A DNA stretch of 64,000 bases, from contig NZ_CP028472.1 in the NCBI RefSeq assembly GCF_003047105.1, positions 186,001 to 250,000 on the forward strand, written 5' to 3'. Under the pieces are notes generated by a model that saw only the letters and a program-made list of their open reading frames with translations, made no database searches and was not told the origin of the DNA. Position numbers and translations under genes: made by a program. Positions within the stretch are counted from its first letter, which is position 1. Each line of letters opens with the position of its first letter. Source of the stretch: Celeribacter baekdonensis. Its GTDB lineage: Bacteria > Pseudomonadota > Alphaproteobacteria > Rhodobacterales > Rhodobacteraceae. Shown piece after piece: positions 1-64,000 of the stretch.

Positions 1-1
1 T

Positions 2-1276
2 GATGCGGATTGGGACATGGATACCCTGCTGACCAATGTCGATGATCGCAGCGTGCGCACGCCCTACCTGCGTTCGGTTGCACCGCCCAGTGAAATCGAC
101 AAGGCGATTGCCCTGATCAAAAAGGCCAAGCGCCCTGTCCTGGTCTGCGGCGGCGGTGTGCATGGCGCAGATGCCTGCGACGAGGTGACTGCATTTGCCG
201 ACCGTTTGGGCGCGCTGGTGGTCACCAGCCTGTCCGGCAAAGGGTCCGTGCCCGAAACTCGCGATTATGTGGCGGGCGTGCTCAATCCGCTTGGGTCTAA
301 GGCGGCAATTGATCTGGTTCCTGAGGCGGATTTGGTGATCTGGTGCGGGTCCAAGGTCAGCCAGAACACCGGCATGAACTGGTCTTTGCCGACAGCGGAA
401 CAGGCCACCATAACCATCGACTTTGATCCGCTTGAACATGGCCGCACCTTCCGTCCGACAGTGCCGCTTTTGGGCGATGTGCGCAGCATGGTTCAGGCGC
501 TGGATGCCGCCCTTGGCGAAAGCCGCGCCGATGCCAACCCCGAGTGGATGGCCCGCATTGCCGAGGTCAAGGCGGAGTGCGACAAACTCAAGGCCGTTGA
601 AATGGCATCGGATCAAATTCCGGTCCTGCCGCCGCGCGTCATGGCCGAACTCGACAAACGCTTGGGTGAAAAGGACATTGTGGTCTCAGACGCGTCCTTT
701 TCTGCCGGGTGGATTTCCGGCTATCTGCCCGCGCGCAAAACGGGGCGAAAATTCGTCTTTGCCCGCGGCCAAGGCGGGCTTGGCTATTCCGTTCCCGGTG
801 CCATCGGCGTTGCGTCGGTCATCGAAGAGGGCGGGCACGTTGTGACACTGGCTGGCGACGGTGCCTTTTCCTACACCATTGGCGAGCTGGCCACGCAGGC
901 GCAGTACAACATGCCGATCGTGAACATCGTCATCAACAATGGCACATTGGGTTGGATTAAGCTGTGGCAGGAAATCTTTTTCAAGAACCCGCAATCCTGC
1001 GCCCTGGAAAAGCAGGATTACGTTCCCGGATATGCAGCTGCGGCGGCGGGGCTTGGGCTGAAAGGCATCTATGTCGAAAAGCCCGATGACATCGGTAAGG
1101 CACTGGACGAGGCCTTTGCCCATGACGGGCCCTCGGTTGTCGAGGTGCGTATTGATGATCGTGCCACACCGATCCATTCCTTCAAGCGCCGTATGCGTGA
1201 ACCCGAAGACAAGCCGCGTCCGCGGCCCGGCACGGTCTATAAGCTGCGCGAATGGAAAATCTCTCCGGATTTGTAA
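2..1276 (+). CDS. Thiamine-diphosphate-dependent enzyme (acetolactate synthase / decarboxylase superfamily), 5'-truncated
   Basis: The reading frame is open from base 2, so the start lies outside the window. The visible 420 or so residues hold the central domain (from about residue 25, including KRPVLVCGGGVHG) and the C-terminal ThDP-binding domain. The latter contains the GDG...NN cofactor signature: GDGAFSYTIGELATQAQ near residue 280 and INNGTLGW near 306. This is the family fold of acetolactate synthase, benzoylformate decarboxylase, glyoxylate carboligase and relatives. The N-terminal domain with the catalytic glutamate is missing here, so the substrate cannot be assigned. A strong hairpin terminator follows the stop codon, so this is the last gene of its transcript. 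Confidence 0.85.
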   Translation, partial: DADWDMDTLLTNVDDRSVRTPYLRSVAPPSEIDKAIALIKKAKRPVLVCGGGVHGADACDEVTAFADRLGALVVTSLSGKGSVPETRDYVAGVLNPLGSKAAIDLVPEADLVIWCGSKVSQNTGMNWSLPTAEQATITIDFDPLEHGRTFRPTVPLLGDVRSMVQALDAALGESRADANPEWMARIAEVKAECDKLKAVEMASDQIPVLPPRVMAELDKRLGEKDIVVSDASFSAGWISGYLPARKTGRKFVFARGQGGLGYSVPGAIGVASVIEEGGHVVTLAGDGAFSYTIGELATQAQYNMPIVNIVINNGTLGWIKLWQEIFFKNPQSCALEKQDYVPGYAAAAAGLGLKGIYVEKPDDIGKALDEAFAHDGPSVVEVRIDDRATPIHSFKRRMREPEDKPRPRPGTVYKLREWKISPDL

Positions 1277-1317
1277 GGACGGTTCAGAAAATCATGTCGT
1301 TTGACGCGATGGACATT

Positions 1318-1342
1318 AAGGGCGGGGGATTTCCCCGCCCTT
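1318..1342 (+). terminator. Intrinsic terminator-like hairpin after the ThDP enzyme
   Basis: A perfect 10-bp GC-rich stem (AAGGGCGGGG at 1318-1327, CCCCGCCCTT at 1333-1342) with a 5-nt loop is followed by the T-rich stretch TTGGTTTGTT. It lies about 40 bases after the stop codon. The rest of the gap to 1453 shows nothing clear. The next gene converges from the other strand and could use the same structure. Confidence 0.7.
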
Positions 1343-1453
1343 GGTTTGTTCTGTCACAGTAACATATTGGCAGAGAACCAGCGATCAGAGGGTCACTGTT
1401 GTGGGTGCACGCAGGTGAGAGTTTGCGCCTGTTCACAGCGTTGAAAGCATCCC

Positions 1454-3004
1454 TTAATGCGCTGCGCCGCTTACCCCTTTGCCCGGTTTGCGCATCAACA
1501 GAGCCGCCAAAGCCAAGCCGGCAAAAAGCACGGAGATCAACACAAAAATGTCGATGAAGGACATCACGGTCGCCTGCGTCTTCAGCCGCCCCGCCATTTG
1601 CACAAGCGCGCCCGCTTGACCGTCATACCCGCGTGCCGTCAAATTGGCTGCCATCATGTTGAGTTGGCGCATCGCTTCGCTGCTGGACCACGTGATCGCC
1701 TCGCTGAGCCGCGCGTAATGCAATTCCCCCCGGTTTGTCAGGATCGTGTTGATCACCGCAAGCCCCATCGCACCGCCAAGGTTTCGCATCAGGTTAAACA
1801 ACCCCGATCCCCCCTTCATTTTGTCCGGGGATAAGGTGCTTAGTGCCAAATTGTTGATCGGCACCATGGACAGCATCAGGGACATGCCTCTGAGGATTTG
1901 TGGCCAAAGCAGTTCGTGAAAGTCCCAGTCGTCGGTCATGCCGGTCAACATCTTTGTTGACGCCGCAAAGCCCAAAAATCCAACAAGCAGCATCAGGCGC
2001 AGATCCACTTTGGAGGCCAGAAAACCGGCCAATGGAGCGGTCGCGAACATCGCGAGGCCAGAGACAAACACTGTCTCCCCAATCATCAAGCTGTCGTAGC
2101 CACGAATGGACGCGAGATAGAGCGGGTAGAGATAGGTCAGCCCGTAAAGGCCGATCCCCATGACAAAGCTAAAGGCCGATCCAATGGCAAAATTGACGTT
2201 GGTGAAGGCAGACAGATCGACGATCGGTTCGTCCCGCGTGAGAGCGCGCCAAAAGCTGACAACTCCGCCGACCACCATGATCACCGCAACACCCGCCACG
2301 GCCTGATCTTGGAACCAATCGTTGGACGCGCCTTCTTCCAGGACATATTCCAACCCGCCAAGGAACGCCGCCAAAGCGGCCAGACCCCACCAGTCAAAGC
2401 GGTGAAACAGCCGCCAGTTTGGGCGGTCAAAGTCGATGAGGAACAAAGCCCCAAGCGTCACCCCAATGCCCGGAATGACGTTGACCAAAAACAACCAATG
2501 CCACGACATGGTGTGGCTGAGATAGCCGCCCACGGTCGGCCCAACGGTGGGGGCCAGCGTGGCGATCAAACCGATCATGGGCGACACGATATTGCGCTTT
2601 GAGGCCGGGAAGATGGTGAAGGCGGCGGCAAAGACCGAGGGGATCATGCCACCGCCCAGAAACCCCTGTAAGGCCCGCCAAATGATCATTTCATTGATGC
2701 TACCGGAGGTCGCGCACAGAAAACTTGAAGCCGTAAAACCCGCAGCCGAGAGGGTGAACAGGGTTCTCGTCGACATCATCCGCGCAAGAAAGGCGGAGAG
2801 CGGGATCATGATCACCTCAGCGATGAGATAACTGGTCTGAACCCAGCTGATCTCATCGGGACTGGCGGCCAAGCCGGCCTGAATTTCGGCCAATGAGGCA
2901 GAGACAATTTGAATGTCGAGGATCGCCATGAACATACCGACCACCATCACCAAAAAGGCAGCGATGCGGCGCGGTGTTAACTCCGGTTCGACAGGGGCTG
3001 ACAT
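1454..3004 (-). CDS. emrB: DHA2-family MFS multidrug efflux transporter (EmrB/QacA type)
   Basis: This 516-residue hydrophobic protein would be the inner-membrane pump of an EmrAB-type drug efflux system driven by the proton gradient. It has the DHA2 hallmarks: a first helix MVVGMFMAILDIQIVSASLAEIQ, the region WVQTSYLIAEVIMIPLSAFLARMMSTRTLF, and a motif-C-like helix GLIATLAPTVGPTVGGYL. About 14 membrane segments are expected. The start MSAPVEPELTPRRI at 3004 is preferred to the longer frame because it begins 4 bases after the stop of the HlyD/EmrA partner (3009). An 86-residue extension would overlap that gene. The two genes form an operon reading leftwards, divergent from a TetR gene. The drug or solvent exported is unknown. 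Confidence 0.92.
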   Translation of the reverse strand: MSAPVEPELTPRRIAAFLVMVVGMFMAILDIQIVSASLAEIQAGLAASPDEISWVQTSYLIAEVIMIPLSAFLARMMSTRTLFTLSAAGFTASSFLCATSGSINEMIIWRALQGFLGGGMIPSVFAAAFTIFPASKRNIVSPMIGLIATLAPTVGPTVGGYLSHTMSWHWLFLVNVIPGIGVTLGALFLIDFDRPNWRLFHRFDWWGLAALAAFLGGLEYVLEEGASNDWFQDQAVAGVAVIMVVGGVVSFWRALTRDEPIVDLSAFTNVNFAIGSAFSFVMGIGLYGLTYLYPLYLASIRGYDSLMIGETVFVSGLAMFATAPLAGFLASKVDLRLMLLVGFLGFAASTKMLTGMTDDWDFHELLWPQILRGMSLMLSMVPINNLALSTLSPDKMKGGSGLFNLMRNLGGAMGLAVINTILTNRGELHYARLSEAITWSSSEAMRQLNMMAANLTARGYDGQAGALVQMAGRLKTQATVMSFIDIFVLISVLFAGLALAALLMRKPGKGVSGAAH

Positions 3005-3008
3005 TGGT

Positions 3009-4168
3009 TTACTCGACGCTTGCAAGGGCGGTGTCGGTCTCCGGTGCTGTGCGGGTATCCACCGCCACCACTGCCGAAAGTCCGGCCCGAAGCTGGCCAT
3101 TTGCCAATGCGTCAGCGGGGAGGGAAATACGAACGGGCACGCGTTGAACAACCTTGGTGAAGTTTCCCGTGGCGTTATCGGCAGGCAGCAAGGAAAACAC
3201 GGAGCCTGTGGCCGGTGCGACGGACGCGACGGTTCCCTCAAAGGTCTGCCCCGACAGCGCATCTAAGCTCAGCTCTACCTTTGCGCCGGGCACGACGCCT
3301 GACATCTGGGTTTCCTTGAAATTGGCCTCGATATAGAGCGCATTGTTTGGAACCAGCGCGGCCAACCGTGTGCCCACAGAGACCAAGTCACCGATTTCCA
3401 GCGAGAGATTGGCCAATGTGCCGTCTGCGGGGGCATGCAGAACAGTCAAATCGAGATTTCTCTGGGCTTGCTCGACGGCCAATTCCAATTCGTGGCGGCC
3501 GCCCTCAGATTCTGCGCGTTGGGCAATCAACACATCGACTTCAGCTTTTGCACTGAGTTCTGCTGCGCGCGCTTTGGCCAAATTGGCGGTTGCTGTGTCG
3601 AAATTCTCGGTTGCGGTGTCAAGTTGGGCTTGGGTGCTCACCTTGCGTTCGGCCAAGCCACTGACCCGCTCAAGCGTAGAGGCGGCGGCGCGCAACTGCG
3701 CTTCTGTGGCGGCCCGTTCGGCGGCGGCACTCGTCACGGCAGCACGTGCCGCGGCGGTCTGTGCATCAATCCGGGCCAGAGTGCGCCCCGCCGTTTCCAC
3801 CCGGCTCTTGGCCGTGTCCAGTGCAATGCGGTAATCGCCATCGTCCAGACGCAGCAAAACATCGCCAGCTTTGACATGGGCGTTCTCAGTGGCGGGAAGG
3901 TCGACAACATAGCCTGACACTTGGCTAGAAATCAGGGCGATATCGGCCTGAACATAGGCATCGTCGGTCTCGACCATAAAGCGTCCAACGGTCCAGAAAT
4001 GATGGCCTTGGTAGGTTGCGCCCCCAATCACGGCCAAGGCCAAAACGGAAAGAACCGCCATTTTGCGGCGGCTCTTAGGCGGCGCATCTGAGGCGGCCGG
4101 GGGGGCGTCGGATCTACGGAGATGGGGTCAGGTCCCTCAGTGAGGGTCCCACGATCTGGCTTTGTCAT
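3009..4168 (-). CDS. emrA: HlyD/EmrA-family membrane fusion protein, start region apparently frameshifted
   Basis: This is the periplasmic adaptor that would link the EmrB-type pump to the outer membrane. As read, the intact frame starts at ATG 4061 (350 aa) with a membrane anchor MAVLSVLALAVIGGATY. A biotinyl-lipoyl-like domain (DDAYVQADIALISSQVSGYV), an Ala/Glu-rich coiled coil and a beta-barrel follow. That start has no convincing ribosome site. An ATG at 4168 has a good one (AAGGAT 7 bases upstream) and begins MTKPDRGTLTEG, but sits in another frame. Adding one G to the seven-G run at 4099-4105 joins both frames into a 386-residue protein with a cytoplasmic Pro-rich tail, the usual EmrA layout. 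It could be a real lesion or a sequencing error. Confidence 0.85.
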
Positions 4169-4236
4169 TTTAATATCCTTCGTGTGCCATCATGTGTGCG
4201 CCAATGGCGTCGTCCAGTCGGATCAAGGCAGATCGG

Positions 4237-4260
4237 CAATCGAACTATGCGGTTCGATTG
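4237..4260. promoter_or_regulatory. TetR operator 1 (ATCGAAC-N6-GTTCGAT)
   Basis: A perfect inverted repeat with 9-bp arms (CAATCGAAC / GTTCGATTG) and a 6-nt spacer lies in the divergent region between the emrAB-like pair and the TetR gene. Its core is identical to a second site 59-61 bases to the right. Size and position fit a TetR operator controlling both directions; the assignment to the adjacent TetR is inference. Confidence 0.8.
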
Positions 4261-4297
4261 ATGATATAGGGCGGGTGTGGGATGCGATCAAGGCTTT

Positions 4298-4317
4298 ATC
4301 GAACCGACTGGTTCGAT
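4298..4317. promoter_or_regulatory. TetR operator 2 (ATCGAAC-N6-GTTCGAT)
   Basis: This second copy of the operator core, ATCGAAC CGACTG GTTCGAT, is centred about 35 bases before the chosen TetR start codon at 4342. It overlaps the upstream extension of that reading frame, which is one reason to reject the longer start. Confidence 0.8.
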
Positions 4318-4341
4318 TATGGTCAAAACACGGAGGCGAGC

Positions 4342-5043
4342 ATGACCACAGACAACGATCAAAAGACTGACCCCGACCCCGACCCCGCAGCCGGTTCCAT
4401 GGCGAAATGCCGTCGCCATGCAGCAGGCGAAGATCCGGTAAAGCGCGACCAAATTCTCAAAGGCGCTATGAAGGAGTTCATGGAAAATGGGTTCGACGCG
4501 ACCAGTATGAACGAGATTTGCCGCACGGCTGGGGTCTCCAAAGGCACAATTTACGTCTATTTTGCCGATAAGGTGGATTTGTTCGAAGCCCTGATTGCCG
4601 AAGAGCGCGACAAGATATTTGTGGGCATTGAGGCCCTGCTGGAAGAGGATATTCCACTTAAAAATAAGCTGACGTTGTTTGGCCAGAAGATGGTGGAAAT
4701 CCTATGTTCGGATCGGGTGATCCGGTCGCAACGGATCGTTGCGGGCATCGTTGATCGGATGCCTGCGGTTGGCGCGCGGTTCTACGACTCGGGCGCAGTG
4801 CGGACACAGATGGCGCTGGCGGCTTTGTTTGAGCGCGAACACGCGGCGGGCCGTATTCTCATTCCTGATGCCAAGAGGGCGGGCGTCCAATTCGTCGAAC
4901 TGGCCACTGCGGGCCTTTGGCGTGCGCGACTGTTCGGGAAAAGGACCACTGCTCCGACCTCTGAGGAGATGAATGTCACCGTAGAGGCGGCGGTGGATAT
5001 GTTTTTGCGCGCTTATGGGGCAAGGCCCGAGCAAGAAGATTGA
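4342..5043 (+). CDS. TetR/AcrR-family repressor of the adjacent efflux genes
   Basis: This 233-residue regulator has a typical TetR N-terminal helix-turn-helix: KRDQILKGAMKEFMENGFDATSM, then a recognition region AGVSKGTIYVYFADK at about residues 60-75. The C-terminal half is the ligand-binding helical domain with the TetR_C form of AcrR-like proteins. The start at 4342 has a GGAGG box 7 bases upstream; the longer frame from 4282 would run through operator 2. It is divergent from the emrAB-like operon and shares a control region with two identical operators. This supports an autoregulated, inducer-released repressor. The inducing compound is unknown. Confidence 0.92.
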   Translation: MTTDNDQKTDPDPDPAAGSMAKCRRHAAGEDPVKRDQILKGAMKEFMENGFDATSMNEICRTAGVSKGTIYVYFADKVDLFEALIAEERDKIFVGIEALLEEDIPLKNKLTLFGQKMVEILCSDRVIRSQRIVAGIVDRMPAVGARFYDSGAVRTQMALAALFEREHAAGRILIPDAKRAGVQFVELATAGLWRARLFGKRTTAPTSEEMNVTVEAAVDMFLRAYGARPEQED

Positions 5044-5288
5044 TCTGATTTTAAGGGTTTATGGGATGTTTGGCGCGGGGACTTTGACGGCGCAAACGCA
5101 TGGATCGACGCCTTGATAGACCAGAATATCGGAGTCTGTCACACCGGCCATTGTCGGCGCGTTCTTGAACGGCGGCTGCCTGCGCTCGTAGGCCCGCGAG
5201 TGTCACAGACAGGGGAGACGTGGCCTAAAGTTTCGATCGCGTTCAGCGGGGCCCTTCACTGTATACTGCCGCATATTGTCTTCCATTT

Positions 5289-5326
5289 GCGAGAATCTCG
5301 CGCTAATAGAACGGTACAGTATCGTT
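5289..5326. promoter_or_regulatory. Two inverted repeats in the PQQ dehydrogenase leader
   Basis: The 350-base gap 5044-5394 holds no convincing gene. Two palindromes lie 70-105 bases before the dehydrogenase start. One is GCGAGA-A-TCTCGC (5289-5301). The other is AACGGTACAGTATCGTT (5310-5326), a near-perfect 17-bp TetR-like operator. The second shares the core TACAGTA with operators at 10267 and 14419. The likely binder is the TetR protein encoded just after the dehydrogenase at 7811. Confidence 0.55.
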
Positions 5327-5394
5327 TCTTTATCGTGTCGCAGCGCACCGCAGCACGTCGACTCCGATGCGATAATTCTTAGTTTGGAGATAAC

Positions 5395-7803
5395 ATGGAC
5401 AACAAAACGCACACTGGGGCCTCTGGCCCCGGCCCACTTCGTATTGTCTTGTGGCTATTGGGCGGGCTTTTGGCGCTCGCAGGCTTAGGACTTGCGTTGG
5501 GAGGGCTCAAACTCGTCTCCCTTGGTGGGAGCTGGTACTATTTGATCGCAGGTCTGGGTCTGGTCGCTGCGGGCATCCTTTATGTGACACGCAAACCGGC
5601 GGCGGCACTGGTTTTGGCCGCAGTGACTTTGGGCACCCTGGTTTGGGCGCTTTGGGAAGTGGGCGTCAATTTCTGGGGTCTTGTGCCACGCTTGGCCCCA
5701 TTCCTCGTGATGGGGCTTGTCGCCGGAGTGATCCATCCGTCGTTGACCGGCGGGCGCTACCGTCGCCAAAGTTTTACTGTTGCGGGCCTTTTTGCCCTTG
5801 CCTTGATCTGGGGTTTCGCCGCCATGTTCAAACCGCATGGGGTGACCATGGCCCAAACGGTGCCACAGCTTGACGAGGTTGAACTTAAGAACGACGGCAG
5901 TGCGAATTGGGAGTTTTACGGCAACGACCCCGCAGGCACAAGGTTCGCGGCCTTCGATCAAATCAACACGGACAACGTGCATGACCTTGAGGTTGCGTGG
6001 ACCTATCGGACGGGGGAGTTGGCCGAAGGCGCGTCAGAATCGCAAAACACCCCAAGCCAAATTGGCGACACAATTTACACCTGTACGCCCACATCCGAAG
6101 TGATCGCTCTGGATGCCGATAGTGGCGCTGAGAAATGGCGTCACCGAGAAGAGTTGAAAAACACCAAAACGGTGTGGAATCGTTGCCGCGGCGTAGGCTA
6201 TTACGAGCCCGCTTCGGTGGCCCGTCCGTTTCCGATCGAGGGCGAAACTCATATCGCACCTGCTGCGGATGCGGCCTGTGCCCGTCGCATCATTCAGGTG
6301 ACAATGGATGCCGATATCGTAGCACTTGATGCCGCCACTGGCATGCGTTGCACGAGCTTTGGCGACGAGGGCAAGGTGTCGATGATGACCGGCCTTGGTG
6401 ATGTGACATTCGGTGCCAGTTTTTCCTATTCCTACACTTCGGCCCCGACGGTGATTGGCAATTTGATCGTCGTCGGCGGATGGGTCTTTGATGGCCGCGC
6501 CTTGGATGAACCTTCTGGCGTCATTCGTGCGTTTTCTGCCGACACCGGGGCGTTGGTTTGGGCGTGGGATCTTGGCAATCCCGAGATCACCAAACTGCCG
6601 CCCGAGGGCGAAACCTACACGCGTTCGACACCAAACATGTGGACCCATCCGGCCTTTGATATGGATTTGGGCCTTGTTTACTTGCCTCTGGGCAATCAAC
6701 AGCCTGACTTCTGGGGTGGGGATCGTCCGGAACTGACCGACACATATTCGTCGGGTTTGGTGGCGCTGGATATTGCCACGGGACGCGAAAAATGGGTCTT
6801 CCAGAGCGTATATCACGACATTTGGGACTATGATCTTGCCTCCCAACCCTCGCTCTATGACATGCCGGACGGGACGCCTGCATTGGCTCTGCCCACCAAA
6901 CGCGGCCAAATCTTTCTTTTGGATCGGCGCACGGGTGATCCGCTTGCGGGTGTCGAAGAACGCCCGGTTCCGCAGGAGGTCGCATATGGCGATTATGTCT
7001 CGCCCACCCAGCCCTACAGCACAGAAATGCCGACGTTTGGCACCGATGCTTTAACCGAACAGGACATGTGGGGTGCCACGTTTTTTGACCAACTGGCCTG
7101 TCGGATCGCGTTCAAAAAGCTCAATTATAAGGGTGAATTCACGGCCCCCCAACGTGAACCCACCCTGATCTATCCGGGCTATTATGGCGGTTTCAATTGG
7201 GGCAGTGCCGCATTGGACAAGCGCAGCGGGTATGTGTTCGTCAACGACATCCGTATGCCGCAGGTCGTGACTTTGCGCCCGGCTGAAGGCGTTGATTTTG
7301 ACGCGTTGGTGTCTGGGCATGGCGTGGGGTCAACCTACCCGATGATTGGCACACCCTTTGTCATTGATCATGCGGCCTTCAATTCGCCGCTTGGCTTGCC
7401 CTGTAACGCGCCGCCATGGGGTGTGTTTGGTGCTGTCGATCTTAAGACGAAATCTCTGGTCTGGGAACGTCCGGCAGGCACTGTCAAAGATGTGCAAATG
7501 GGCGCGCGCCCTGTCGGCCTTTCGATCCCTTTGGGCATGCCCACTTTGGGCGGCGGCGTGGTCACCGCATCGGGTCTGGTTTTTTATGCCGGGACGCAGG
7601 ATTTCTACCTGCGCGCCATGGACATCGAAACCGGCGAAGAGCTTTGGAAAGGCCGTTTGCCTGTGGGCGCTCAGGCCACTCCAATGAGTTACGTCTCGCC
7701 CAAGACGGGCAAGCAGTATATACTCATCGTTGCCGGGGGTGCGCGCCAGTCTCCCGTTCGTGGTGATTATGTGATCGCCTACGCCTTGCCAGATAAGAAG
7801 TAG
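5395..7803 (+). CDS. Membrane-bound PQQ-dependent dehydrogenase, glucose/quinate/shikimate family
   Basis: This 802-residue quinoprotein would oxidise a sugar, polyol or alicyclic acid in the periplasm and pass electrons to ubiquinone. Residues 1 to about 150 form about five membrane helices, including a run of small-residue helices such as GGLLALAGLGLALGG. From about 165 an eight-bladed propeller begins (WEFYGNDPAGTRFAAFDQIN). The segment HDIWDYDLASQPSLYDM at about 474-490 matches the conserved HDxWDxD region carrying the catalytic aspartate. The C-terminal APPWGVFGAVDLKT and IPLGMPTLGGGVVTASGLVFYAGTQD blocks are also family-typical. Length matches membrane glucose/quinate dehydrogenases. 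A TetR gene follows 7 bases later. No pqq biosynthesis genes are in the window. Confidence 0.92.
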   Translation: MDNKTHTGASGPGPLRIVLWLLGGLLALAGLGLALGGLKLVSLGGSWYYLIAGLGLVAAGILYVTRKPAAALVLAAVTLGTLVWALWEVGVNFWGLVPRLAPFLVMGLVAGVIHPSLTGGRYRRQSFTVAGLFALALIWGFAAMFKPHGVTMAQTVPQLDEVELKNDGSANWEFYGNDPAGTRFAAFDQINTDNVHDLEVAWTYRTGELAEGASESQNTPSQIGDTIYTCTPTSEVIALDADSGAEKWRHREELKNTKTVWNRCRGVGYYEPASVARPFPIEGETHIAPAADAACARRIIQVTMDADIVALDAATGMRCTSFGDEGKVSMMTGLGDVTFGASFSYSYTSAPTVIGNLIVVGGWVFDGRALDEPSGVIRAFSADTGALVWAWDLGNPEITKLPPEGETYTRSTPNMWTHPAFDMDLGLVYLPLGNQQPDFWGGDRPELTDTYSSGLVALDIATGREKWVFQSVYHDIWDYDLASQPSLYDMPDGTPALALPTKRGQIFLLDRRTGDPLAGVEERPVPQEVAYGDYVSPTQPYSTEMPTFGTDALTEQDMWGATFFDQLACRIAFKKLNYKGEFTAPQREPTLIYPGYYGGFNWGSAALDKRSGYVFVNDIRMPQVVTLRPAEGVDFDALVSGHGVGSTYPMIGTPFVIDHAAFNSPLGLPCNAPPWGVFGAVDLKTKSLVWERPAGTVKDVQMGARPVGLSIPLGMPTLGGGVVTASGLVFYAGTQDFYLRAMDIETGEELWKGRLPVGAQATPMSYVSPKTGKQYILIVAGGARQSPVRGDYVIAYALPDKK

Positions 7804-7810
7804 CCCGCCT

Positions 7811-8473
7811 ATGACAGACCCCCGCCGTCCCACCACCTCCAAAACATCCCGAGGTGCAACACGACGGCGGGAACTGCTTGTCGAGGCCGCGCGCATTTTT
7901 CTGCGTGACGGCTTGGATGGAACAAGTATGGATGTGATCGCCTCTGAGGCCGGGGCTTCAAAATCCACATTGTATCGGCATTTCGGCGATAAAGACGGGC
8001 TTTTGATCGCTGTGGTGCAATTCCTCTGCGCCGATTTCATCAAAGATATTGATCGCAGCCCAAAGCCGGACTGTGGCCTGCGCGAAGGATTGCGCGCGAT
8101 CCTTTTGCAACTGGTACATGTGCTCTCAAAGCCCAGCCATCCCGATTTTTTCCGACTGATTGTTGCCGGGTCCCAACGCTTGCCACAAGTGGGCGAGGCG
8201 TGGCATGAACATGGCCCGCTGGTGTGGCACGACATGCTTGGCAAAGTCTTCGACGCGCAAATCCAATTGGGGGTTCTGCCGGACGATCTGGATTATAGCG
8301 ACTATCCCGAAATTCTGTTTGACGCGGTGTTCGCCGATATGATCATTCGCACCGCCGTCCTTGGCAAAACTCAGGACGCGGATAAGGCACCCGGTCGCTA
8401 TATCGACAAGTTGCTTGATGGGGTGGTGGCGGGCCTCGCCAGTCAGAGATCCGAGCGCGCGCAAGGGGTGTGA
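7811..8473 (+). CDS. TetR-family regulator, co-transcribed with the PQQ dehydrogenase
   Basis: This 220-residue protein has a clear TetR N-terminal domain: RRRELLVEAARIFLRDGLDGTSMDVIASEAGASKSTLYRHFGDKDGLL at about residues 17-64. A C-terminal effector domain of the TetR_C_AefR-like type follows (HPDFFRLIVAGSQRLPQVGEAWHEHGP). It begins 7 bases after the dehydrogenase stop codon, so it probably shares that transcript and may repress it through the AACGGTACAGTATCGTT site at 5310. A GC-rich hairpin follows at 8483-8510. Inducer unknown. Confidence 0.9.
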   Translation: MTDPRRPTTSKTSRGATRRRELLVEAARIFLRDGLDGTSMDVIASEAGASKSTLYRHFGDKDGLLIAVVQFLCADFIKDIDRSPKPDCGLREGLRAILLQLVHVLSKPSHPDFFRLIVAGSQRLPQVGEAWHEHGPLVWHDMLGKVFDAQIQLGVLPDDLDYSDYPEILFDAVFADMIIRTAVLGKTQDADKAPGRYIDKLLDGVVAGLASQRSERAQGV

Positions 8474-8482
8474 GCCTTGCTA

Positions 8483-8510
8483 TTGACCGCCGCTTGGTGG
8501 CGGCTGTCAA
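8483..8510. terminator. Hairpin between convergent TetR genes
   Basis: The stem TTGAC-c-GCCGC / GCGGC-t-GTCAA with a 6-nt loop lies between the ends of the two convergent tetR genes. It has no T-run, so termination is inferred from position and stability. Confidence 0.5.
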
Positions 8511-8522
8511 CGTCGCCCCGGC

Positions 8523-9167
8523 TTAAAGCACGCGAAGATGATCGGGTTGTTCGACCAAAGGTCCAAGCAGCACATCGCCAAAAATAGGCTGATACCTTTT
8601 ACGGATGTCCTGATCTTCTTCAAAGGACAGGGCATATTGCCCGATCTGGTGGAAATAGGTGATGCGCGCCCGCACAGTGCTTTCGTCATCGGAATAGCCC
8701 ATGGCCAAAAAGGCCCGGACCAAAAGATCAATGCGCAGAGTGTCGATGTCTTTGATTTCACGCGCGACGGCTGCATCTCTGCGAGACCATTCCCGCACAG
8801 CAAGGTCAAGGCGCGGGCTAAACGGCTTTTCGTCGACCCAAACATGGACAATGTCGCTAAAGAACTGGACGCCGTCGATGTCTTTGGCGTCCTGTAACTG
8901 TAGGAACGGGGCGCAATTTGAGGCCCGCCACAGATCCATGAGGCCGTCGTGAAGATCCTGCAAACTCGAAAAGTGAAAATAGAAACTGCCGCGGGTCACG
9001 CGAAGCAGGCGCGCGAGCCGATCAATCTTGACCGAAGAGATACCGCCGGTTTCAAACGCACCCCGCGCGGCGGCAATCCACGCCTCGCGTGAGAGTGTCT
9101 TGCGCCCTTTCGGGCGCTGAGGCGTATCTTCGGCGTTCCCTGCGGGGCTATCATCGAGATCAGACAC
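8523..9167 (-). CDS. TetR-family regulator downstream of the nucleoside hydrolase
   Basis: The protein has 214 residues if it starts at GTG 9167. That codon is preceded by AAGGAG at 4-10 bases and is preferred to the upstream ATG at 9215. The N-terminal region reads RKTLSREAWIAAARGAFETGG, then VKIDRLARLLRVTRGSFYFHFSSLQDLHDGLMD, a TetR helix-turn-helix. The remainder is an uncharacterised effector domain of the type seen in alphaproteobacterial regulators. It lies 98 bases after the nucleoside hydrolase on the same strand, making it the best local candidate to bind the palindrome at 10267. It could equally act on a distant locus. Confidence 0.88.
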   Translation of the reverse strand: MSDLDDSPAGNAEDTPQRPKGRKTLSREAWIAAARGAFETGGISSVKIDRLARLLRVTRGSFYFHFSSLQDLHDGLMDLWRASNCAPFLQLQDAKDIDGVQFFSDIVHVWVDEKPFSPRLDLAVREWSRRDAAVAREIKDIDTLRIDLLVRAFLAMGYSDDESTVRARITYFHQIGQYALSFEEDQDIRKRYQPIFGDVLLGPLVEQPDHLRVL

Positions 9168-9265
9168 ATCACTCTCCTTTGTCTTGGAGTATACGGATGG
9201 CCAAGCCGGGCACAAGGTGTTGTGCCCTCCCTCAAGCTGAGCCGCGCATGCCTCTGAGTGACGGA

Positions 9266-10209
9266 TTATGGCAGGCGGCCAATGCGCTCTGCCATAAGGG
9301 CAAAGAACGGTTCAGGATCAATCCGGCGCAGCACGTTGCAATTGCGCTCTTGGCCTGTGACATGCCACCAATCGACCACCGTCATGCCAATGGTGACGGG
9401 AGAGGAAATATCGACGGTCACATGGCATTGGCGTTGCTCAAAAATCTCAGGGTTTAACAAATAGCCGGTGACGCAAGCGTCATGGATCGGTCTGGCCTCA
9501 GTCGGGAATTTGTGGCTGCCATAGAGGCGGAAGAAATCGGCCAGGTTTGCGGCTTCGGCCGCGGTACGGCTACCGGTGTCACGCAAGCTGTTGATCCAAC
9601 CCGGGGTCATCTGAGCCGTATAGGTACAGTCGATGCCCGCCATCGTGATCGGCACACCAGAGGCGTACACCTTATGTGCGGCGTGAGGATCGACAAAAAT
9701 GTTGAACTCGGCGGCGGGCGTTGCATTGCCGCCCTCAAAGAACCCGCCCCCCATCGACACGACTTCGCGAATGCGCGGGATGATGCGGGGCTCCATGGTC
9801 ATTGCCATCGCAAGATTGGTCATCGGCCCAAGTGTGCAGACCGTCAATTCGCCTTCGGGGCCGCCATGATGGTCCGGACCAGATAGTTGACCGCATGTTC
9901 GGATTGCGCGGCTGTTGTGGGCTCCGGTAAATCGGCACCATCCAATCCTGTTTCGCCGTGAATATTCTCCGCCGTGATCAGTTTGCGCAGGGTCGGCCCA
10001 GGGCAGCCCGCATAGACTGGAATGTCAGGCCTTTGTGCAAGTTCCAGAACTTTCAAAGCATTCGTGGTCGTGCGCGCCAAAGGGACATTCCCGCCAACGG
10101 TGGTGATGCCGATGACATCAAGCTCTTCGGGAGAGCCCAGAGCAAAGAGGATCGCGAAGGCGTCGTCCTGACCGGGATCGGTATCAATGATTATTTTTCT
10201 GGCTGCCAT
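9266..10209 (-). pseudogene. Inosine/uridine-preferring nucleoside hydrolase, split by a one-base frameshift
   Basis: Nucleoside hydrolases cleave ribonucleosides to base and ribose. The N-terminal frame (10209 to 9844) starts MAARKIIIDTDPGQDDAFAIL, containing the DTDPGxDD calcium/ribose motif. The C-terminal frame (9847 to 9266) continues TVCTLGPMTNLAMAM and carries VVSMGGG, AEFNIFVDPHAA and the late HDAC motif. Adding one base to the GGGG run at 9857-9860 restores VRTIMAAPEGELTVCTLGP and a 314-residue protein, the normal family length. With all motifs kept on both sides, the break is recent or an artefact. It is divergent from the 2OG oxygenase gene across a shared operator. Confidence 0.85.
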
Positions 10210-10266
10210 GATCCGATGAGTCCTTTTTTCTGATTATCTATTGCCGACTGCGCTTTGATATGTAGA

Positions 10267-10282
10267 AATACAGTACTGTATT
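10267..10282. promoter_or_regulatory. Perfect 16-bp palindromic operator AATACAGTACTGTATT
   Basis: A perfect palindrome sits between the divergent starts of the nucleoside hydrolase (10209) and the oxygenase (10307). It could therefore control both. A 13/16 match lies upstream of the amine oxidase at 14419-14434. The size and symmetry suit a TetR-type or similar dimeric repressor. Confidence 0.75.
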
Positions 10283-10306
10283 GTACGTTCAAGTGGGAGT
10301 TCGAAA

Positions 10307-11302
10307 ATGAATACCAATGATCGAGGGGATTTTTCCGAAATTCCGGTGCTGGACGTTGCGCCGCTTTACGGTACGGACCGTGAAAAAATTGCCGCAACCG
10401 CCGCACAGTTGTGCGATTATCTTGAGACTATCGGCTTTCTCTATGTGGTCGGGCATCAGGTCGCGGCGCACAGCGTCGAAGCGGTGCGCGAGGCGAGCAA
10501 GGCGTTTTTTGCTTTGCCTGAAGAGCAGAAACTTGACGTCAAAATTGACAAGAACTTCCGGGGGTATTTGCCCTTTGCCGGGTCAACCATCGTGACCTCA
10601 TCGGTGGAAACCGTCAGCAAACCCAATCAAAGCGAGTCCCTCTTTTTCATGCACGAAGTCGCTGAAACCGACCCGCGTTGTCTGGCAGGCGATCCGTTGC
10701 AAGGACCAAACCAATGGCCCGCAGAGAACCTGTTGCCAAACTTTCGTCCGACCATTGAGCACTATGTCGACGGTATGAGTACGCTGGCCCGCAAGATGGT
10801 GGGCGCCATTGCCCTGTCGCTTGGGTTGCCCGGCGACAGTCTCGATGCACATTTCGAAGACCCGACAACCTTTCTGCGGTTGCTGCATTATCCGACACAG
10901 CCCAAAGAGGAGGGTCTGTTCGGCTCTGCCCCGCACACGGATTACGGTTTTATCACGCTGCTGGCGCAGGACGATGTCGGCGGGCTTGAGGTAAAGAACA
11001 AGGATGATGAATGGATCGCGGCCCCGCCGATCCCGAATGCGTTCGTGATGAACGTCGGTGATATTCTTGCGCGCTGGTCGAACAATCGGTTTGTGTCGAC
11101 GCCGCACAGAGTGGTGAACTATTCAGGCCGGGAGCGCTATTCGCAACCCTTCTTTTTTGATCCGTCGATGGACGCAATGATTGAGACGATCGAAGCCTGC
11201 GTTCCGGTCGGAGAGACGCCAAAAGCCGGTCCCGTGCGCTATGGCGACTACCTCATGGAACGGATCGACAAAAATTACCATTATCGAAAAAAAGCGAGCT
11301 GA
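10307..11302 (+). CDS. Isopenicillin N synthase-like 2-oxoglutarate/Fe(II) oxygenase
   Basis: This 331-residue cytosolic non-haem iron oxygenase has the DIOX_N domain first (FSEIPVLDVAPLYG to about residue 125) and the catalytic double-stranded beta-helix second. The iron triad is visible: HTD in SAPHTDYGFITLL (about 210-212) and H in STPHRVVN (about 266). An RxS 2-oxoglutarate-binding pair follows (RYSQPFFF, about 276). The start ATG at 10307 lies just after AAGTGGGAGTTC, a modest ribosome site. It heads a probable operon with the polar amino-acid ABC importer, 70 bases downstream. Together with the nucleoside hydrolase and the amine oxidase trio it suggests degradation of a nitrogenous compound. 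The actual substrate is unknown. Confidence 0.88.
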   Translation: MNTNDRGDFSEIPVLDVAPLYGTDREKIAATAAQLCDYLETIGFLYVVGHQVAAHSVEAVREASKAFFALPEEQKLDVKIDKNFRGYLPFAGSTIVTSSVETVSKPNQSESLFFMHEVAETDPRCLAGDPLQGPNQWPAENLLPNFRPTIEHYVDGMSTLARKMVGAIALSLGLPGDSLDAHFEDPTTFLRLLHYPTQPKEEGLFGSAPHTDYGFITLLAQDDVGGLEVKNKDDEWIAAPPIPNAFVMNVGDILARWSNNRFVSTPHRVVNYSGRERYSQPFFFDPSMDAMIETIEACVPVGETPKAGPVRYGDYLMERIDKNYHYRKKAS

Positions 11303-11371
11303 ACCAACAGCCAACACCCCGCCGGAGCGGTCCAATTGGCCGTCTCCATCGCGCACAACATGGAGAAAGAG

Positions 11372-12223
11372 ATGAACGATACGACCTTCACGGCGGCCGC
11401 CTTTTTGGCCCTCGCCGTCGCGGCCACGCCCAGCTTTGCTCAGACAGTGACCCCCAGTGATTCCGTTCGTGAAAGCGGATTGCTGTCGGTGGCAAACACG
11501 CTTGATTTCGCGCCGTTCGAATACCTTGATGAGACCGGTGAACAGACCGGGATCATCATTGAACTTGCAGGCGAGGTTGCGAATTTGGTTGGTGCAAAGC
11601 TTGATGTGCAGCGCACGCCCTTTCCGTCCATGATCCCCGGTCTCGCGGCGGGTCGGTTTGACATTGCTTGGGAAACCTTCTCGGCCACACCTGATCGGCT
11701 CAAACAGGTCGAGTTTGTGATGTTCCTGAAGGCGGGTGTTGCCGCGTCAACTCTGCCGAGTCTGGTCGATACGTTCTCTGGCGATCATCCTTTGTGTGGC
11801 AAACGCGTCGGCGTGTCCGCAGGCAGTGCCTCTGATTTCCTTGTGGACGAATTGAATGTCGCCTGTGCGGACAACGATCTGGAACCGATCCAAAAATCTG
11901 TGTTCAATTCTTCAACCGATATTGTTCAGGCAGTCATGTCCGACCGGGTCGATGCCCGGATGGATGATGCAACCGCATCGAGCTATTTCGAAGTGACCAG
12001 CAAAGGACAACTCGTCGTCTTGCCCACGCTCTATAACGTCGCGCCGCTTGGCTTGGCGGTGAGCAAAGGCGACAGCGCAACCGCCGAGATGATGGTCAGC
12101 GCGCTTGAAACCCTGTTTGAAAACGGCACGTATCAAGGCATCCTTGAGTCCTATGGTATGGGAGCCTACGCCATTGACGCGCCCTACCGGGTCGACAGCA
12201 TGGACGATTTGCGCGAGCAATAA
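11372..12223 (+). CDS. Periplasmic substrate-binding protein of a polar amino-acid type ABC importer (SBP_bac_3)
   Basis: The protein has 283 residues. The ATG at 11372 is chosen because GGAGAAAGAG lies directly upstream. A Sec signal peptide ends around SFAQTV. Typical family blocks follow: LLSVANTLDFAPFEYLDETGEQTGIIIELAGEVAN, FPSMIPGLAAGRFDIAWETFSATPDRLKQVEFV, and a late APLGLAVSKGD. Binding proteins of this family capture amino acids, opines or small amines and deliver them to the permease. Spacing places it in an operon with the oxygenase upstream and the permease and ATPase downstream. Confidence 0.9.
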   Translation: MNDTTFTAAAFLALAVAATPSFAQTVTPSDSVRESGLLSVANTLDFAPFEYLDETGEQTGIIIELAGEVANLVGAKLDVQRTPFPSMIPGLAAGRFDIAWETFSATPDRLKQVEFVMFLKAGVAASTLPSLVDTFSGDHPLCGKRVGVSAGSASDFLVDELNVACADNDLEPIQKSVFNSSTDIVQAVMSDRVDARMDDATASSYFEVTSKGQLVVLPTLYNVAPLGLAVSKGDSATAEMMVSALETLFENGTYQGILESYGMGAYAIDAPYRVDSMDDLREQ

Positions 12224-12231
12224 GCGCCATA

Positions 12232-12256
12232 ACACCCGGCCCGTCAGGTCGGGTGT
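12232..12256 (+). other. Intercistronic hairpin after the binding-protein gene
   Basis: The stem ACACCCG / CGGGTGT, extended by a short inner GC stem, lies 9 bases after the binding-protein stop and before the permease. Such hairpins often protect the upstream message and lower downstream expression in ABC operons, fitting the need for excess binding protein. This role is inferred. Confidence 0.55.
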
Positions 12257-12284
12257 CCACATCTCTACCAAAATGAGGGCATAG

Positions 12285-13244
12285 GTGGTGACCAGACCGG
12301 CTCAGCCAGACGCACAGGGGCAGAAGACCCAAATCCATGGGGTAGATGCCCTGACCGTGGTTCCGAGGCGCAATGACGCGATCTGGATTGGCACTGTTGT
12401 GGTGTTGATCCTTGCGGCGCTGATCCTCAAAGCCTTTGCCAGCAATCCGGCTTTCGCCTGGGGTACAGCCTGGGGCTATATGTTCCACCCGTCGATCCTA
12501 CGCGGCCTTGGCAACACGTTGCTGCTCACCGTTTTGATCATGTCGGCGGCCACGATCATTGGCACTGCCGTTGCGATCATGCGTGTGTCGCCAAGTCCCA
12601 TTTTACGAACCTTCGCCGGTGTTTATGTCTGGTTCTTTCGCGGGGTGCCGTCGCTCATCCAATTGATCTTTTGGTTCAACCTGTCTCTTTTGGTGCGCGA
12701 AGTTTCCCTGAGCTTGCCGTTCTTTGGCGAAATCTTCTCGGTGCGTACCAATGATGTCATGACGCCGTTTCTCTCGGCTGTGGTGGCGCTCGCGCTCTGT
12801 GAGGCGGGCTACATGGCCGAGATCATCCGGGCGGGCATCAAATCCGTGCCCTCTGGTCAAGCGGAAGCCGCCCGAGCGCTCGGCATGCCGTATCGCAAAA
12901 TCCTAAGACAAATCATCCTGCCGCAAGCGATGCGGTTTGTTGTTCCTCCCACCGGGAATGAGGCGATCAACCTGTTGAAAATGACATCGCTTGTGACCTT
13001 TATCGCCGTCGATGATCTGTTCTATTCGGCCCAAAGCATCTACGCGCGCACCTTTGAAACCATCCCGCTGCTGATCGTCGTCGCCGTTTGGTATCTTGCC
13101 GTGGTCAGCATCATGTCCGTCGGACAGTTTTACATTGAGCGATATTTTGGTCGTAGCGACAGTGGCCGCGATCCGGAGGCTCTTTTGTCCATTCTGTCGC
13201 GCGGTCTCTTTTTGGGGCGAAAAAAGGAACGCAACAATGTCTGA
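12285..13244 (+). CDS. Amino-acid ABC transporter permease (HisM/GlnP type)
   Basis: This 319-residue inner-membrane permease starts at a GTG (12285). It has a long N-terminal extension with one helix ([19 protein letters not shown]), then the conserved core [29 protein letters not shown]. The ABC-coupling EAA loop reads [33 protein letters not shown]. Only one permease gene is present, so it would act as a homodimer. Its last 8 bases overlap the ATPase gene. Substrate specificity is set by the binding protein and is unknown. Confidence 0.92.
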
Positions 13245-14043
13245 GGCCCGCAAGATGAATGCAGACCGGTTTGGCGTGCCCGAAGAGTCGATGATTTTTG
13301 CGCGCAATGTGCGCAAGACGTTTGGCGCTTTAGAGGTTCTGAAGGGTGTCGACCTTGATGTGCCAAAGGGCTCGGTCGCCTGTATCATCGGCCCGTCCGG
13401 GTCGGGAAAAAGCACCTTTCTGCGCTGTATGAACCACCTCGAAAAGCTCACGGGGGGCCTTATTCTCGTTGATGGGGATTTCGTCGGCTACGATTTGGTG
13501 GGGGATAAGCTCTACGAACTAAAGGAAAACCAACTGTGCCGTCGTCGTGCGGAAATTGGCATGCTTTTCCAATCGTTCAATCTGTTTTCACATATGACGG
13601 TGATGGAAAACCTGATCCAAGCCCCGGTTCAGGTGCGGGGTACAAACGTGGATCAGGCGAAAGAAGAGGCCGCCGCCTTGTTGGCCCGTGTCGGCCTGTC
13701 CGACAAAGAGGCCGCCTATCCGCGCCAACTGTCTGGCGGTCAACAGCAACGTGTCGCCATTGCCCGCGCGCTGGCGATGAAGCCGAAAGTTCTGTTGTTT
13801 GATGAACCGACGTCGGCGCTTGATCCTGAACTCGTCGGAGAGGTTCTTGGCGCGATGCGAGATCTCGCCGAAAGTGGGATGACGATGGTTGTCGTGACCC
13901 ACGAAATCGCGTTTGCCCGTGAGATTGGCGATCAGCTTGTGTTCATGGACCAAGGTCAGATTGTCGAACGTGGCAATCCGCGAGAGATGATCAGCGCCCC
14001 GCAATCACCTCGGACACGGGAATTCCTGTCGCGTGTGCTTTGA
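13237..14043 (+). CDS. Amino-acid ABC transporter ATP-binding protein (GlnQ/HisP type)
   Basis: This 268-residue ATPase starts at ATG 13237, which overlaps the permease stop and has AAGGAAC upstream. A longer frame into the permease is rejected. Walker A is GPSGSGKST (about 51-59), the Q-loop is [17 protein letters not shown], the signature is [19 protein letters not shown], Walker B is [14 protein letters not shown], and the switch histidine lies in [13 protein letters not shown]. It closes the importer operon. No terminator is obvious in the 438-base gap that follows. Confidence 0.95.
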
Positions 14044-14418
14044 GGGCTGGGTCGTCCCGGTGGTCGCCTCAGAGTGAGACCCGCCGCTGTGGTGGATCAC
14101 AGGGCTTTGTCACAAATCTTTTGGCGAAAACTGCCGCCGTGCCACGCGCATTGTCCTTCGCAGGACAGGGCGCGCCCCTGATTTATGTGCAAAAAGACAA
14201 ACTCCGGCTCCATCTACTCATCACGCGCAACGCCGCAATATGGTGCCGCCGCACGAAGCACCTGTGAGACTGCGCCTGCATCGAACGGAACTGAATTCGC
14301 ACTTCGATGTGATTTGCAGCACCTGTGATTACTTTCTGTCCGTCATCCCTCCCTTGCATTTTTGCTTTTCTCATTTTGATTGTGTCGGACTTGCGTCGCC
14401 ACGCTCTTAAATGGCTAA

Positions 14419-14434
14419 AATACAGTACTGCATG
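14419..14434 (+). promoter_or_regulatory. Operator-like AATACAGTACTGCATG before the amine oxidase
   Basis: This site matches the perfect palindrome at 10267 in 13 of 16 positions and lies about 50 bases upstream of the amine oxidase start, a typical repressor position. It suggests that the exported amine-oxidising trio and the oxygenase-importer operon answer to one regulator. The rest of the gap 14044-14481 shows no gene or other clear element. Confidence 0.6.
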
Positions 14435-14481
14435 TTGATCATTTAGGTCGGCGTGAAAGGCAATAAAACATAGGATTTTCA

Positions 14482-16068
14482 ATGACTTTTAATGCACAAG
14501 GGATGTCCCGTCGGTCATTGCTAAGCATGATTGGCACTGTTGCGGGCAGCGCGGTCATGTATAGCGCAATGACTGAAATGGGGTTGGCTCAATCCTCCAA
14601 TTGGGCGGGGCGGCCGGAGTTGAGCGGCGCGCCAAAAGGCACGCGGATTTTGGTCCTTGGGGCCGGTCTTGCCGGTATGACAGCGGCGTTCGAATTACGG
14701 AATGCCGGCTATGAGGTGAAGGTTCTCGAATACCGTGAAAAGGCTGGCGGTCGGTGCTGGACGCTGCGTGGGGGCGACACCTACACGGAGCTTGGGGGAT
14801 TTGAGCAAAAGGTTGAGTTTGAGGACGGCAACTACCTCAATCCCGGTCCTTGGCGCATCCCAAGCGACCACTTCGCGGTGCTCGACTATGCGAAACGGTT
14901 CGGTGTGGAACTGGAACCGTTCATTCAGGTCAACTACAACGCCTATGTCCACAACACCGAAGCGTTTGAGGGCAAACCGCAGCGGTTCAAAGAAATTGAC
15001 GCCGATTTCAGAGGCGGGGTCAGCGAACTTTTGGCCAAGGTTGCGGACCAAGGCAAACTCGACGGGCTGGTCAGCGCCGACGATGCGAAAACCCTTGTCT
15101 CGGCTTTGAAACGCTACGGCGCGTTGGATGAAAACGCGGCCTATGTCAAAGGCGAGGACTCGTCGTCCCATCGCGGTTGGACCAAAGCAGAAGGTGGCGG
15201 TGCTGACGGTGAACCCATCCCGTCCGATCCGCATGATCTGTCCACCATTCTCAATTCCGATCTGTGGAAGAGCCTCACAGGCGGTCTGCATCTGCACATG
15301 CAAACGACCATGTTCCAACCCAAAGGCGGCATGGACATGATTGCGCAGGGCTTTGAAAAACAGGTCAAAGACCTGATCACCTACAACGCCAAAGTTGTGA
15401 AAATTCGCAACACCGACGATGGCGTCGATGTCACATGGGTGCCATCAGAGGGGGCAGGGGCCGAGGCGGTGGAACGCGCGGATTACTGTATCTGCACCAT
15501 TCCCTTCTCCGTTCTGGGTCAGATTGATCACGATTTTTCCACGCGAATGTCTCATATCATTTCGACCATGCCCTACGCCTCTTCGACCAAGGTTGGTTTG
15601 GAGTTCAAGCGGCGGTTTTGGGAGCAAGACGAACACATCTACGGCGGGATCAGCTACACCAACTTGCCGATCTCGCAAATCTCTTACCCATCCACGGGAT
15701 ATTTCAGCGATGGCCCCGCTGTGCTTTTGGCGGCCTATAGCTGGGGCGCGTATTCCTATCAGTTCAACGCCTTGCCGCCCTCTGAACGGGTCGCCAAAGC
15801 CTTGGAATACGGGGCGCAGATTCACCCGCAATATACCGAGGAGTTCAAGACCGGCGTTGGCGTCGGCTGGCACCGCGTGCCGTGGACGCTCGGGTGTTTT
15901 GGCCTGTGGAATGACCGTGAGGCCGACTACATGGATGCGACAAAAATGGATGGCCGCACATTGATGGCAGGCGAACATATATCCTACCTCCCGGCGTGGC
16001 AGGAGGGGGCGATCTTGTCCTCGCTTGATGCCATCAAACGTCTGCACGCCACGATCGTCGAAAACTGA
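14482..16068 (+). CDS. Tat-exported flavin monoamine oxidase/dehydrogenase family protein
   Basis: This 528-residue FAD enzyme would oxidise an amine to an imine in the periplasm. A twin-arginine signal is visible (MSRRSLLSMIGTVAGS, Arg pair at about 10-11, cleavage near LAQSS, residue 36). The dinucleotide fold VLGAGLAGMTAAFELRNAGYEVKVLEYREKAGGRC follows at about 57. Typical C-terminal flavin contacts appear in GRTLMAGEHISYLPAWQEGAI. The next gene is a c-type cytochrome and the one after is an exported RidA. The cytochrome partner suggests electrons go to the respiratory chain rather than to oxygen, as known for nicotine oxidoreductase NicA2 and its cytochrome CycN. The amine substrate is unknown. 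Confidence 0.9.
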   Translation: MTFNAQGMSRRSLLSMIGTVAGSAVMYSAMTEMGLAQSSNWAGRPELSGAPKGTRILVLGAGLAGMTAAFELRNAGYEVKVLEYREKAGGRCWTLRGGDTYTELGGFEQKVEFEDGNYLNPGPWRIPSDHFAVLDYAKRFGVELEPFIQVNYNAYVHNTEAFEGKPQRFKEIDADFRGGVSELLAKVADQGKLDGLVSADDAKTLVSALKRYGALDENAAYVKGEDSSSHRGWTKAEGGGADGEPIPSDPHDLSTILNSDLWKSLTGGLHLHMQTTMFQPKGGMDMIAQGFEKQVKDLITYNAKVVKIRNTDDGVDVTWVPSEGAGAEAVERADYCICTIPFSVLGQIDHDFSTRMSHIISTMPYASSTKVGLEFKRRFWEQDEHIYGGISYTNLPISQISYPSTGYFSDGPAVLLAAYSWGAYSYQFNALPPSERVAKALEYGAQIHPQYTEEFKTGVGVGWHRVPWTLGCFGLWNDREADYMDATKMDGRTLMAGEHISYLPAWQEGAILSSLDAIKRLHATIVEN

Positions 16069-16085
16069 GAGCTGGAGAGACACCT

Positions 16086-16490
16086 ATGAAGCATACATTT
16101 ATGGCTGCCCTTGCGGTTTCAGTTTTTGCTGTACCGCTTTGGGCCGATGACGTTCGCCCAGACACTTCTGGCTGGTTTGAAAACCCGGCCAAATTGGACC
16201 AACGCGGTGGCGAAGAGATCTACCGCGCGGTCTGTGCGGCATGCCACATGCCTGACGGCAAAGGCGCGCAAGGGGCGGGGATGTACCCGGCTTTGGCGGG
16301 AGATCACAACCTCGAATTCGCGGATTATCCCATCCATGTCGTGCTCAACGGGTTGCGTGCCATGCCCGCTTTGGGCGGCCAACTTGATGACGAACAAATT
16401 GCCGAGGTCGTGAACTACATCCGAACGAGCTTTGACAATAGCTACGCTGAAGATCCCGCCACAAGCGAGATGGTTGCGGCGAGCCGCTAA
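16086..16490 (+). CDS. Periplasmic class I c-type cytochrome, probable electron acceptor of the amine oxidase
   Basis: The protein has 134 residues with a Sec signal peptide (about 1-20, ending near PLWADD). It has one haem c site CAACH at about 50-54 and a likely Met ligand in the RAMPALGG segment near 97. It starts 17 bases after the amine oxidase stop with GGAGAG upstream, so the two are co-transcribed. The CxxCHxPDGKGxQGxGMYPAL region is typical of small monohaem cytochromes paired with periplasmic dehydrogenases. Its role as oxidant of the reduced flavoenzyme is inferred from adjacency. Confidence 0.92.
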   Translation: MKHTFMAALAVSVFAVPLWADDVRPDTSGWFENPAKLDQRGGEEIYRAVCAACHMPDGKGAQGAGMYPALAGDHNLEFADYPIHVVLNGLRAMPALGGQLDDEQIAEVVNYIRTSFDNSYAEDPATSEMVAASR

Positions 16491-16495
16491 CCCTT

Positions 16496-16520
16496 TGGCG
16501 CCGGACGTCCCCCGGCGCCA
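16496..16520 (+). other. Intercistronic hairpin between cytochrome and RidA genes
   Basis: A perfect 9-bp stem TGGCGCCGG / CCGGCGCCA with a 7-nt loop starts 6 bases after the cytochrome stop. There is no T-run, and the next gene starts 30 bases later. It is more likely an mRNA stabiliser or partial terminator than a transcript end. Confidence 0.5.
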
Positions 16521-16549
16521 GTGCCCCCTACATTCAAAAGGAATATAAC

Positions 16550-17041
16550 ATGGTATCCATTAAATCTCTGCTCTGCGCTTTGGTCCTGTCCAACTTGGCC
16601 GCACCTGTTTTGGCCGAGGAGCCTGTGCGTCACCCGTTGCCGAACTCGAGCTTCCCGATCCTGCAAGCGGTGGAAGTTCCCGCGACTGCGACCACCGTTT
16701 ACCTGTCCGGCACTGTCCCCGGCGTGCTGAACGCAGATGCGGAAAAAGGCACCATCGCGGCCTATGGCACAATGGAGGAGCAAACCGTCTCCGTGCTGAA
16801 CCGCATTCAGGCCACATTGGAGTCGCTTGATATGAGCATGGGCGATGTCATCAAAATGCAGGCGTTCCTCGTGGCCGAAGACGGCAAACTGGTGGATTTT
16901 AGCGGCTTTATGGACGGCTATACGCAGTTTTTTGGCACAGAAGACCAACCCAACCTCCCTGTTCGGTCCGCTTTGGTTGTCGATGCTTTGGCAAATCCGG
17001 GCTTTCTGGTCGAACTCGAAGTGACGGCTGTCCGTCCTTAA
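16550..17041 (+). CDS. RidA/YjgF/YER057c-family enamine/imine deaminase with a secretion signal
   Basis: This 163-residue protein has a RidA-fold body (PLPNSSFPILQAVEVPATATTVYLSGTVPG, SMGDVIKMQAFL, LPVRSALVVDALANPGFLVELEVTAV). The arginine of the active site is kept in PVRSALVV (about residue 139). Residues 1-22 form a clear Sec signal peptide, MVSIKSLLCALVLSNLAAPVLA. Most RidA proteins are cytosolic and hydrolyse reactive imines or enamines. Here an exported version follows an exported imine-producing flavoenzyme and its cytochrome, which fits periplasmic imine hydrolysis. The ribosome site is AAAGGAATATAAC. Confidence 0.88.
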   Translation: MVSIKSLLCALVLSNLAAPVLAEEPVRHPLPNSSFPILQAVEVPATATTVYLSGTVPGVLNADAEKGTIAAYGTMEEQTVSVLNRIQATLESLDMSMGDVIKMQAFLVAEDGKLVDFSGFMDGYTQFFGTEDQPNLPVRSALVVDALANPGFLVELEVTAVRP

Positions 17042-17066
17042 TCCGGCGCGTCAAATCCACAACACC

Positions 17067-17100
17067 TTCCGAAGCCACAGCATGCTTTGTGGCTTCGGAA
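17067..17100 (+). terminator. Hairpin terminator after the amine oxidase operon
   Basis: A perfect 13-bp stem (TTCCGAAGCCACA at 17067-17079, TGTGGCTTCGGAA at 17088-17100) with an 8-nt loop lies 26 bases after the RidA stop. No T-run follows. From 17101 to the riboswitch at 17363 nothing else is evident apart from the presumed thiC promoter. Confidence 0.65.
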
Positions 17101-17362
17101 CAGTGAGTGTCCGAAGAGAATGCCGATGGGCTGGGCAGGTTTTGTCGCATCGAACGCGGCCATCGCGCGGCGTTTCTGAGCCGTATCAGATCACGGCTAT
17201 GAGGATCGGCTTTGCCCATGTTTTCGTCCTGCTTTTGATCCCAACGACCTATTCCAACCTCGCGTAATTCTCCTCCAATTGCGCCCGGCACAGCCGTGGC
17301 TTTCCTCTTTGGCGCAAACTTATCGGTTGACAGAACGGCCCAGCATTTCGTTAATGCCCCTA

Positions 17363-20330
<2,968 letters not shown>

Positions 20331-20341
<11 letters not shown>

Positions 20342-20528
20342 TTTGAACGGTGTATCCTATGAGACGGCTGCCCCGACACTTGCTGATTTGATTGTGGAAA
20401 CCGGTGCAGAGGCGGCCGCAGTTGCCACCGCGCTCAACGGGCAGTTCGTGCCCTGCACGGCACGTGCATCGACCCCACTCACCCAAGGCGCAAAGGTCGA
20501 ACTCCTTGCGCCAATGCAGGGAGGATAG
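20331..20528 (+). CDS. thiS: Sulfur carrier protein ThiS
   Basis: This 65-residue ubiquitin-like protein has the diagnostic C-terminal Gly-Gly (LAPMQGG). ThiF adenylates that end and it is converted to the thiocarboxylate that donates thiazole sulfur. The ATG at 20331 overlaps the thiO end by 11 bases and has AAAGGAG upstream. The frame also opens earlier at 20295, but that start has no ribosome site. Confidence 0.96.
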
Positions 20529-20529
20529 A

Positions 20530-21291
20530 ATGTTTTATGGCATAGACCTCAACACCCGTTTGATGCTCGGCACGGCACAATACCCGTCGCCCGAAGTGCT
20601 GCGCGCGGCCATTTCGGCCTCTGGCGCGGAGGTTGTCACCGTCTCGCTGCGTCGTGAAGGACCGGGGGGCAGCGGATTTCGTGACATTCTTCGGGACAGC
20701 GGGTGTCGGATTTTGCCCAACACCGCGGGCTGCCATACGGTCCGCGAGGCCGTGACCACCGCTCATATGGCGCGCGAACTGTTTGGCACCCCCTGGATTA
20801 AGCTCGAAGTGATCGGCCATGCCGACACGTTGCAGCCCGATCCCTTTGCGCTGGTCGAGGCTGCCCGCATCCTATGTGCGGATGGGTTTGATGTCTTTCC
20901 CTATACGACCGAAGACCTGATCGTCGGTGAGAAACTGATCGAGGCCGGATGTCGCGTATTGATGCCATGGGGGGCGCCGATTGGCTCCGGGCAGGGGCTG
21001 CGTAATATTGGTGGGCTGCGTGCCATGCGGGCGCATTTTCCACAGGTGCCTTTGGTGATCGACGCCGGGATCGGCGCGCCGTCTCAGGCCATGCACGCGA
21101 TGGAAATGGGCTTTGATGCGGTGCTTTTGAACACCGCCGTGGCCAAGGCACTTGATCCTGTGGCGATGGCACGGGCTTTTTCTGACGCAATCACGGCGGG
21201 ACGTTTGGCGCGGGAGGCGGGTCTTATGCCTATGCGCGACATGGCCCAAGCGTCCACGCCAGTGTTCGGCATGGCGGAGTTGTTGGCATGA
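20530..21291 (+). CDS. thiG: Thiazole synthase ThiG
   Basis: This 253-residue TIM-barrel enzyme condenses deoxyxylulose phosphate, dehydroglycine and ThiS thiocarboxylate into the thiazole phosphate. The Schiff-base lysine lies in [11 protein letters not shown] (about residue 91). Further marks are [48 protein letters not shown] and [19 protein letters not shown]. It starts one base after the thiS stop with GGGAGGAT upstream. It is close to the common 250-260 residue length. Confidence 0.97.
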
Positions 21292-21893
21292 GCCTTGATC
21301 CGTTTTACCTGATCGTGGGCCATGTCAGTCAGATCGAATTGCTCGTCCCGCACGGGGTTCGCCTCGTCCAACTGAGGATCAAAGATCAACCGGAGGCGGA
21401 AATTCACCGTCAAATCCGTCGTGCCCGCGACTTTTGCGCCGTGCATCGCGCCCAGCTTGTGGTCAACGATCACTGGCAGGTGGCGCTTGATCTCAACTGT
21501 TCCTTTGTCCATCTGGGCCAAGAAGACATGGACAGCGCGGATTTTGCAGCACTGCGTCGTGCGGGGGTTGCCGTTGGCCTGTCCACCCATGATGAGGCCG
21601 AACTGGAGCGCGCCCTGTCGTGTGATCCGGCCTATGTGGCGCTTGGCCCGGTCTATCCGACGCTGCTCAAAAAGATGGCATGGGGTCCGCAAGGGCTGGA
21701 TCGCGTGACCGCGTGGAAACGCGCGGCGGGTAAGGTTCCGCTGGTGGGGATCGGCGGGCTGACGCCGGAGCGATTGCCGGGGCTGTTCGCCGCCGGGGCG
21801 GACAGTGCCGCTGTGGTCACAGACATCGCGCAGGCGGCTGATCCCGAAGCGCGCTGTTGCGACTGGATCAAGGCCACGGAGGCGTGGCGATGA
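21288..21893 (+). CDS. thiE: Thiamine-phosphate synthase ThiE
   Basis: This 201-residue TIM-barrel enzyme joins HMP pyrophosphate and thiazole phosphate to give thiamine phosphate. Family motifs are [67 protein letters not shown] and [14 protein letters not shown]. The start overlaps the thiG stop as ATGA. The sequence is of the alphaproteobacterial single-domain type, without a fused ThiM or ThiD. Confidence 0.95.
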
Positions 21894-22801
21894 ACCGGTA
21901 TGTCAGGCAAGAAATTCTACCCGAAATCGGTGTGGCGGGCCAAGCGCGATTGGCCGCCGCACGGGTTTCGGTGGTGGGCGCAGGTGGGCTTGGCTCCACC
22001 GTTTTGCCGCTTTTGGCCGGGGCGGGGGTCGGGCGGATCGACATTGTCGATCCCGATCATGTCGAGGAAAGCAACCTGCACCGTCAGACCCTGTTTCGGA
22101 TGTCCGATCTGGCCCAACCCAAAGCCGAAGTTGCCGCACAAAGTCTTGCGGCGCTCAACCCCGAGGGCCGGTTTATCGCCCATGCCACCCGGCTCGATCC
22201 AGAGAATGCCGCCAACCTCACAGCGCAGGCGGATCTGATCGTCGATGCCGCCGACAGTTTCGCCACCAGCTATGCGCTCTCCGATCTCTGCTTCGCGGTT
22301 GAACGCCCGTTGATCAGCGCCTCGGTGTTGGCGCGCCAGGGCTATGTTGGCGGGTTTTGCGGCGGCGCGCCCAGTCTGCGCGCGGTGTTTCCCGATCTGC
22401 CCTCGCGACTTGGGAGCTGTTCGGACACGGGCGTGATGGGACCGGTGGTGGCGATGCTCGGTGCGCTTCAGGCGCAGATGGCGTTGTCGGTTCTGTTGGG
22501 TCTCAAGCCCTCGCCCTTGGGACAGCTCTTATCGCTTGACCTAGCGCGGTGGCATGTAAGCGGCTTTCGATTTGACGGCGCGCCAGAGCCGGTTGCAATG
22601 CCGGAGATTTTGGCCCCTGCGCAGATCGACGTGGGGGATTTGGTCATCGACCTGCGGGGTCGCGACACAGTCGATCCACAGCCTGCGCCGGGACAGCGCG
22701 TGGTTTTCATTTGTACCTCAGGATTGCGGGCATGGCGGGCGGCCAAACGATGTGCTGCGCTTGGGCACCACCGGGTCGCCATCGTCGGAGACGGGCAGTG
22801 A
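21890..22801 (+). CDS. thiF: ThiS adenylyltransferase ThiF (HesA/MoeB/ThiF family) with a short rhodanese-like C-terminus
   Basis: This 303-residue E1-like enzyme would adenylate the ThiS Gly-Gly end. The nucleotide site VVGAGGLGSTVLPLLAGAGVGRIDIVDPDHVEESNLHRQTLF lies at about 27-70, and VDAADSFATSYALSDLCF follows. From about residue 245 a shortened rhodanese-like tail appears (DVGDLVIDLRGRD), keeping a CxxGxR loop in FICTSGLRAWRA (Cys near 275). This could carry the persulfide sulfur, a function otherwise supplied by ThiI or a separate rhodanese. The start [14 protein letters not shown] overlaps thiE by 4 bases. Confidence 0.92.
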   Translation: MNRYVRQEILPEIGVAGQARLAAARVSVVGAGGLGSTVLPLLAGAGVGRIDIVDPDHVEESNLHRQTLFRMSDLAQPKAEVAAQSLAALNPEGRFIAHATRLDPENAANLTAQADLIVDAADSFATSYALSDLCFAVERPLISASVLARQGYVGGFCGGAPSLRAVFPDLPSRLGSCSDTGVMGPVVAMLGALQAQMALSVLLGLKPSPLGQLLSLDLARWHVSGFRFDGAPEPVAMPEILAPAQIDVGDLVIDLRGRDTVDPQPAPGQRVVFICTSGLRAWRAAKRCAALGHHRVAIVGDGQ

Positions 22802-23547
22802 GCGGGGTCGTGCTCTGCATCGGCGGTCTGGATTCGAGCGGCGGGGCGGGCGTGTTGCGCGACAGTGCCACGGTGCACGCCCTCGGGGGCACCGCGCGCG
22901 TTGCCGTCACAGCGGTGACCGCCCAAAGCGATCGCGCTGTGACGGCCGTTCACGCCATCCCACCCAAGGTCGTGGCGGATCAAATCGACATCGCCGGTGC
23001 GGTGAGCGCGGTCAAAATTGGCATGTTGGGCACGGCAGGGATCGTCGAGGCGGTTGCCGCCGCTTTCCCTCGCGCCCCATGCGTTTTGGACCCGGTGCTG
23101 ATGTCCAGTTCGGGTCACATGTTGCTGGATGATCTCGGGGTCACGGCCCTGTTGGATCGGTTGTTGCCAAAGGTCGACCTTCTGACACCGAACGTGCCGG
23201 AACTGGCGGCTTTGGCGCGCCGCCTCTGTGTCCCAGAGGACGACCCTCGCGCCTGTGTTGAGCGGCTTTTGCACCGCGGATGCGGGGCAGTTTTGGTGAA
23301 GGGCGGACATGCCGAAGGCCTTTCAAGCGTCGATCACCTGTATCGCCGGGACGTCCCGGTTGTGGCCTTCGGCGCGCCCCGAATTGATGCCTCGCTCAGA
23401 GGCACCGGGTGTCGTCTGGCCAGTGCCATCGCGGGTCATATCGCACAGGGTGCCGGTCTTGTTGACGCGGTTGCTTTAGCAAAACAGCATGTCCACGGCG
23501 CGTTTGTATTGGCGTCTGGCGCGCCAAAACCACAGCCGGGCACCTGA
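22798..23547 (+). CDS. thiD: Hydroxymethylpyrimidine/phosphomethylpyrimidine kinase ThiD
   Basis: This 249-residue ribokinase-fold enzyme phosphorylates HMP and HMP phosphate. The start is a GTG overlapping the thiF stop as GTGA, like the other coupled joints in this operon. It has GGLDSSGGAGVLRDSATVHALGG near the N-terminus, VKIGMLGTAGIVEAVA, VLDPVLMSSSGHMLL, LTPNVPELAAL and VLVKGGHAEG. The ATP-binding end RGTGCRLASAIAGHIAQG has Arg-Gly-Thr-Gly in place of the usual GTGC-x-xS context. It is the last gene of the thiamine operon; the 43-base gap to nadC holds no clear terminator. Confidence 0.94.
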   Translation: MSGVVLCIGGLDSSGGAGVLRDSATVHALGGTARVAVTAVTAQSDRAVTAVHAIPPKVVADQIDIAGAVSAVKIGMLGTAGIVEAVAAAFPRAPCVLDPVLMSSSGHMLLDDLGVTALLDRLLPKVDLLTPNVPELAALARRLCVPEDDPRACVERLLHRGCGAVLVKGGHAEGLSSVDHLYRRDVPVVAFGAPRIDASLRGTGCRLASAIAGHIAQGAGLVDAVALAKQHVHGAFVLASGAPKPQPGT

Positions 23548-23590
23548 TGCCAGTCTCCCAAGCGTGATGTTTTACGCGTGCGGGATTGGA

Positions 23591-24442
23591 TCAAAAATCC
23601 AGACCAAGATCGAGCGTGCGCGCCGAATGTGTCAGCGCCCCGGAGGAGATATATCCAACCCCGGTGGCGGCCACTTCGGCGATGCGCTCCAACCGCATGT
23701 TGCCCGAGGCCTCAAGGATCACCCGCCCCGCCGTCATCTCGACAGCGTCGCGCAGAGTTGGCGTGTCCATATTGTCGAGCAGCACCACATCCGCGCCGCC
23801 CTCATCAAGCACTTCGGCCAGTTGGTCCAGACGGTCCACTTCGATCTCGGTGCGGATCATGTGCGAAGCACTGGCCTTGACCGCTTGCAAAACCGGACGA
23901 ATGCCACCCGCGGCGGCAATGTGATTGTCTTTGATCAGGATCGCATCTGACAGCGAAAAGCGATGGTTGAACCCGCCGCCATGCAAGACCGCTTGTTTTT
24001 CGACCAACCGCAGGCCGGGGGTGGTTTTGCGGGTGCAGGTGATGCGGGTCGCGGTGCCGTGGGTCTCGGCGACAAACGCGGCGGTCAGCGTGGCAATGCC
24101 ACTCAGACGCCCGGCAAAATTGAGAGCGACCCGTTCGGCGGACAGGATGGAGGCCGCATCCCCTTCGATCTCCATCAAAAGATCGCCTGCTGCGATGGCG
24201 GTTCCATCGGGCGTGTGAAGCGTGACGGAAAGGTCCGGGTCAACCAAACGACAGGCAATGGCCGCGATTTGCATTCCAGACACCACACCCGCCTCGCGCG
24301 CCTGTATCCGGGCGCGATACTTTGTGCCCGCCGGGATCACCGTCCGGGTGGTGATGTCGCCATAGGTGCCAAGATCTTCCATCAGGGCCGCGCGCACCAG
24401 CGGTTCCAAAATCAGGTCGGGCAGGGGGGACAGGGCGGTCAT
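23591..24442 (-). CDS. nadC: Nicotinate-nucleotide pyrophosphorylase (quinolinate phosphoribosyltransferase) NadC
   Basis: This 283-residue enzyme converts quinolinate and PRPP to nicotinate mononucleotide. Recognised by ALMEDLGTYGDITTRTVIP, ILSAERVALNFAGRLSGIATLTAAFV, the substrate loop TRKTTPGLRLVEKQAVLHGGGFNHRFSLSD, ILIKDNHI, EIEVDRLDQLAEVL, DVVLLDNM and the final YISSGALTHSARTLDLGLDF. It starts 4 bases inside the nadB end (ATGA), so it is coupled to nadB and lies last in the nadA-nadB-nadC transcript. Confidence 0.97.
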   Translation of the reverse strand: MTALSPLPDLILEPLVRAALMEDLGTYGDITTRTVIPAGTKYRARIQAREAGVVSGMQIAAIACRLVDPDLSVTLHTPDGTAIAAGDLLMEIEGDAASILSAERVALNFAGRLSGIATLTAAFVAETHGTATRITCTRKTTPGLRLVEKQAVLHGGGFNHRFSLSDAILIKDNHIAAAGGIRPVLQAVKASASHMIRTEIEVDRLDQLAEVLDEGGADVVLLDNMDTPTLRDAVEMTAGRVILEASGNMRLERIAEVAATGVGYISSGALTHSARTLDLGLDF

Positions 24443-26043
24443 GGGAACTCCGGTTCTGGATGGGAAGGCTGGGCCAGCGCGTCAGATAGGGTGAGGGCGT
24501 CGGAAAGGATGAGAGACGAACGAGTCCCCGTCTCACCATGTGTTTCGGGAAAGTCCGACCGACAATGGGCTCCACGGCTTTCTTCCCGCATCAGGGCAGC
24601 CGCCGCAATCAGGAGAGCTGTGGCCGTCATATTGTGCAGAGCAGGACAGTCAGGCTGTGCCGCTTCAATCTCTGCAATGTCGTTTATGGTGCGGGTCAGC
24701 CCAGCAGCATCACGGATCACACCGGCCCCATCGGTCATGGCGCGGCGCAGCCGGGCCACCAACGCGGGATCAGGCGGCTGCGCAGGTGCCAAGTTTGGCA
24801 ACGTGACGGTCGGGACTGCGTCGGGCGCGACAGGCCCGAGTGTGGCATCAATATCCACCGCACAGCGGCGGGCATAGACCAGAGCCTCAAGCAAGCCGTT
24901 TGAGGCCAGCCGGTTCGCTCCGTGCAAGCCGGTCGAGGCCGCTTCGCCACAGGCCCACAGGCCCGCAAGCGTGCTGCGCCCCGCCTCATCGGTGGCGATC
25001 CCGCCCATGTGGTAATGCGCGGCAGCGGCCACCGGGATCGGGTCGCGGACCGGATCAATTCCGGCCTCACGACAGGCCTTGGCCACAGCCGGAAAGTCGG
25101 TCAGGATACGGGTGCCGAGGGCGTCGCGCGTGTCAAGGGCCGGGCACAGGCCCGCTTGGGTCTGGGCATAAATGGCGCGGGCAACGATGTCGCGCGGTGC
25201 GAGTTCCGCATCGGGATGCAGCCCCAGCATGAAGCGTTCGCCATGGCGGTTGATCAAAAGTGCACCTTCGCCGCGCAGCGCTTCGGTCGCCAAAGGCGCG
25301 GGGTCGGCCCCGGTGGCCATGGCTGTGGGATGAAATTGCACAAATTCCGCATCTGCGATCACGGCCCCCGCACGGGCGGCCATGCCGATCACCTGTCCGC
25401 GAATGCGCGGTGGATTGGTGGTGAGGGCATAAAGCCCGCCCGACCCGCCGCCCGCCATGATATAGGCCGCGCCGCGCACAAGGCATGAGACTGAGAGCCC
25501 GGTGTCGGAATGCGCATCACAGCGCGCGATTTCGAGGCCGGTGACACGGCCATTCTCGGCCTGAAGCCCGGTGGCCATCACGCCTTCTAACACCTGAATA
25601 GACGGGGTGGCACGGACTTCGGCGATCAAAGCGCGCATGATTTCTGCGCCAGCTTGATCTCCGCGCACCCGGACCACGCGGGCAAAACTATGCGCTGCCT
25701 CACGCGACAGCACATAGTCGCCTTCAGACGTGCGATCAAAAGGCGTGCCCAGTTTGGTCAGATCAAGGATATGCGCGCGGGCTTCGGCGGTGACCTGTGT
25801 GGCGATTTTGGCATCCACGGTGCCCGCCCCGGCGCGAACCGTATCACGGGCATGGTCTGCGGCACTGTCGGCGTCATGCATGGCCGCGGCGACCCCGCCC
25901 TGCGCCCAAGCCGAACTGGCACCTTCACCCAAAGCCTCGGGTGAGATCATCAACACCGGGCGTGGTGCAAGTTTCAAGGCCGCGTAAAGCGCCCCAAGCC
26001 CAGCCCCAACAATGACGATCCGGCCTGTGCTCAGCGCGTCCAT
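24439..26043 (-). CDS. nadB: L-aspartate oxidase NadB
   Basis: This 534-residue FAD enzyme oxidises L-aspartate to iminoaspartate, the substrate of NadA. The fold starts with VIVGAGLGALYAALKLAP. Flavin and active-site segments of the succinate-dehydrogenase-like family follow: ASSAWAQGGVAAAMHDADSAADHARDTVRAGAG, EAAHSFARVVRVRGDQAG, FVQFHPTAMA and AAAHYHMGGIATDEAGRSTLAGLWACGEAASTGLHGANRLASNGLLEALVYARR. The C-terminal tail from about 430 is the less conserved helical region. It lies 5 bases after nadA. Confidence 0.97.
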   Translation of the reverse strand: MDALSTGRIVIVGAGLGALYAALKLAPRPVLMISPEALGEGASSAWAQGGVAAAMHDADSAADHARDTVRAGAGTVDAKIATQVTAEARAHILDLTKLGTPFDRTSEGDYVLSREAAHSFARVVRVRGDQAGAEIMRALIAEVRATPSIQVLEGVMATGLQAENGRVTGLEIARCDAHSDTGLSVSCLVRGAAYIMAGGGSGGLYALTTNPPRIRGQVIGMAARAGAVIADAEFVQFHPTAMATGADPAPLATEALRGEGALLINRHGERFMLGLHPDAELAPRDIVARAIYAQTQAGLCPALDTRDALGTRILTDFPAVAKACREAGIDPVRDPIPVAAAAHYHMGGIATDEAGRSTLAGLWACGEAASTGLHGANRLASNGLLEALVYARRCAVDIDATLGPVAPDAVPTVTLPNLAPAQPPDPALVARLRRAMTDGAGVIRDAAGLTRTINDIAEIEAAQPDCPALHNMTATALLIAAAALMREESRGAHCRSDFPETHGETGTRSSLILSDALTLSDALAQPSHPEPEFP

Positions 26044-26048
26044 CTGGG

Positions 26049-27083
26049 TTAAACCGCGAGACGACGGGACAGGTCGATCATTCGCTCGACCGCCACCCGT
26101 GCCTGTGCCGCGATCTCGGGATCAACCTCAACGGCCCCCTGCATCGAATGGAGCGACCAGAGCACTTTTTCGAGCGTGATTTTCTTCATATAGGGGCACA
26201 TGTTGCAGGGGCCGACAAAGTCCACATCCGGCAGTTCATCCGAGATGTTCGCGGCCATCGAACATTCCGTCACCAGCATGGCCTTTTCGGGCCGTTCGCG
26301 ATGAACATAGTCGATGATGCCGCTGGTTGAGCCGGAAAAATCCGCCTCGGCGATCACATCTGGCGGGCATTCGGGGTGGGCGATGATCCGGGTGCCGGGA
26401 TTCCAGTCGCGATACTCGCGCAAATCTTTGGCGGTGTATTGTTCATGCACGATGCAGGACCCTGCCCACCAGACCACGCGTTTGTTGGGCACCTCTTTGG
26501 CGACATTTTGGGCCAGGTATTGATCGGGGGTCATGATGACGGTGTCGCTGTCTTGTGCGGCAACAATCTGGGCCGCATTCGAGGAGGTGCAACAGATGTC
26601 AGAGGCGGCTTTGACCTCGGCTGTGGTGTTCACATAGGTCACCACCGGCGCGCCGGGGTATTTGGCCCGCATTTCGGCAATCCCTTCGGCGGTGATGCTT
26701 TCGGCCAGCGAACAGCCCGCGTCCATATCCGGGATCAGCACCGTTTTGGAGGGGTTCAGGATTTTCGACGTCTCGGCCATGAAATGCACACCGCATTGCA
26801 CGATCACATCCGCTTCGACCTCTGTGGCTTTGATCGCCAGTTGCAGACTGTCGCCGACCACATCGGCAATGCCGTGATAGATCTCAGGCGTCATATAGTT
26901 ATGCGCCAAGATCACAGCGTTGCGTTGCTTTTTGAGGGCAAGGATCGCTTTGACATAGGGCGCGTAAATGGCCCAGTCTGGGGGCGAAATCACCCGGTCC
27001 ATTTTGGCATAGATGTCCGCCAACTCTTCGGCACAGGCGAGCGAAGGGGTCAGGTCATAGTGATTGGCAAGTTCGGTGCGCAT
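26049..27083 (-). CDS. nadA: Quinolinate synthase NadA
   Basis: This [4Fe-4S] enzyme condenses iminoaspartate with dihydroxyacetone phosphate to quinolinate. Visible features are [71 protein letters not shown] and the C-terminal [21 protein letters not shown]; the three cluster cysteines are among these. I place the start at [14 protein letters not shown] (27083), giving 344 residues, close to family length. The frame stays open to 27164, and the extra 27 residues look non-conserved. The promoter for nadABC should lie in 27084-27414. Confidence 0.93.
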
Positions 27084-27414
27084 GGCGGTTTCATCGAGCA
27101 AAATGTATAGCCTTTGTCGGTTCGTGTTGGGCACGGGAGGTGACAGAGTGTGAAGCCGGTTCATGTTTCGGCACGCAGGCTGTTTAATCTAGGGTTAACC
27201 CAACGGCAAGCGCGCAGGACAAACCTTGCTGTTCTAATGCAGGTTTCGCGGTATGGGCAGTGGTCTGAGGGAGAGGCCGGGTGGCGGATCAGCGAGTCTC
27301 GTTGTGGTGCTGAGACCCCCTCGCAGGTGCACAGCGCCAGTTCGACGTGACAGATGTGTTGGCCACGGCTCGGCGCGTTCACGATTTTGACCAATGGACA
27401 TTGCAATGAGAATG

Positions 27415-27460
27415 TCGCCTGACCAGCCAATCGGCAAGATGCCGTTGTCCCGTCAGGCGA
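27415..27460 (-). terminator. Two-tier hairpin downstream of the hyu-liv operon
   Basis: An outer 9-bp stem TCGCCTGAC / GTCAGGCGA encloses an inner CGGC-AAGAT-GCCG hairpin, 65 bases after the binding-protein stop. The structure probably ends the leftward hyu-liv transcript, though there is no T-run. The rest of 27084-27524 shows no gene. Confidence 0.5.
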
Positions 27461-27524
27461 CCTGTCGCTCTGTAAAGAACATGCGTCACGGGCGCAGGCC
27501 CGGAGCATCATCGCTGATGTGGTT

Positions 27525-28694
27525 TCACTTTAGCAAGACGTCGAGCGGGATCGGCCGGCTTATGGTCCAACTGTCTGTCGCGGCCGGTTGGCCATGGGTG
27601 ATCTCGATGATCTGCATTTCGGCGACGTTCTGGTGGTGCAATTCCGCCGTGAAGCTTCGCGGCCCAAAGGCCGTCGGTTCGTCTTGCATCTTTTCTAATT
27701 CTGCTGTGACGTCCGCACCATCAAGCGTACCGGCGCGTTCCACCGCCTTGGCCCAGAGATCAATCAGCACATAACCAGGATAGGCGTAGGAACTGGCCGG
27801 GCGGGTACCTGTGGCTTTTTCATAAGCTGTATTGAATGCCTCGACAGCGGGGCGTGGGTCGTCGCCATAGATCGAACCTTGCACTGGGACAACGAAGCCG
27901 GACAAATCGGGGGTGGCATCCAGCCAGTAGGAGCCATCGACAGCCGAGCCATTGAGAATGAGCGACGTGATCCCTGCCGCGCGAAGTTGTCGCACCGCCG
28001 AGGCCGCCCCCGGAATGTAGGAGCAGAGCATGATCACATCCGGCTCTTGCGGCAACGCCTTGATCCGGGTGATCTGGCTGGCGATCGAGGCGTCATCGTT
28101 CTTGAATGTGTCGCGGCCCACGATCTCGGTGCCGTCGATCTGTGGAAACATCCAGTCGAAGCCGCTACAGATGCCCTTGTTATATTCGATGGTGGTATCA
28201 AGCAGAACATAGCCCGTCTGTGCCCCGCGTTTGGCATGGCTCCATTCGGCCATCGTCGCGCCCTGTACGGCGGCCAGCACTGAACCGGAGAAGGCATGCG
28301 GGCCCACGCCCTGAATGCCAGCTTTCACATCTTCGGCACAGAGAAAGAAAGACACCATCCCTTCGGCTTCGGCGGAAAGCGCCGCTGGTGCGCCAAAATC
28401 GTAATCGCAGCTTACGATCATCATGTCCGCGCCGTCGTCGATCACCTGAAGCCCGGCCTTGGCCGATTGTTGGCGGTCGGTTTTGGTATCGGCCTCAATC
28501 CATTTGATCTGGCGCCCAAGCAGTCCGCCATTGGCATTGATCTCGTCGATCCGAATTTTAGCGGCGGTCGCGGCAGGCGTATCGTAGGCCTCCATCCAAC
28601 CGGACTTCGCAATGGCGAAGCCGATGGTGATGTCTTCGGCCATGGCAGGCAGCGCTAGCGCCGCCACTGCCGCAGCAAGAGCAAATCGTTTCAC
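27525..28694 (-). CDS. Branched-chain amino-acid/amide-type ABC substrate-binding protein
   Basis: This 389-residue periplasmic protein of the Peripla_BP_6 (LivJ/UrtA-like) family starts at GTG 28694, preceded by AGGAGAAACACC and overlapping the livM stop as GTGA. The signal peptide is KRFALAAAVAALALPAMA. The mature protein opens with EDITIGFAIAKSGWMEAYDTPAATAAKIRIDEINANGGLLGRQIKWIEADTKTDRQQ, the classic receptor-family lead. It is the last gene of the hyuBA-livGFHM operon. Co-transcription with HyuAB suggests that the ligand is a lactam, hydantoin or related cyclic amide. That is inference. Confidence 0.9.
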   Translation of the reverse strand: MKRFALAAAVAALALPAMAEDITIGFAIAKSGWMEAYDTPAATAAKIRIDEINANGGLLGRQIKWIEADTKTDRQQSAKAGLQVIDDGADMMIVSCDYDFGAPAALSAEAEGMVSFFLCAEDVKAGIQGVGPHAFSGSVLAAVQGATMAEWSHAKRGAQTGYVLLDTTIEYNKGICSGFDWMFPQIDGTEIVGRDTFKNDDASIASQITRIKALPQEPDVIMLCSYIPGAASAVRQLRAAGITSLILNGSAVDGSYWLDATPDLSGFVVPVQGSIYGDDPRPAVEAFNTAYEKATGTRPASSYAYPGYVLIDLWAKAVERAGTLDGADVTAELEKMQDEPTAFGPRSFTAELHHQNVAEMQIIEITHGQPAATDSWTISRPIPLDVLLK

Positions 28695-29770
28695 GGTGTT
28701 TCTCCTCTGTTGGTTGATGTCGCATCTGTAAGACGTGATTGGCGAAGCCATCGCGGCTTCAATCTGAATTCTTTGCCCGCCGTCAGGCCGTTCGGTCGCA
28801 CAATCAGCACCACGATCATGGTGAGGCCGATCAGGATCTCCTGACTTCCCGAGGGCAGCGCGACATGTGCGCCGCCGATGGCCACGCCCTGTTCGGCCCG
28901 CACCAACAATTCGATGAGCGAAGAGAGCAACAGCACACCGGTCACGGCCCCCGAAAGGCTGCCGATCCCGCCCACGACCAGCATCGCCAGCGAAATGAAA
29001 GTGATCCCCAAATAAAAGCTGTCGGGATTGAGTACGCCAATGGAATGCCCAAGGAGCGCCCCGGAGACGCCGGTGAAAAATCCCGAAATCACCAATGAAA
29101 GTAGCCGATGGCGATACATGTTGATGCCTGAGGCGCGGGCGGCCACCTCATCTTCGCGGGTTGCCCGCAGAGCCAAGCCGGAGGCAGAGTTGGCATAGAG
29201 GTTGGCCGCGAAAATCGCCGCCACCGCCCAGCCCAGTGCCACCCATGGATCGACATATCGTGGGAGCCCCACAACCGAACTTGTCGCCCCTGTGACCCCT
29301 TCCCAGTTGGAATACACGGTGTTGATAATGGCCAGAAAGGCAAAGGTGGCGATTGAGGCAGCGATGCCTGAAAGCCGCAGGATCGCCGCGCCTGATAAAA
29401 GTGCGATGAAGGCCGCCAACAGCCCGCCTGCGATGGCCGCGGGCAAGACATGCCAGTGCGCCTGCATCAGCCAATCGGGCAGATCGGACAGAAACAGCGC
29501 TTTTGATTGTGGCTTGAGCGTCAGCCATGCCGAACAATAGGCGCCGATGGCCATATAGCCAGCATGGCCAAAACTGATCACGCCGGAATTGCCGACGAAC
29601 ATCCAAAGAGAGACAACCAGCGTCACCCGAACCAGAGTTTCAGCGGCGGTGCGCGCCAGCGCCTTGTCCCCGAACAGCGTCACCAAGAGGACCAAGCCGA
29701 TCAGCAGCGCGGCCAAGATCATCGGCGTCGAATAGGCCGCCATACGATTGCTTGCATGTTGAGATTGCAT
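28691..29770 (-). CDS. livM: Branched-chain type ABC permease LivM
   Basis: This 359-residue membrane protein has about 10 predicted helices. LivM marks are VSLWMFVGNSGVISFGHAGYMAIGAYCSAWLTL, LPAAIAGGLLAAFIALLSGAAILRLSGIAASIATFAFLAI, and the coupling region ALRATREDEVAARASGINMYRHRLLSLVISGFFTGVSGALLGH. It lies 1 base from livH and overlaps the binding-protein start by 4 bases, so it is translated as part of the same operon. Confidence 0.93.
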   Translation of the reverse strand: MQSQHASNRMAAYSTPMILAALLIGLVLLVTLFGDKALARTAAETLVRVTLVVSLWMFVGNSGVISFGHAGYMAIGAYCSAWLTLKPQSKALFLSDLPDWLMQAHWHVLPAAIAGGLLAAFIALLSGAAILRLSGIAASIATFAFLAIINTVYSNWEGVTGATSSVVGLPRYVDPWVALGWAVAAIFAANLYANSASGLALRATREDEVAARASGINMYRHRLLSLVISGFFTGVSGALLGHSIGVLNPDSFYLGITFISLAMLVVGGIGSLSGAVTGVLLLSSLIELLVRAEQGVAIGGAHVALPSGSQEILIGLTMIVVLIVRPNGLTAGKEFRLKPRWLRQSRLTDATSTNRGETP

Positions 29771-29771
29771 T

Positions 29772-30686
29772 TCAGACCCTCGGTTTGGCAGATGTGGGAA
29801 CGAACAGCCCCTGCGGACGGACCAACAGGCAGACGATCACCAGCGTGTAGAGAAAAGCATCGCGAAAAGGCCGCGTCTCAAGCGGCAGCCATGCTTGCAA
29901 GACGACCGAAACGATGCCCACAAGAAACCCGGCGGCGACGGCACCGGGCAGCGATCCCAAACCACCCAGAACTGTGGCGATGAAAGCCACCAGCATGATC
30001 TGTCCGCCCATCCTCACATCGGCAACGCCGGTTTGAGTGACCATGATCAGCGCCACTGCCGCGGCCAATGCGCCGGACAGAGCAAAAGCACCGGTGATCA
30101 CCCGATTGGCCCGTACCCCGAGTAGGCGTGCCATGGTGAAATTTTCTGCCGCCGCGCGCATTTCCAGACCGATCCGGGTTTTTTTCAGTAGGAGCGCGAG
30201 CCCGGTCACGACAAACAGCGTTGTGACAATCACGATCAGCTGTAGCAACGGCACGCTCGCCCCAGCCACGTCGATGGGGGTGTTCAGCCCCGGCCACAGG
30301 CTGATCGCTTTGGGACGCCCGCCATAGGTGGCAAGCAGCGCGTTGCGGATGACAAAGCCGAGTGCGAAAGAGGCGATCATCATCGCCACCGGATCGGCCC
30401 GCCGCAAATGCCGGAAGACGGCGTATTCGCTGGCCACAGCGATCGTTGCGCCTATCGTCAGCATCAGCGGGATCAAGATCGGCGCGGGCGCGTGCCCCAA
30501 AAACATCACCGCGACGGCATCTGTCGAGGGCACGATGAGGGCGAAGACGCAAAAGGCGATGTATTCGCCATGGGCGAAATTGACCAGCTTCATCACCCCA
30601 AAAATCAACGCGATCCCTAACGCGGCCATCGCGTATAGCCCACCGAGCGAGGCCGCGTCGAAGAAGAGTTGGGCCAAGTTGGTCAT
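29772..30686 (-). CDS. livH: Branched-chain type ABC permease LivH
   Basis: This 304-residue integral membrane protein carries the LivH lead AASLGGLYAMAALGIALIFGVMKLVNFAHGEYIAF. The EAA-like coupling loop reads GLEMRAAAENFTMARLLGVRANRVITGAFALSGALAAAV, and GQIMLVAFIATVLGGLGSLPGAVAAGFLVGI is also family-typical. It pairs with LivM as the heterodimeric channel. Its start overlaps the livF stop (ATGA). Confidence 0.93.
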   Translation of the reverse strand: MTNLAQLFFDAASLGGLYAMAALGIALIFGVMKLVNFAHGEYIAFCVFALIVPSTDAVAVMFLGHAPAPILIPLMLTIGATIAVASEYAVFRHLRRADPVAMMIASFALGFVIRNALLATYGGRPKAISLWPGLNTPIDVAGASVPLLQLIVIVTTLFVVTGLALLLKKTRIGLEMRAAAENFTMARLLGVRANRVITGAFALSGALAAAVALIMVTQTGVADVRMGGQIMLVAFIATVLGGLGSLPGAVAAGFLVGIVSVVLQAWLPLETRPFRDAFLYTLVIVCLLVRPQGLFVPTSAKPRV

Positions 30687-31426
30687 GTCGTCCCCTCCAT
30701 ATGTGTGTTGGATGTGCCGAAATAGGCCTCTGTCAGAGCCTCACGGTCGACCATATCGGCGGCATTGCCTTCGCTCGTGATCCGCCCGCCACGCATCAGC
30801 ACCATACGTCCGCCGACCCGCGCAGCGCGCAGCGAGCTTTGTTCAACGATCAGCAAGGTCAGTCCGCGATCTTCCTGCAATGCGCACAGCGTGTCATAGA
30901 CCTGATCTACGATTTTGGGCGCCAGACCCAGCGACGGCTCGTCGACCAGGATCAGCTTTGGATTGGTCATTAGGGCGCGGCCAATGGCCAACATCTGTTG
31001 CTGTCCACCCGAAAGCGCGCCTGCCGTCGCAGTTCGTCGGTCGCGAAGGATCGGAAAACTGTTGTAGATATCGTCGATGTCCGCATTCACGGCCTCCGCA
31101 TCACGGCGAAGACCAGTGCCCACCCGGAGGTTTTCCTCCACCGTCAGCGACCCGAAAATATCACGTCCCTCGGGGACCATCGACAGCCCCAGTCGGGCGA
31201 TCATCTCGGGTGCCAGACCCGTCAGTAGATCCCCGTCCATCTCGATCCGGCCATGGCTCGTGGCCACAGCGCCGCTGATCGCCTTGAGGAGGGAGGACTT
31301 GCCTGCCCCGTTTGGCCCCGACACAAAGACCCGTTCGCCCTCTGCGATATGCAGTGTCAGAGTGTTGACTGCGGGTACTTTGCCATAGCGGACCGCCAAA
31401 TCGAAAACCCCTAGCTTCGTCATCAC
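30683..31426 (-). CDS. livF: Branched-chain type ABC ATP-binding protein LivF
   Basis: This 247-residue ATPase has Walker A GPNGAGKSS, signature LSGGQQQMLAIGRALMTNPKLILVDEPSLGLAPKIVDQVYDTL (with Walker B) and the LivF-type LLIVEQSSLRAARVGGRMVLMRGGRI. It hydrolyses ATP for the LivHM permease together with LivG. Four-base overlaps with both neighbours indicate translational coupling. Confidence 0.95.
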   Translation of the reverse strand: MMTKLGVFDLAVRYGKVPAVNTLTLHIAEGERVFVSGPNGAGKSSLLKAISGAVATSHGRIEMDGDLLTGLAPEMIARLGLSMVPEGRDIFGSLTVEENLRVGTGLRRDAEAVNADIDDIYNSFPILRDRRTATAGALSGGQQQMLAIGRALMTNPKLILVDEPSLGLAPKIVDQVYDTLCALQEDRGLTLLIVEQSSLRAARVGGRMVLMRGGRITSEGNAADMVDREALTEAYFGTSNTHMEGTT

Positions 31427-32175
31427 ACAGCCTCCTGGTCTGACCCAAAATAGGCGTCTCGCACCCGCTGGCTGGCGATGATCGCGTCCCGGTCGCCCGC
31501 CTCAATCACCTGTCCAGCATCAAGGACGTAGACATGTGAACTCACCGAAAGCACCAAGCCCACATTGTGCTCGATCAGCAAAACGCCGGTCTCCAACTCC
31601 TTGGCCGCTCGGGCGATCAACAGCGCCAAATCCTCCGCTTCCGCCTCAGACATGCCTGCGGCAGGTTCATCCAGAAGTAGAAAGGCCGGGTCGAACATCA
31701 ACGCTCGCGCGATGCCGACCCGACGTTCATCGGTATAGGGCAGGCCGGCGGCGGGTTTTTCGGCGAGATCGGCCACACCAATCCAGTCGAGCACCCGCAT
31801 CGCTTCGACTTCAGAGGCATGGCGGGAATACCCCAGCCCCACCCCGGTCACCGCCAGATTGTCGAGCACGTCGAGGCCAGAAAAAAGTCGGCCTGCCTGA
31901 AAGGTCCGCGCCACACCTTCACGGCGCAGCAGATGCGCGGGATGTGTCCCGACATCGCGACCGTTGAGCAAGATGCGGCCCTGACTTGGCGTTTGGAATC
32001 CAGTCAACACATTGACCAGCGTCGTCTTTCCCGCACCGTTGGGGCCGATTAACCCATAAACCGTGCCCGAGGTCACAGTGAGCGTCACGTCGGTGAGAGC
32101 TTTGAACCCGCCGAACGCCACCGTCACCCCGGATACGGCCAGGGCGCACTTGTTATTGCTGCCCATGCCCACCAC
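31423..32175 (-). CDS. livG: Branched-chain type ABC ATP-binding protein LivG
   Basis: This 250-residue ATPase has Walker A GPNGAGKTTLVNVLTGF, the LivG-type signature LPYTDERRVGIARALMFDPAFLLLDEPAAGMSEAEAEDL, and the late LLIEHNVGLVLSVSSHVYVLDAGQVIEAG. The first of the transport genes, it starts 3 bases after the hyuA stop, placing import and cyclic-amide hydrolysis in one transcript. Confidence 0.95.
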   Translation of the reverse strand: MVGMGSNNKCALAVSGVTVAFGGFKALTDVTLTVTSGTVYGLIGPNGAGKTTLVNVLTGFQTPSQGRILLNGRDVGTHPAHLLRREGVARTFQAGRLFSGLDVLDNLAVTGVGLGYSRHASEVEAMRVLDWIGVADLAEKPAAGLPYTDERRVGIARALMFDPAFLLLDEPAAGMSEAEAEDLALLIARAAKELETGVLLIEHNVGLVLSVSSHVYVLDAGQVIEAGDRDAIIASQRVRDAYFGSDQEAV

Positions 32176-32178
32176 CGT

Positions 32179-34299
32179 TCACGCCTCGGCCAGTTCGTGG
32201 GCGGGCGCTGTGCGCGTGACCGCAATGTCCGCTGTGAGAACGTATGTGCCGGTTTTGTGTAGGTTCACCGTCCAGCCGGGTTCGACGACAATCGTGGTGG
32301 TCACTTCCTCAATCACCGCAGGCCCATGTAGGACATCGCCTGCCCCCAATGCCGCCCCGTCATAGACGGGCGTTTTTTGCGTGCGGCCATCGGCATGGAA
32401 CACCATCTCGCGATGGGTTTTCAGTGCCGACGCGGCACCGTTGCCCGCTGCGATCATCATCCGTTGCGGTTTGTCCACATGGCCGGTGATCGCGCTTTCC
32501 ACGTTCACCACCTCGACCGCGTTATGGGGTTCATCATAGGTGTAAAGTTCGCGGTGGCGCGTGTGGAATGCGGCTTTGATGTCCTCAAGCGTGGCTTCGG
32601 TCACCTCGAAAGGGCCGATTTCCACGGTGCATTCATGCACCTGTCCGACATAGCGCATATCCAGCGTGCGGTGGATCGAGATGTCGCTTTCGCTGAACCC
32701 GTCTCCCTCCAGATCCGCGCGCCCGCGCGCTTCTAGCCCATTGAACAGCCCGTCGAGTGTCTGCGCCGCCTCAGCACCCTGAAGTCGCAACGGCGCTGGT
32801 GCCATGTAGTTGTATTTCACGTCCGAAATAATCTGGCCATATGCACAAAGCCCCGAGGCCAGTTTGGAAATCAGTACTTTTGAAATGCCCATTTCGCGGG
32901 CAAGCGCTGTGATATGTGCTCCGGTCGCGCCGCCTGCCCCCATCAGAACGAAATCACGCGGATCATAGCCGCGTTCCACCGAAACCCGGCGGATCGCATT
33001 GACCATGTTGTTGTTCACGATGGTGAACATGCCGTAGGCGGCTTTTTCCACGCTCAGGCCCAGTGGGTCGGCCAAATTGGTTTTGATCGCAGAGCGGGAT
33101 TTTTCGATGTCGAGCGGCAGGCGCCCCCCCACAAGCCCATCTGCGTTGAGATAGCCCAGGACAAGATTGGCATCGGTTGTGGTCGGTCGTTCGCCGCCCT
33201 GACCATAACAGGCCGGACCGGGTTCCGAGCCCGCCGATTGCGGACCCATTTGCATCAGGCCCATTTCATCAATCCACCCGATCGAGCCGCCACCGGCACC
33301 CAGCGTTTCCACTTGGATCATCGGAATGCCGATGCGATAGCGTAGAAAGTCGATGTTCTTGTTGACGTTGGCTTTTCCGTCCTTGGTCAGCGTAATGTCG
33401 AACGAGGTTCCGCCCATGTCGCAGGTGATGATGTTCTTCTCGTCCCAAGGCGCGCCCACGTCGAGGGCCGCTTGTGGCGCTGAGGCTGGGCCGGAGTTGA
33501 TCGCGTAGACCGATTGATCCGCCACCACCTTTCCCAGCGCGAGCCCGCCGTTTGACTGGAAATAGCGGACCGGGTGTTTCGAACCCAATTCGCGGAAGTA
33601 GGCATCGACCCCCTCGACATAGCGTTGCAGGATCGGGGCCAGATAGGCGTTGACGATGGCCGTCGAGGTCCGGGTGTATTCGCGCACTTGCGGGTAAAGC
33701 CGACTGCCGATGGTCAGTCGCACATCGGGCATCATCTCGCGCACGATCTCGGCTGCACGCATCTCATGTTCGGGGTGTAGCACCGACCAGACAAAGCTGA
33801 TCGCGACCGACTCCACCCCTTCAGCGATGAAATACCGACAAGCGTCGCGCACATCTTCTTCGCTCAAGGCGGTGCGCACTGACCCGTCGGAAATCACGCG
33901 CTCGTTGACCCCTTTGCGCAGGTGGCGTGGCACCAACATTGTCGCTGGGGGATATTCAGGGTCATACCGATAGCCGTCTTCCTTGTGTCCCAACCGAATT
34001 TCAATTGAATCTTCGTGGCCGCGGGTGGCGATCAAGCCGGTCTTGGCGCCGGTGTGGGTGATCAGCGCATTCAGGCCGACGGTGGTGCCGTTGATACAGA
34101 GGTCAGATTGGGACACGATCTCTGCCGCGCTAAGCCCGGTTTCGTCAGAGATCAGCGCAAGCCCGTTGCGGATGGCCTTGGTCGGTTCGGTTGGCGTTGA
34201 GAGCACTTTGAAAATTTGCACGTCACCATTGGCACGGGCCAGAATGAAATCTGTGAACGTGCCGCCAGCGTCGATGCCCAGACGATATTTGCTACGCAT
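32179..34299 (-). CDS. hyuA: Hydantoinase/5-oxoprolinase family subunit A
   Basis: This 706-residue ATP-dependent subunit opens YRLGIDAGGTFTDFILARANGDVQIFKVLSTPTEPTKAI, the phosphate-binding actin-like loop of the family. Other marks are GTTVGLNALITHTGAKTGLI, NSGPASAPQAALDVG, DMGGTSFDITL, ETLGAGGGSIGWID, PGPACYGQGGERPTTTDANLVLGYL and ERGYDPRDFVLMGAGGATGAHITALA. HyuA with HyuB opens cyclic amides (N-methylhydantoin, 5-oxoproline, caprolactam) or carboxylates ketones in related complexes. The Liv-type importer in the same operon favours a cyclic amide or similar nutrient. It differs clearly from the two HyuA-like subunits at 38-43 kb. Confidence 0.92.
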   Translation of the reverse strand: MRSKYRLGIDAGGTFTDFILARANGDVQIFKVLSTPTEPTKAIRNGLALISDETGLSAAEIVSQSDLCINGTTVGLNALITHTGAKTGLIATRGHEDSIEIRLGHKEDGYRYDPEYPPATMLVPRHLRKGVNERVISDGSVRTALSEEDVRDACRYFIAEGVESVAISFVWSVLHPEHEMRAAEIVREMMPDVRLTIGSRLYPQVREYTRTSTAIVNAYLAPILQRYVEGVDAYFRELGSKHPVRYFQSNGGLALGKVVADQSVYAINSGPASAPQAALDVGAPWDEKNIITCDMGGTSFDITLTKDGKANVNKNIDFLRYRIGIPMIQVETLGAGGGSIGWIDEMGLMQMGPQSAGSEPGPACYGQGGERPTTTDANLVLGYLNADGLVGGRLPLDIEKSRSAIKTNLADPLGLSVEKAAYGMFTIVNNNMVNAIRRVSVERGYDPRDFVLMGAGGATGAHITALAREMGISKVLISKLASGLCAYGQIISDVKYNYMAPAPLRLQGAEAAQTLDGLFNGLEARGRADLEGDGFSESDISIHRTLDMRYVGQVHECTVEIGPFEVTEATLEDIKAAFHTRHRELYTYDEPHNAVEVVNVESAITGHVDKPQRMMIAAGNGAASALKTHREMVFHADGRTQKTPVYDGAALGAGDVLHGPAVIEEVTTTIVVEPGWTVNLHKTGTYVLTADIAVTRTAPAHELAEA

Positions 34300-34326
34300 G
34301 AGAATAATCCTTTTATGTCAGAGACT

Positions 34327-36077
34327 TCAGGCCGCCGCGCGGGCTTTGGCTGTGGCGGCTTCGTCTACGGTCAACGTTTCAGGGTCGGCAATGACGACGC
34401 CATAATCGAGCCGGGCACCGGCGATCGAAACGAGCCCGTTTCGGATGTCGGCCACCACCTTTTGCACCTCGCGCTCGAAGGGGTTGCCATATCCGCCGCC
34501 GCCTGGGTTGAGATTGGCGGCGCGTTCGCCGGGGCGAATGGTTTCGATGACGTTATCGATAATGATCTGAGTTTCGCCCGCGCGGGTGACTTCCAAGCGT
34601 CCGACCTTTTTTTCGACCATGGCGGATTTCGCCCCAGCCGCGCCCATAGCCGGGATACGGCGCCCTTCGCCGAACGTGATCAACGTCATGTCCCGGTCAA
34701 GCGGTTCGACTTCCCACCGCGTGCCTGAACCGCCACGGAATTTGCCCGCACCGCCGCTGTCCGTCATCAATCCGTATTCGTGGATGATGATCGGATAGGA
34801 ATGCTCCAGCATCTCGATATCGCCTGAGGTCAACGCCCCAAAACAGCATTCCGGTCCGCAGGCGTGCCACCCGTCCTGGCTCGCTGTGGCCCCGGCTCCT
34901 GAGATGATCGACGCCAGAACCATGGTCACGTATTCTTCGTCATGTCGCGTATCCCAACCCGCAATGTTGCAGCCATTGGCATGACCCCACGACGCTGAAA
35001 CCTTGTCCGGTGCCGCCTGTTCGAAGGCCAGCCGGACCGCATCTGTCAGCGTTTCCATGGGCGTGGTGGTGCAGTTCATATGCGGCGCTGGCGGCTTGGC
35101 GTTGCACAACGTGCCCTTGGGCCCCATGTCCACCGTCACATTGCGGTAAAGCCCTTCGTTATAGGGGGAGGCAACTGGGCGAACATCATCAGGCCGAGAT
35201 AGACGCCGGAGTAGGAATTGCCCTCGTAGGAATTGATGAAATACGGGATCTGCGGCGGGCTCTCGATTTCGATATGACAGGTCTCGCCTGTGATCGTCAC
35301 CGTTGCGGTGATGTCGAAATCGCCAAAGCCGTGTCCCGCATCTTCCAGAATGGCGGTGCCGGAATATGTCCCATCCGGGACCTTTGCGATCAAGCCCGAC
35401 ATATGGCGATTGGCCATCGACAAAAGGTCTTCAATGCAGTCCTGGACAACGTCTTTGCCGTATTTGTCCATCAACGCCACAAGGTTGCGGGCACCGACTT
35501 GGCAAGCGCCAATCAGGGCGTTGAAATCGCCTTCCTGATCCCTCCGTGCCCGCATGTTGGTTAACAAGAGGTTCAGCACATCGTTGCGCGGCACCCCTTT
35601 GTCCCAGATTTTGACCGGCGGAATGCGCAGCCCTTCGGCGTAGATTTCTTTGGCCTCGGGGTTATAGCCCGCGGGAACCGGGCCGCCGATGTCGGTCAAA
35701 TGGCCCTTGCAGACCGTCCAAAACGCCAACTCGCCTTGATAAAACACCGGGTAGTACATGCATGTGTCGATGATATGCGATCCGGCATAATCTGGATCGT
35801 TGTGCAGGATCAGATCGCCCTCATGGATATCGCCCTCGAAAAACTTATCGACCGCTTTCATCGCAGGAATGAGCGATCCCAGATGGATCGGGATGTCTTG
35901 CCCTTGCAGGATCATCTCGGGCGTGTGGTTGAACAGTGCCGTGGAATAATCATGCGCGAGGTTGAACACCGAACTGCGTGCGGTCTTTTCCAGTGCCATC
36001 GTCATTTCGCGCTGCGTGGTCTCAAGAACACCTCTCACGACGGAAAGTGTGATTGGGTCGACTTGTCGTTTTGCCAT
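34327..36077 (-). CDS. hyuB: Hydantoinase/5-oxoprolinase family subunit B, interrupted by a one-base frameshift
   Basis: The upstream frame (36077 to 35136) starts MAKRQVDPITLSVVRGVLETTQREM. It includes NHTPEMILQGQDIPIHLGSLIPA, HEGDLILHNDPDYAGSHI and GDFNALIGACQVGARN. It breaks after FAQLPPP. The other frame (to 34327) resumes as YNEGLYRNVTVDMGPKGTLCNAKPPAP and ends the protein with FRGGSGTRWEVEP and NPGGGGYGNPFEREV. One extra base in the GGGGG run at 35164-35168 restores an unbroken 583-residue HyuB of normal length. If real, the enzyme is dead; the intact motifs and the same lesion type elsewhere in the window favour an artefact. First gene of the hyuBA-liv operon. Confidence 0.88.
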
Positions 36078-36346
36078 ATTTCCGGTCCTCTGCTGGGGGC
36101 AGAACAGTGCCTGACGGGGGCTGAAGGCCCTTCCGATCCGGCGCGTTTGTCCTGCACGTCGATCTGCCAAACAGGGTTTCCGGGAAATCGATTCCAGTCT
36201 TGACGCTCCGTGCACAAAGCTTTGGCAAACGGCGCAGAAAAATTTGTCAACCAGCGCAAGATGAGTTGACGCAGAGCGCAGACCGCCTGTTTTTCTTTTG
36301 TTTTGATCACAGCGTCACGTAATGTTTACGAAGGGAGGACTTTTCG

Positions 36347-37309
36347 ATGACAGCTGCGTTCCGCTTTTCGACGGGTGCAACAGAACCGCAGCATCGTTCC
36401 AGCAAATGGAATGCGGTGGTGTCGGAGGCGTATTTTCCGCTGGAGTTGCAATTTCGCGACCCGATCCGTTTCAATGGCGAACTGTCTCGCGTTGAACTGG
36501 GCCATGTGGGTATGTCACGGCTCACCTCTGACCCGGTGAATTACGAACGTCGGCGCTCGCATATTTGCAATACTCAGGAAGAGGAATATCTCGTCACGCT
36601 GCCGCGCGCGACCTCGGTTGAGTTCCGCCAGATGGGCCGCGACCTGCGCTGCGATCCTGGCGGTTTTATTCTCGAGCGCGGTGACGAGCCTTATCGGTTC
36701 CTCTATGAACGCCCTAACGATTTGTACGTGCTCAAAGTCAGCCGCCGGGCGTTGGCCGAGCGGGTGCGTCAGCCCGATCGGTTTTGCGCGCGTGTGATCG
36801 ACGCCACCACCGGAACGGCGGGGCTTTTTGCCACGATGGTCAGCCATGCTCAGAGCCAGATCGACGATCTCACGCCATCGGCTCGTGAAACCATCGGACG
36901 CCACCTGCTTGAACTTCTCGGCCTTGCGCTCAACGATGCCTCGAACGCCTGCGAAAGTGGCTATTCTTCGGTGCGGGCCGCACATCTTTCCAGGGTCGAG
37001 AAATACATCCGCGCCAATCTGAAAGACCCCGATCTTTCGCCCGATCTCATTGCCGAAGCCTGCGGTATCTCCAAACGGTACTTGCACGATCTTTTCAAAG
37101 ATATGAACGGCACCGTCAGCCAGCAAATCCGAGATCAGAGGTTGGTGGCCGCGCGGGACCGGTTGCAGGCCTCACGCGATCTGTCGATTTCCGAGGTCGC
37201 CTACCGTTTCGGGTTCGCAGATCAGGCGCAGTTCTCGCGGCTCTTTAAGGCCAAGTTCGGGATGACGCCCTCAGAATTCCAACGCAGCGCGACGCAACGG
37301 CTCGCCTGA
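36347..37309 (+). CDS. AraC-family activator with an AraC-binding-like N-terminal domain
   Basis: The protein has 320 residues. The N-terminal 190 form an effector domain of the AraC_binding_2 type (LGHVGMSRLTSDPVNYERR, GGFILERGDEPYRFLYERPNDLYVLKVSRRALAERV). The C-terminal 100 are a double helix-turn-helix: VEKYIRANLKDPDLSPDLIAEACGISKRYLHDLFKDMNG and SISEVAYRFGFADQAQFSRLFKAKFGMTPSEF. It is divergent from hyuB with 269 bases between starts, so it is the probable activator of the hyu-liv operon. The ribosome site is GGGAGG. Confidence 0.9.
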   Translation: MTAAFRFSTGATEPQHRSSKWNAVVSEAYFPLELQFRDPIRFNGELSRVELGHVGMSRLTSDPVNYERRRSHICNTQEEEYLVTLPRATSVEFRQMGRDLRCDPGGFILERGDEPYRFLYERPNDLYVLKVSRRALAERVRQPDRFCARVIDATTGTAGLFATMVSHAQSQIDDLTPSARETIGRHLLELLGLALNDASNACESGYSSVRAAHLSRVEKYIRANLKDPDLSPDLIAEACGISKRYLHDLFKDMNGTVSQQIRDQRLVAARDRLQASRDLSISEVAYRFGFADQAQFSRLFKAKFGMTPSEFQRSATQRLA

Positions 37310-37328
37310 TCCGGTCCGGCAATGGACT

Positions 37329-38177
37329 TCATCTCTCAGCACAAATCTGATCGAAAAGGGCATTGGCCGCCTGAGACAGCGCGCCGTTGCGGCGATAGAT
37401 GTAGAAATTGATGTCGGGCAGGGGAGGCAACCCTTCGCGCTCACCAAGGATACGCAAATCTTGGGTCACCATTTCCGGTGTGCGCGCGGTCACGCCCAAT
37501 CCGGCGTTCAAAGCAACATGAATCCCCGACAGGCTTGGACAGGTATAGCGTTCGATATGGGCCACCCCGCGTTGTTCAAGCGCATCAAGCGCGATCCGGC
37601 GAAAGATGGACGGAGAATCCGCAAGCACCAAAGGCACGGGTTGATTGCGTTCCAGTCGCAACATGGAAGAGGCGATCCAAACCGTCGGTGAGCTGCGCAA
37701 AAGTTTGCCTTCGAACCGTTCGGAATGGCGTGTGGTCAGGGTCATATCGAGCCGCCCGTCCTCAAGCAAAGGCATAAGGTTCGGGCTGCGGTCCACTTTG
37801 AGCATGACGTGAACACGCGGATTGGTCTGGGCATAAGTCGACAGAAACAGCGGCAGAATGGAATCTGCAATATCGTGCGGGGCACCGATGCGGACTTCGC
37901 CGACCTCTTGTGAGGCATGCACCATCATCACGGCCTGATCGTTCAGACTGATGATTTGACGCGCATAGCTCAAAAGGTTCTGACCTGCCTGCGTCAGTCG
38001 CCGTTTGCGACCCAGCTTTTCAAACAGGGGGATGCCCAGTGTTTCTTCAAGGCGCTTCATTTGCTGACTGACGGCGGATTGCGTGCGATAGACCCGCCGC
38101 GCCGCCGCAGTGAATCCGCCCTCTTCCGCAATCGCGACAAAGGTGCGCAACAGGTCTGCTTCGAGATTAGTGATCAT
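37329..38177 (-). CDS. LysR-family transcriptional regulator
   Basis: The protein has 282 residues from ATG 38177 (MITNLEADLLRTFVAIAEEGGFTAAARRVYRTQSAVSQQMKRLEETLGIPLFEKLGR). The winged helix-turn-helix is in the first 60 residues and a LysR substrate-binding domain follows (EVRIGAPHDIADSILPLFLSTYAQTNPRVHVMLKV). A longer start at 38204 exists but would overlap the LysR-type box. It is divergent from the ketone carboxylase operon. It could be an input to that operon or only regulate itself. Such LysR proteins respond to small-molecule effectors, here unknown. Confidence 0.9.
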   Translation of the reverse strand: MITNLEADLLRTFVAIAEEGGFTAAARRVYRTQSAVSQQMKRLEETLGIPLFEKLGRKRRLTQAGQNLLSYARQIISLNDQAVMMVHASQEVGEVRIGAPHDIADSILPLFLSTYAQTNPRVHVMLKVDRSPNLMPLLEDGRLDMTLTTRHSERFEGKLLRSSPTVWIASSMLRLERNQPVPLVLADSPSIFRRIALDALEQRGVAHIERYTCPSLSGIHVALNAGLGVTARTPEMVTQDLRILGEREGLPPLPDINFYIYRRNGALSQAANALFDQICAER

Positions 38178-38202
38178 GTTGGTGTGCCATTTTCGGGGCA
38201 GC

Positions 38203-38219
38203 ATATCACAGCAAGATAT
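38203..38219. promoter_or_regulatory. LysR-type box ATATC-N7-GATAT
   Basis: A 17-bp interrupted palindrome, ATATC ACAGCAA GATAT, contains the T-N11-A spacing of LysR sites. It lies 26 bases upstream of the lysR start, where autoregulation would act. It is nearly 290 bases from the sigma54-like promoter of the carboxylase operon. Confidence 0.55.
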
Positions 38220-38409
38220 CTCGTCACCCGCTTTCGGCCTTTACCGACCCTGCGTCTGCCCTTTTGGCGTTTAAACCTGATCTCGTCCGTTTCATCCCCG
38301 CATCAGCGCAGGCCAATGTCAAACGCCAGTGGCACAAGATCGTGCCTGTCTGATCTTCGGCCATGCTGCGTTGCGGCACGTCTCGAAATCGAACGCACAG
38401 ACGTTTTTG

Positions 38410-38434
38410 TTCCCCCTCCCGTTGTGAGGGGGAA
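38410..38434. promoter_or_regulatory. Inverted repeat TTCCCCCTC-N7-GAGGGGGAA upstream of the ketone carboxylase promoter
   Basis: Perfect 9-bp arms with a 7-nt spacer lie about 60-80 bases before the -24 element at 38492. Position and symmetry fit an upstream activator site for an enhancer-binding protein. No gene on either strand ends here, which argues against a terminator. Confidence 0.45.
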
Positions 38435-38491
38435 ATATTAAGTCATTATAAAACAAATGGTTAAATATTTTTGACCGGTCTGTTCGCGGGT

Positions 38492-38507
38492 TGGAAAAGA
38501 ACCTGCA
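38492..38507 (+). promoter_or_regulatory. Sigma54-type -24/-12 promoter of the ketone carboxylase operon
   Basis: TGGAAAAGAACCTGCA has the invariant GG and GC spaced by exactly 10 bases. It differs from the common TGGCACG-N4-TTGCA at the fourth base (A for C) and a few other positions, as do three other sites in this island. Transcription would begin near 38519, leaving a leader of about 120 bases. Confidence 0.6.
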
Positions 38508-38640
38508 TCCCATTGGGTAGGATCGACGGTCCGGCCAAGGGGAGAGGAGCCCCCGTGGCCTCAGCGACCGTGATCCCGGCGTAAGACACGCTCTTTACCG
38601 CAGGATCACTGCGCAACAAGGATGGGAGGAGAGATGCACG

Positions 38641-40575
38641 ATGGCATTTCAGATCAATATTGATAACGGAGGAACGCTGACCGATGTGTGTATCATGTCG
38701 GACGACGGCGTTCAAAAGACCAAGGTTCTGACCACGCCTTACGATTTGTCGAAATGTTTTTTCGAGGGTCTGACCAAAGCCTCCGAGGTGGTCTATGGCG
38801 CCACGGACGTCAAGCGTCTGCTCGAAGAGGTGGACCTGATCCGTTATTCCACCACCCAGGGCACAAACGCGATTTGTGAGCGCAAGGGGCCGAAACTGGG
38901 TCTGGTGCTCGACACGGAGTCCAAGGATCTTGTGGCCTCACTGCGCGACCATGATCCCGAAGTCTATGACGCGTTGATCGGGGATCGGGTGGCTTTTGTC
39001 GACACAGCGACATTGCACAGCGATGCCGCCGAAGTCGATGTGGTCAAGGTGATCAATCAATTGACCGCAATGGGCGCAAACCGTCTTGTGGTCTGTTTCA
39101 GCGGCGCAGATTTCGGCGATGCAGAAGAGCGCGTGAAGAAAATCGCGCTGCGCAAATACCCGCGCCATTTGTTGGGGGCGGTGCCGGTGCTCTACGCGTC
39201 GGATCTGACGGTCGATGCCAATCCTGATCGGCGGGCATGGTCGGCGGTGATCAATTCTTTCCTGCATCCGTCGATGGAGGCGTTTTTGTACAACGCCGAA
39301 AACCGTCTGCGTGCGTTTCGCACGAAAAACCCGCTGTTGATTTTCCGCAATGATGGCGATGCCTCGCGCGTGGCCAAAACCGTGGCGATCAAAACCTATT
39401 CGTCGGGACCGCGTGGCGGCATGGAAGGGGTGAAAACCTTTGCCTCGCTGTACGGATTTCGGGACACGGTTTCCATCGACGTGGGCGGAACCACCACGGA
39501 CATTGGCCAATGCACCGAAGGGCGCGTTGCCGAAATGCGGCGCGGTCATGTCGAAGGCATCAGCGTCTCCTTTCCACTGTGTGAAATCATGTCGGCAGGT
39601 GCCGGGGGCAGTTCCATCTTTCGGGTGAAAGAGGGCCAAATTGTCATCGGTCCGGAGAGCGTCGGCGCATTGCCGGGTCCGGCCTGTTTTGGGCGTGGCG
39701 GCAAAGAGGCGACCATCACGGATGCCAGTTTGCTGTTGGGGCTCCTTGATCCGATGTCGTATTTTGGCGGAGACATGGGGCTTGATCTTGCGCGCGCAGA
39801 AGCGGCGGTGATGGCCAATGTGGCCGATCCGTTGGGTGTAAACCTTGAAACGGCGTTGCTTGCGATGTCGGATGCGTTCGAGGCGAAAATTGCCGAGGAA
39901 CTGTACCGCTGCACCACGATTTCTTCTGATACGGTGATGATGGCCTTTGGCGGCGCTGGACCACTGAATGCCTGTGGTGTGGCCGAAAAAGCCGGGATTT
40001 CCCGTGTGGCTGTGCCTGCAATGGCCGCGGTCTTTTCGGCCTATGGCATCGGGTCTTGCGACGTGTCGCAACGCTATGTGGTCAGTCTTGAGACCTGTGA
40101 CACGGCGTGCCTGAATGCGACTTTGGACACCCTGAATGTCAAAGCTGCGCGCGATATGTTCGCGGAAGGGTTTGAGCCGGGCAGCTATACGATCTTGGCT
40201 CAACTGGTGGCTCAGACCGATACGGGCGAAGTGGTGCGACCCCTGACCGAAGGGGACGATTTCCCATCTGACTTGGCCGGAGCTGCGTCGGTGGAATTGG
40301 AACTCAGCGCGATCAAAAGCCTCCGCCAAGGCGACACGGGGCACATCGCAGTGTCGCGCAAAGCCGCCGCGAAAGCTGCGGAGCACCGCAAAGTGCTCGT
40401 GCCTGAAAAAGGCCGGATCGACCTGCCGGTTTACGCCTTGGGCAGCCTGAAAAAGGGCGATTTTGCGGCTGGCCCGGCCATCCTTGAAGAAGACTATTTT
40501 ACCGCTCGCGTGCCTGCGGGTTGGGGTTTTGTCGTCAGCGAAGCGGGCGACGTGATTTTGGACCGGGAGGGCTGA
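38641..40575 (+). CDS. Ketone (acetophenone/acetone-type) carboxylase subunit A, HyuA-like
   Basis: This 644-residue protein of the hydantoinase A/oxoprolinase superfamily starts MAFQINIDNGGTLTDVCIMSDDGVQKTKVLTTPYDL. Further family blocks are DLIRYSTTQGTNAICERKGPKLGLV, YSSGPRGGMEGVKTFASLYG, DVGGTTTDIGQC, MSAGAGGSSIFRVKEGQ, PGPACFGRGGKEATITDASLLLGLL and MMAFGGAGPLNACGVAEKAG. In acetophenone carboxylase the alpha and alpha' HyuA-like subunits phosphorylate the substrates with ATP. Order and sizes of the five genes here (A, small, A, B, fifth) match apcABCDE. The ribosome site is GGGAGGAGAG. Whether the substrate is acetone, another methyl ketone or an aryl ketone is open. Confidence 0.85.
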   Translation: MAFQINIDNGGTLTDVCIMSDDGVQKTKVLTTPYDLSKCFFEGLTKASEVVYGATDVKRLLEEVDLIRYSTTQGTNAICERKGPKLGLVLDTESKDLVASLRDHDPEVYDALIGDRVAFVDTATLHSDAAEVDVVKVINQLTAMGANRLVVCFSGADFGDAEERVKKIALRKYPRHLLGAVPVLYASDLTVDANPDRRAWSAVINSFLHPSMEAFLYNAENRLRAFRTKNPLLIFRNDGDASRVAKTVAIKTYSSGPRGGMEGVKTFASLYGFRDTVSIDVGGTTTDIGQCTEGRVAEMRRGHVEGISVSFPLCEIMSAGAGGSSIFRVKEGQIVIGPESVGALPGPACFGRGGKEATITDASLLLGLLDPMSYFGGDMGLDLARAEAAVMANVADPLGVNLETALLAMSDAFEAKIAEELYRCTTISSDTVMMAFGGAGPLNACGVAEKAGISRVAVPAMAAVFSAYGIGSCDVSQRYVVSLETCDTACLNATLDTLNVKAARDMFAEGFEPGSYTILAQLVAQTDTGEVVRPLTEGDDFPSDLAGAASVELELSAIKSLRQGDTGHIAVSRKAAAKAAEHRKVLVPEKGRIDLPVYALGSLKKGDFAAGPAILEEDYFTARVPAGWGFVVSEAGDVILDREG

Positions 40576-40578
40576 GCC

Positions 40579-40977
40579 ATGAAGATTCCGATGACGGAAT
40601 ATCTACGAATTGATCTGGAAACCGAAAAATGGGAGTGCCGCGTTTGCGATCATGTGATTGCGCCTGCCGATGGCAATTACAAAGAAGGATTGTTGGTTCA
40701 CAACCGCGATCCGCGCGACATCCATCCGCCCATCATCGACCCGGACAAATACCGTTTCACCTTTAGCCCAGACCCGGAATGGGTGCGTATTCTGGAATTC
40801 TGCTGCCCAAGCTGCGGCACGCAGGTTGAAACCGAATACGCCATTCCGGGCCATCCCCCGCTTTGGGACATGCAGGTCGATGTCGCGGCATTGAAAGCGC
40901 AATGGGCCGCGCGTGGTCCTGCGGCGCTGCCGGATGCGGGTCCCGTGGTGATGCCTGAACGCGGCCATAGCCACTGA
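40579..40977 (+). CDS. Ketone carboxylase small zinc-binding subunit (acetone carboxylase gamma-like)
   Basis: This 132-residue protein has two cysteine pairs, ECRVCDHV (about 19-22) and FCCPSCGTQVE (about 74-78), spaced as a zinc ribbon. It also has the family phrase NYKEGLLVHNRDPRDIHPPI. This resembles the gamma subunit of acetone carboxylase (Acetone_carb_G) and ApcB of acetophenone carboxylase. It starts 3 bases after subunit A. A structural or metal-binding role within the complex is known for the family; nothing here shows catalysis by itself. Confidence 0.85.
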   Translation: MKIPMTEYLRIDLETEKWECRVCDHVIAPADGNYKEGLLVHNRDPRDIHPPIIDPDKYRFTFSPDPEWVRILEFCCPSCGTQVETEYAIPGHPPLWDMQVDVAALKAQWAARGPAALPDAGPVVMPERGHSH

Positions 40978-41092
40978 CCGTAAGCACGGAAAATAACGCC
41001 AAGACCCGCGCTGTGATGGCGCGGGTGACACCGGGGGTGTGTTCGCAAGGTCGAGGAGACTTGCCGCCTCCGCAGCACATAAGGGAGAGAGT

Positions 41093-43249
41093 ATGAAACG
41101 TGTATCCGTTGATATCGGCGGCACCTTCACCGACTGTTTCGTCGTTTGGGGCCAGCAATATATCGAAACCAAAGCTCTGACGACGCATCACAACCTGGCG
41201 ATGGGCTTTAACGAAGCTCTGGGCAAAGCCTGCACCACGTTGGGTTTGGGGTTGGAAGAGATTTTGGGCGAAGTGGACAGCGTGCGCTATGCGACAACGC
41301 TGGGCACCAATGCTCTGATTGAACATAAAGGTCCGAAAATCGGCATGTTGGTGACAGCGGGCTATGAGGCGACTGTGCCACTGAGCCGGGCGCGTGGCTA
41401 TGGCGAAGGTCTGGATAACCTCGGCCAGCAAGACATGCCCAATGCCCAGCGTCCTGACCCTCTGGTGGAGCCGCACATGATTTATGGTGTGCGCGAACGA
41501 CTGGACTTCGAAGGCAATCTGGTGATGAAGCTGGACGAAGAAGACGTGCGTCGTCAGCTGCGCGGGCTTGTGGATCGCGGCGCACAGATCATCGTGGTCG
41601 CCTTGGTGAATTCGGTTGTGAATCCGGCACACGAACAGCGCATCGAAGAGATTGTGTTGGAGGAATATCCGTCGCATTTGCTCGGTGCGATCCCGGTGAT
41701 CCTGTCGCATCAGGTGGCGGGCCGCAAAGGCGAATATGTCCGCGCAACCTCGGCCATCGTCGATGGCTATCTGCATTCGACCATGTATCACGCGCTCTCG
41801 GCGCTTGAGCAGAACCTGCGGGCGCATAAATACGAAAAGCCGATGTTGGTGATCCACAATTCGGGCGGTATGGCACAGTTGAACTCGACTGATGCGCTGC
41901 AAACCATCCACTCAGGACCGGTGTCCGGCATCGGCGCGTCCGAGCACCTGTCTTTGCAGGCTGAATTGGGCAATGTTGTTGCCACCGACATGGGTGGCAC
42001 CAGCTATGACATCGGCATCGTCGTCGAGGGCGGGATCAAGCACTATGATTTCAACCCGGTCATCGACCGCTGGCTTGTCTCTGTTCCCATGGTTCACCTT
42101 GTGACGTTGGGTGCGGGCGGCGGGTCCATTGCCTCCTACGACCGGATGTACAAGACGGTGAAATGCGGGCCGGAAAGCGCGGGGTCTGATCCGGGACCGG
42201 CCTGTTACGACCGCGGCGGGATGCGCCCCTCCGTCACCGATGCCGATCTGGTTTTGGGCTATCTGGACGCGGAAAACTACGCGGGCGGGTCGATCCCGCT
42301 CAATCCGCGCCGGGCCAAGACCGCGATTGAAGACGCGCTGTGCGACGAGTTGGATTGCGACGTGATCGAAGCCGCCAAGCTCATTCGCGAAAAGGTCGAT
42401 GACAACATGGCAAACGGTCTGTTCACCGAGCTGCGCGCGCGTGGCTATGACCCGAAAGACTTCACCATGTTGGCTTATGGTGGCAACGGTCCGCTGCATT
42501 GCTGCGGTATCGCGCAGAACCTCAGCATCGACAAGATTCTGGCCCCGCCCTTGTCCTCCGTCTTCTCGGCCGTGGGGGCAGGCAACATGCACCAGCTCCA
42601 TATTCACGAGCAGTCGCTCTACATGGTGCTTTATGACAGCAACACCCGCCACATCTTTGACGACTACGATCGGTTCAATGCCATCGTGGCGGAGTTGAAG
42701 GAAAAAGGCACCCAAGACCTGTTGCGTCAGGGTGTGCCGCTGGACCAGATCAGTCACGATCTGGAACTCGACATGCGCTATGGCAACCAGTTGGTGCAAA
42801 CCACGGCTGTGATCCCGCGTCATGAGGTGCATGGCCCGGCGGATGTGTTGGCGATGATTTCGCAATTCTCCAACGATTACGGCAAGCGTTTTGGCGAAGG
42901 CTCTCAGGCACCGGAAGCGGGCATCCGCATCAACACCATTCGTGTGGCTGCCTATGCCAAACACGAGACGGTGAAATTCGAAGACATCAAACCGTTGGCC
43001 AAGGCGGACCGCAAGGCCCCGCCCGCTCCACAAAGCCATCGGACCTGTCATTTTGTTGGCGTTGACGGTGCCTTTGAGACCCCGGTTTGGGCACGCAAGG
43101 ACATTGAGCCCGGTGTCGAGATTGAAGGGCCAGCGATTGTTGCCTCCGAAGTCACGACCTTCTTGGTGAACCCCGGCTGGACCTATGTCGCGGCAAAACA
43201 AGACGCGTCGTGGTTCTTGCGCAACGAAACGCCGATCACCCGCCATTAA
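41093..43249 (+). CDS. Ketone carboxylase second HyuA-like subunit (ApcC / AcxA-like)
   Basis: The 718-residue frame starts at ATG 41093, after AAGGGAGAGAGT; an 18-residue extension to 41039 is rejected. The N-terminus RVSVDIGGTFTDCFVVWGQQYIETKALTTHHNLAMGFNEAL carries the nucleotide loop. Then come VRYATTLGTNALIEHKGPKIGMLV, NSGGMAQLNSTDALQTIHSGPVSG, ATDMGGTSYDIGIV, VTLGAGGGSIASYD, PGPACYDRGGMRPSVTDADLVLGYL and ARGYDPKDFTMLAYGGNGPLHCCGIA. Length and sequence resemble the beta subunit of acetone carboxylase and ApcC. It is the paralogue of the 38641 gene in the same complex. Confidence 0.87.
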   Translation: MKRVSVDIGGTFTDCFVVWGQQYIETKALTTHHNLAMGFNEALGKACTTLGLGLEEILGEVDSVRYATTLGTNALIEHKGPKIGMLVTAGYEATVPLSRARGYGEGLDNLGQQDMPNAQRPDPLVEPHMIYGVRERLDFEGNLVMKLDEEDVRRQLRGLVDRGAQIIVVALVNSVVNPAHEQRIEEIVLEEYPSHLLGAIPVILSHQVAGRKGEYVRATSAIVDGYLHSTMYHALSALEQNLRAHKYEKPMLVIHNSGGMAQLNSTDALQTIHSGPVSGIGASEHLSLQAELGNVVATDMGGTSYDIGIVVEGGIKHYDFNPVIDRWLVSVPMVHLVTLGAGGGSIASYDRMYKTVKCGPESAGSDPGPACYDRGGMRPSVTDADLVLGYLDAENYAGGSIPLNPRRAKTAIEDALCDELDCDVIEAAKLIREKVDDNMANGLFTELRARGYDPKDFTMLAYGGNGPLHCCGIAQNLSIDKILAPPLSSVFSAVGAGNMHQLHIHEQSLYMVLYDSNTRHIFDDYDRFNAIVAELKEKGTQDLLRQGVPLDQISHDLELDMRYGNQLVQTTAVIPRHEVHGPADVLAMISQFSNDYGKRFGEGSQAPEAGIRINTIRVAAYAKHETVKFEDIKPLAKADRKAPPAPQSHRTCHFVGVDGAFETPVWARKDIEPGVEIEGPAIVASEVTTFLVNPGWTYVAAKQDASWFLRNETPITRH

Positions 43250-43310
43250 GTCAATCTGCCCCCCGGCGCGGAGGAGGCGTCGGGGGTGTACCCCTTTGGA
43301 GGAGAGTCCC

Positions 43311-45580
43311 ATGAACGAGATGTCAACACGGGCGAAAACGCCCACACTCGAAGAAATGAACCTGATCAAGAAATTTCTTGACGACACCACGCTGTTTCTC
43401 GGTCCCGACCCGGAGATCATGCAAAACCATGACCTGATGCCGCGCACCGAGATCGAAGACGACGCGATTGGCAAGGTCAGCGATGCCCACACCGTGGCCA
43501 AAATCCGGGATCGCATCCAATCGGGCTGTGACGAAGGCTATGAGATGGTCGAACAGATGGGTGCCGCACCCGGTGCGAAATGGGGTGACGTGATCACGGG
43601 CGTTTATTCTGCCAGTGGTGATCTTGCCATTGCCTCGGCTGGGGCGTTCTGATCTTTTCGGCGCTGGTGCACCACCCGATCAAATTCATCATCAAAAACT
43701 GGATGAATGACCCAACCGTGGGCGTGAAGGACGGCGATGGTTTCATCCACAATGACTCGCGCTACGGCAACGTGCACAACACCGACCAGTCGATGATCAT
43801 CCCGATCTTTCACAAGGGTCAACTGGTGTGCTGGGTCGCCTCGACCGTGCACGAAGGCGAGAATGGCGCGATTGAGCCGGGCGGTATGCCCTCGATGGCT
43901 GAAAGCCCCTCTGATGAAGGGCTGAAAATGTCGCCTTTCAAAGTGGTTGAGAACTATCAAATCAAACGCGACATCCTGACCTTCCTGCAAAACTCGGTGC
44001 GCGAGCCAAAGCTGCAATACGAAGACATGAAGGTGAAACTGTTCGCCTGTCTGCGCATCAAACAGCGGATCGAAGAGACGCTGAATTCGGATGGTCCTGA
44101 GGCTTTGATGGCGACGCTGCGCCTGACTATGGAAAACGTGCGTGCCGAGGTGAAACGCCGGATTTCGGAATGGCCGGACATGACCGTGCGCAGCTACATC
44201 ATTCAGGACTCCACCCTGCGTGAAAACTGCGTGGTCAAGATCAATTGCAAACTGACCAAGACCGGCGATCGGTTGATTTTCGACTTCCGTGGCTCGTCGC
44301 CCGAATTCACCAACCGCGCCACCAACACGATTGTTGCGGGCCTGAAAGGGATGCTGGCGCAGGTCTTCTTGTGCTACGTCTGGCCCGACCTGCCGCGTGG
44401 GCAGGCGGCTTTTGCGCCCATCGAAGTGATCACCGATCCGCATTCGATCGTGAACTGTTCCTATGATGCGCCCAACTCGCAATCCTTGATGTCGATCTTC
44501 ACCGGGTTCACCGCCGGGCAACATGCGGTGGCCAAGTTCCTGTATTCCTGCCCGGAAAAATTCACTCGGGTGCATGCGCCGACTTTCAACATGATCAACA
44601 CCTTCATCTGGGGTGGGGTAAGCCAGCATGGCGAAACATTGGGCAACCTCTGTGCCGACCTCAACGGCATGGGTGCGGGGGCTACGTCAAGCCGCGATGG
44701 CGAACATGCTTTGGCGCCGATCTTTGCCACCATGGCCGACATCGGTGAGCAGGAGCTGAACGAGGAGGAAGTGCCCTTCTTGCAGCTCGTGTCCAAAAAA
44801 ATGACCCGCGACGCTGTGGCCCCCGGTAAATATCGCGGTGGTCAGGGCTATACCATGATGGTGGCCACCAAGGATTCCGAACAATGGGGGTTCATGACGA
44901 CGGCGCAAGGGGCCAAAATCCCGCCGCTTCAGGGTCTGTTTGGCGGCTACGCCTGCGGCACCTATCCGTTGTCAAAGGTCAAGGATGTTGATGTCTATGA
45001 CGTGTTGATGAACGAACCAGAGCGGTTCCGCCACTCGATCGAAGAGATCATGAACGAACAACCGTTCGAGGACGCCGATTATTCGACCCATCACATGGGC
45101 ATGGGGTTCGAGATCTCGAAACGCGGCGAGTTGTTCATGATCAGCCAAGGCGCGGGCGCAGGCTATGGTGATCTTCTGGAACGCGATCCGGAAAATATCA
45201 TCAAGGACATCGAGGAGGGGCTGATCTCTCCCGAAGTGGCCGCACGCCTTTATAAAGTGGTCTTTGATGCCGCAACGCTGGCGATTGATTTTGACGCCAC
45301 CGAGGCCGCGCGTGCCGAAGAACGTCAGGCCCGGATCAAACGCTCGGTCCCCTATGCTGAGTTTGTCAAAGGCTGGAACAAACCAAAGCCGCCGTCGCAT
45401 CTGCAATATTTCGGATGTTGGGGCGATGATGTTGGCACGCTCTATATGGGCGCGCCGGACATCATCCGCCGCGGCGACCAACCGCGTCCGAATTACATGA
45501 TGCACCCCAAAGACGTGCGCATCGCGGAACTCGAAGCGCGCCTTGAGGCCGCAGGTGCCATGGGGGACGAAAAGAAATGA
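43311..45580 (+). CDS. Ketone carboxylase HyuB-like subunit (ApcD / AcxB-like), interrupted by a one-base frameshift
   Basis: The first frame (43311-43652) reads MNEMSTRAKTPTLEEMNL to GDLAIASAG. The second continues VLIFSALVHHPIKFIIKNWMNDPTVGVKDGDGFIHNDSRYGNVHNTDQSMIIPIF to 45580. One more G in the GGGG run at 43641-43644 joins them into a 756-residue protein, matching the large subunit length of acetone and acetophenone carboxylases. HyuB marks are FDFRGSSPEFTNRATNTIVAG, CADLNGMGAGATSSRDGEHALAPIFATMADIGE and PGKYRGGQGYTMMVATKD. The HyuB-type subunit holds the carboxylation site in the characterised complexes. It overlaps the fifth gene by 4 bases. Confidence 0.85.
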
Positions 45581-46398
45581 GCCAAACCCTAGCAGACGAT
45601 CTGCCCGATGGTTCGGGTACGAAGGCGCTGCGGGTCTGGTTGAAGTCGTCGGGCTATGCCCGGCGGCTTCTGCTGGGCGAAAGTGGCGATCCTTGGGCGG
45701 ACGGGGCGGCGAAATACCTGTCTTTTTTCTCTCAGGCACGCGGGTTGCTGCGGGCCGATGTTGCGGAGGTGGATTTGGGGGATTTGTTCCGCTCTTGGGT
45801 GCATCGCCATCCCGCTTTGCGCGCCGATATGGCCAGCAAGAAGCGCGTGACCTACCCGTTGCGGCGGATGCTCGAAGAGGAGGGGCCGCGCCAGCTTTTG
45901 GACGAGGTGACTGAGGCCGTTGCCGCCAATTTGCAAGCTCAGGTGCCGATGGTTTTGGTGATGCCAGCTCCGGGGGCTTGGCTGGCCGAGGCGCAACAGA
46001 TGGTCGATCGTCCGGCTGAGGTCGACGATGATGCGGTGGAAGATGCCGCCATGTATATGGCCGATTTCCTGCGCTGTGTGTCCGCGCGTCCGGTGGGCGG
46101 GCTGTTGGTGGAAGAGGGCGCCAGCCCCGGTCCGGCCTCCCGCTATTCTCCGATCCTGAATGCGGCCAAACACTACCGTTGGGCTGTGGTCGGGCGCGAT
46201 GTCTCCCCAGAGTCAGCGGCGGTGTTTGACGCCACCATAGGCACGGATGCAAGCGCCCAAGGCCGGGATGTCAGTCTTGATCTGTTTGGACAGGGCACAT
46301 TGCCGGACATTGGGGCCGGTCAGTTTGCCTTTGCGGAGATCCCCGTTGGACATGCGCCAGAGGCGGTGCTGGACGCGATTGCTCAGCTGCGGGGCTAG
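45577..46398 (+). CDS. Fifth gene of the ketone carboxylase operon (ApcE-position protein)
   Basis: The 273-residue protein MSQTLADDLPDGSGTKALRVWLKSSGYARRLLLGESGDPWADGAAKYLSFFSQARGLL... has no family I recognise from motifs. It is soluble and acidic, with an Ala-rich C-terminal half and no signal peptide. It is coupled to the HyuB-like gene by an ATGA overlap. By position and size it matches ApcE, the separate epsilon subunit that acetophenone carboxylase needs for activity. Acetone carboxylase operons of the three-subunit type lack it. The function assignment rests on gene order. Confidence 0.7.
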   Translation: MSQTLADDLPDGSGTKALRVWLKSSGYARRLLLGESGDPWADGAAKYLSFFSQARGLLRADVAEVDLGDLFRSWVHRHPALRADMASKKRVTYPLRRMLEEEGPRQLLDEVTEAVAANLQAQVPMVLVMPAPGAWLAEAQQMVDRPAEVDDDAVEDAAMYMADFLRCVSARPVGGLLVEEGASPGPASRYSPILNAAKHYRWAVVGRDVSPESAAVFDATIGTDASAQGRDVSLDLFGQGTLPDIGAGQFAFAEIPVGHAPEAVLDAIAQLRG

Positions 46399-46488
46399 AT
46401 GCACGGGTCATATGTCCCAAATTCCGCCCTTCCCCACGGGCGGATTTGACCAGTGGGTGGACGTTTTCAAACCGACGCCAAGGTCATC

Positions 46489-46518
46489 ACGGCGCCCCTC
46501 CTCCGGGGCGCCGTTTTT
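46489..46518. terminator. Strong bidirectional terminator between the carboxylase operon and the acoR-like gene
   Basis: A perfect 10-bp stem ACGGCGCCCC / GGGGCGCCGT with a 6-nt loop is followed by TTTT on the + strand. It serves the convergent ends at 46398 and 46526. Confidence 0.85.
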
Positions 46519-46525
46519 CGTGAGG

Positions 46526-48532
46526 TCAGTGTTGAACCGTGCGTAGGATCGCGACGCTTTCTTTTAACCCAAACCGTTCCAGTTTGATGTAGAGCGTACT
46601 TTTCGCGATCCCCAGATCCCGCGCGACCGAGGTCAAGTTGCCCTGATGCGCCCGGATTGCGGTCATGATGGCCTCGCGTTCAGCAAGCTCCAAGGGGCTG
46701 ATCCCCGCATGATCCGGCGCGGGGGCGTCAGAGCTCAGATCATCTGGCAGACCAAGCTCAGATGGCAAATGCTCTGCCTCCAAAAAGTCGCCCTCGCAGA
46801 CCAGCAGACTGCCTTCCAAAGCGTTGCGCAATTCGCGGATGTTGCCCGGCCAATCATGTTGCTCCAAGGCGCGCCGCATCCCATGCCCGACCCGTGGGAC
46901 CGGACGGTCATACCGGGCCGCGATCTGGGCCAGAAAATACTCCGCAAGCGGCACAATATCGCTGCGCCGATCGCGCAGGGGGGGAAGCGCCAAAGACGTC
47001 ACGGCAATCCGATAGTACAAATCCATTCGGAATCGACCGGCTTGCACCTCGGCTTTGAGGTCGCGGTTGGTCGCCGCGATCAGACGAAAGTGGACTTTGC
47101 GCGGATGGTTTTCACCGATGCGGCAAATCTCGCCGGTTTCCAAAACCCGCAACAGATGCGGTTGCAGATCGAGAGGCATCTCGCCAATCTCATCCAAGAA
47201 CAATGTGCCGCCATCGGCGGCTTCAATTTTCCCCATCATGCCGCCACGTTTGGCCCCGGTAAAAGCGCCCTCCGCGTAGCCGAACAATTCACTGGTCAAA
47301 AGTTCGCGTGAAAACCCGCCGCAATTGACCGCCATGAACGGGCCCTTTTGATCTGGCCCGGTGTCGTGAAAGGCATGGGCAAAAGCGTCCTTGCCAACGC
47401 CGGTTTCGCCCAGCAACAGCACGGGAACCGAGGCTTTCGCCAGTTGTCGCGCCCGATTCAGCGCCGCCACATAATTTGGTGCGGCACCAATCAGGCGGTT
47501 AAACGCATCGGTTGGTGCGGACTGCGGGCGGGGAATGTCGTGGATTTTGTTGCGTTGGACCAAGGCATTGCGGTCGGGTAGCACAAGGATCGAGCCGAGG
47601 CGATGTCCCTGTACATGGACGGGCTCGATCCAGTCCTGATCCACCCAAGACGGCATTTTTTCGGGCACAAGCTTGCCATCGCGCCAGGGCAGTGTCAGAT
47701 CGCGAATGGTGAGGGCCGGATCATTGCGGCCCTTTGCCAGTTGCGTCATCAACGCGGCGGCACTGTCATTGGCTTTGACGGCGCGGCCTTGGCGATCAAA
47801 GACGATCAACCCGTCGCTTCCGGCGTTGTTCAGCCGGTCGAGATAGTGGTCAAGCAACCGATATCGCAATTTCATTTCCTGACGCGCCAGACGGTTTTCG
47901 ATCCGTCCAGACGCGGCAACAGCCAGCGCCAGAGCGTGACGGCTGTAGCTGTCTGTCAGGCCGGAAATGTCAATCGCGCCAAGGATCGTATGGCTGATCG
48001 GATCACGGATCACACTGGCCGAACAGGACCACCGTTTGATCCCGGAACAAAAATGTTCGGAGGAATGAATTTGGATCGGTTGGCCGATTTCAAGCGCGGT
48101 TCCGATGGCGTTGGTTCCACAACTGGCCTCACTCCAACTTGCACCGGGCATCAGATGAATGTTTTCAGCCGGGTCACGCAAAGAGGTGTCGCCCTCAATC
48201 GACAAAACCACACCAGCCGCATCGGTCAGCACCATGACGGTTCCGGTTTCATGCAAAAAATCGCGCGCAGATTGCATCACCGACACGCTGGCCTGTACAA
48301 GCTCCGTGTTGGTTTCCAAAAGGCCATACAGAGGATCGCCATCCAAGGGGACCGGGGCCTGATCCCGTGTGGGATCGACCTTGCCCTGGCAGCGGCGCCA
48401 AGAGTCGTCGATCAACCGGCGCAGCGCATCAGACCCCGGTTCATCGCCCTGTAGAAATCGTTCCCAGGATGTCATGATTTGCGGGTCATTCTCTGGACGT
48501 GAAAATGTCTGGCGCAAGGCGGTTCCCGGCAT
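46526..48532 (-). CDS. AcoR-type sigma54-dependent enhancer-binding activator
   Basis: The protein has 668 residues from ATG 48532, 5 bases after the GGAGGAGA box (a 21-residue longer frame is rejected). Domains: an N-terminal GAF sensor ([25 protein letters not shown] to about 190), a PAS-like region, then the AAA+ domain. The latter has Walker [11 protein letters not shown] (about 371), the sigma54-contacting GAFTGA loop (about 419-424), Walker [12 protein letters not shown] and the arginine region RMDLYYRI. A Fis-type helix-turn-helix ends the protein ([25 protein letters not shown]). All catalytic motifs are intact. It is the likely ketone- or alcohol-responsive activator of the carboxylase and cobW operons, as AcxR is for acetone carboxylase in Xanthobacter. 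Confidence 0.93.
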
Positions 48533-48846
48533 TGCAGTTCTCCTCCCAGTGTTGCGTGAGTGGTGGCTGCTTCCTCCCCGAAGCAGATGGTCCACCAGCC
48601 AAGACAGCGACCGAAATCGCGTCTTTGCGCATTTTTATCGCGGTAGTTTAACAGTCTTTGCCTTTTCCACCACAATTATTGCGTTTTGGCCTGTCTGTGC
48701 CGGGGGTCTAAGGGGCCTGCACGGCTGAGCCTGTGGGGCCGTTTATGTCCTCGCGATGCATATTGGGCGTGTCGCACAGTGCGGGCCTTTTAGCCACGAA
48801 GCGGTCGTCTTGACCGCGTTTTATCTGTGCGCACCGTGGCACCACC

Positions 48847-48895
48847 GTCCGGTTTTCGGACGCCCCTCAGGCCGCGCTCAGACCGAAAACCGGAC
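48847..48895. promoter_or_regulatory. Paired enhancer sites (GTCCGGTTTTCGGAC and GACCGAAAACCGGAC) upstream of cobW
   Basis: Two 15-bp sites in opposite orientation (48847-48861 and 48881-48895; 14 of 15 complementary), centres 34 bases apart, lie 65-115 bases before the -24 element at 48960. This is the usual arrangement for hexameric enhancer-binding proteins. The rest of 48533-49007, apart from this and the promoter, shows nothing. Confidence 0.7.
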
Positions 48896-48959
48896 GCTTT
48901 GGAGAAGAGGTTTGAAGCACGCTCACGGCAAGCCGTTGTTTGGCCTGAAAAGTCGTGAG

Positions 48960-48975
48960 TGGAACGAAACCTGCT
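48960..48975 (+). promoter_or_regulatory. Sigma54-type -24/-12 promoter of the cobW-thiolase-rpoN operon
   Basis: TGGAACGAAACCTGCT has GG and GC spaced by 10 bases and matches TGGCACG-N4-TTGCW except for A at the fourth position and C before TGC. The cobW start is 33 bases downstream. Paired enhancer-like repeats sit upstream. It would put the rpoN paralogue of this operon under sigma54 control. Confidence 0.7.
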
Positions 48976-49007
48976 TCTCTTTTGGGAGGATGGATGGAGG
49001 AAAGCCG

Positions 49008-50264
49008 ATGACAACGCCCGAAAACCTTGCTGTTTTGGCGCGCCCTGCGGACGTTGGGCGGGTGCCTGTGACCCTGTTGACCGGGTTCTTGGGGGCCGGA
49101 AAAACAACACTTTTAAATCAGCTCATGCGCCTGCCAGAAATGGCCTCGGCGGCTGTTTTCATCAATGAGTTCGGTGAAATTGGCATTGATCACCACCTTG
49201 TTGAGCGAATCGATGAGGCCTTGGTGATTCTCGAATCTGGCTGTGTGTGCTGCTCGGTTCAGGGCGATCTGATCGCCGAACTGAAGCGGCTGCACGACCG
49301 CATGGCACGGCGCGATATTCCGCAGGTGTCTCGTGTGGTGATCGAGACCACGGGTCTGGCCGATCCGATGCCAGTGGTGCGGGCGTTGATGGAGGATCGG
49401 TTTGTGTCCGCCCGTTTCCGCTGTGACGGGATCGTCACGGTGGTGGACAGTGAACATGCCTCCGCCCAGCTGGCGCATCATCGCGAGGCTCGGGTTCAGG
49501 TCAGTATGGCGGACCGTATCGTCTTGTCTAAAACCGACCTTGCAACGCGCGCCGCACGGGCAGAGCTGACCAAAGCTTTGAGGGCGCTGAACCCCGCCGC
49601 GCCTCGGATGAGTGCGGCGGAGGCGGTTGAGGCCGTGAGCACTGTGTTGGGCGGCGGGCTTTATGCGCCGGAACAGATCCCGCAGGACCTTGGAGGCTGG
49701 TTACAGGCCCATGTCCCGTCAGGATCGCGCACGAAAACGATCTCCGCGCCGTTTTCCCCCGTCACACATGACCACCACAGCGGCCGCGTCCGCAGCTTTT
49801 CCGTGCGCTTGCCAAAGCCGGTGGCCTGGCGGGGCTTTTCTGTGCGGATCGGTGAAATCCTTGCGCGCTGGTCGGGTCAGATTTTGCGCCTCAAAGGCAT
49901 TGTGGCGGTTGAAGGGATCGACACACCAACCGCCATTCAATGCGTGCAGGATACCGCCTATGCGCCCGTGCATATGGCGCGCTGGCCAAAACAGGATGCG
50001 ACCGGGGCATTGCGCGCGGGGCAGGGTGCGGTGGTGGTGATAGGCGAGGATTTGACGGCTGAGGATGAACAGGCAATCCGCGCCCTGTTAACTGAGTTTC
50101 CGGCGGACAGGTTGGCGCTGCGCCGTGCGGCCGCCTTGCCGGATTTGGCCACGCGCAACTGGCTCAACGAACGGATGCCCTTGGCGTCACGACCGGGGAT
50201 GATCTCTGAGGCGTTTGTGATCCAGCCGCGGTTTTTGCGCGATGCGCATGGATCAGTTGGGTGA
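49008..50264 (+). CDS. CobW/COG0523-family GTP-dependent metal chaperone
   Basis: The protein has 418 residues from ATG 49008, after TGGAGGAAAGCC. The G1 loop is LTGFLGAGKTTLLNQL (about 22-37), the metal-binding CxCC is in ESGCVCCSVQGDL (about 79-87), and ETTGLADPMPVV and KTDLA supply further GTPase motifs. The C-terminal CobW_C domain follows (SFSVRLPKPVAWRGFSVRIGEIL). COG0523 proteins deliver Zn, Co or Fe to client enzymes. Its sigma54-type promoter and its place beside metal-dependent ketone carboxylase genes suggest a client in this pathway. The metal cannot be read from the sequence. Confidence 0.9.
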   Translation: MTTPENLAVLARPADVGRVPVTLLTGFLGAGKTTLLNQLMRLPEMASAAVFINEFGEIGIDHHLVERIDEALVILESGCVCCSVQGDLIAELKRLHDRMARRDIPQVSRVVIETTGLADPMPVVRALMEDRFVSARFRCDGIVTVVDSEHASAQLAHHREARVQVSMADRIVLSKTDLATRAARAELTKALRALNPAAPRMSAAEAVEAVSTVLGGGLYAPEQIPQDLGGWLQAHVPSGSRTKTISAPFSPVTHDHHSGRVRSFSVRLPKPVAWRGFSVRIGEILARWSGQILRLKGIVAVEGIDTPTAIQCVQDTAYAPVHMARWPKQDATGALRAGQGAVVVIGEDLTAEDEQAIRALLTEFPADRLALRRAAALPDLATRNWLNERMPLASRPGMISEAFVIQPRFLRDAHGSVG

Positions 50265-50333
50265 TGAACCTCTCCGTCACCCCAAGGTCGCTCAGAGAGG
50301 GGCGGCAAAATGACAATCACAAAGGAGAATAAC

Positions 50334-51500
50334 ATGACTGGCATTCATATCGTGGGCAGTGGCCACACCGCGTTTGGGCGGCTCGATGCCCGCAGCCTAG
50401 AAGACCTGATCGTCGACGCCACGCGCGAGGCATTGTCGGAAGCTGGGATCAGCGGCAAAGACATTGATGCGGTGTATCTTGGACATTTCAATGCTGGCAT
50501 GTCCGACGACGGGTTTGCCTCGTCTTTGATCCATCAGGCCGACGACCAATTGCGATTCAAACCGGCGACGCGGATTGAAAATGCCTGTGCCTCAGGTTCG
50601 GGGGCTATTTACGCCGGGATGGACGCTATTTTGGCGGGTCGGGCCAAGCGTGTTTTGGTGGTGGGTGTCGAAAAAATGACCCACCGCAGCACGCCCGAAG
50701 TGACCGCCTCGCTTGGCCGTGCCGGGTATCAAAGCGATCCGAGTGAGGCCGGGTTGAGCTTTCCGCAAGTGTTTGCCATCGCGGCCAAAGCCTATGCTGA
50801 GCGCTACAGCAATCCGAGTGAGGCCATGGCGCGGATTTCGTCGAAGAACCACAAGAATGCTCTGGCCAATCCACTGGCCCAAATGCGCCGCGATCTGAGC
50901 TTTGAGCAATGCAACGAGGTGACCGAGAAGAACCCGCTGATCGCGCCGCCGCTGCGCTTGTCGGATTGTTCGCTGATTTCTGATGGTGCCGCCGCCGTGG
51001 TGCTCAGTGCCGATCCGGCGGCCCATACGCGCAGTGCGCATATCCGTGCTGCCGTGCATGTGTCGGATTTTCTCCCCATGTCGCGTCATGGTATTTTGCG
51101 CTTTGAAGGTCCGAAACGGGCCGTGGCGCAGGCCTATGCGGTGGCGGGGATCACGGTGGATGATGTGGGATTTGCCGAGGTGCACGACTGTTTCACCATC
51201 GCGGAATTGCTGATGTACGAAGCGCTTGGCCTGTGTGACGCGGGGCAGGGCGCCACTGTGTTGGCGGACGGTTCTGTCTATCGCGGGGGGCGGTTGCCGG
51301 TGAACCTGTCTGGTGGGCTCAAGGCCAAAGGCCATCCGGTCGGCGCCACCGGCGTGTCGATGCATGCGCTGTCGTTTCGGCAATTGACCGGTACGGCGGG
51401 GGAGATTCAGGTGGAGGCCCCGCGCCTTGGCGTTGTGGTCAATATGGGTGGCGCGGCTGTGGCAAACTATGCGACCGTCTTGGAAACAGGCCACGTCTGA
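50334..51500 (+). CDS. Thiolase of the SCP-x / acetyl-CoA acetyltransferase-like type
   Basis: The protein has 388 residues from ATG 50334, with AAAGGAG upstream. The acyl-accepting cysteine lies in ENACASGSGAIYAGMDAILAG (about 84), the HDCF motif of SCP2-type thiolases is in EVHDCFTIAELLMYEALGLC, and GGLKAKGHPVGATG carries the catalytic histidine. The classical C-terminal CxG is replaced by NMGGAAVANYA, as is usual for this subfamily. It would cleave a 3-oxoacyl-CoA such as that made from the beta-keto acid product of the carboxylase. No CoA ligase or CoA transferase is in the window. Confidence 0.9.
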   Translation: MTGIHIVGSGHTAFGRLDARSLEDLIVDATREALSEAGISGKDIDAVYLGHFNAGMSDDGFASSLIHQADDQLRFKPATRIENACASGSGAIYAGMDAILAGRAKRVLVVGVEKMTHRSTPEVTASLGRAGYQSDPSEAGLSFPQVFAIAAKAYAERYSNPSEAMARISSKNHKNALANPLAQMRRDLSFEQCNEVTEKNPLIAPPLRLSDCSLISDGAAAVVLSADPAAHTRSAHIRAAVHVSDFLPMSRHGILRFEGPKRAVAQAYAVAGITVDDVGFAEVHDCFTIAELLMYEALGLCDAGQGATVLADGSVYRGGRLPVNLSGGLKAKGHPVGATGVSMHALSFRQLTGTAGEIQVEAPRLGVVVNMGGAAVANYATVLETGHV

Positions 51501-51525
51501 GGTGCGCGGCTGAGGGGAGGAACGC

Positions 51526-51648
51526 ATGCGCTTGACCAACCTGTCGGAGAGCATAGAGGATCGGGTGGGCCGTGCCACCGCGTGCCGCTTGATCTGGTCC
51601 GATTTCATGGCGTTGAACCCGCGTGCGCTTTTGGGATCAACACCATGA
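51526..51648 (+). CDS. Small 40-residue protein translationally coupled to the rpoN paralogue
   Basis: An ATG at 51526 preceded by the strong site GAGGGGAGGAACGC opens a frame of 40 codons (MRLTNLSESIEDRVGRATAC to ALLGSTP). Its stop TGA overlaps the rpoN-like start as ATGA. The good ribosome site, position between thiolase and rpoN, and exact overlap argue that it is translated, either as a functional small protein or as a leader that couples RpoN synthesis. No family recognised; basic, with no membrane segment. Confidence 0.55.
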   Translation: MRLTNLSESIEDRVGRATACRLIWSDFMALNPRALLGSTP

Positions 51649-52931
51649 AAGGCCCCAGTCTGCATCAGGTGCAATATCCGGCTCAGCGGATGTCACAGAC
51701 GATGCAACGGGCACTTAATCTGTTGCAAATGGACAATGCCGAGCTGAGCGGTCTTTTGATCGAAGAGGCCGCGCACAATCCGCATGTGCAGGTCACGCTG
51801 CCAATGCCCGAAGACCCGGCGCCAGTGCGCAAGCACAGGCATTGGGGCACGCCCGGTCTCATGGCCGGGGCTGCCGATTTTGATCCCGATCGCATGGGTG
51901 CCGAGGCGACGGGTCTTTACGCCCATGTCCAGGCGCAGGTGGGGCTTCTTTTTCAAACCGCAAATGAGCGTGCCATTGCCGAGGCGTTCATCGCTGCGCT
52001 CGACCTTTCGGGTTGGTTGGGTGAGACCGTGGAGGAGGTGGCCCGTTCGGCAGGTTGTGCGCCTGAGAAAGCGGAACAGGTGTTGCTCACCTTGCAGGAG
52101 GTTGAACCCACTGGGCTGTTCGCGCGGTCGTTGGCCGAGTGTTTGCGTTTGCAATTGGCCGAGGCACAGGCTTTGGATGTCCCCATGCAGCACCTGCTGG
52201 ACAACCTACCGGCCTTGGCGCGTGGCGACACGGCGCTGTTGTTGGATCGGTGCGGTGTCGACGCGCCGGAGTTGGGGCGAATGGTCACGCTTTTACGCAG
52301 CCTCGACCCCAAACCGGGTGCGCAATTCGACTCCGCCCCAGCACCCCGCCGCGTGCCTGATCTGATCGTCAGTCGGGATTCACAGGACAGGTGGCAGGTG
52401 GTGATGAACCGGGCCAGCACACCGGAGGTCCAAGTGGCGCATCTGGCCGAGCCCTCCAGCAAGGAAGGTTTGGAAACCGCCCGATGGCTGGAGCGCACCT
52501 TGTCGCGGCGTAGCCAAATGATCCTGCGGGTTGCGGGCTATGCGATTGCATTTCAACACGCGTTTCTGGAACAGGGGCCGACACGGTTAAAACCATTGAC
52601 CAACGCCGAGGTGGGCGCGGCCTTGGGCCTTCATGAAACCACGGTGGGGCGTATCCGCAACGGGCTTTTGATGCAATTGCCCGAGCGCGTGGTGACACTG
52701 GATGCGTTTTTTGGCCGGGGGCGTGTCGCCTGCCGCAATGGTGGCAGCCTTGCGGGAGATGCGATTGCGGCCATCCTCACCACGCTGGTTGCTGCTGAGC
52801 CGCCAAAGGCTCCTTTGACCGATGCTCAACTGGTGGACGCCCTTGCCCTGCGTGGCATCACGATGTCGCGTCGGACATTGGCCAACTGGCGCAAACGCGC
52901 CGGGATCGGCACCGCATCTGAACGCAAATGA
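51645..52931 (+). CDS. rpoN: RNA polymerase sigma54 factor paralogue (RpoN-1 of this island), divergent
   Basis: This 428-residue protein has the RpoN layout. Region I reads RMSQTMQRALNLLQMDNAELSGLLIEEAAHNPHVQV, which contacts activators. A core-binding domain follows (DLSGWLGETVEEVA, VEPTGLFARSLAECLRLQL, LRSLDPKPGAQF). The helix-turn-helix LTNAEVGAALGLHETTVGRIRNG (about 318-340) and a C-terminal RpoN box SRRTLANWRK at about 408-417 complete it. The usual box is ARRTVAKYRE; here Tyr is Trp and Lys is Asn. The acidic region II is short. The canonical housekeeping RpoN presumably lies elsewhere. It sits at the end of the cobW operon, whose promoter is itself sigma54-like. Confidence 0.92.
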   Translation: MKGPSLHQVQYPAQRMSQTMQRALNLLQMDNAELSGLLIEEAAHNPHVQVTLPMPEDPAPVRKHRHWGTPGLMAGAADFDPDRMGAEATGLYAHVQAQVGLLFQTANERAIAEAFIAALDLSGWLGETVEEVARSAGCAPEKAEQVLLTLQEVEPTGLFARSLAECLRLQLAEAQALDVPMQHLLDNLPALARGDTALLLDRCGVDAPELGRMVTLLRSLDPKPGAQFDSAPAPRRVPDLIVSRDSQDRWQVVMNRASTPEVQVAHLAEPSSKEGLETARWLERTLSRRSQMILRVAGYAIAFQHAFLEQGPTRLKPLTNAEVGAALGLHETTVGRIRNGLLMQLPERVVTLDAFFGRGRVACRNGGSLAGDAIAAILTTLVAAEPPKAPLTDAQLVDALALRGITMSRRTLANWRKRAGIGTASERK

Positions 52932-53019
52932 CAGCCGGCCTTTGCGCGCAAGATGTGATGCGCGACTTTTGCCGCATTTGAGAGTAGAGTGGTGGAACAT
53001 TCCACTAGAAAGCGGTCTC

Positions 53020-53271
53020 GTGCAGGTGCGTCTTGAGAAAATAGTCCCGTTCAAACGACAACGCAGGTTCTATGCGCTCAGCATTGACCAAACGCTGTTT
53101 GGGGAATGGTGTTTGATCCGGGAATGGGGTCGCATCGGAGCGATTGGCGGTCAAAAAAGGGGTGCGTATCTCGCCACGCAAGACGACGCGCTACGGGCCC
53201 TTGAGGGCATAAAGCGTGCAAAGAATAGGCGTGGATATGCGACAATCCCGGTTCAGCTTGAGTTGATTTGA
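53020..53271 (+). CDS. WGR-domain small protein
   Basis: The protein has 83 residues from GTG 53020. VQVRLEKIVPFKRQRRFYALSIDQTLFGEWCLIREWGRIGAIGGQKRG contains the W-G-R signature (REWGRIG) that names the domain, found in poly(ADP-ribose) polymerases and in small bacterial proteins proposed to bind nucleic acid. The start is uncertain because the ribosome site is weak; a GTG two codons later is possible. A short palindrome GTGGAA-CA-TTCCAC lies at 52992-53005 just upstream. Role here unknown. Confidence 0.8.
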   Translation: MQVRLEKIVPFKRQRRFYALSIDQTLFGEWCLIREWGRIGAIGGQKRGAYLATQDDALRALEGIKRAKNRRGYATIPVQLELI

Positions 53272-53388
53272 AAGGCAAATATTCCTTGGTGCGGCGATTG
53301 TTGGCAATAATTACCGCATAATTTGCGGCGAATAAGATTGACGATGCGGCGCAAACACCCCATATTTCCCGCAAGGAGTGCGGTGAAT

Positions 53389-54504
53389 ATGACGTATATC
53401 CACGAAAAACCAGATTGGCCAAAGTTCGTTTGGCAGAGCGAAGCCATTGCTGACAGTCTTGGCCGTGTTCGGCATCAACAAGGCCGTTTGATTGGCCGGA
53501 TGGAGGCCCTTGGGTTTGACGCGCAGGCTGAGGCGGTTCTTAGCGTGCTCACCGAGGATGTCACAAAATCGAGTGAAATCGAGGGTGAAACTCTGGATAA
53601 GAAACAGGTGCGCTCGTCCATTGCACGCAAGCTTGGGCTTGATGTTGGGGGGCTGGTGGCCGCCGATCGGCATGTGGATGGCATTGTTGAAATGATGCTG
53701 GATGCGACCCAGAAGTTTTCAGATCCGTTGACGGAAGACCGGCTTTTCGGCTGGCACGCGGCTTTGTTTCCGACAGGGCGTAGCGGGATGACCAAAATCA
53801 CAGTTGGGGATTGGCGGCGCGAAACTTCGGGCCCGATGCAGGTTGTGTCTGGTGCCTATGGCAAGGAACGGGTGCATTTTGAAGCGCCTGCGGCCGGTCG
53901 GGTGACCGAGGATATGCAGGATTTCCTTGAGTGGTTTAACAACGATGGGCGGCTTGACGGGGTTTTGAAAGCCGCGATTGCGCATTTCTGGTTCGTCACG
54001 ATCCATCCCTTTGAAGACGGAAATGGACGGATTGCGCGGGCCATTGCAGACATGGCCTTGGCCCGATCTGAAGGCATATCTCGGCGCTTTTATAGCATGT
54101 CTGGACAGATCCGACAGGAACGCGAGGCGTATTATGCCGCTTTGGAGCGCGCGCAAAAAGGCGATTTGGACATTTCAAATTGGGTGATTTGGTTTCTGGA
54201 GTGCCTCGGACATGCCTTTACCAATGCGGAAGAGATTTTCACATCGGTTCTGTACAAAGCGCGGGTTTGGGATTGGCTCAAAGATCAAAGCCTCAATCCT
54301 CGGCAGCGGGAGATGATCAATCGGCTGCTGGATGGGTTTGAGGGCAAACTCACGTCCTCGAAATGGGCGAAAATCACGAAAACCTCATCGGATACGGCAC
54401 TGCGCGACATCACCGATCTTGTGACCCGCGACATTCTTGCCAAGCAAGACGCGGGCGGGCGCAGTACAAGCTATGTGCTTAGATTTTCTGGTGAGGATCG
54501 GTGA
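53389..54504 (+). CDS. Fic-family protein (probable AMPylator) with an internal inhibitory motif
   Basis: The protein has 371 residues from ATG 53389, with AAGGAG upstream. The N-terminal Fic_N region reads KPDWPKFVWQSEAIADSLGRVRHQQGRL. A class II type inhibitory helix [S/T]xxxE[G/N] is seen in SSEIEGE (about 61-67). The complete Fic active loop HPFEDGNGR lies at about 206-214, and a winged-helix-like C-terminus ends it (SDTALRDITDLVTRDILAKQDAGGRSTSYVL). The intact histidine and glycine loop indicate an active nucleotide transferase held in check by the N-terminal glutamate. It is often chromosomal and not tied to toxins. The target is unknown. Confidence 0.93.
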   Translation: MTYIHEKPDWPKFVWQSEAIADSLGRVRHQQGRLIGRMEALGFDAQAEAVLSVLTEDVTKSSEIEGETLDKKQVRSSIARKLGLDVGGLVAADRHVDGIVEMMLDATQKFSDPLTEDRLFGWHAALFPTGRSGMTKITVGDWRRETSGPMQVVSGAYGKERVHFEAPAAGRVTEDMQDFLEWFNNDGRLDGVLKAAIAHFWFVTIHPFEDGNGRIARAIADMALARSEGISRRFYSMSGQIRQEREAYYAALERAQKGDLDISNWVIWFLECLGHAFTNAEEIFTSVLYKARVWDWLKDQSLNPRQREMINRLLDGFEGKLTSSKWAKITKTSSDTALRDITDLVTRDILAKQDAGGRSTSYVLRFSGEDR

Positions 54505-54693
54505 GTGATGACCTGTGCGGGCGACAGGTATCGGAGCATTTGTGCCTTGTGACCCGCGCAGAACCGCAGAGGGGCTGGGCGTTCGAGTTCCTTGCAGAGG
54601 CGTCACATTCGGTGTTCAAAAACTGAACATTCCCGTTGATTTCGCACGCTTCAGGGTAACACTGTTGCCACCTGAGGAGGGGGAGACTGTGTC

Positions 54694-56520
54694 ATGAGCA
54701 TGAAAACGACGTTTCTGCAGGCGCGCGCCGCGTTAGACGCAGGTGAACGATTTGCGCATGCCGCGATGCCTGAGGAGATCGCGCGCAGTTGGCAAAGGTG
54801 CCTGCGCGTGGGGCTGGAACCCGGTGGCGAGCCGGTGGATGCGGTGATCTCGTATCAGGAGCTGCAACTCGCACGTCAACAGAACGAACGGCTGATGGAA
54901 ATCGTTCGGCCAGAACTTGAACTCCTGAGTTCGCAGATTGCCGGTACGAACTATATGACGGCCTTTGCGGATGCGAACGGGACCGTTTTGGATGCCATCA
55001 TGGACGCCGAATTTCACGCCGCTGAGTGTTCGCGCAGTGTGCGACCCGGCTCGATCTGGCGCGAAGATTTGCGCGGTACAAATGCGCTTGGGTTGGCGTT
55101 GTTCACCGGACAGACCAGTATGGTGACCGGGCCTGAGCATTTTTTTACACGCCATGGTGGGGTGTCCTGCGTTTGCGCCCCGATTTTTGCATCAGACGGC
55201 AAGATCGTTGGGCTGCTTGATGCGTCCTCCGAGGTGTCTGATCGACAGTATCATACCAAGGCTCTGGTCAGTCTGGCGGCGACGAATATTGAAAACCGAT
55301 TGTTCATCGAAAGCCATCGTCGAGATTACATCATACAGTTCCATCCCAGGGTCGAATATTTGGCGACGCAGAGTGTGGGGATGGTGTCGGTGACTGAGGA
55401 CGGCTATGTCACCGGCGCCAACAGAAGTTCGGCCAGATTGCTGTCGGGGATGAACTTTTTGACCATGAACCGGTTCAGCGACATCTTTGGCGGCTCTTTC
55501 CGGTCGATCCTGCGCAAACTGATCCAAGGCGACACGGTCGAGCTTTCGGATGGGTTGAATGCCAGCTATTTCGCCCGGCTGCGCCCCATGTCACGGCCGC
55601 GCTCGGGTCGCGGACCAGCGCAGGAGGTGACGCTGCGCGCTCCGCGGCTGTACCGATTAGAGCCTCAGGAACAGGAGCTTGTTTTTGATGACGAGCTGCT
55701 GCGCGAATGTTTGCGTGTGGCGCGCCGGGCGGCGGATGTGGGCCAGCCGGTGTGCATTCACGGCGCAACGGGAACCGGCAAAACAGCGATGGCCGAGGTC
55801 ATACACCGACATCTGCATCCGGCAAAACCGTTGATCGTCGTAGACTGCCGCAGGCTGACCCAAGACACGGATATGCGCGGGGTGATCGGGGAGTTGATGC
55901 AGGCCACCGCCCCCTCGGGGCTTTCTCTGGCGCAGGGTGGTACATTGCTGTTGGAACATGTTTCCGCTCTGGCTGGCCTGGCCGCAGATGAGTTGAACGT
56001 GCTCTTAGACAGTGTGCGCAGAGATGTGGCGGCGGGGCATTGGTATGTGGTGGCGACGGATCAGCCACACCAGGATCAAACGCATATCCGCACCAGAACG
56101 ATTGCGGGCGTCAACATGCTGACCGTTGATTTGCCGGGGCTCAAGGCGCGCACTGATTTCGATAAATTGGCGCGGATCATGCTGACGGATTTATCGTCGC
56201 AACATCAACTGTCAGCCAAGGCCCTGCGCAAGCTCGCGTCGATGGAGCGGCCCGGCAATTTAAACGATCTGCGGCATCATTTGCAGGTCTTGGTGGCAAG
56301 CTGTCCCGCCGGGATTGTGCGCGAGACGCAGGTGGAGCATTTCTTTCCGTCGCACCAGAGTGAAACGAGGGCCTGTGGCCGCTGCTTAGGGGTTCCGATG
56401 CGAGAGAAGCGATGCCTCGAGGTGCGGCGTGTCTTTCAAATCTGTCAGTGCAATGTGGCGCTGACCGCTCGTCGTTTGGGCATCTCGCGCAATACGGTTT
56501 ATTCGCATTTGAAAGACTGA
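54694..56520 (+). CDS. AcoR/MimR-like regulator with GAF and degenerate AAA+ domain (no GAFTGA)
   Basis: The protein has 608 residues. The N-terminal half is AcoR-like: MPEEIARSWQRCLRVGLEPGG, then a GAF domain (NYMTAFADANGTVLDAIMD ... REDLRGTNALGLALFTGQTSMVTGPEHFF). A PAS-like part follows, then an AAA+ domain with Walker A GATGTGKTAMAE (about 357). Two features expected of a sigma54 activator are missing: there is no GAFTGA loop, and Walker B reads GGTLLLEHV instead of GGTLFLDEI. The arginine-finger region is also diverged. The Fis-type helix-turn-helix is kept (NVALTARRLGISRNTVYSHLKD). Mycobacterial MimR, which controls an acetone-induced diiron monooxygenase in organisms without sigma54, is a comparable AcoR-type protein. 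It probably acts on the monooxygenase operon at 62.6 kb. Confidence 0.85.
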   Translation: MSMKTTFLQARAALDAGERFAHAAMPEEIARSWQRCLRVGLEPGGEPVDAVISYQELQLARQQNERLMEIVRPELELLSSQIAGTNYMTAFADANGTVLDAIMDAEFHAAECSRSVRPGSIWREDLRGTNALGLALFTGQTSMVTGPEHFFTRHGGVSCVCAPIFASDGKIVGLLDASSEVSDRQYHTKALVSLAATNIENRLFIESHRRDYIIQFHPRVEYLATQSVGMVSVTEDGYVTGANRSSARLLSGMNFLTMNRFSDIFGGSFRSILRKLIQGDTVELSDGLNASYFARLRPMSRPRSGRGPAQEVTLRAPRLYRLEPQEQELVFDDELLRECLRVARRAADVGQPVCIHGATGTGKTAMAEVIHRHLHPAKPLIVVDCRRLTQDTDMRGVIGELMQATAPSGLSLAQGGTLLLEHVSALAGLAADELNVLLDSVRRDVAAGHWYVVATDQPHQDQTHIRTRTIAGVNMLTVDLPGLKARTDFDKLARIMLTDLSSQHQLSAKALRKLASMERPGNLNDLRHHLQVLVASCPAGIVRETQVEHFFPSHQSETRACGRCLGVPMREKRCLEVRRVFQICQCNVALTARRLGISRNTVYSHLKD

Positions 56521-57347
56521 ACAGCACCAATGCCTTGCGCCAATGCGGCGGAGATTTGATCTTGGTGACGGGTCGCGTCTTCTTCTGAGAGAAAGCGCAA
56601 AGCGGGCGTGTTTTCTGTCAAAAGCGCCATGCCTAAGCTGCGGCGATGCGCATCCAATATGACAAAAAGGCCGCGTGGTGGACCTCGAAAGCGGTGCGTT
56701 TCGATGAATGCGCGGATCGTTTCGGGGGCCGGCCAGATCGGCGATCCGGCATGGGGCAACATACGCACGAGGGTCACGGCGTCTTTTTGCTCCGCCGGAC
56801 GCAGGCAGACGTCATTTAGGGCAATCAACGGCGGGTGCAACAGATGCCATTGTTCTGGTGTCATCACAAAATCGCGGCACAACTCTGCCGATTGTGTGCT
56901 TTGGAAAAACATTTTACGCAGGGTTGGGGCGGGTGAAAACCCGAGCCGCGTCAGCAAGGTCTGCGAGGCCGCATTGTCCGTGTGACAGGTGGCGCTCAGC
57001 GGTGGCGCGAGCGCGGCGAAATGGGCGGTCACGGCGCGTTCTAGCGCCTGATGCATCAGCCCGCGACCCCAAAATGCCGGGTCGAGCCAATACCAAAGCG
57101 ATGCCCCGATGCACAGACACCCCGCCACTGCGCCGCCGTGTTCGACAATAAAGAGATGTTCATCGGGATGTTGGCCGTGAGCCAGCAGCGCATCGACATC
57201 TGACGGGCCAAAGGGCTGTGGCAGCGCGGCAAGCCAAGGGGCGATCCGGGGATCGTTCAACTGTTGGATCAGGGTCGGCAGATCCTTTTTCTGGACCTGA
57301 CGAAGGACGAAATCTTGCGGTGCCTGATCGGTGGAAAAGCGGGTCAT
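56499..57347 (-). CDS. GNAT-family acetyltransferase (two tandem GNAT-like halves)
   Basis: The protein has 282 residues from ATG 57347 (MTRFSTDQ); the frame extends to 57395. The first half carries a GNAT acetyl-CoA motif region, GAVAGCLCIG ... LDPAFWGRGLMHQALERAV, then TCHTDNAASQTLLTRLGFSPAPTLRKMFF, as in RimJ/RimL-like enzymes. The second half begins again with LNDVCLRPAEQKDAVTLVRMLP and GPPRGLFVILDAHRRSLGMALLTEN, suggesting a duplicated, shorter domain. Its end overlaps the 54694 gene end by 22 bases in convergent orientation. Substrate unknown. Confidence 0.8.
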   Translation of the reverse strand: MTRFSTDQAPQDFVLRQVQKKDLPTLIQQLNDPRIAPWLAALPQPFGPSDVDALLAHGQHPDEHLFIVEHGGAVAGCLCIGASLWYWLDPAFWGRGLMHQALERAVTAHFAALAPPLSATCHTDNAASQTLLTRLGFSPAPTLRKMFFQSTQSAELCRDFVMTPEQWHLLHPPLIALNDVCLRPAEQKDAVTLVRMLPHAGSPIWPAPETIRAFIETHRFRGPPRGLFVILDAHRRSLGMALLTENTPALRFLSEEDATRHQDQISAALAQGIGAVQSFKCE

Positions 57348-57435
57348 GGGGCTCTCTGAATTGGCCTGCGATAGACCCAGAACAGCGCGAATCATCGGAC
57401 GAAATCAAGAAGCTGATTCGGAAATAATCGCGATT

Positions 57436-57451
57436 TGGAAAATATACTGCA
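57436..57451 (+). promoter_or_regulatory. Sigma54-type -24/-12 element with no gene close downstream
   Basis: TGGAAAATATACTGCA again has GG-N10-GC and the TGGAA form seen at three other sites. Upstream, CGAATCA / TGATTCG arms lie at 57388-57394 and 57414-57420; downstream is the palindrome GGAACA-ATA-TGTTCC at 57471-57485. The next + strand gene starts at 58021. Between 57486 and 57691 no convincing gene is seen, so the product may be a long leader or a small RNA. Confidence 0.5.
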
Positions 57452-57691
57452 CTGCAGAAAAATCTCTTTTGGAACAATATGTTCCAACCGCAAAATGAAA
57501 ACGTAAAGCTATTTTACAACTTTTCTAACGCGCCACGAATTTGGGCAAAAAACCACCTGTTTAAAGCGGATTCCATTGCGTCATCCTGTCGCTTCGATAG
57601 CCTGACCCAGACAAAGATCGGATGTTCAGGGGAGGGGATAGCCGTGCACGAGACATTACAAACAGGGCCGTATGGTTTGCACGATGCGGGC

Positions 57692-57970
57692 TCAGTTCGG
57701 ACGTTCTTTGGTTTGCCCCGAGGCGTAGGACATCACATCCCAAATCGCAGAAATATCGGTGGCCATCAGCCGATGCACCTGCTGCAAAATCCGATCTTTG
57801 AGCCCATCGTCCAGCGCATCAACGGCGTGGCGTGCCGCACGCATGTCCTGCGGATCACGGGTTTCCAGCGCCTGTTGGATGGCGTTTTGACAGGGCGTGT
57901 CCAGGCCATCGGTTTGGGTACACACCAAGGCGAGCGTTTGGAAAAATCGAATGTCGGCGGGATCAATCAT
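57692..57970 (-). CDS. Small hypothetical protein, 92 residues
   Basis: MIDPADIRFFQTLALVCTQTDGLDTPCQNAIQQALETRDPQDM... is a soluble, helix-rich, acidic protein with two cysteines and no signal or membrane segment. GAAGGG lies 9 bases before the ATG at 57970. It is divergent from the 58021 gene across 50 bases. I do not recognise a family. The opposite strand also has an open frame here, but its composition (Arg, His, Gly rich) looks like an antisense shadow. Confidence 0.6.
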   Translation of the reverse strand: MIDPADIRFFQTLALVCTQTDGLDTPCQNAIQQALETRDPQDMRAARHAVDALDDGLKDRILQQVHRLMATDISAIWDVMSYASGQTKERPN

Positions 57971-58020
57971 CGTGTCGGCCCTTCAATGCGTAAAACAGCA
58001 CTCATTTAAAGGGGGTCTCA

Positions 58021-58311
58021 ATGACAGGTCAATCACGCAGCCTTCAAGATATTCTCATGGACCGTCTGAAAGTCACACAGGACATCGCGGCGGCCAATGT
58101 CGAGCACATGCGGCTGAACCAAAAAGCCAGCGGGATGATGGTGTTGGATATGAAGGACGAAGAGGACGGCGTGGTCGATGAGGGCCGCGAGGTCGAGCGC
58201 CGCCAAAACGAGGCCGCGTTGGAGCGCAGCGCCGACATCATCACTGCATTGGAAGGGCGTCTTTCCGCACTGGATGCGGAAATCGACACCGTTATGAAAA
58301 AGGAAAACTGA
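58021..58311 (+). CDS. Small helical protein of unknown function, first gene of the WD40 cassette
   Basis: The protein has 96 residues: MTGQSRSLQDILMDRLKVTQDIAAANVEHMRLNQKASGMM ... ALERSADIITALEGRLSALDAEIDTVMKKEN. The C-terminal 35 residues form a likely coiled coil. AAAGGGGGTCTCA gives a good ribosome site. Its stop codon directly abuts the ATG of the WD40-like gene (58312), so the two products are made together and may bind each other. No family recognised. Confidence 0.75.
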   Translation: MTGQSRSLQDILMDRLKVTQDIAAANVEHMRLNQKASGMMVLDMKDEEDGVVDEGREVERRQNEAALERSADIITALEGRLSALDAEIDTVMKKEN

Positions 58312-59451
58312 ATGACACAGCACATGCCACCTCAGGCGCTCTCGCTTTTTGATTTGTTGGCCCGGACATGGGACTTGGACCAAAACATCCGGCAGGTTCT
58401 GTTCAACATGGACGGAACGGCGCTTGCGGTGGTTCAGGCCGACGGTCGCATGACGTTTATCGGCGTGAAGGATGCCGAAGGCCCGGAAAAACGGATACGG
58501 CAGGAACTCGACACCGGCCGGATGACCATTCGGGCACGGGAAAAACCACTGCCGATGCCTCTGACCAGCCGGGATGCCACGGCGCTGTCAGACAGTAAAA
58601 TCTGCCCGCTTGGGCCACAGGGATTTGCCTTTGTCCATAGCGAGGGCGAAGAGCTTTGGCGGGCGACGCCGCGTGGCCAGCTTCTGCGGTTGTTGCCCAG
58701 TGAGGGCGCTGACATCACGGCACTGAGCGCCTTGCCAGGCGCGGCACGGATCGTGGTCGGGCGCGGCGATCAAATTTCGGTTGTGAGTGCTGAGGGCGGG
58801 GAGCCGCTGAGCAGCACAGAGTTGACGCATGATGTGCGTGACATCGCGGTGTCAGACGATGGGTGCCTGTTGGCGTGTTGGGGGGCGGGGCATATCAGCC
58901 TCATCAAAACCGATGGTCTTGAGCCTGTGACGACACTGCCCTGTCAGGGACAGGTTTTGGCGATGCGCTGGTCGCCCTGCGCACGTTGGTTGATCGCGGG
59001 GTGTCGCGACAAATCGGTTCTGGTGGTGGATGCCGCAGCCGGGACCGCAGATCGGATTGTTGATTTTCCACAGGCGGTGCAGTCGGTGGATTTCAGCGCA
59101 ACCTCGCGGGCCATGGTCGCGTCCGGGGCCTTCCGCGTGGTGGGTTGGGCGCTGCCTGAACTGCCTTTTGGCGATCACGAAGGGGACCCGATCACGACCG
59201 GCAAACCGGGGCTGACGATTGTGGATCGGCTGTCGGTTCACGGCAAACGTGACCTTTGCGCCGTTGTGTATAGCAACGGGTTGGTCACGATTTGCCGGGT
59301 GGGACAGCCCGAGGAGATGATGTTGCGCGAAGGCACCGGCGTTGCTGTCACTTCGGTCGCGTGGTCCGGGACCGGCACACATCTGGCACTGGGAGCCGAG
59401 GATGGCACGGTGTCCATCGTCACGTTCCCAGACGACATGTTCAAACAATAA
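58312..59451 (+). CDS. WD40-like beta-propeller protein
   Basis: This 379-residue soluble protein has about seven repeated blade units of 40-50 residues. Examples are VLFNMDGTALAVVQADGRMTFIGV, VRDIAVSDDGCLLACWGAGHISLI, VLAMRWSPCARWLIAGCRDKSVLVVDAAAG, VQSVDFSATSRAMVASGAFRVVGW and VTSVAWSGTGTHLALGAEDGTVSIV. Without an enzyme domain or signal peptide, it is expected to be a cytosolic binding scaffold. It is tightly linked to small genes on both sides. Its connection to the sigma54 genes on either flank is unknown. Confidence 0.85.
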   Translation: MTQHMPPQALSLFDLLARTWDLDQNIRQVLFNMDGTALAVVQADGRMTFIGVKDAEGPEKRIRQELDTGRMTIRAREKPLPMPLTSRDATALSDSKICPLGPQGFAFVHSEGEELWRATPRGQLLRLLPSEGADITALSALPGAARIVVGRGDQISVVSAEGGEPLSSTELTHDVRDIAVSDDGCLLACWGAGHISLIKTDGLEPVTTLPCQGQVLAMRWSPCARWLIAGCRDKSVLVVDAAAGTADRIVDFPQAVQSVDFSATSRAMVASGAFRVVGWALPELPFGDHEGDPITTGKPGLTIVDRLSVHGKRDLCAVVYSNGLVTICRVGQPEEMMLREGTGVAVTSVAWSGTGTHLALGAEDGTVSIVTFPDDMFKQ

Positions 59452-59470
59452 AACCAAGGGAGGAGGATCA

Positions 59471-59650
59471 ATGACACAAGCATTGACCACAGAAGAACAA
59501 AGCAAAGACCGCTTTTTCCAAGCACTTGCGAAAGTGGCCGAAGAGATGGTTGAGGAGCACGGCAAAGATTTCGCGGCGGGGGCGCTGGTTCTGGCCGCGC
59601 GCTGGGTGGCCGAAAACCGCCTTGGCCAAGCCGAAGACCTCAAGCACTAA
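59471..59650 (+). CDS. Small hypothetical protein, 59 residues
   Basis: The ATG at 59471 lies 5 bases after GGAGG, 19 bases downstream of the WD40-like gene. MTQALTTEEQSKDRFFQALAKVAEEMVEEHGKDFAAGALVLAARWVAENRLGQAEDLKH is one or two amphipathic helices. It is the last gene of the three-gene cassette. Its end overlaps the end of the opposite-strand gene by 4 bases. No family recognised. Confidence 0.7.
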   Translation: MTQALTTEEQSKDRFFQALAKVAEEMVEEHGKDFAAGALVLAARWVAENRLGQAEDLKH

Positions 59651-60620
59651 TGGAACTTTGACGCCTGCCGCATCCCGGTGGGCGTCGTTCCGGGGGCCGC
59701 CAGCCTTTGAATCTGGCTCACAAGTATACTGTTCAATGGTCCGGCCAACCGCGCAAGCGGGGCGGTCGAGGAGGATGTGTTGGCGGCTGCGACGCCCGCC
59801 ACATCCAATATTTTCGTCAAATCCGGTTCCACCAGTTGAGCGAAGGCACAGAGTTCATGAATCCGAAACGTGGCAAAATGCAAACTGTCGTCATTCGCCA
59901 GCACGTTGGTGTGCTGCCGGGTCGGGACATGGGTGTTGAGCGCGTTGCTGTGCACCGCCGCCCCAAGCGTGGTCAGCACCGTCTTGCGCCACTTCGCGTA
60001 ATCGGTGTCTGCGGAGTGATCAATGCCGACGGTATAGAGCTTTTCGGAAATGGTCCGAAAAACCCGCCCGCCTGCGATGTGACGCCGCCAAAATTCATTC
60101 GCCTCTTCAACGCTTTGACAGTCGGCAAACCGTTGCGCAAGTTTGGGACGGATCAGCAGGACCAGGGCCATATCCACATCTTCGGAAATCGACCGGGCGA
60201 TTTGCATGGCGGGCATCGGCAGGTCCGTCAACGCCAAAAGCCGCAGGGCGCTGAGTTGTTCGGTCAGCCGCGCGGACAGGGCCGCAAGCCCGTGCCATTG
60301 CGCCGGGGTCAGACCTTCGATCTGGTGGCTGCGTGCGCAACTTGCGACGGCGTGCAACGCGCGGACCCAAAGAATGCATTGATCAAACAGAAAGACCAAA
60401 TCCACCTCGGCGCTGTTGGGTGCGTTTTCAATGCGCGGCAGGGCTCGAAACCCCGGCAGGCTGCGCACCCCGTCGCGCCAGTGGCGATCAAAATCCAACC
60501 CTTTCGCCGCCCAAAGCTGTTTCACGCGGGCCAAAAGCTGTGGCGAGAGGCCGGGGTAGGACAGTTCGGGGGTGCATATTCGAAAGGGAGTGTTCCGCCA
60601 GTCGGATCATTCTTGTGCAT
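59647..60620 (-). CDS. Uncharacterised helical protein, N-terminus interrupted by an apparent one-base frameshift
   Basis: The intact frame (up to 60534, with only a TTG available as start) is helix-rich: VDLVFLFDQCILWVRALHAVASCARSHQIEGL ... LTDLPMPAMQIARSISEDVDMALVLL. Upstream its frame continues as PFRICTPELSYPGLSPQLLARVKQLW without a start. Another frame opens at ATG 60620 (MHKNDPTGGTLPFEYAPP). One extra base in the GGGGG run at 60568-60572 fuses them to a 324-residue protein. No known domain is evident and there are no membrane segments or catalytic motifs I can name. It lies between the WD40 cassette and the second rpoN, which is divergent from it. Confidence 0.65.
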
Positions 60621-60687
60621 GGGGCTGCGTGTCCGGGTTTCAGTTAAGTCACGATAGACCGGCCATCGCGCCTATGGCCAGAGTTTT

Positions 60688-60701
60688 GTCCCAGCTGGGA
60701 C
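60688..60701. promoter_or_regulatory. Perfect 14-bp palindrome GTCCCAGCTGGGAC before the second rpoN
   Basis: It lies 38-51 bases upstream of the rpoN-like ATG at 60739 and in the divergent region with the 60620 gene. It could be a repressor or activator site or a small RNA hairpin in the leader. No -24/-12 element was found here. Confidence 0.45.
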
Positions 60702-60738
60702 GGAGGAGTTGCCCCGAGAGGGGCGGAGGGAGAAAAAG

Positions 60739-61983
60739 ATGTCGCTAGCCATTCTTATGCGAGCCAGACAGACACAGGTGTTCAAAATTGGTCAGGTGAT
60801 CGAGGTGTTGAACATGTCCTCGGCCGAGTTAGACGACCATATTGCACAGACCGCGCGGGACAATCCGATGATCGTGCTGCGCCCGCGCCGCGCGGGCGGT
60901 GTCAGTGCGACGGATGTCCTTGAAATGACCGCCGTAGAAGAGGCCTCAAGCCTCTATGATCACGTTTTTCGCGAGCTGGCGGGGTTGATTTTGCAGGGCG
61001 GTCAGTTGGAAAAACTGGTCATCGCCTTGATTGAGGAGCTTGATCCATCCGGCTGGCTTGGGCGGTCGGTGGCCCAGATCGCCGAGACGCTGGGTCTCCG
61101 GGCCGAGGTGATCGAAACCGCGTTGAAAATCATCCAGAAACGTGTCGAACCGGCGGGTCTTTTTGCTCGCAATCTGGAGGAGTGTTTGCGGCTTCAATTG
61201 GAAGATCAGGACGCCATGACCGAGACCTTGGGGCGGGTTTTGGCCCATCTGGGGGCGTTTGAAAAAGGTGGTCCGGCCTGTCTGGCCAAAGCCGCCGGGC
61301 TTGAGATGGAAGAGGTGATGTCCTGTCTGTCGGTGATCCGTCGGCTGAACCCGAAACCAGGGGCTGTTTTCATGACGGATGCGACGCTTTTGCGTGAGCC
61401 GGATGTGAGGGTGACGTTGTCCACAACGGGGTGGGAGATCGAATTTCTCTCTGGTCAACCATCTGAAATGTCGATTTTACCGATGCCAAAAGGCGCGCAG
61501 ACCCCGGTGTTGCGTGAGGCGCTTGCACGGGCGCGGGCGCTGAAACAAGCCTTGGAGTTGCGTCAGTCCGCGGTAAAGCAGGTGGTGCGGGTTTTGGTGG
61601 ATCGACAAAGCGCGTATTTTCACACCGGAGCCGAAGCTTTGGAGCCGATGACCATGTCCGACGTCGCCCAAATCACCGGCTATCATGCGAGCACCGTGAG
61701 CCGCGTGTTGAATGGGTTGTTGATCGAAGGCCCCCATGGCGTGATCGCGGCGCGGGTGCTTTGCGCCGGGGCGGCCTCGGTCGAGATGACACATTCCAAA
61801 CCCAAAGTTCAGGCGCGCATCAGGGCCCTTCTGGCGTCTGAGGATTCAACACGTCCGCTGTCTGATCGTCGGCTGACGGCGCTGTTGCAGGTGGAGGGCA
61901 TCACCGTGTCCCGCCGTATCGTATCGAAATATCGTCAGGAAATCGGTCTTGCATCGGCAGCGAAACGGCGTCTTTACGCCTGA
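60739..61983 (+). CDS. rpoN: RNA polymerase sigma54 factor paralogue (RpoN-2 of this island)
   Basis: The protein has 414 residues from ATG 60739, after GGAGGGAGAAAAAG. Region I, QVFKIGQVIEVLNMSSAELDDHIAQTARDNPMIVL, lacks the glutamine richness of classic RpoN. The core-binding part is recognisable: EELDPSGWLGRSVAQIAETLG, RVEPAGLFARNLEECLRLQL, RRLNPKPGAVF. The helix-turn-helix reads MTMSDVAQITGYHASTVSRVLNG (about 304-326) and the RpoN box SRRIVSKYRQ (about 391-400). The stretch after the HTH, normally near ELKYFFS, reads ARVLCAG. It differs strongly from RpoN-1. It immediately precedes the diiron monooxygenase, whose promoter is a -24/-12 element. Confidence 0.92.
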   Translation: MSLAILMRARQTQVFKIGQVIEVLNMSSAELDDHIAQTARDNPMIVLRPRRAGGVSATDVLEMTAVEEASSLYDHVFRELAGLILQGGQLEKLVIALIEELDPSGWLGRSVAQIAETLGLRAEVIETALKIIQKRVEPAGLFARNLEECLRLQLEDQDAMTETLGRVLAHLGAFEKGGPACLAKAAGLEMEEVMSCLSVIRRLNPKPGAVFMTDATLLREPDVRVTLSTTGWEIEFLSGQPSEMSILPMPKGAQTPVLREALARARALKQALELRQSAVKQVVRVLVDRQSAYFHTGAEALEPMTMSDVAQITGYHASTVSRVLNGLLIEGPHGVIAARVLCAGAASVEMTHSKPKVQARIRALLASEDSTRPLSDRRLTALLQVEGITVSRRIVSKYRQEIGLASAAKRRLYA

Positions 61984-62069
61984 GGTTGCAGCGCAATTTT
62001 GAGACGTCAAATCCGTCTGCGTCAGGGCAAAATTTTCGGGGAATATTTAGACAACGTGCCGGGCGAATG

Positions 62070-62200
62070 CTCGGCATATTGCGTTTTGAGCACCCTGTTT
62101 TTTCGTCCGTCTGAACCCGTTCGGGCAACGTGTAAAATGGGCCAAGTGTAACGTGTAACGCTTCGTAACTCTGCGCAACGTCCGAGTGACACAATATGCG
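62070..62200. promoter_or_regulatory. Repeat-rich region upstream of the monooxygenase promoter (candidate activator sites)
   Basis: Several repeats cluster here: GCATATTGCG (62076-62085) and its near inverse CACAATATGCG followed by GACAATATGTC (62190-62211), and three copies of GTGTAA, two within GTGTAACGTGTAACG (62147-62161). The distance of 120-260 bases from the -24/-12 element suits enhancer binding. From 61984 to 62332 there is no gene. The stretch 62250-62310 is very A/T rich, which could help DNA bending. Confidence 0.45.
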
Positions 62201-62332
62201 ACAATATGTCCGTTTCACTCAGAGCCCGGATGCGCCTGATTTTGAGTGTGCAAAATAAATTAACAAAAAATATATAATAAAAACAGTTATTTAATAATTT
62301 TTAACAGATTGAGCCACGGGTTTTTCAAATTG

Positions 62333-62348
62333 TGGAACGCCGTTTGCA
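62333..62348 (+). promoter_or_regulatory. Sigma54-type -24/-12 promoter of the diiron monooxygenase operon
   Basis: TGGAACGCCGTTTGCA matches the consensus TGGCACG-N4-TTGCA in all but one base, A at the fourth position. GG and GC are 10 bases apart. The hydroxylase gene starts 248 bases downstream, so a leader of about 235 bases is expected; 62400-62580 shows no separate gene. Confidence 0.75.
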
Positions 62349-62595
62349 ACAAGACCTGCACAAGACGCGAGCAACTGCTCCACGTGGGGCAGTCTCAAAG
62401 AACGAAGGATAGGGAGTGAGGGCATGACGGTGATTGGCCAAGGCATATGCCAGCCATCGCAAGGATGTCGATCTTTTCAACCTTTGCCGAAAACCGGCGC
62501 CGCTGGAGATTGAACACCGGCGCTCAAACGCAACGGCAAAAGCCGCCAACAGGTGACCGGGTTTCCGGTCGCAGAGCTTTAAGGAGGCTCATGGC

Positions 62596-64000
62596 ATGAC
62601 TTTAACGCTTAATAAAATCACGTCTCAGCGTGGGATTTCGGTGGGGGAGGCCACCAAGAAGATTTCCGATCTTGGTTGGAACCCTTCTTATGTGCAGGAA
62701 GCCAGCACGTTCCCGACGGACTACAAAATCACCAAGGCACCGCGCGATCCGATGAAACAGGTTCTGCGCTCCTACTTCCCGATGCAGGAAGAAAAGGACA
62801 ACCGCGTTTATGGTGCCCTTGACGCCGCTTTGCGCGGTGACATGTTCCGCAACGTTCAACCCCGTTGGGTCGAATGGATGAAGCTGTTCTTGGCCATCAT
62901 CCCCTTCCCGGAAATTTCGGCTGCGCGCTCCATGGCGATGATTGCACGTCTGGCTCCGGGCGAAGATCTGCGGACCGGGTTTACCATGCAGATGGTGGAC
63001 GAATTCCGTCACTCCACGATTCAGATGAACCTGAAAAAGTGGTACATGGAAAACTACATCGACCCAGCCGGGTTTGACATCACCGAAGAAGCGTTTGGCA
63101 AATGCTATGCCACCACGATCGGTCGCCAATTTGGCGAAGGCTTCATCACCGGGGACGTGATGACTTCGGCCTGTATGTATTTGACCGTGGTTGCCGAAAC
63201 GGCCTTTACCAACACGCTTTTCGTGGCCATGCCGTCGGAAGCCGCCCGCAATGGCGACTATGCGCTGCCCACCGTGTTCTTGTCGGTTCAGTCCGATGAA
63301 AGCCGTCACATTGGCAACGGTCACTCGATGTTGATGGCCGCGTTGAAAGAGCCGGAAAACCACCTGCTTTTGGAACGCGATCTGCGCTACGCGTTCTGGC
63401 AAAACCACGCCATCGTTGATGCCGCCATCGGTACGCTGATCGAATACGGCACCACCAACCGCGACAAGGACAAAGAGTCCTATGCGGAAATGTGGCACCG
63501 TTGGATTTTTGAAGATTACTACCGGACCTACATGCTTCCGCTTGAGAAGTATGGTGTGAAAGTCCACCACGATGACGTCCAGGAAGCCTGGAACCGGATC
63601 ACCAAGAAGAACTACGTTCACAAGATCGCTCAGTTCTTTGCCGTTGGCTGGCCTGTCAACTTCTGGCGGATCGAAGCTCAGACCGAAAAAGATTTCGAAT
63701 GGTTTGAGCACAAATATCCGGGTTGGTATGCCGAATTCGGTGACTTCTGGAAATGGTACTCCAAATTGTCGAAGCCGGGTGAAACGGTTGTCACCTTCAA
63801 CGAAGACACCGGCTACGTCTATCCGCATCGGTGCTGGTCGAGCTTGGTGCCGTGTGTTGTCCGTGAAGACATCGTTGTCGATCAGATTGACGGCCAGTGG
63901 CACACTTTTGCGCATGAGCTGGATCGTTGGACCGCAGTCTCCGCGTTCTCGGATGAATACGAGGGCCGTCCGACGCCTGCGATGGGCAAATTCTCGGGCA
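62596..64000 (+). CDS. mimA: Soluble diiron monooxygenase hydroxylase alpha subunit, propane/acetone/phenol type (PrmA/MimA-like), 3'-truncated by the window end
   Basis: At least 468 residues are visible. The start ATG 62596 has AAGGAGG 8 bases upstream; the ATG at 62591 stops after two codons. The ferritin-like core shows the two Glu-x-x-His iron sites, MVDEFRHSTIQMNLKK (about 134-149) and VQSDESRHIGNGHS (about 232-245), plus IPFPEISAARSM near 104 with a likely first-site glutamate. RDPMKQVLRSYFPMQEEKDNRVYGALDAALRGDMF and EYGTTNRDKDKESYAEMWHRWIFEDYYRTYMLPLEKYG are characteristic of propane monooxygenase PrmA and MimA. These enzymes hydroxylate propane (to 2-propanol), acetone or phenol with coupling protein, reductase and beta subunit, expected past the window. 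Confidence 0.92.
   Translation, partial: MTLTLNKITSQRGISVGEATKKISDLGWNPSYVQEASTFPTDYKITKAPRDPMKQVLRSYFPMQEEKDNRVYGALDAALRGDMFRNVQPRWVEWMKLFLAIIPFPEISAARSMAMIARLAPGEDLRTGFTMQMVDEFRHSTIQMNLKKWYMENYIDPAGFDITEEAFGKCYATTIGRQFGEGFITGDVMTSACMYLTVVAETAFTNTLFVAMPSEAARNGDYALPTVFLSVQSDESRHIGNGHSMLMAALKEPENHLLLERDLRYAFWQNHAIVDAAIGTLIEYGTTNRDKDKESYAEMWHRWIFEDYYRTYMLPLEKYGVKVHHDDVQEAWNRITKKNYVHKIAQFFAVGWPVNFWRIEAQTEKDFEWFEHKYPGWYAEFGDFWKWYSKLSKPGETVVTFNEDTGYVYPHRCWSSLVPCVVREDIVVDQIDGQWHTFAHELDRWTAVSAFSDEYEGRPTPAMGKFSG

Follow-up and report, generated by a model that had tools for sequence, protein, structure and literature searches.

Sigma54 (RpoN) is usually taught as a single factor that serves many activators, and a diiron monooxygenase is among its known targets: the soluble methane monooxygenase regulated by mmoR/mmoG is sigma54-dependent and has a GroEL-like gene in its cluster. 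Specialised RpoN proteins are reported from Cereibacter (Rhodobacter) sphaeroides, which has four of them and pairs RpoN1 with NifA, RpoN2 with FleQ and RpoN3 with AprX; there, promoter position -11 is reported to matter for the discrimination between RpoN1 and RpoN2, and rpoN2 lies inside its target locus (PMC11999139, PMC7277832). Plasmid-borne rpoN genes have been described in Rhizobium etli (p42d, near its likely targets nifS and nifW) and, alongside a reported chromosomal rpoN, in Bradyrhizobium DOA9 (RpoNp) and on the Ralstonia megaplasmid (rpoN2). In Paracoccus aminophilus the sole reported RpoN is encoded on plasmid pAMI4; in the sections of that report used here, its authors draw no link between rpoN and a monooxygenase (PMC3925955). 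In our analysis of its context, this rpoN has a WD40-like gene and a cluster for a diiron monooxygenase as neighbours.

We analysed a 64,000-nucleotide stretch of a Celeribacter baekdonensis contig (the window) that encodes two sigma54 factors, RpoN-a and RpoN-b, next to a carboxylase and a monooxygenase cluster (Table 1). The data suggest, with a probability of about 80%, that these are two pathway-dedicated sigma54 factors that share a probable plasmid, and that the housekeeping rpoN is missing from the genome.

Table 1. Coordinates of the two rpoN genes, their neighbours and the associated candidate regulatory elements (window positions; C1, contig positions).
Feature	Position	Strand	Details
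Carboxylase-promoter inverted repeat, degenerate	38380..38394	.	GTCCG-N5-CGGAC, by eye; putative activator site upstream of the promoter
-24/-12-type element, carboxylase operon	38491..38509	+	TTGGAAAAGAACCTGCATC
Carboxylase operon	38641..46398	+	HyuA-type (644 aa), small subunit, HyuA-type (736 aa), HyuB-type, 273-aa protein
Carboxylase-cluster activator (bEBP)	46526..48595	-	GAF, sigma54-activator AAA+ with GAFTGA, Fis-type HTH
cobW-rpoN-a promoter inverted repeat	48847..48861	.	GTCCGGTTTTCGGAC; putative activator site
-24/-12-type element, upstream of cobW-thiolase-rpoN-a	48959..48977	+	GTGGAACGAAACCTGCTTC
CobW-type GTPase gene	49008..50264	+	proposed start 49008, right after the promoter; long ORF from 48756
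Thiolase	50310..51500	+	profile match
RpoN-a, sigma54	51645..52931	+	428 aa; RpoN box SRRTLANWRK (classical ARRTVAKYRE)
DhaR-like GAF-AAA regulator without GAFTGA	54694..56520	+	in part of the monooxygenase clusters
WD40 beta-propeller protein	58312..59451	+	beside RpoN-b in 28/29 loci; remaining locus cut by contig end
Conserved protein divergent from rpoN-b	59647..60534	-	29/29 RpoN-b loci, 60-95% identity
RpoN-b, sigma54	60739..61983	+	414 aa; RpoN box SRRIVSKYRQ; HTH HASTVSRVLNGLL
-24/-12-type element, monooxygenase operon	62333..62347	+	TGGAACGCCGTTTGC
Diiron monooxygenase alpha-subunit gene	62596..64000	+	continues beyond the window to C1:250257
Monooxygenase-cluster GAFTGA activator	C1:263490-265517		far end of cluster, after KatG gene

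The first-pass annotation had described two genes with the sigma54 domain layout, strongly divergent from each other, one closing a cobW-thiolase-rpoN run that adjoins the carboxylase operon and the other preceding a diiron monooxygenase. All of this is borne out. Both proteins are complete, divergent members of the sigma54 (RpoN) family: they exceed the curated Pfam cut-offs for Sigma54_AID, CBD and DBD (31.3, 144.1 and 117.7 bits for RpoN-a; 24.3, 115 and 133.1 bits for RpoN-b), the AID match of RpoN-b being barely above the 23.8-bit cut-off and beginning at profile position 18 of 46. They share 29% identity and, with 260.6 and 263.1 bits, narrowly miss the equivalog cut-off of NCBIfam TIGR02395 rpoN_sigma (277.35 bits). 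Compared with ARRTVAKYR, the RpoN box of RpoN-b retains RR.V.KYR, and that of RpoN-a retains RRT but has N in place of K and W in place of Y; the N is also found in the consensus of the RpoN-a clade. The dN/dS ratio is about 0.15 for RpoN-a against congeners (loci L181 and L184) and 0.11-0.12 for RpoN-b (L024 and L025).

RpoN-a occurs with a ketone-carboxylase-type cluster and an activator in all nine loci examined, and the bEBP keeps GAFTGA in each of them. The small carboxylase subunit is encoded by an open frame from 40576. A named acetone carboxylase was rejected, as the acetophenone carboxylase subunits ApcA, ApcC and ApcD match best (358.4, 580.5 and 321 bits), all below their NCBIfam equivalog cut-offs (1250, 1500 and 1500 bits). 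Because the HyuB-type gene of this operon and the GroEL-like gene of the monooxygenase cluster carry frame breaks in this assembly, the two pathways may not both be working in this strain.

RpoN-b lies upstream of a diiron monooxygenase in 29/29 loci examined in the genome collection. In the window, rpoN-b ends about 610 bp before the alpha-subunit gene, presumably mimA. Downstream follow genes for a reductase, beta subunit, coupling protein, amidohydrolase, GroEL-like protein, alcohol dehydrogenase and KatG, with subunit names taken from an annotated Ponticoccus cluster; a presumably sigma54-dependent diiron monooxygenase cluster with a GroEL-like gene recalls the mmoR/mmoG system. In all nine RpoN-b genomes in which the cluster was covered to its far end, a GAFTGA activator stands there. 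The protein encoded divergently from rpoN-b has an all-helical predicted model (mean pLDDT 79.5). GAFTGA is absent from 16 of 16 listed frames of the DhaR-like regulator type, some of which are repeats of one locus, and the nearest NCBIfam model, DhaR, scores below its cut-off.

In a phylogenetic tree that left out C. sphaeroides RpoN1-4, the comparison proposed by the first-pass annotation, RpoN-a and RpoN-b each formed a clade of their own (support 100/100) apart from the lptB-linked housekeeping RpoN; one Cereibacter ovatus RpoN (L102) fell outside both clades. The family sample comprised 394 genomes, including that of the window, and 130 of them bear an RpoN. The carboxylase HyuA gene was present in 3 of these, the same three that have RpoN-a, and the monooxygenase in 12, with an rpoN at most 5 kb away in 10. 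Relatives are mostly known as proteins without genomic context (113 for RpoN-b, at least 41%; 38 for RpoN-a, at least 48%). Whether both paralogues travel with their catabolic genes was surveyed, and they did so in every locus examined; a copy in the same place without these genes was looked for and did not turn up there. Among 20 same-genus genomes, nine gave no RpoN match; the other eleven had both factors (3), only RpoN-a (3), only RpoN-b (1) or others (4). Since RpoN-a and RpoN-b thus occur apart, they look like parts of two separate systems. The earlier idea of sigma factors specialised for the pathway is therefore supported by clades and linkage as regards specialisation, whereas a single shared pathway gives way to two apparent one-pathway systems.

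The candidate promoters vary with the RpoN type. A GG-N10-GC element lies upstream of the carboxylase in 8/8 RpoN-a loci with sufficient upstream DNA (that of L204 was too short). The element upstream of cobW-rpoN-a, found by scanning the genome with a pattern derived from the carboxylase promoters, is present in 9/9 RpoN-a loci, in three as a GGTA variant; the type common to both operons is GGMA-N6-CTGCWTC. The inverted-repeat copy at the carboxylase promoter escaped the pattern search. RpoN-b elements mostly read TGGAAC-N5-TTGC and are of GGAAC type in 33/34 RpoN-b loci, the exception (L172, G082) having classical TGGCAC. The A at the RpoN-b-type position was found in the chosen element of none of 13 monooxygenase loci with other or unlinked RpoN (nine plus L237-L240; L055 has no clear element, L054 and L240 have rival candidates, and L240 also has a weaker GGGAAC match at -644); these counts are not independent, because the difference may trace to few evolutionary changes. 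Two of the monooxygenase clusters have no RpoN linked to them and belong to genomes with a housekeeping RpoN; both carry classical TGGCAC-N5-TTGC. A repeated RpoN-b element was searched for near rpoN-b itself and none was found, so autoregulation of RpoN-b is not seen.

Both element types have GG-N10-GC in common. The two clusters occur separately in some relatives and may therefore have come together on one plasmid only recently. RpoN-a and RpoN-b might accordingly be interchangeable at either promoter, two being kept merely as each cluster brought one. We regard this as unlikely: distinct -12 and -24 letters are maintained within each clade, the alignment shows different recognition-helix and RpoN-box residues in the two proteins, whose overall identity is low, and in C. 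sphaeroides RpoN1 and RpoN2 are each reported to be specific to their own genes (PMC11999139).

Searches with the DNA-binding and core-binding domains found no RpoN besides these two in the 4.44-Mb genome. Both genes are located on the same contig of 420 kb, which also has a gene for the replication protein RepC and is probably a plasmid. The chromosomal slot lptA-lptB-rpoN-hpf-ptsN was examined in this genome and lacks rpoN; the lptB-rpoN-hpf slot was filled in 11 of 141 rpoN loci tested, plus L236. Of 15 sigma54-activator places in the genome, where in some cases a single protein accounts for two places, only 2 have a GAFTGA loop. Both are on the 420-kb contig, one per catabolic cluster, and the sigma54-activator domain search found no third in the genome. 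Pattern matches elsewhere in the genome, the chromosome included, outnumber those of the reversed control (41 versus 13 for TGGMAC-N5-TTGC, 13 versus 6 for the RpoN-a pattern), and the regulons may be wider than the two clusters. This excess would suit a general sigma54 that moved to the plasmid, also serves chromosomal promoters and has its catabolic neighbours by chance, and the P. aminophilus authors suggest that the sole, plasmid-borne rpoN there might matter for regulation as a whole (PMC3925955). We nevertheless consider such a role improbable, given that no further GAFTGA activator was found, that in the loci examined both clades always had their catabolic cluster alongside, that both are separate from the lptB-linked lineage, that nine same-genus genomes have no RpoN match, and that the P. 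aminophilus rpoN itself adjoins a monooxygenase cluster. Divergence from classical RpoN, the lost RpoN-box K and Y of RpoN-a and the broken neighbouring genes could hint that one or both are functionless, decaying passengers, which intact frames, three domains each, dN/dS of 0.11-0.15 against congeners and conserved promoter-like elements render very improbable.

Pathway-dedicated factors resemble those of C. sphaeroides in that a genome has several RpoNs, each in or beside its presumed target cluster; the single GAFTGA activator in each cluster would fit the cognate activator of each studied RpoN there, where promoter letters are reported to take part in discrimination. A difference from C. 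sphaeroides is that the presumed targets are catabolic, in two clusters that a probable plasmid carries. Moreover, the searches of this genome gave neither a third RpoN nor a third GAFTGA activator, and the differing letters are in -24 (RpoN-b) and -12 (RpoN-a) instead of the -11 reported for RpoN1 and RpoN2. A plasmid location is shared with the R. etli, Bradyrhizobium and Ralstonia genes, and in R. etli p42d also the proximity to likely targets; however, the p42d protein groups with lptB-linked RpoN in the tree. P. aminophilus shares the WD40-like and monooxygenase neighbourhood, but its RpoN is of another clade and its monooxygenase operon is divergent from rpoN. Titles and abstract openings among the literature matches listed, with subscription papers mostly outside their scope, gave no RpoN dedicated to these clusters. 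We judge the pair to be a new variation on the known specialised RpoNs of C. sphaeroides.

A pathway-specific role is well supported by comparative sequence data. What is seen directly is which genes are present and how they are linked, how the proteins group in the tree, and that promoter-like elements are conserved and vary together with the RpoN type. Beyond this, we infer the following about binding and activation, about inducers and autoregulation, and about the insulation of the two units from each other. Each RpoN and the one GAFTGA activator of its cluster would make up a closed unit. In the carboxylase unit, the GAF-domain activator may sense a ketone-pathway signal, bind the GTCCG-N5-CGGAC-like putative sites about 113 bp upstream and open RpoN-a polymerase at the elements of the carboxylase and cobW-thiolase-rpoN-a operons, by which RpoN-a would boost its own supply. 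In the monooxygenase unit, the operon is preceded by a TGGAAC-N5-TTGC element, at which the far-end activator would open RpoN-b polymerase.

This suggests that a normally general sigma54 switch has here been turned into two private ones. As the factor itself seems pathway-private and the genome has no housekeeping copy, single-gene deletions have clean predicted outcomes. Homologous monooxygenase operons in the family sample (alpha subunits 87-94% identical to the one described here) come with several RpoN kinds and differing promoter letters, a ready comparison for sigma54-promoter co-evolution, and the units may serve as expression tools if they prove insulated. For the Rhodobacterales as a whole, the chances seem evenly balanced that sigma54 has passed from a global chromosomal factor to portable, mutually insulated RpoN/activator/promoter units, often plasmid-borne and moving with single pathways; the housekeeping gene would have been lost in most genera, promoter letters would have shifted with the change of sigma factor, and the plasmid described here would carry a natural orthogonal pair.

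Both rpoN reading frames lie where the first-pass annotation had placed them, and its description of two strongly divergent sigma54 proteins holds: the activator-interacting, core-binding and DNA-binding domains exceed the Pfam cut-offs in RpoN-a and RpoN-b alike, and the two proteins share 29% identity. The dN/dS values of the two genes are 0.11–0.15 against congeners and 0.17 and 0.21 against the more distant loci L109 and L034. A tree of 55 of 143 RpoN rows, with which a quick tree of all 143 agrees, likewise separates clades a and b (100/100 support each). Clade b groups with three other monooxygenase-linked RpoNs (100/99), and the lptB-linked RpoNs together with the R. etli p42d RpoN branch apart from both. 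The HTH and RpoN box, through which sigma54 recognises the -12 and -24 elements, differ consistently in their majority letters: HESTVSR and ARRTVAKYR in classical RpoN, HETT..R and SRRTVAN.R in clade a, H.STVSRVLNGLL and SRRVVAKYRQE in clade b.

Features of the two clusters and related sites (window positions unless a contig, C1 or C4, of the same assembly is given)
Feature	Position	Strand	Remark
HyuA of second pair	32179-34299	-	
HyuB of second pair	34327-36215	-	359 and 270 codons, adjoining frames
Frame change, HyuB-type carboxylase gene	~43600-43670		
GAFTGA activator, carboxylase cluster	46526-48595		
RpoN-a-type element	48961		just 5' of cobW-thiolase-rpoN-a
cobW, likely start	49008		immediately 3' of the promoter
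RpoN-a	51645-52931	+	428 aa
Fic/DOC-domain protein	53323-54504		with DUF4172
DhaR-like GAF-AAA regulator	54694-56520		in part of the monooxygenase clusters
Divergently encoded protein	59647-60534	-	
RpoN-b	60739-61983	+	414 aa
Monooxygenase promoter element	62333		TGGAACGCCGTTTGC
GroEL-like gene	C1:254885-256515		L020:6885-8515; 391 + 152 codons
GAFTGA activator, monooxygenase cluster	C1:263490-265517		13.5 kb beyond the window
GAFPGA activator	C4:3524448		L023:831-2330

In a six-frame search of the assembly (4.44 Mb, 6 contigs, 100% complete), the sigma54 DNA-binding and core-binding domains had two matches each, at RpoN-a and RpoN-b; no third RpoN was found with these domains. Both genes are on contig C1 (420,560 bp), which has a RepC-family match and is therefore most likely a plasmid. 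The chromosomal lptC-lptA-lptB genes are separated by a gap of about 245 bp from the hpf and ptsN genes that follow them (hpf named by Pfam, the others presumed from their sequences), with no rpoN between lptB and hpf; the housekeeping rpoN is thus missing from its usual place. Exactly this slot is occupied by rpoN in 11 of 141 rpoN loci tested, all 11 from other family genomes, and likewise in locus L236. RpoN is optional in the family: of 394 sampled genomes, which represent 393 genera, 141 match the sigma54 DNA-binding domain at E 0.001 and 130 score over the cut-off; within the genus of the window, a sigma54 match occurs in 11 of 20 genomes.

Sigma54-activator domains occur at 15 places in the genome, where some proteins account for two places each, and only two places, one per cluster, carry the GAFTGA loop. 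A response-regulator activator on C4 has GAFPGA instead, as if freed from sigma54 once the housekeeping rpoN was lost. GAFTGA is absent from the regulator that we liken to E. coli DhaR and from all 16 frames listed of its family; this protein is perhaps a sigma70-type regulator.

The first-pass annotation had placed one paralogue beside the carboxylase genes and the other before a diiron monooxygenase, and in the clade loci compared each travels with these neighbours. Among the best 80 of 548 confirmed candidate loci in the genome collection, 29 belong to the RpoN-b clade (at least 46% identity; next loci 37–38%), and in every one of these the monooxygenase genes follow rpoN-b directly, always in the same order. 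The divergently encoded protein is present in 29/29, and a WD40 gene lies upstream of rpoN-b in 28, the remaining locus (L050) ending at a contig edge. Nine of the 80 loci combine another RpoN and a WD40-like gene with a divergent monooxygenase operon, and 42 have no monooxygenase within reach. The divergently encoded protein is function-unassigned, all-helical in its model and conserved above RpoN-b itself; a homologue (44% identity) lies in a Gemmobacter monooxygenase locus with a different RpoN. In the 394-genome sample, which overlaps this survey (G125=L033, G345=L035, G383=L034, G080=L051) and, like it, counts near relatives such as two C. baekdonensis strains separately, the monooxygenase gene occurs in 12 genomes and RpoN in all 12 (11/11 with the window's genome excluded; chance ~9e-6). 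The two genes are at most 5 kb apart in 10 of the 12, of which eight have RpoN-b and two are arranged divergently; in the remaining two genomes, G083 and G130, RpoN is unlinked and occupies the lptB-hpf slot.

The carboxylase genes, activator and cobW are present in all nine RpoN-a clade loci compared (the window, L109, L110, L160, L181, L184, L185, L190 and L192), one of which is on a plasmid of Neorhizobium, a member of a different taxonomic order; gene context covers a minority of the ~38 relatives of at least 48% identity. Strong RpoN-a matches (at least 649 bits; next best 434) and the carboxylase HyuA gene occur in the same three of 394 family genomes, and each in 2/393 with the window's genome excluded (chance ~1.3e-5 if independent).

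The substrates named in the first-pass annotation, propane, acetone and 2-propanol, are presumed here, as is the name mim for the monooxygenase. The best models for the carboxylase are acetophenone carboxylases, yet it scores below their cut-offs. Its HyuB-type gene changes frame and is a single open frame in 8/8 relatives; the split GroEL-like gene of the monooxygenase cluster is one frame of 561–565 codons in four of five relatives, the fifth ending at the locus edge. These breaks may be assembly errors or real lesions. The window also holds a second HyuB/HyuA pair, and a Fic/DOC-domain protein between the two clusters.

A GGAAC element with GG-N10-GC spacing lies upstream of the monooxygenase in 29/29 RpoN-b loci, as TGGAAC in 27 and GGGAAC in two, ending TTGC in 25 and GTGC in four. 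With the window and four loci added, GGAAC is found in 33/34; the exception, L172, has a TGGCAC promoter. L172 (G082) is a long-branch member of the RpoN-b clade. Where a different RpoN is linked (nine loci), the base at the A position is C in seven, T in one (L054, an element picked by position, with a higher-scoring match elsewhere), and one has no clear element; C also stands there in G361 and G051 (L239, L240), whose linked RpoNs are likewise of other kinds. The classical consensus is TGGCACG-N4-TTGCW (PMC4999443). For G130 and G083, with their unlinked RpoNs, the classical element was predicted before inspection and is present in both (TGGCACGGTCCTTGC and TGGCACGGCTCTTGC, respectively).

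In alignment, a GG-N10-GC element ending CTGCWTC precedes the carboxylase in 8/8 RpoN-a loci with enough upstream DNA. Scanning the genome for this pattern yielded 13 matches, against 6 for the reversed control; one of the 13, besides the source site, lies before cobW-thiolase-rpoN-a. That operon has such an element in 9/9 loci, as a GGTA variant in three. When both promoters are pooled, 12 of 16 regions have a GTCCG-N5-CGGAC-like inverted repeat 93 to 115 bp upstream of GG. This arrangement suggests that RpoN-a may drive its own operon.

In the simplest reading, each of the two clusters would be a closed unit that combines a single pathway with its own activator, its own RpoN and its own promoter type, and RpoN-a would amplify itself in the carboxylase unit; we infer binding, activation and insulation of the two units. 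That RpoN-a and RpoN-b are pathway-dedicated sigma54 units is probable (about 0.80); the overlap between the surveys and the many relatives without known context, which are the majority, keep the confidence from being set higher.

According to PMC11999139 and PMC7277832, Cereibacter sphaeroides has four RpoNs with the dedicated pairs RpoN1-NifA, RpoN2-FleQ and RpoN3-AprX, and promoter position -11 plays a part in discriminating between RpoN1 and RpoN2. RpoNs with dedicated partners are the likeness; the Celeribacter case extends it to catabolism, a probable plasmid and a genome in which no further sigma54 system was found. The sole rpoN of Paracoccus aminophilus is on pAMI4, a location that its authors took to point to wide importance (PMC3925955); since it adjoins a monooxygenase cluster, a local role merits consideration. 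On Paracoccus pantotrophus pPAN2 (L211), a very divergent rpoN next to genes for acetoin dehydrogenase and for a sigma54-type activator is a candidate for another dedicated unit. Among the contexts inspected, some plasmid rpoN copies had no obvious pathway beside them, and others, the pPAN2 copy included, adjoin acetoin-dehydrogenase genes, flagellar genes or an aromatic-type catabolic cluster. These pathway-adjacent copies fit a wider reading of portable single-pathway sigma54 units.
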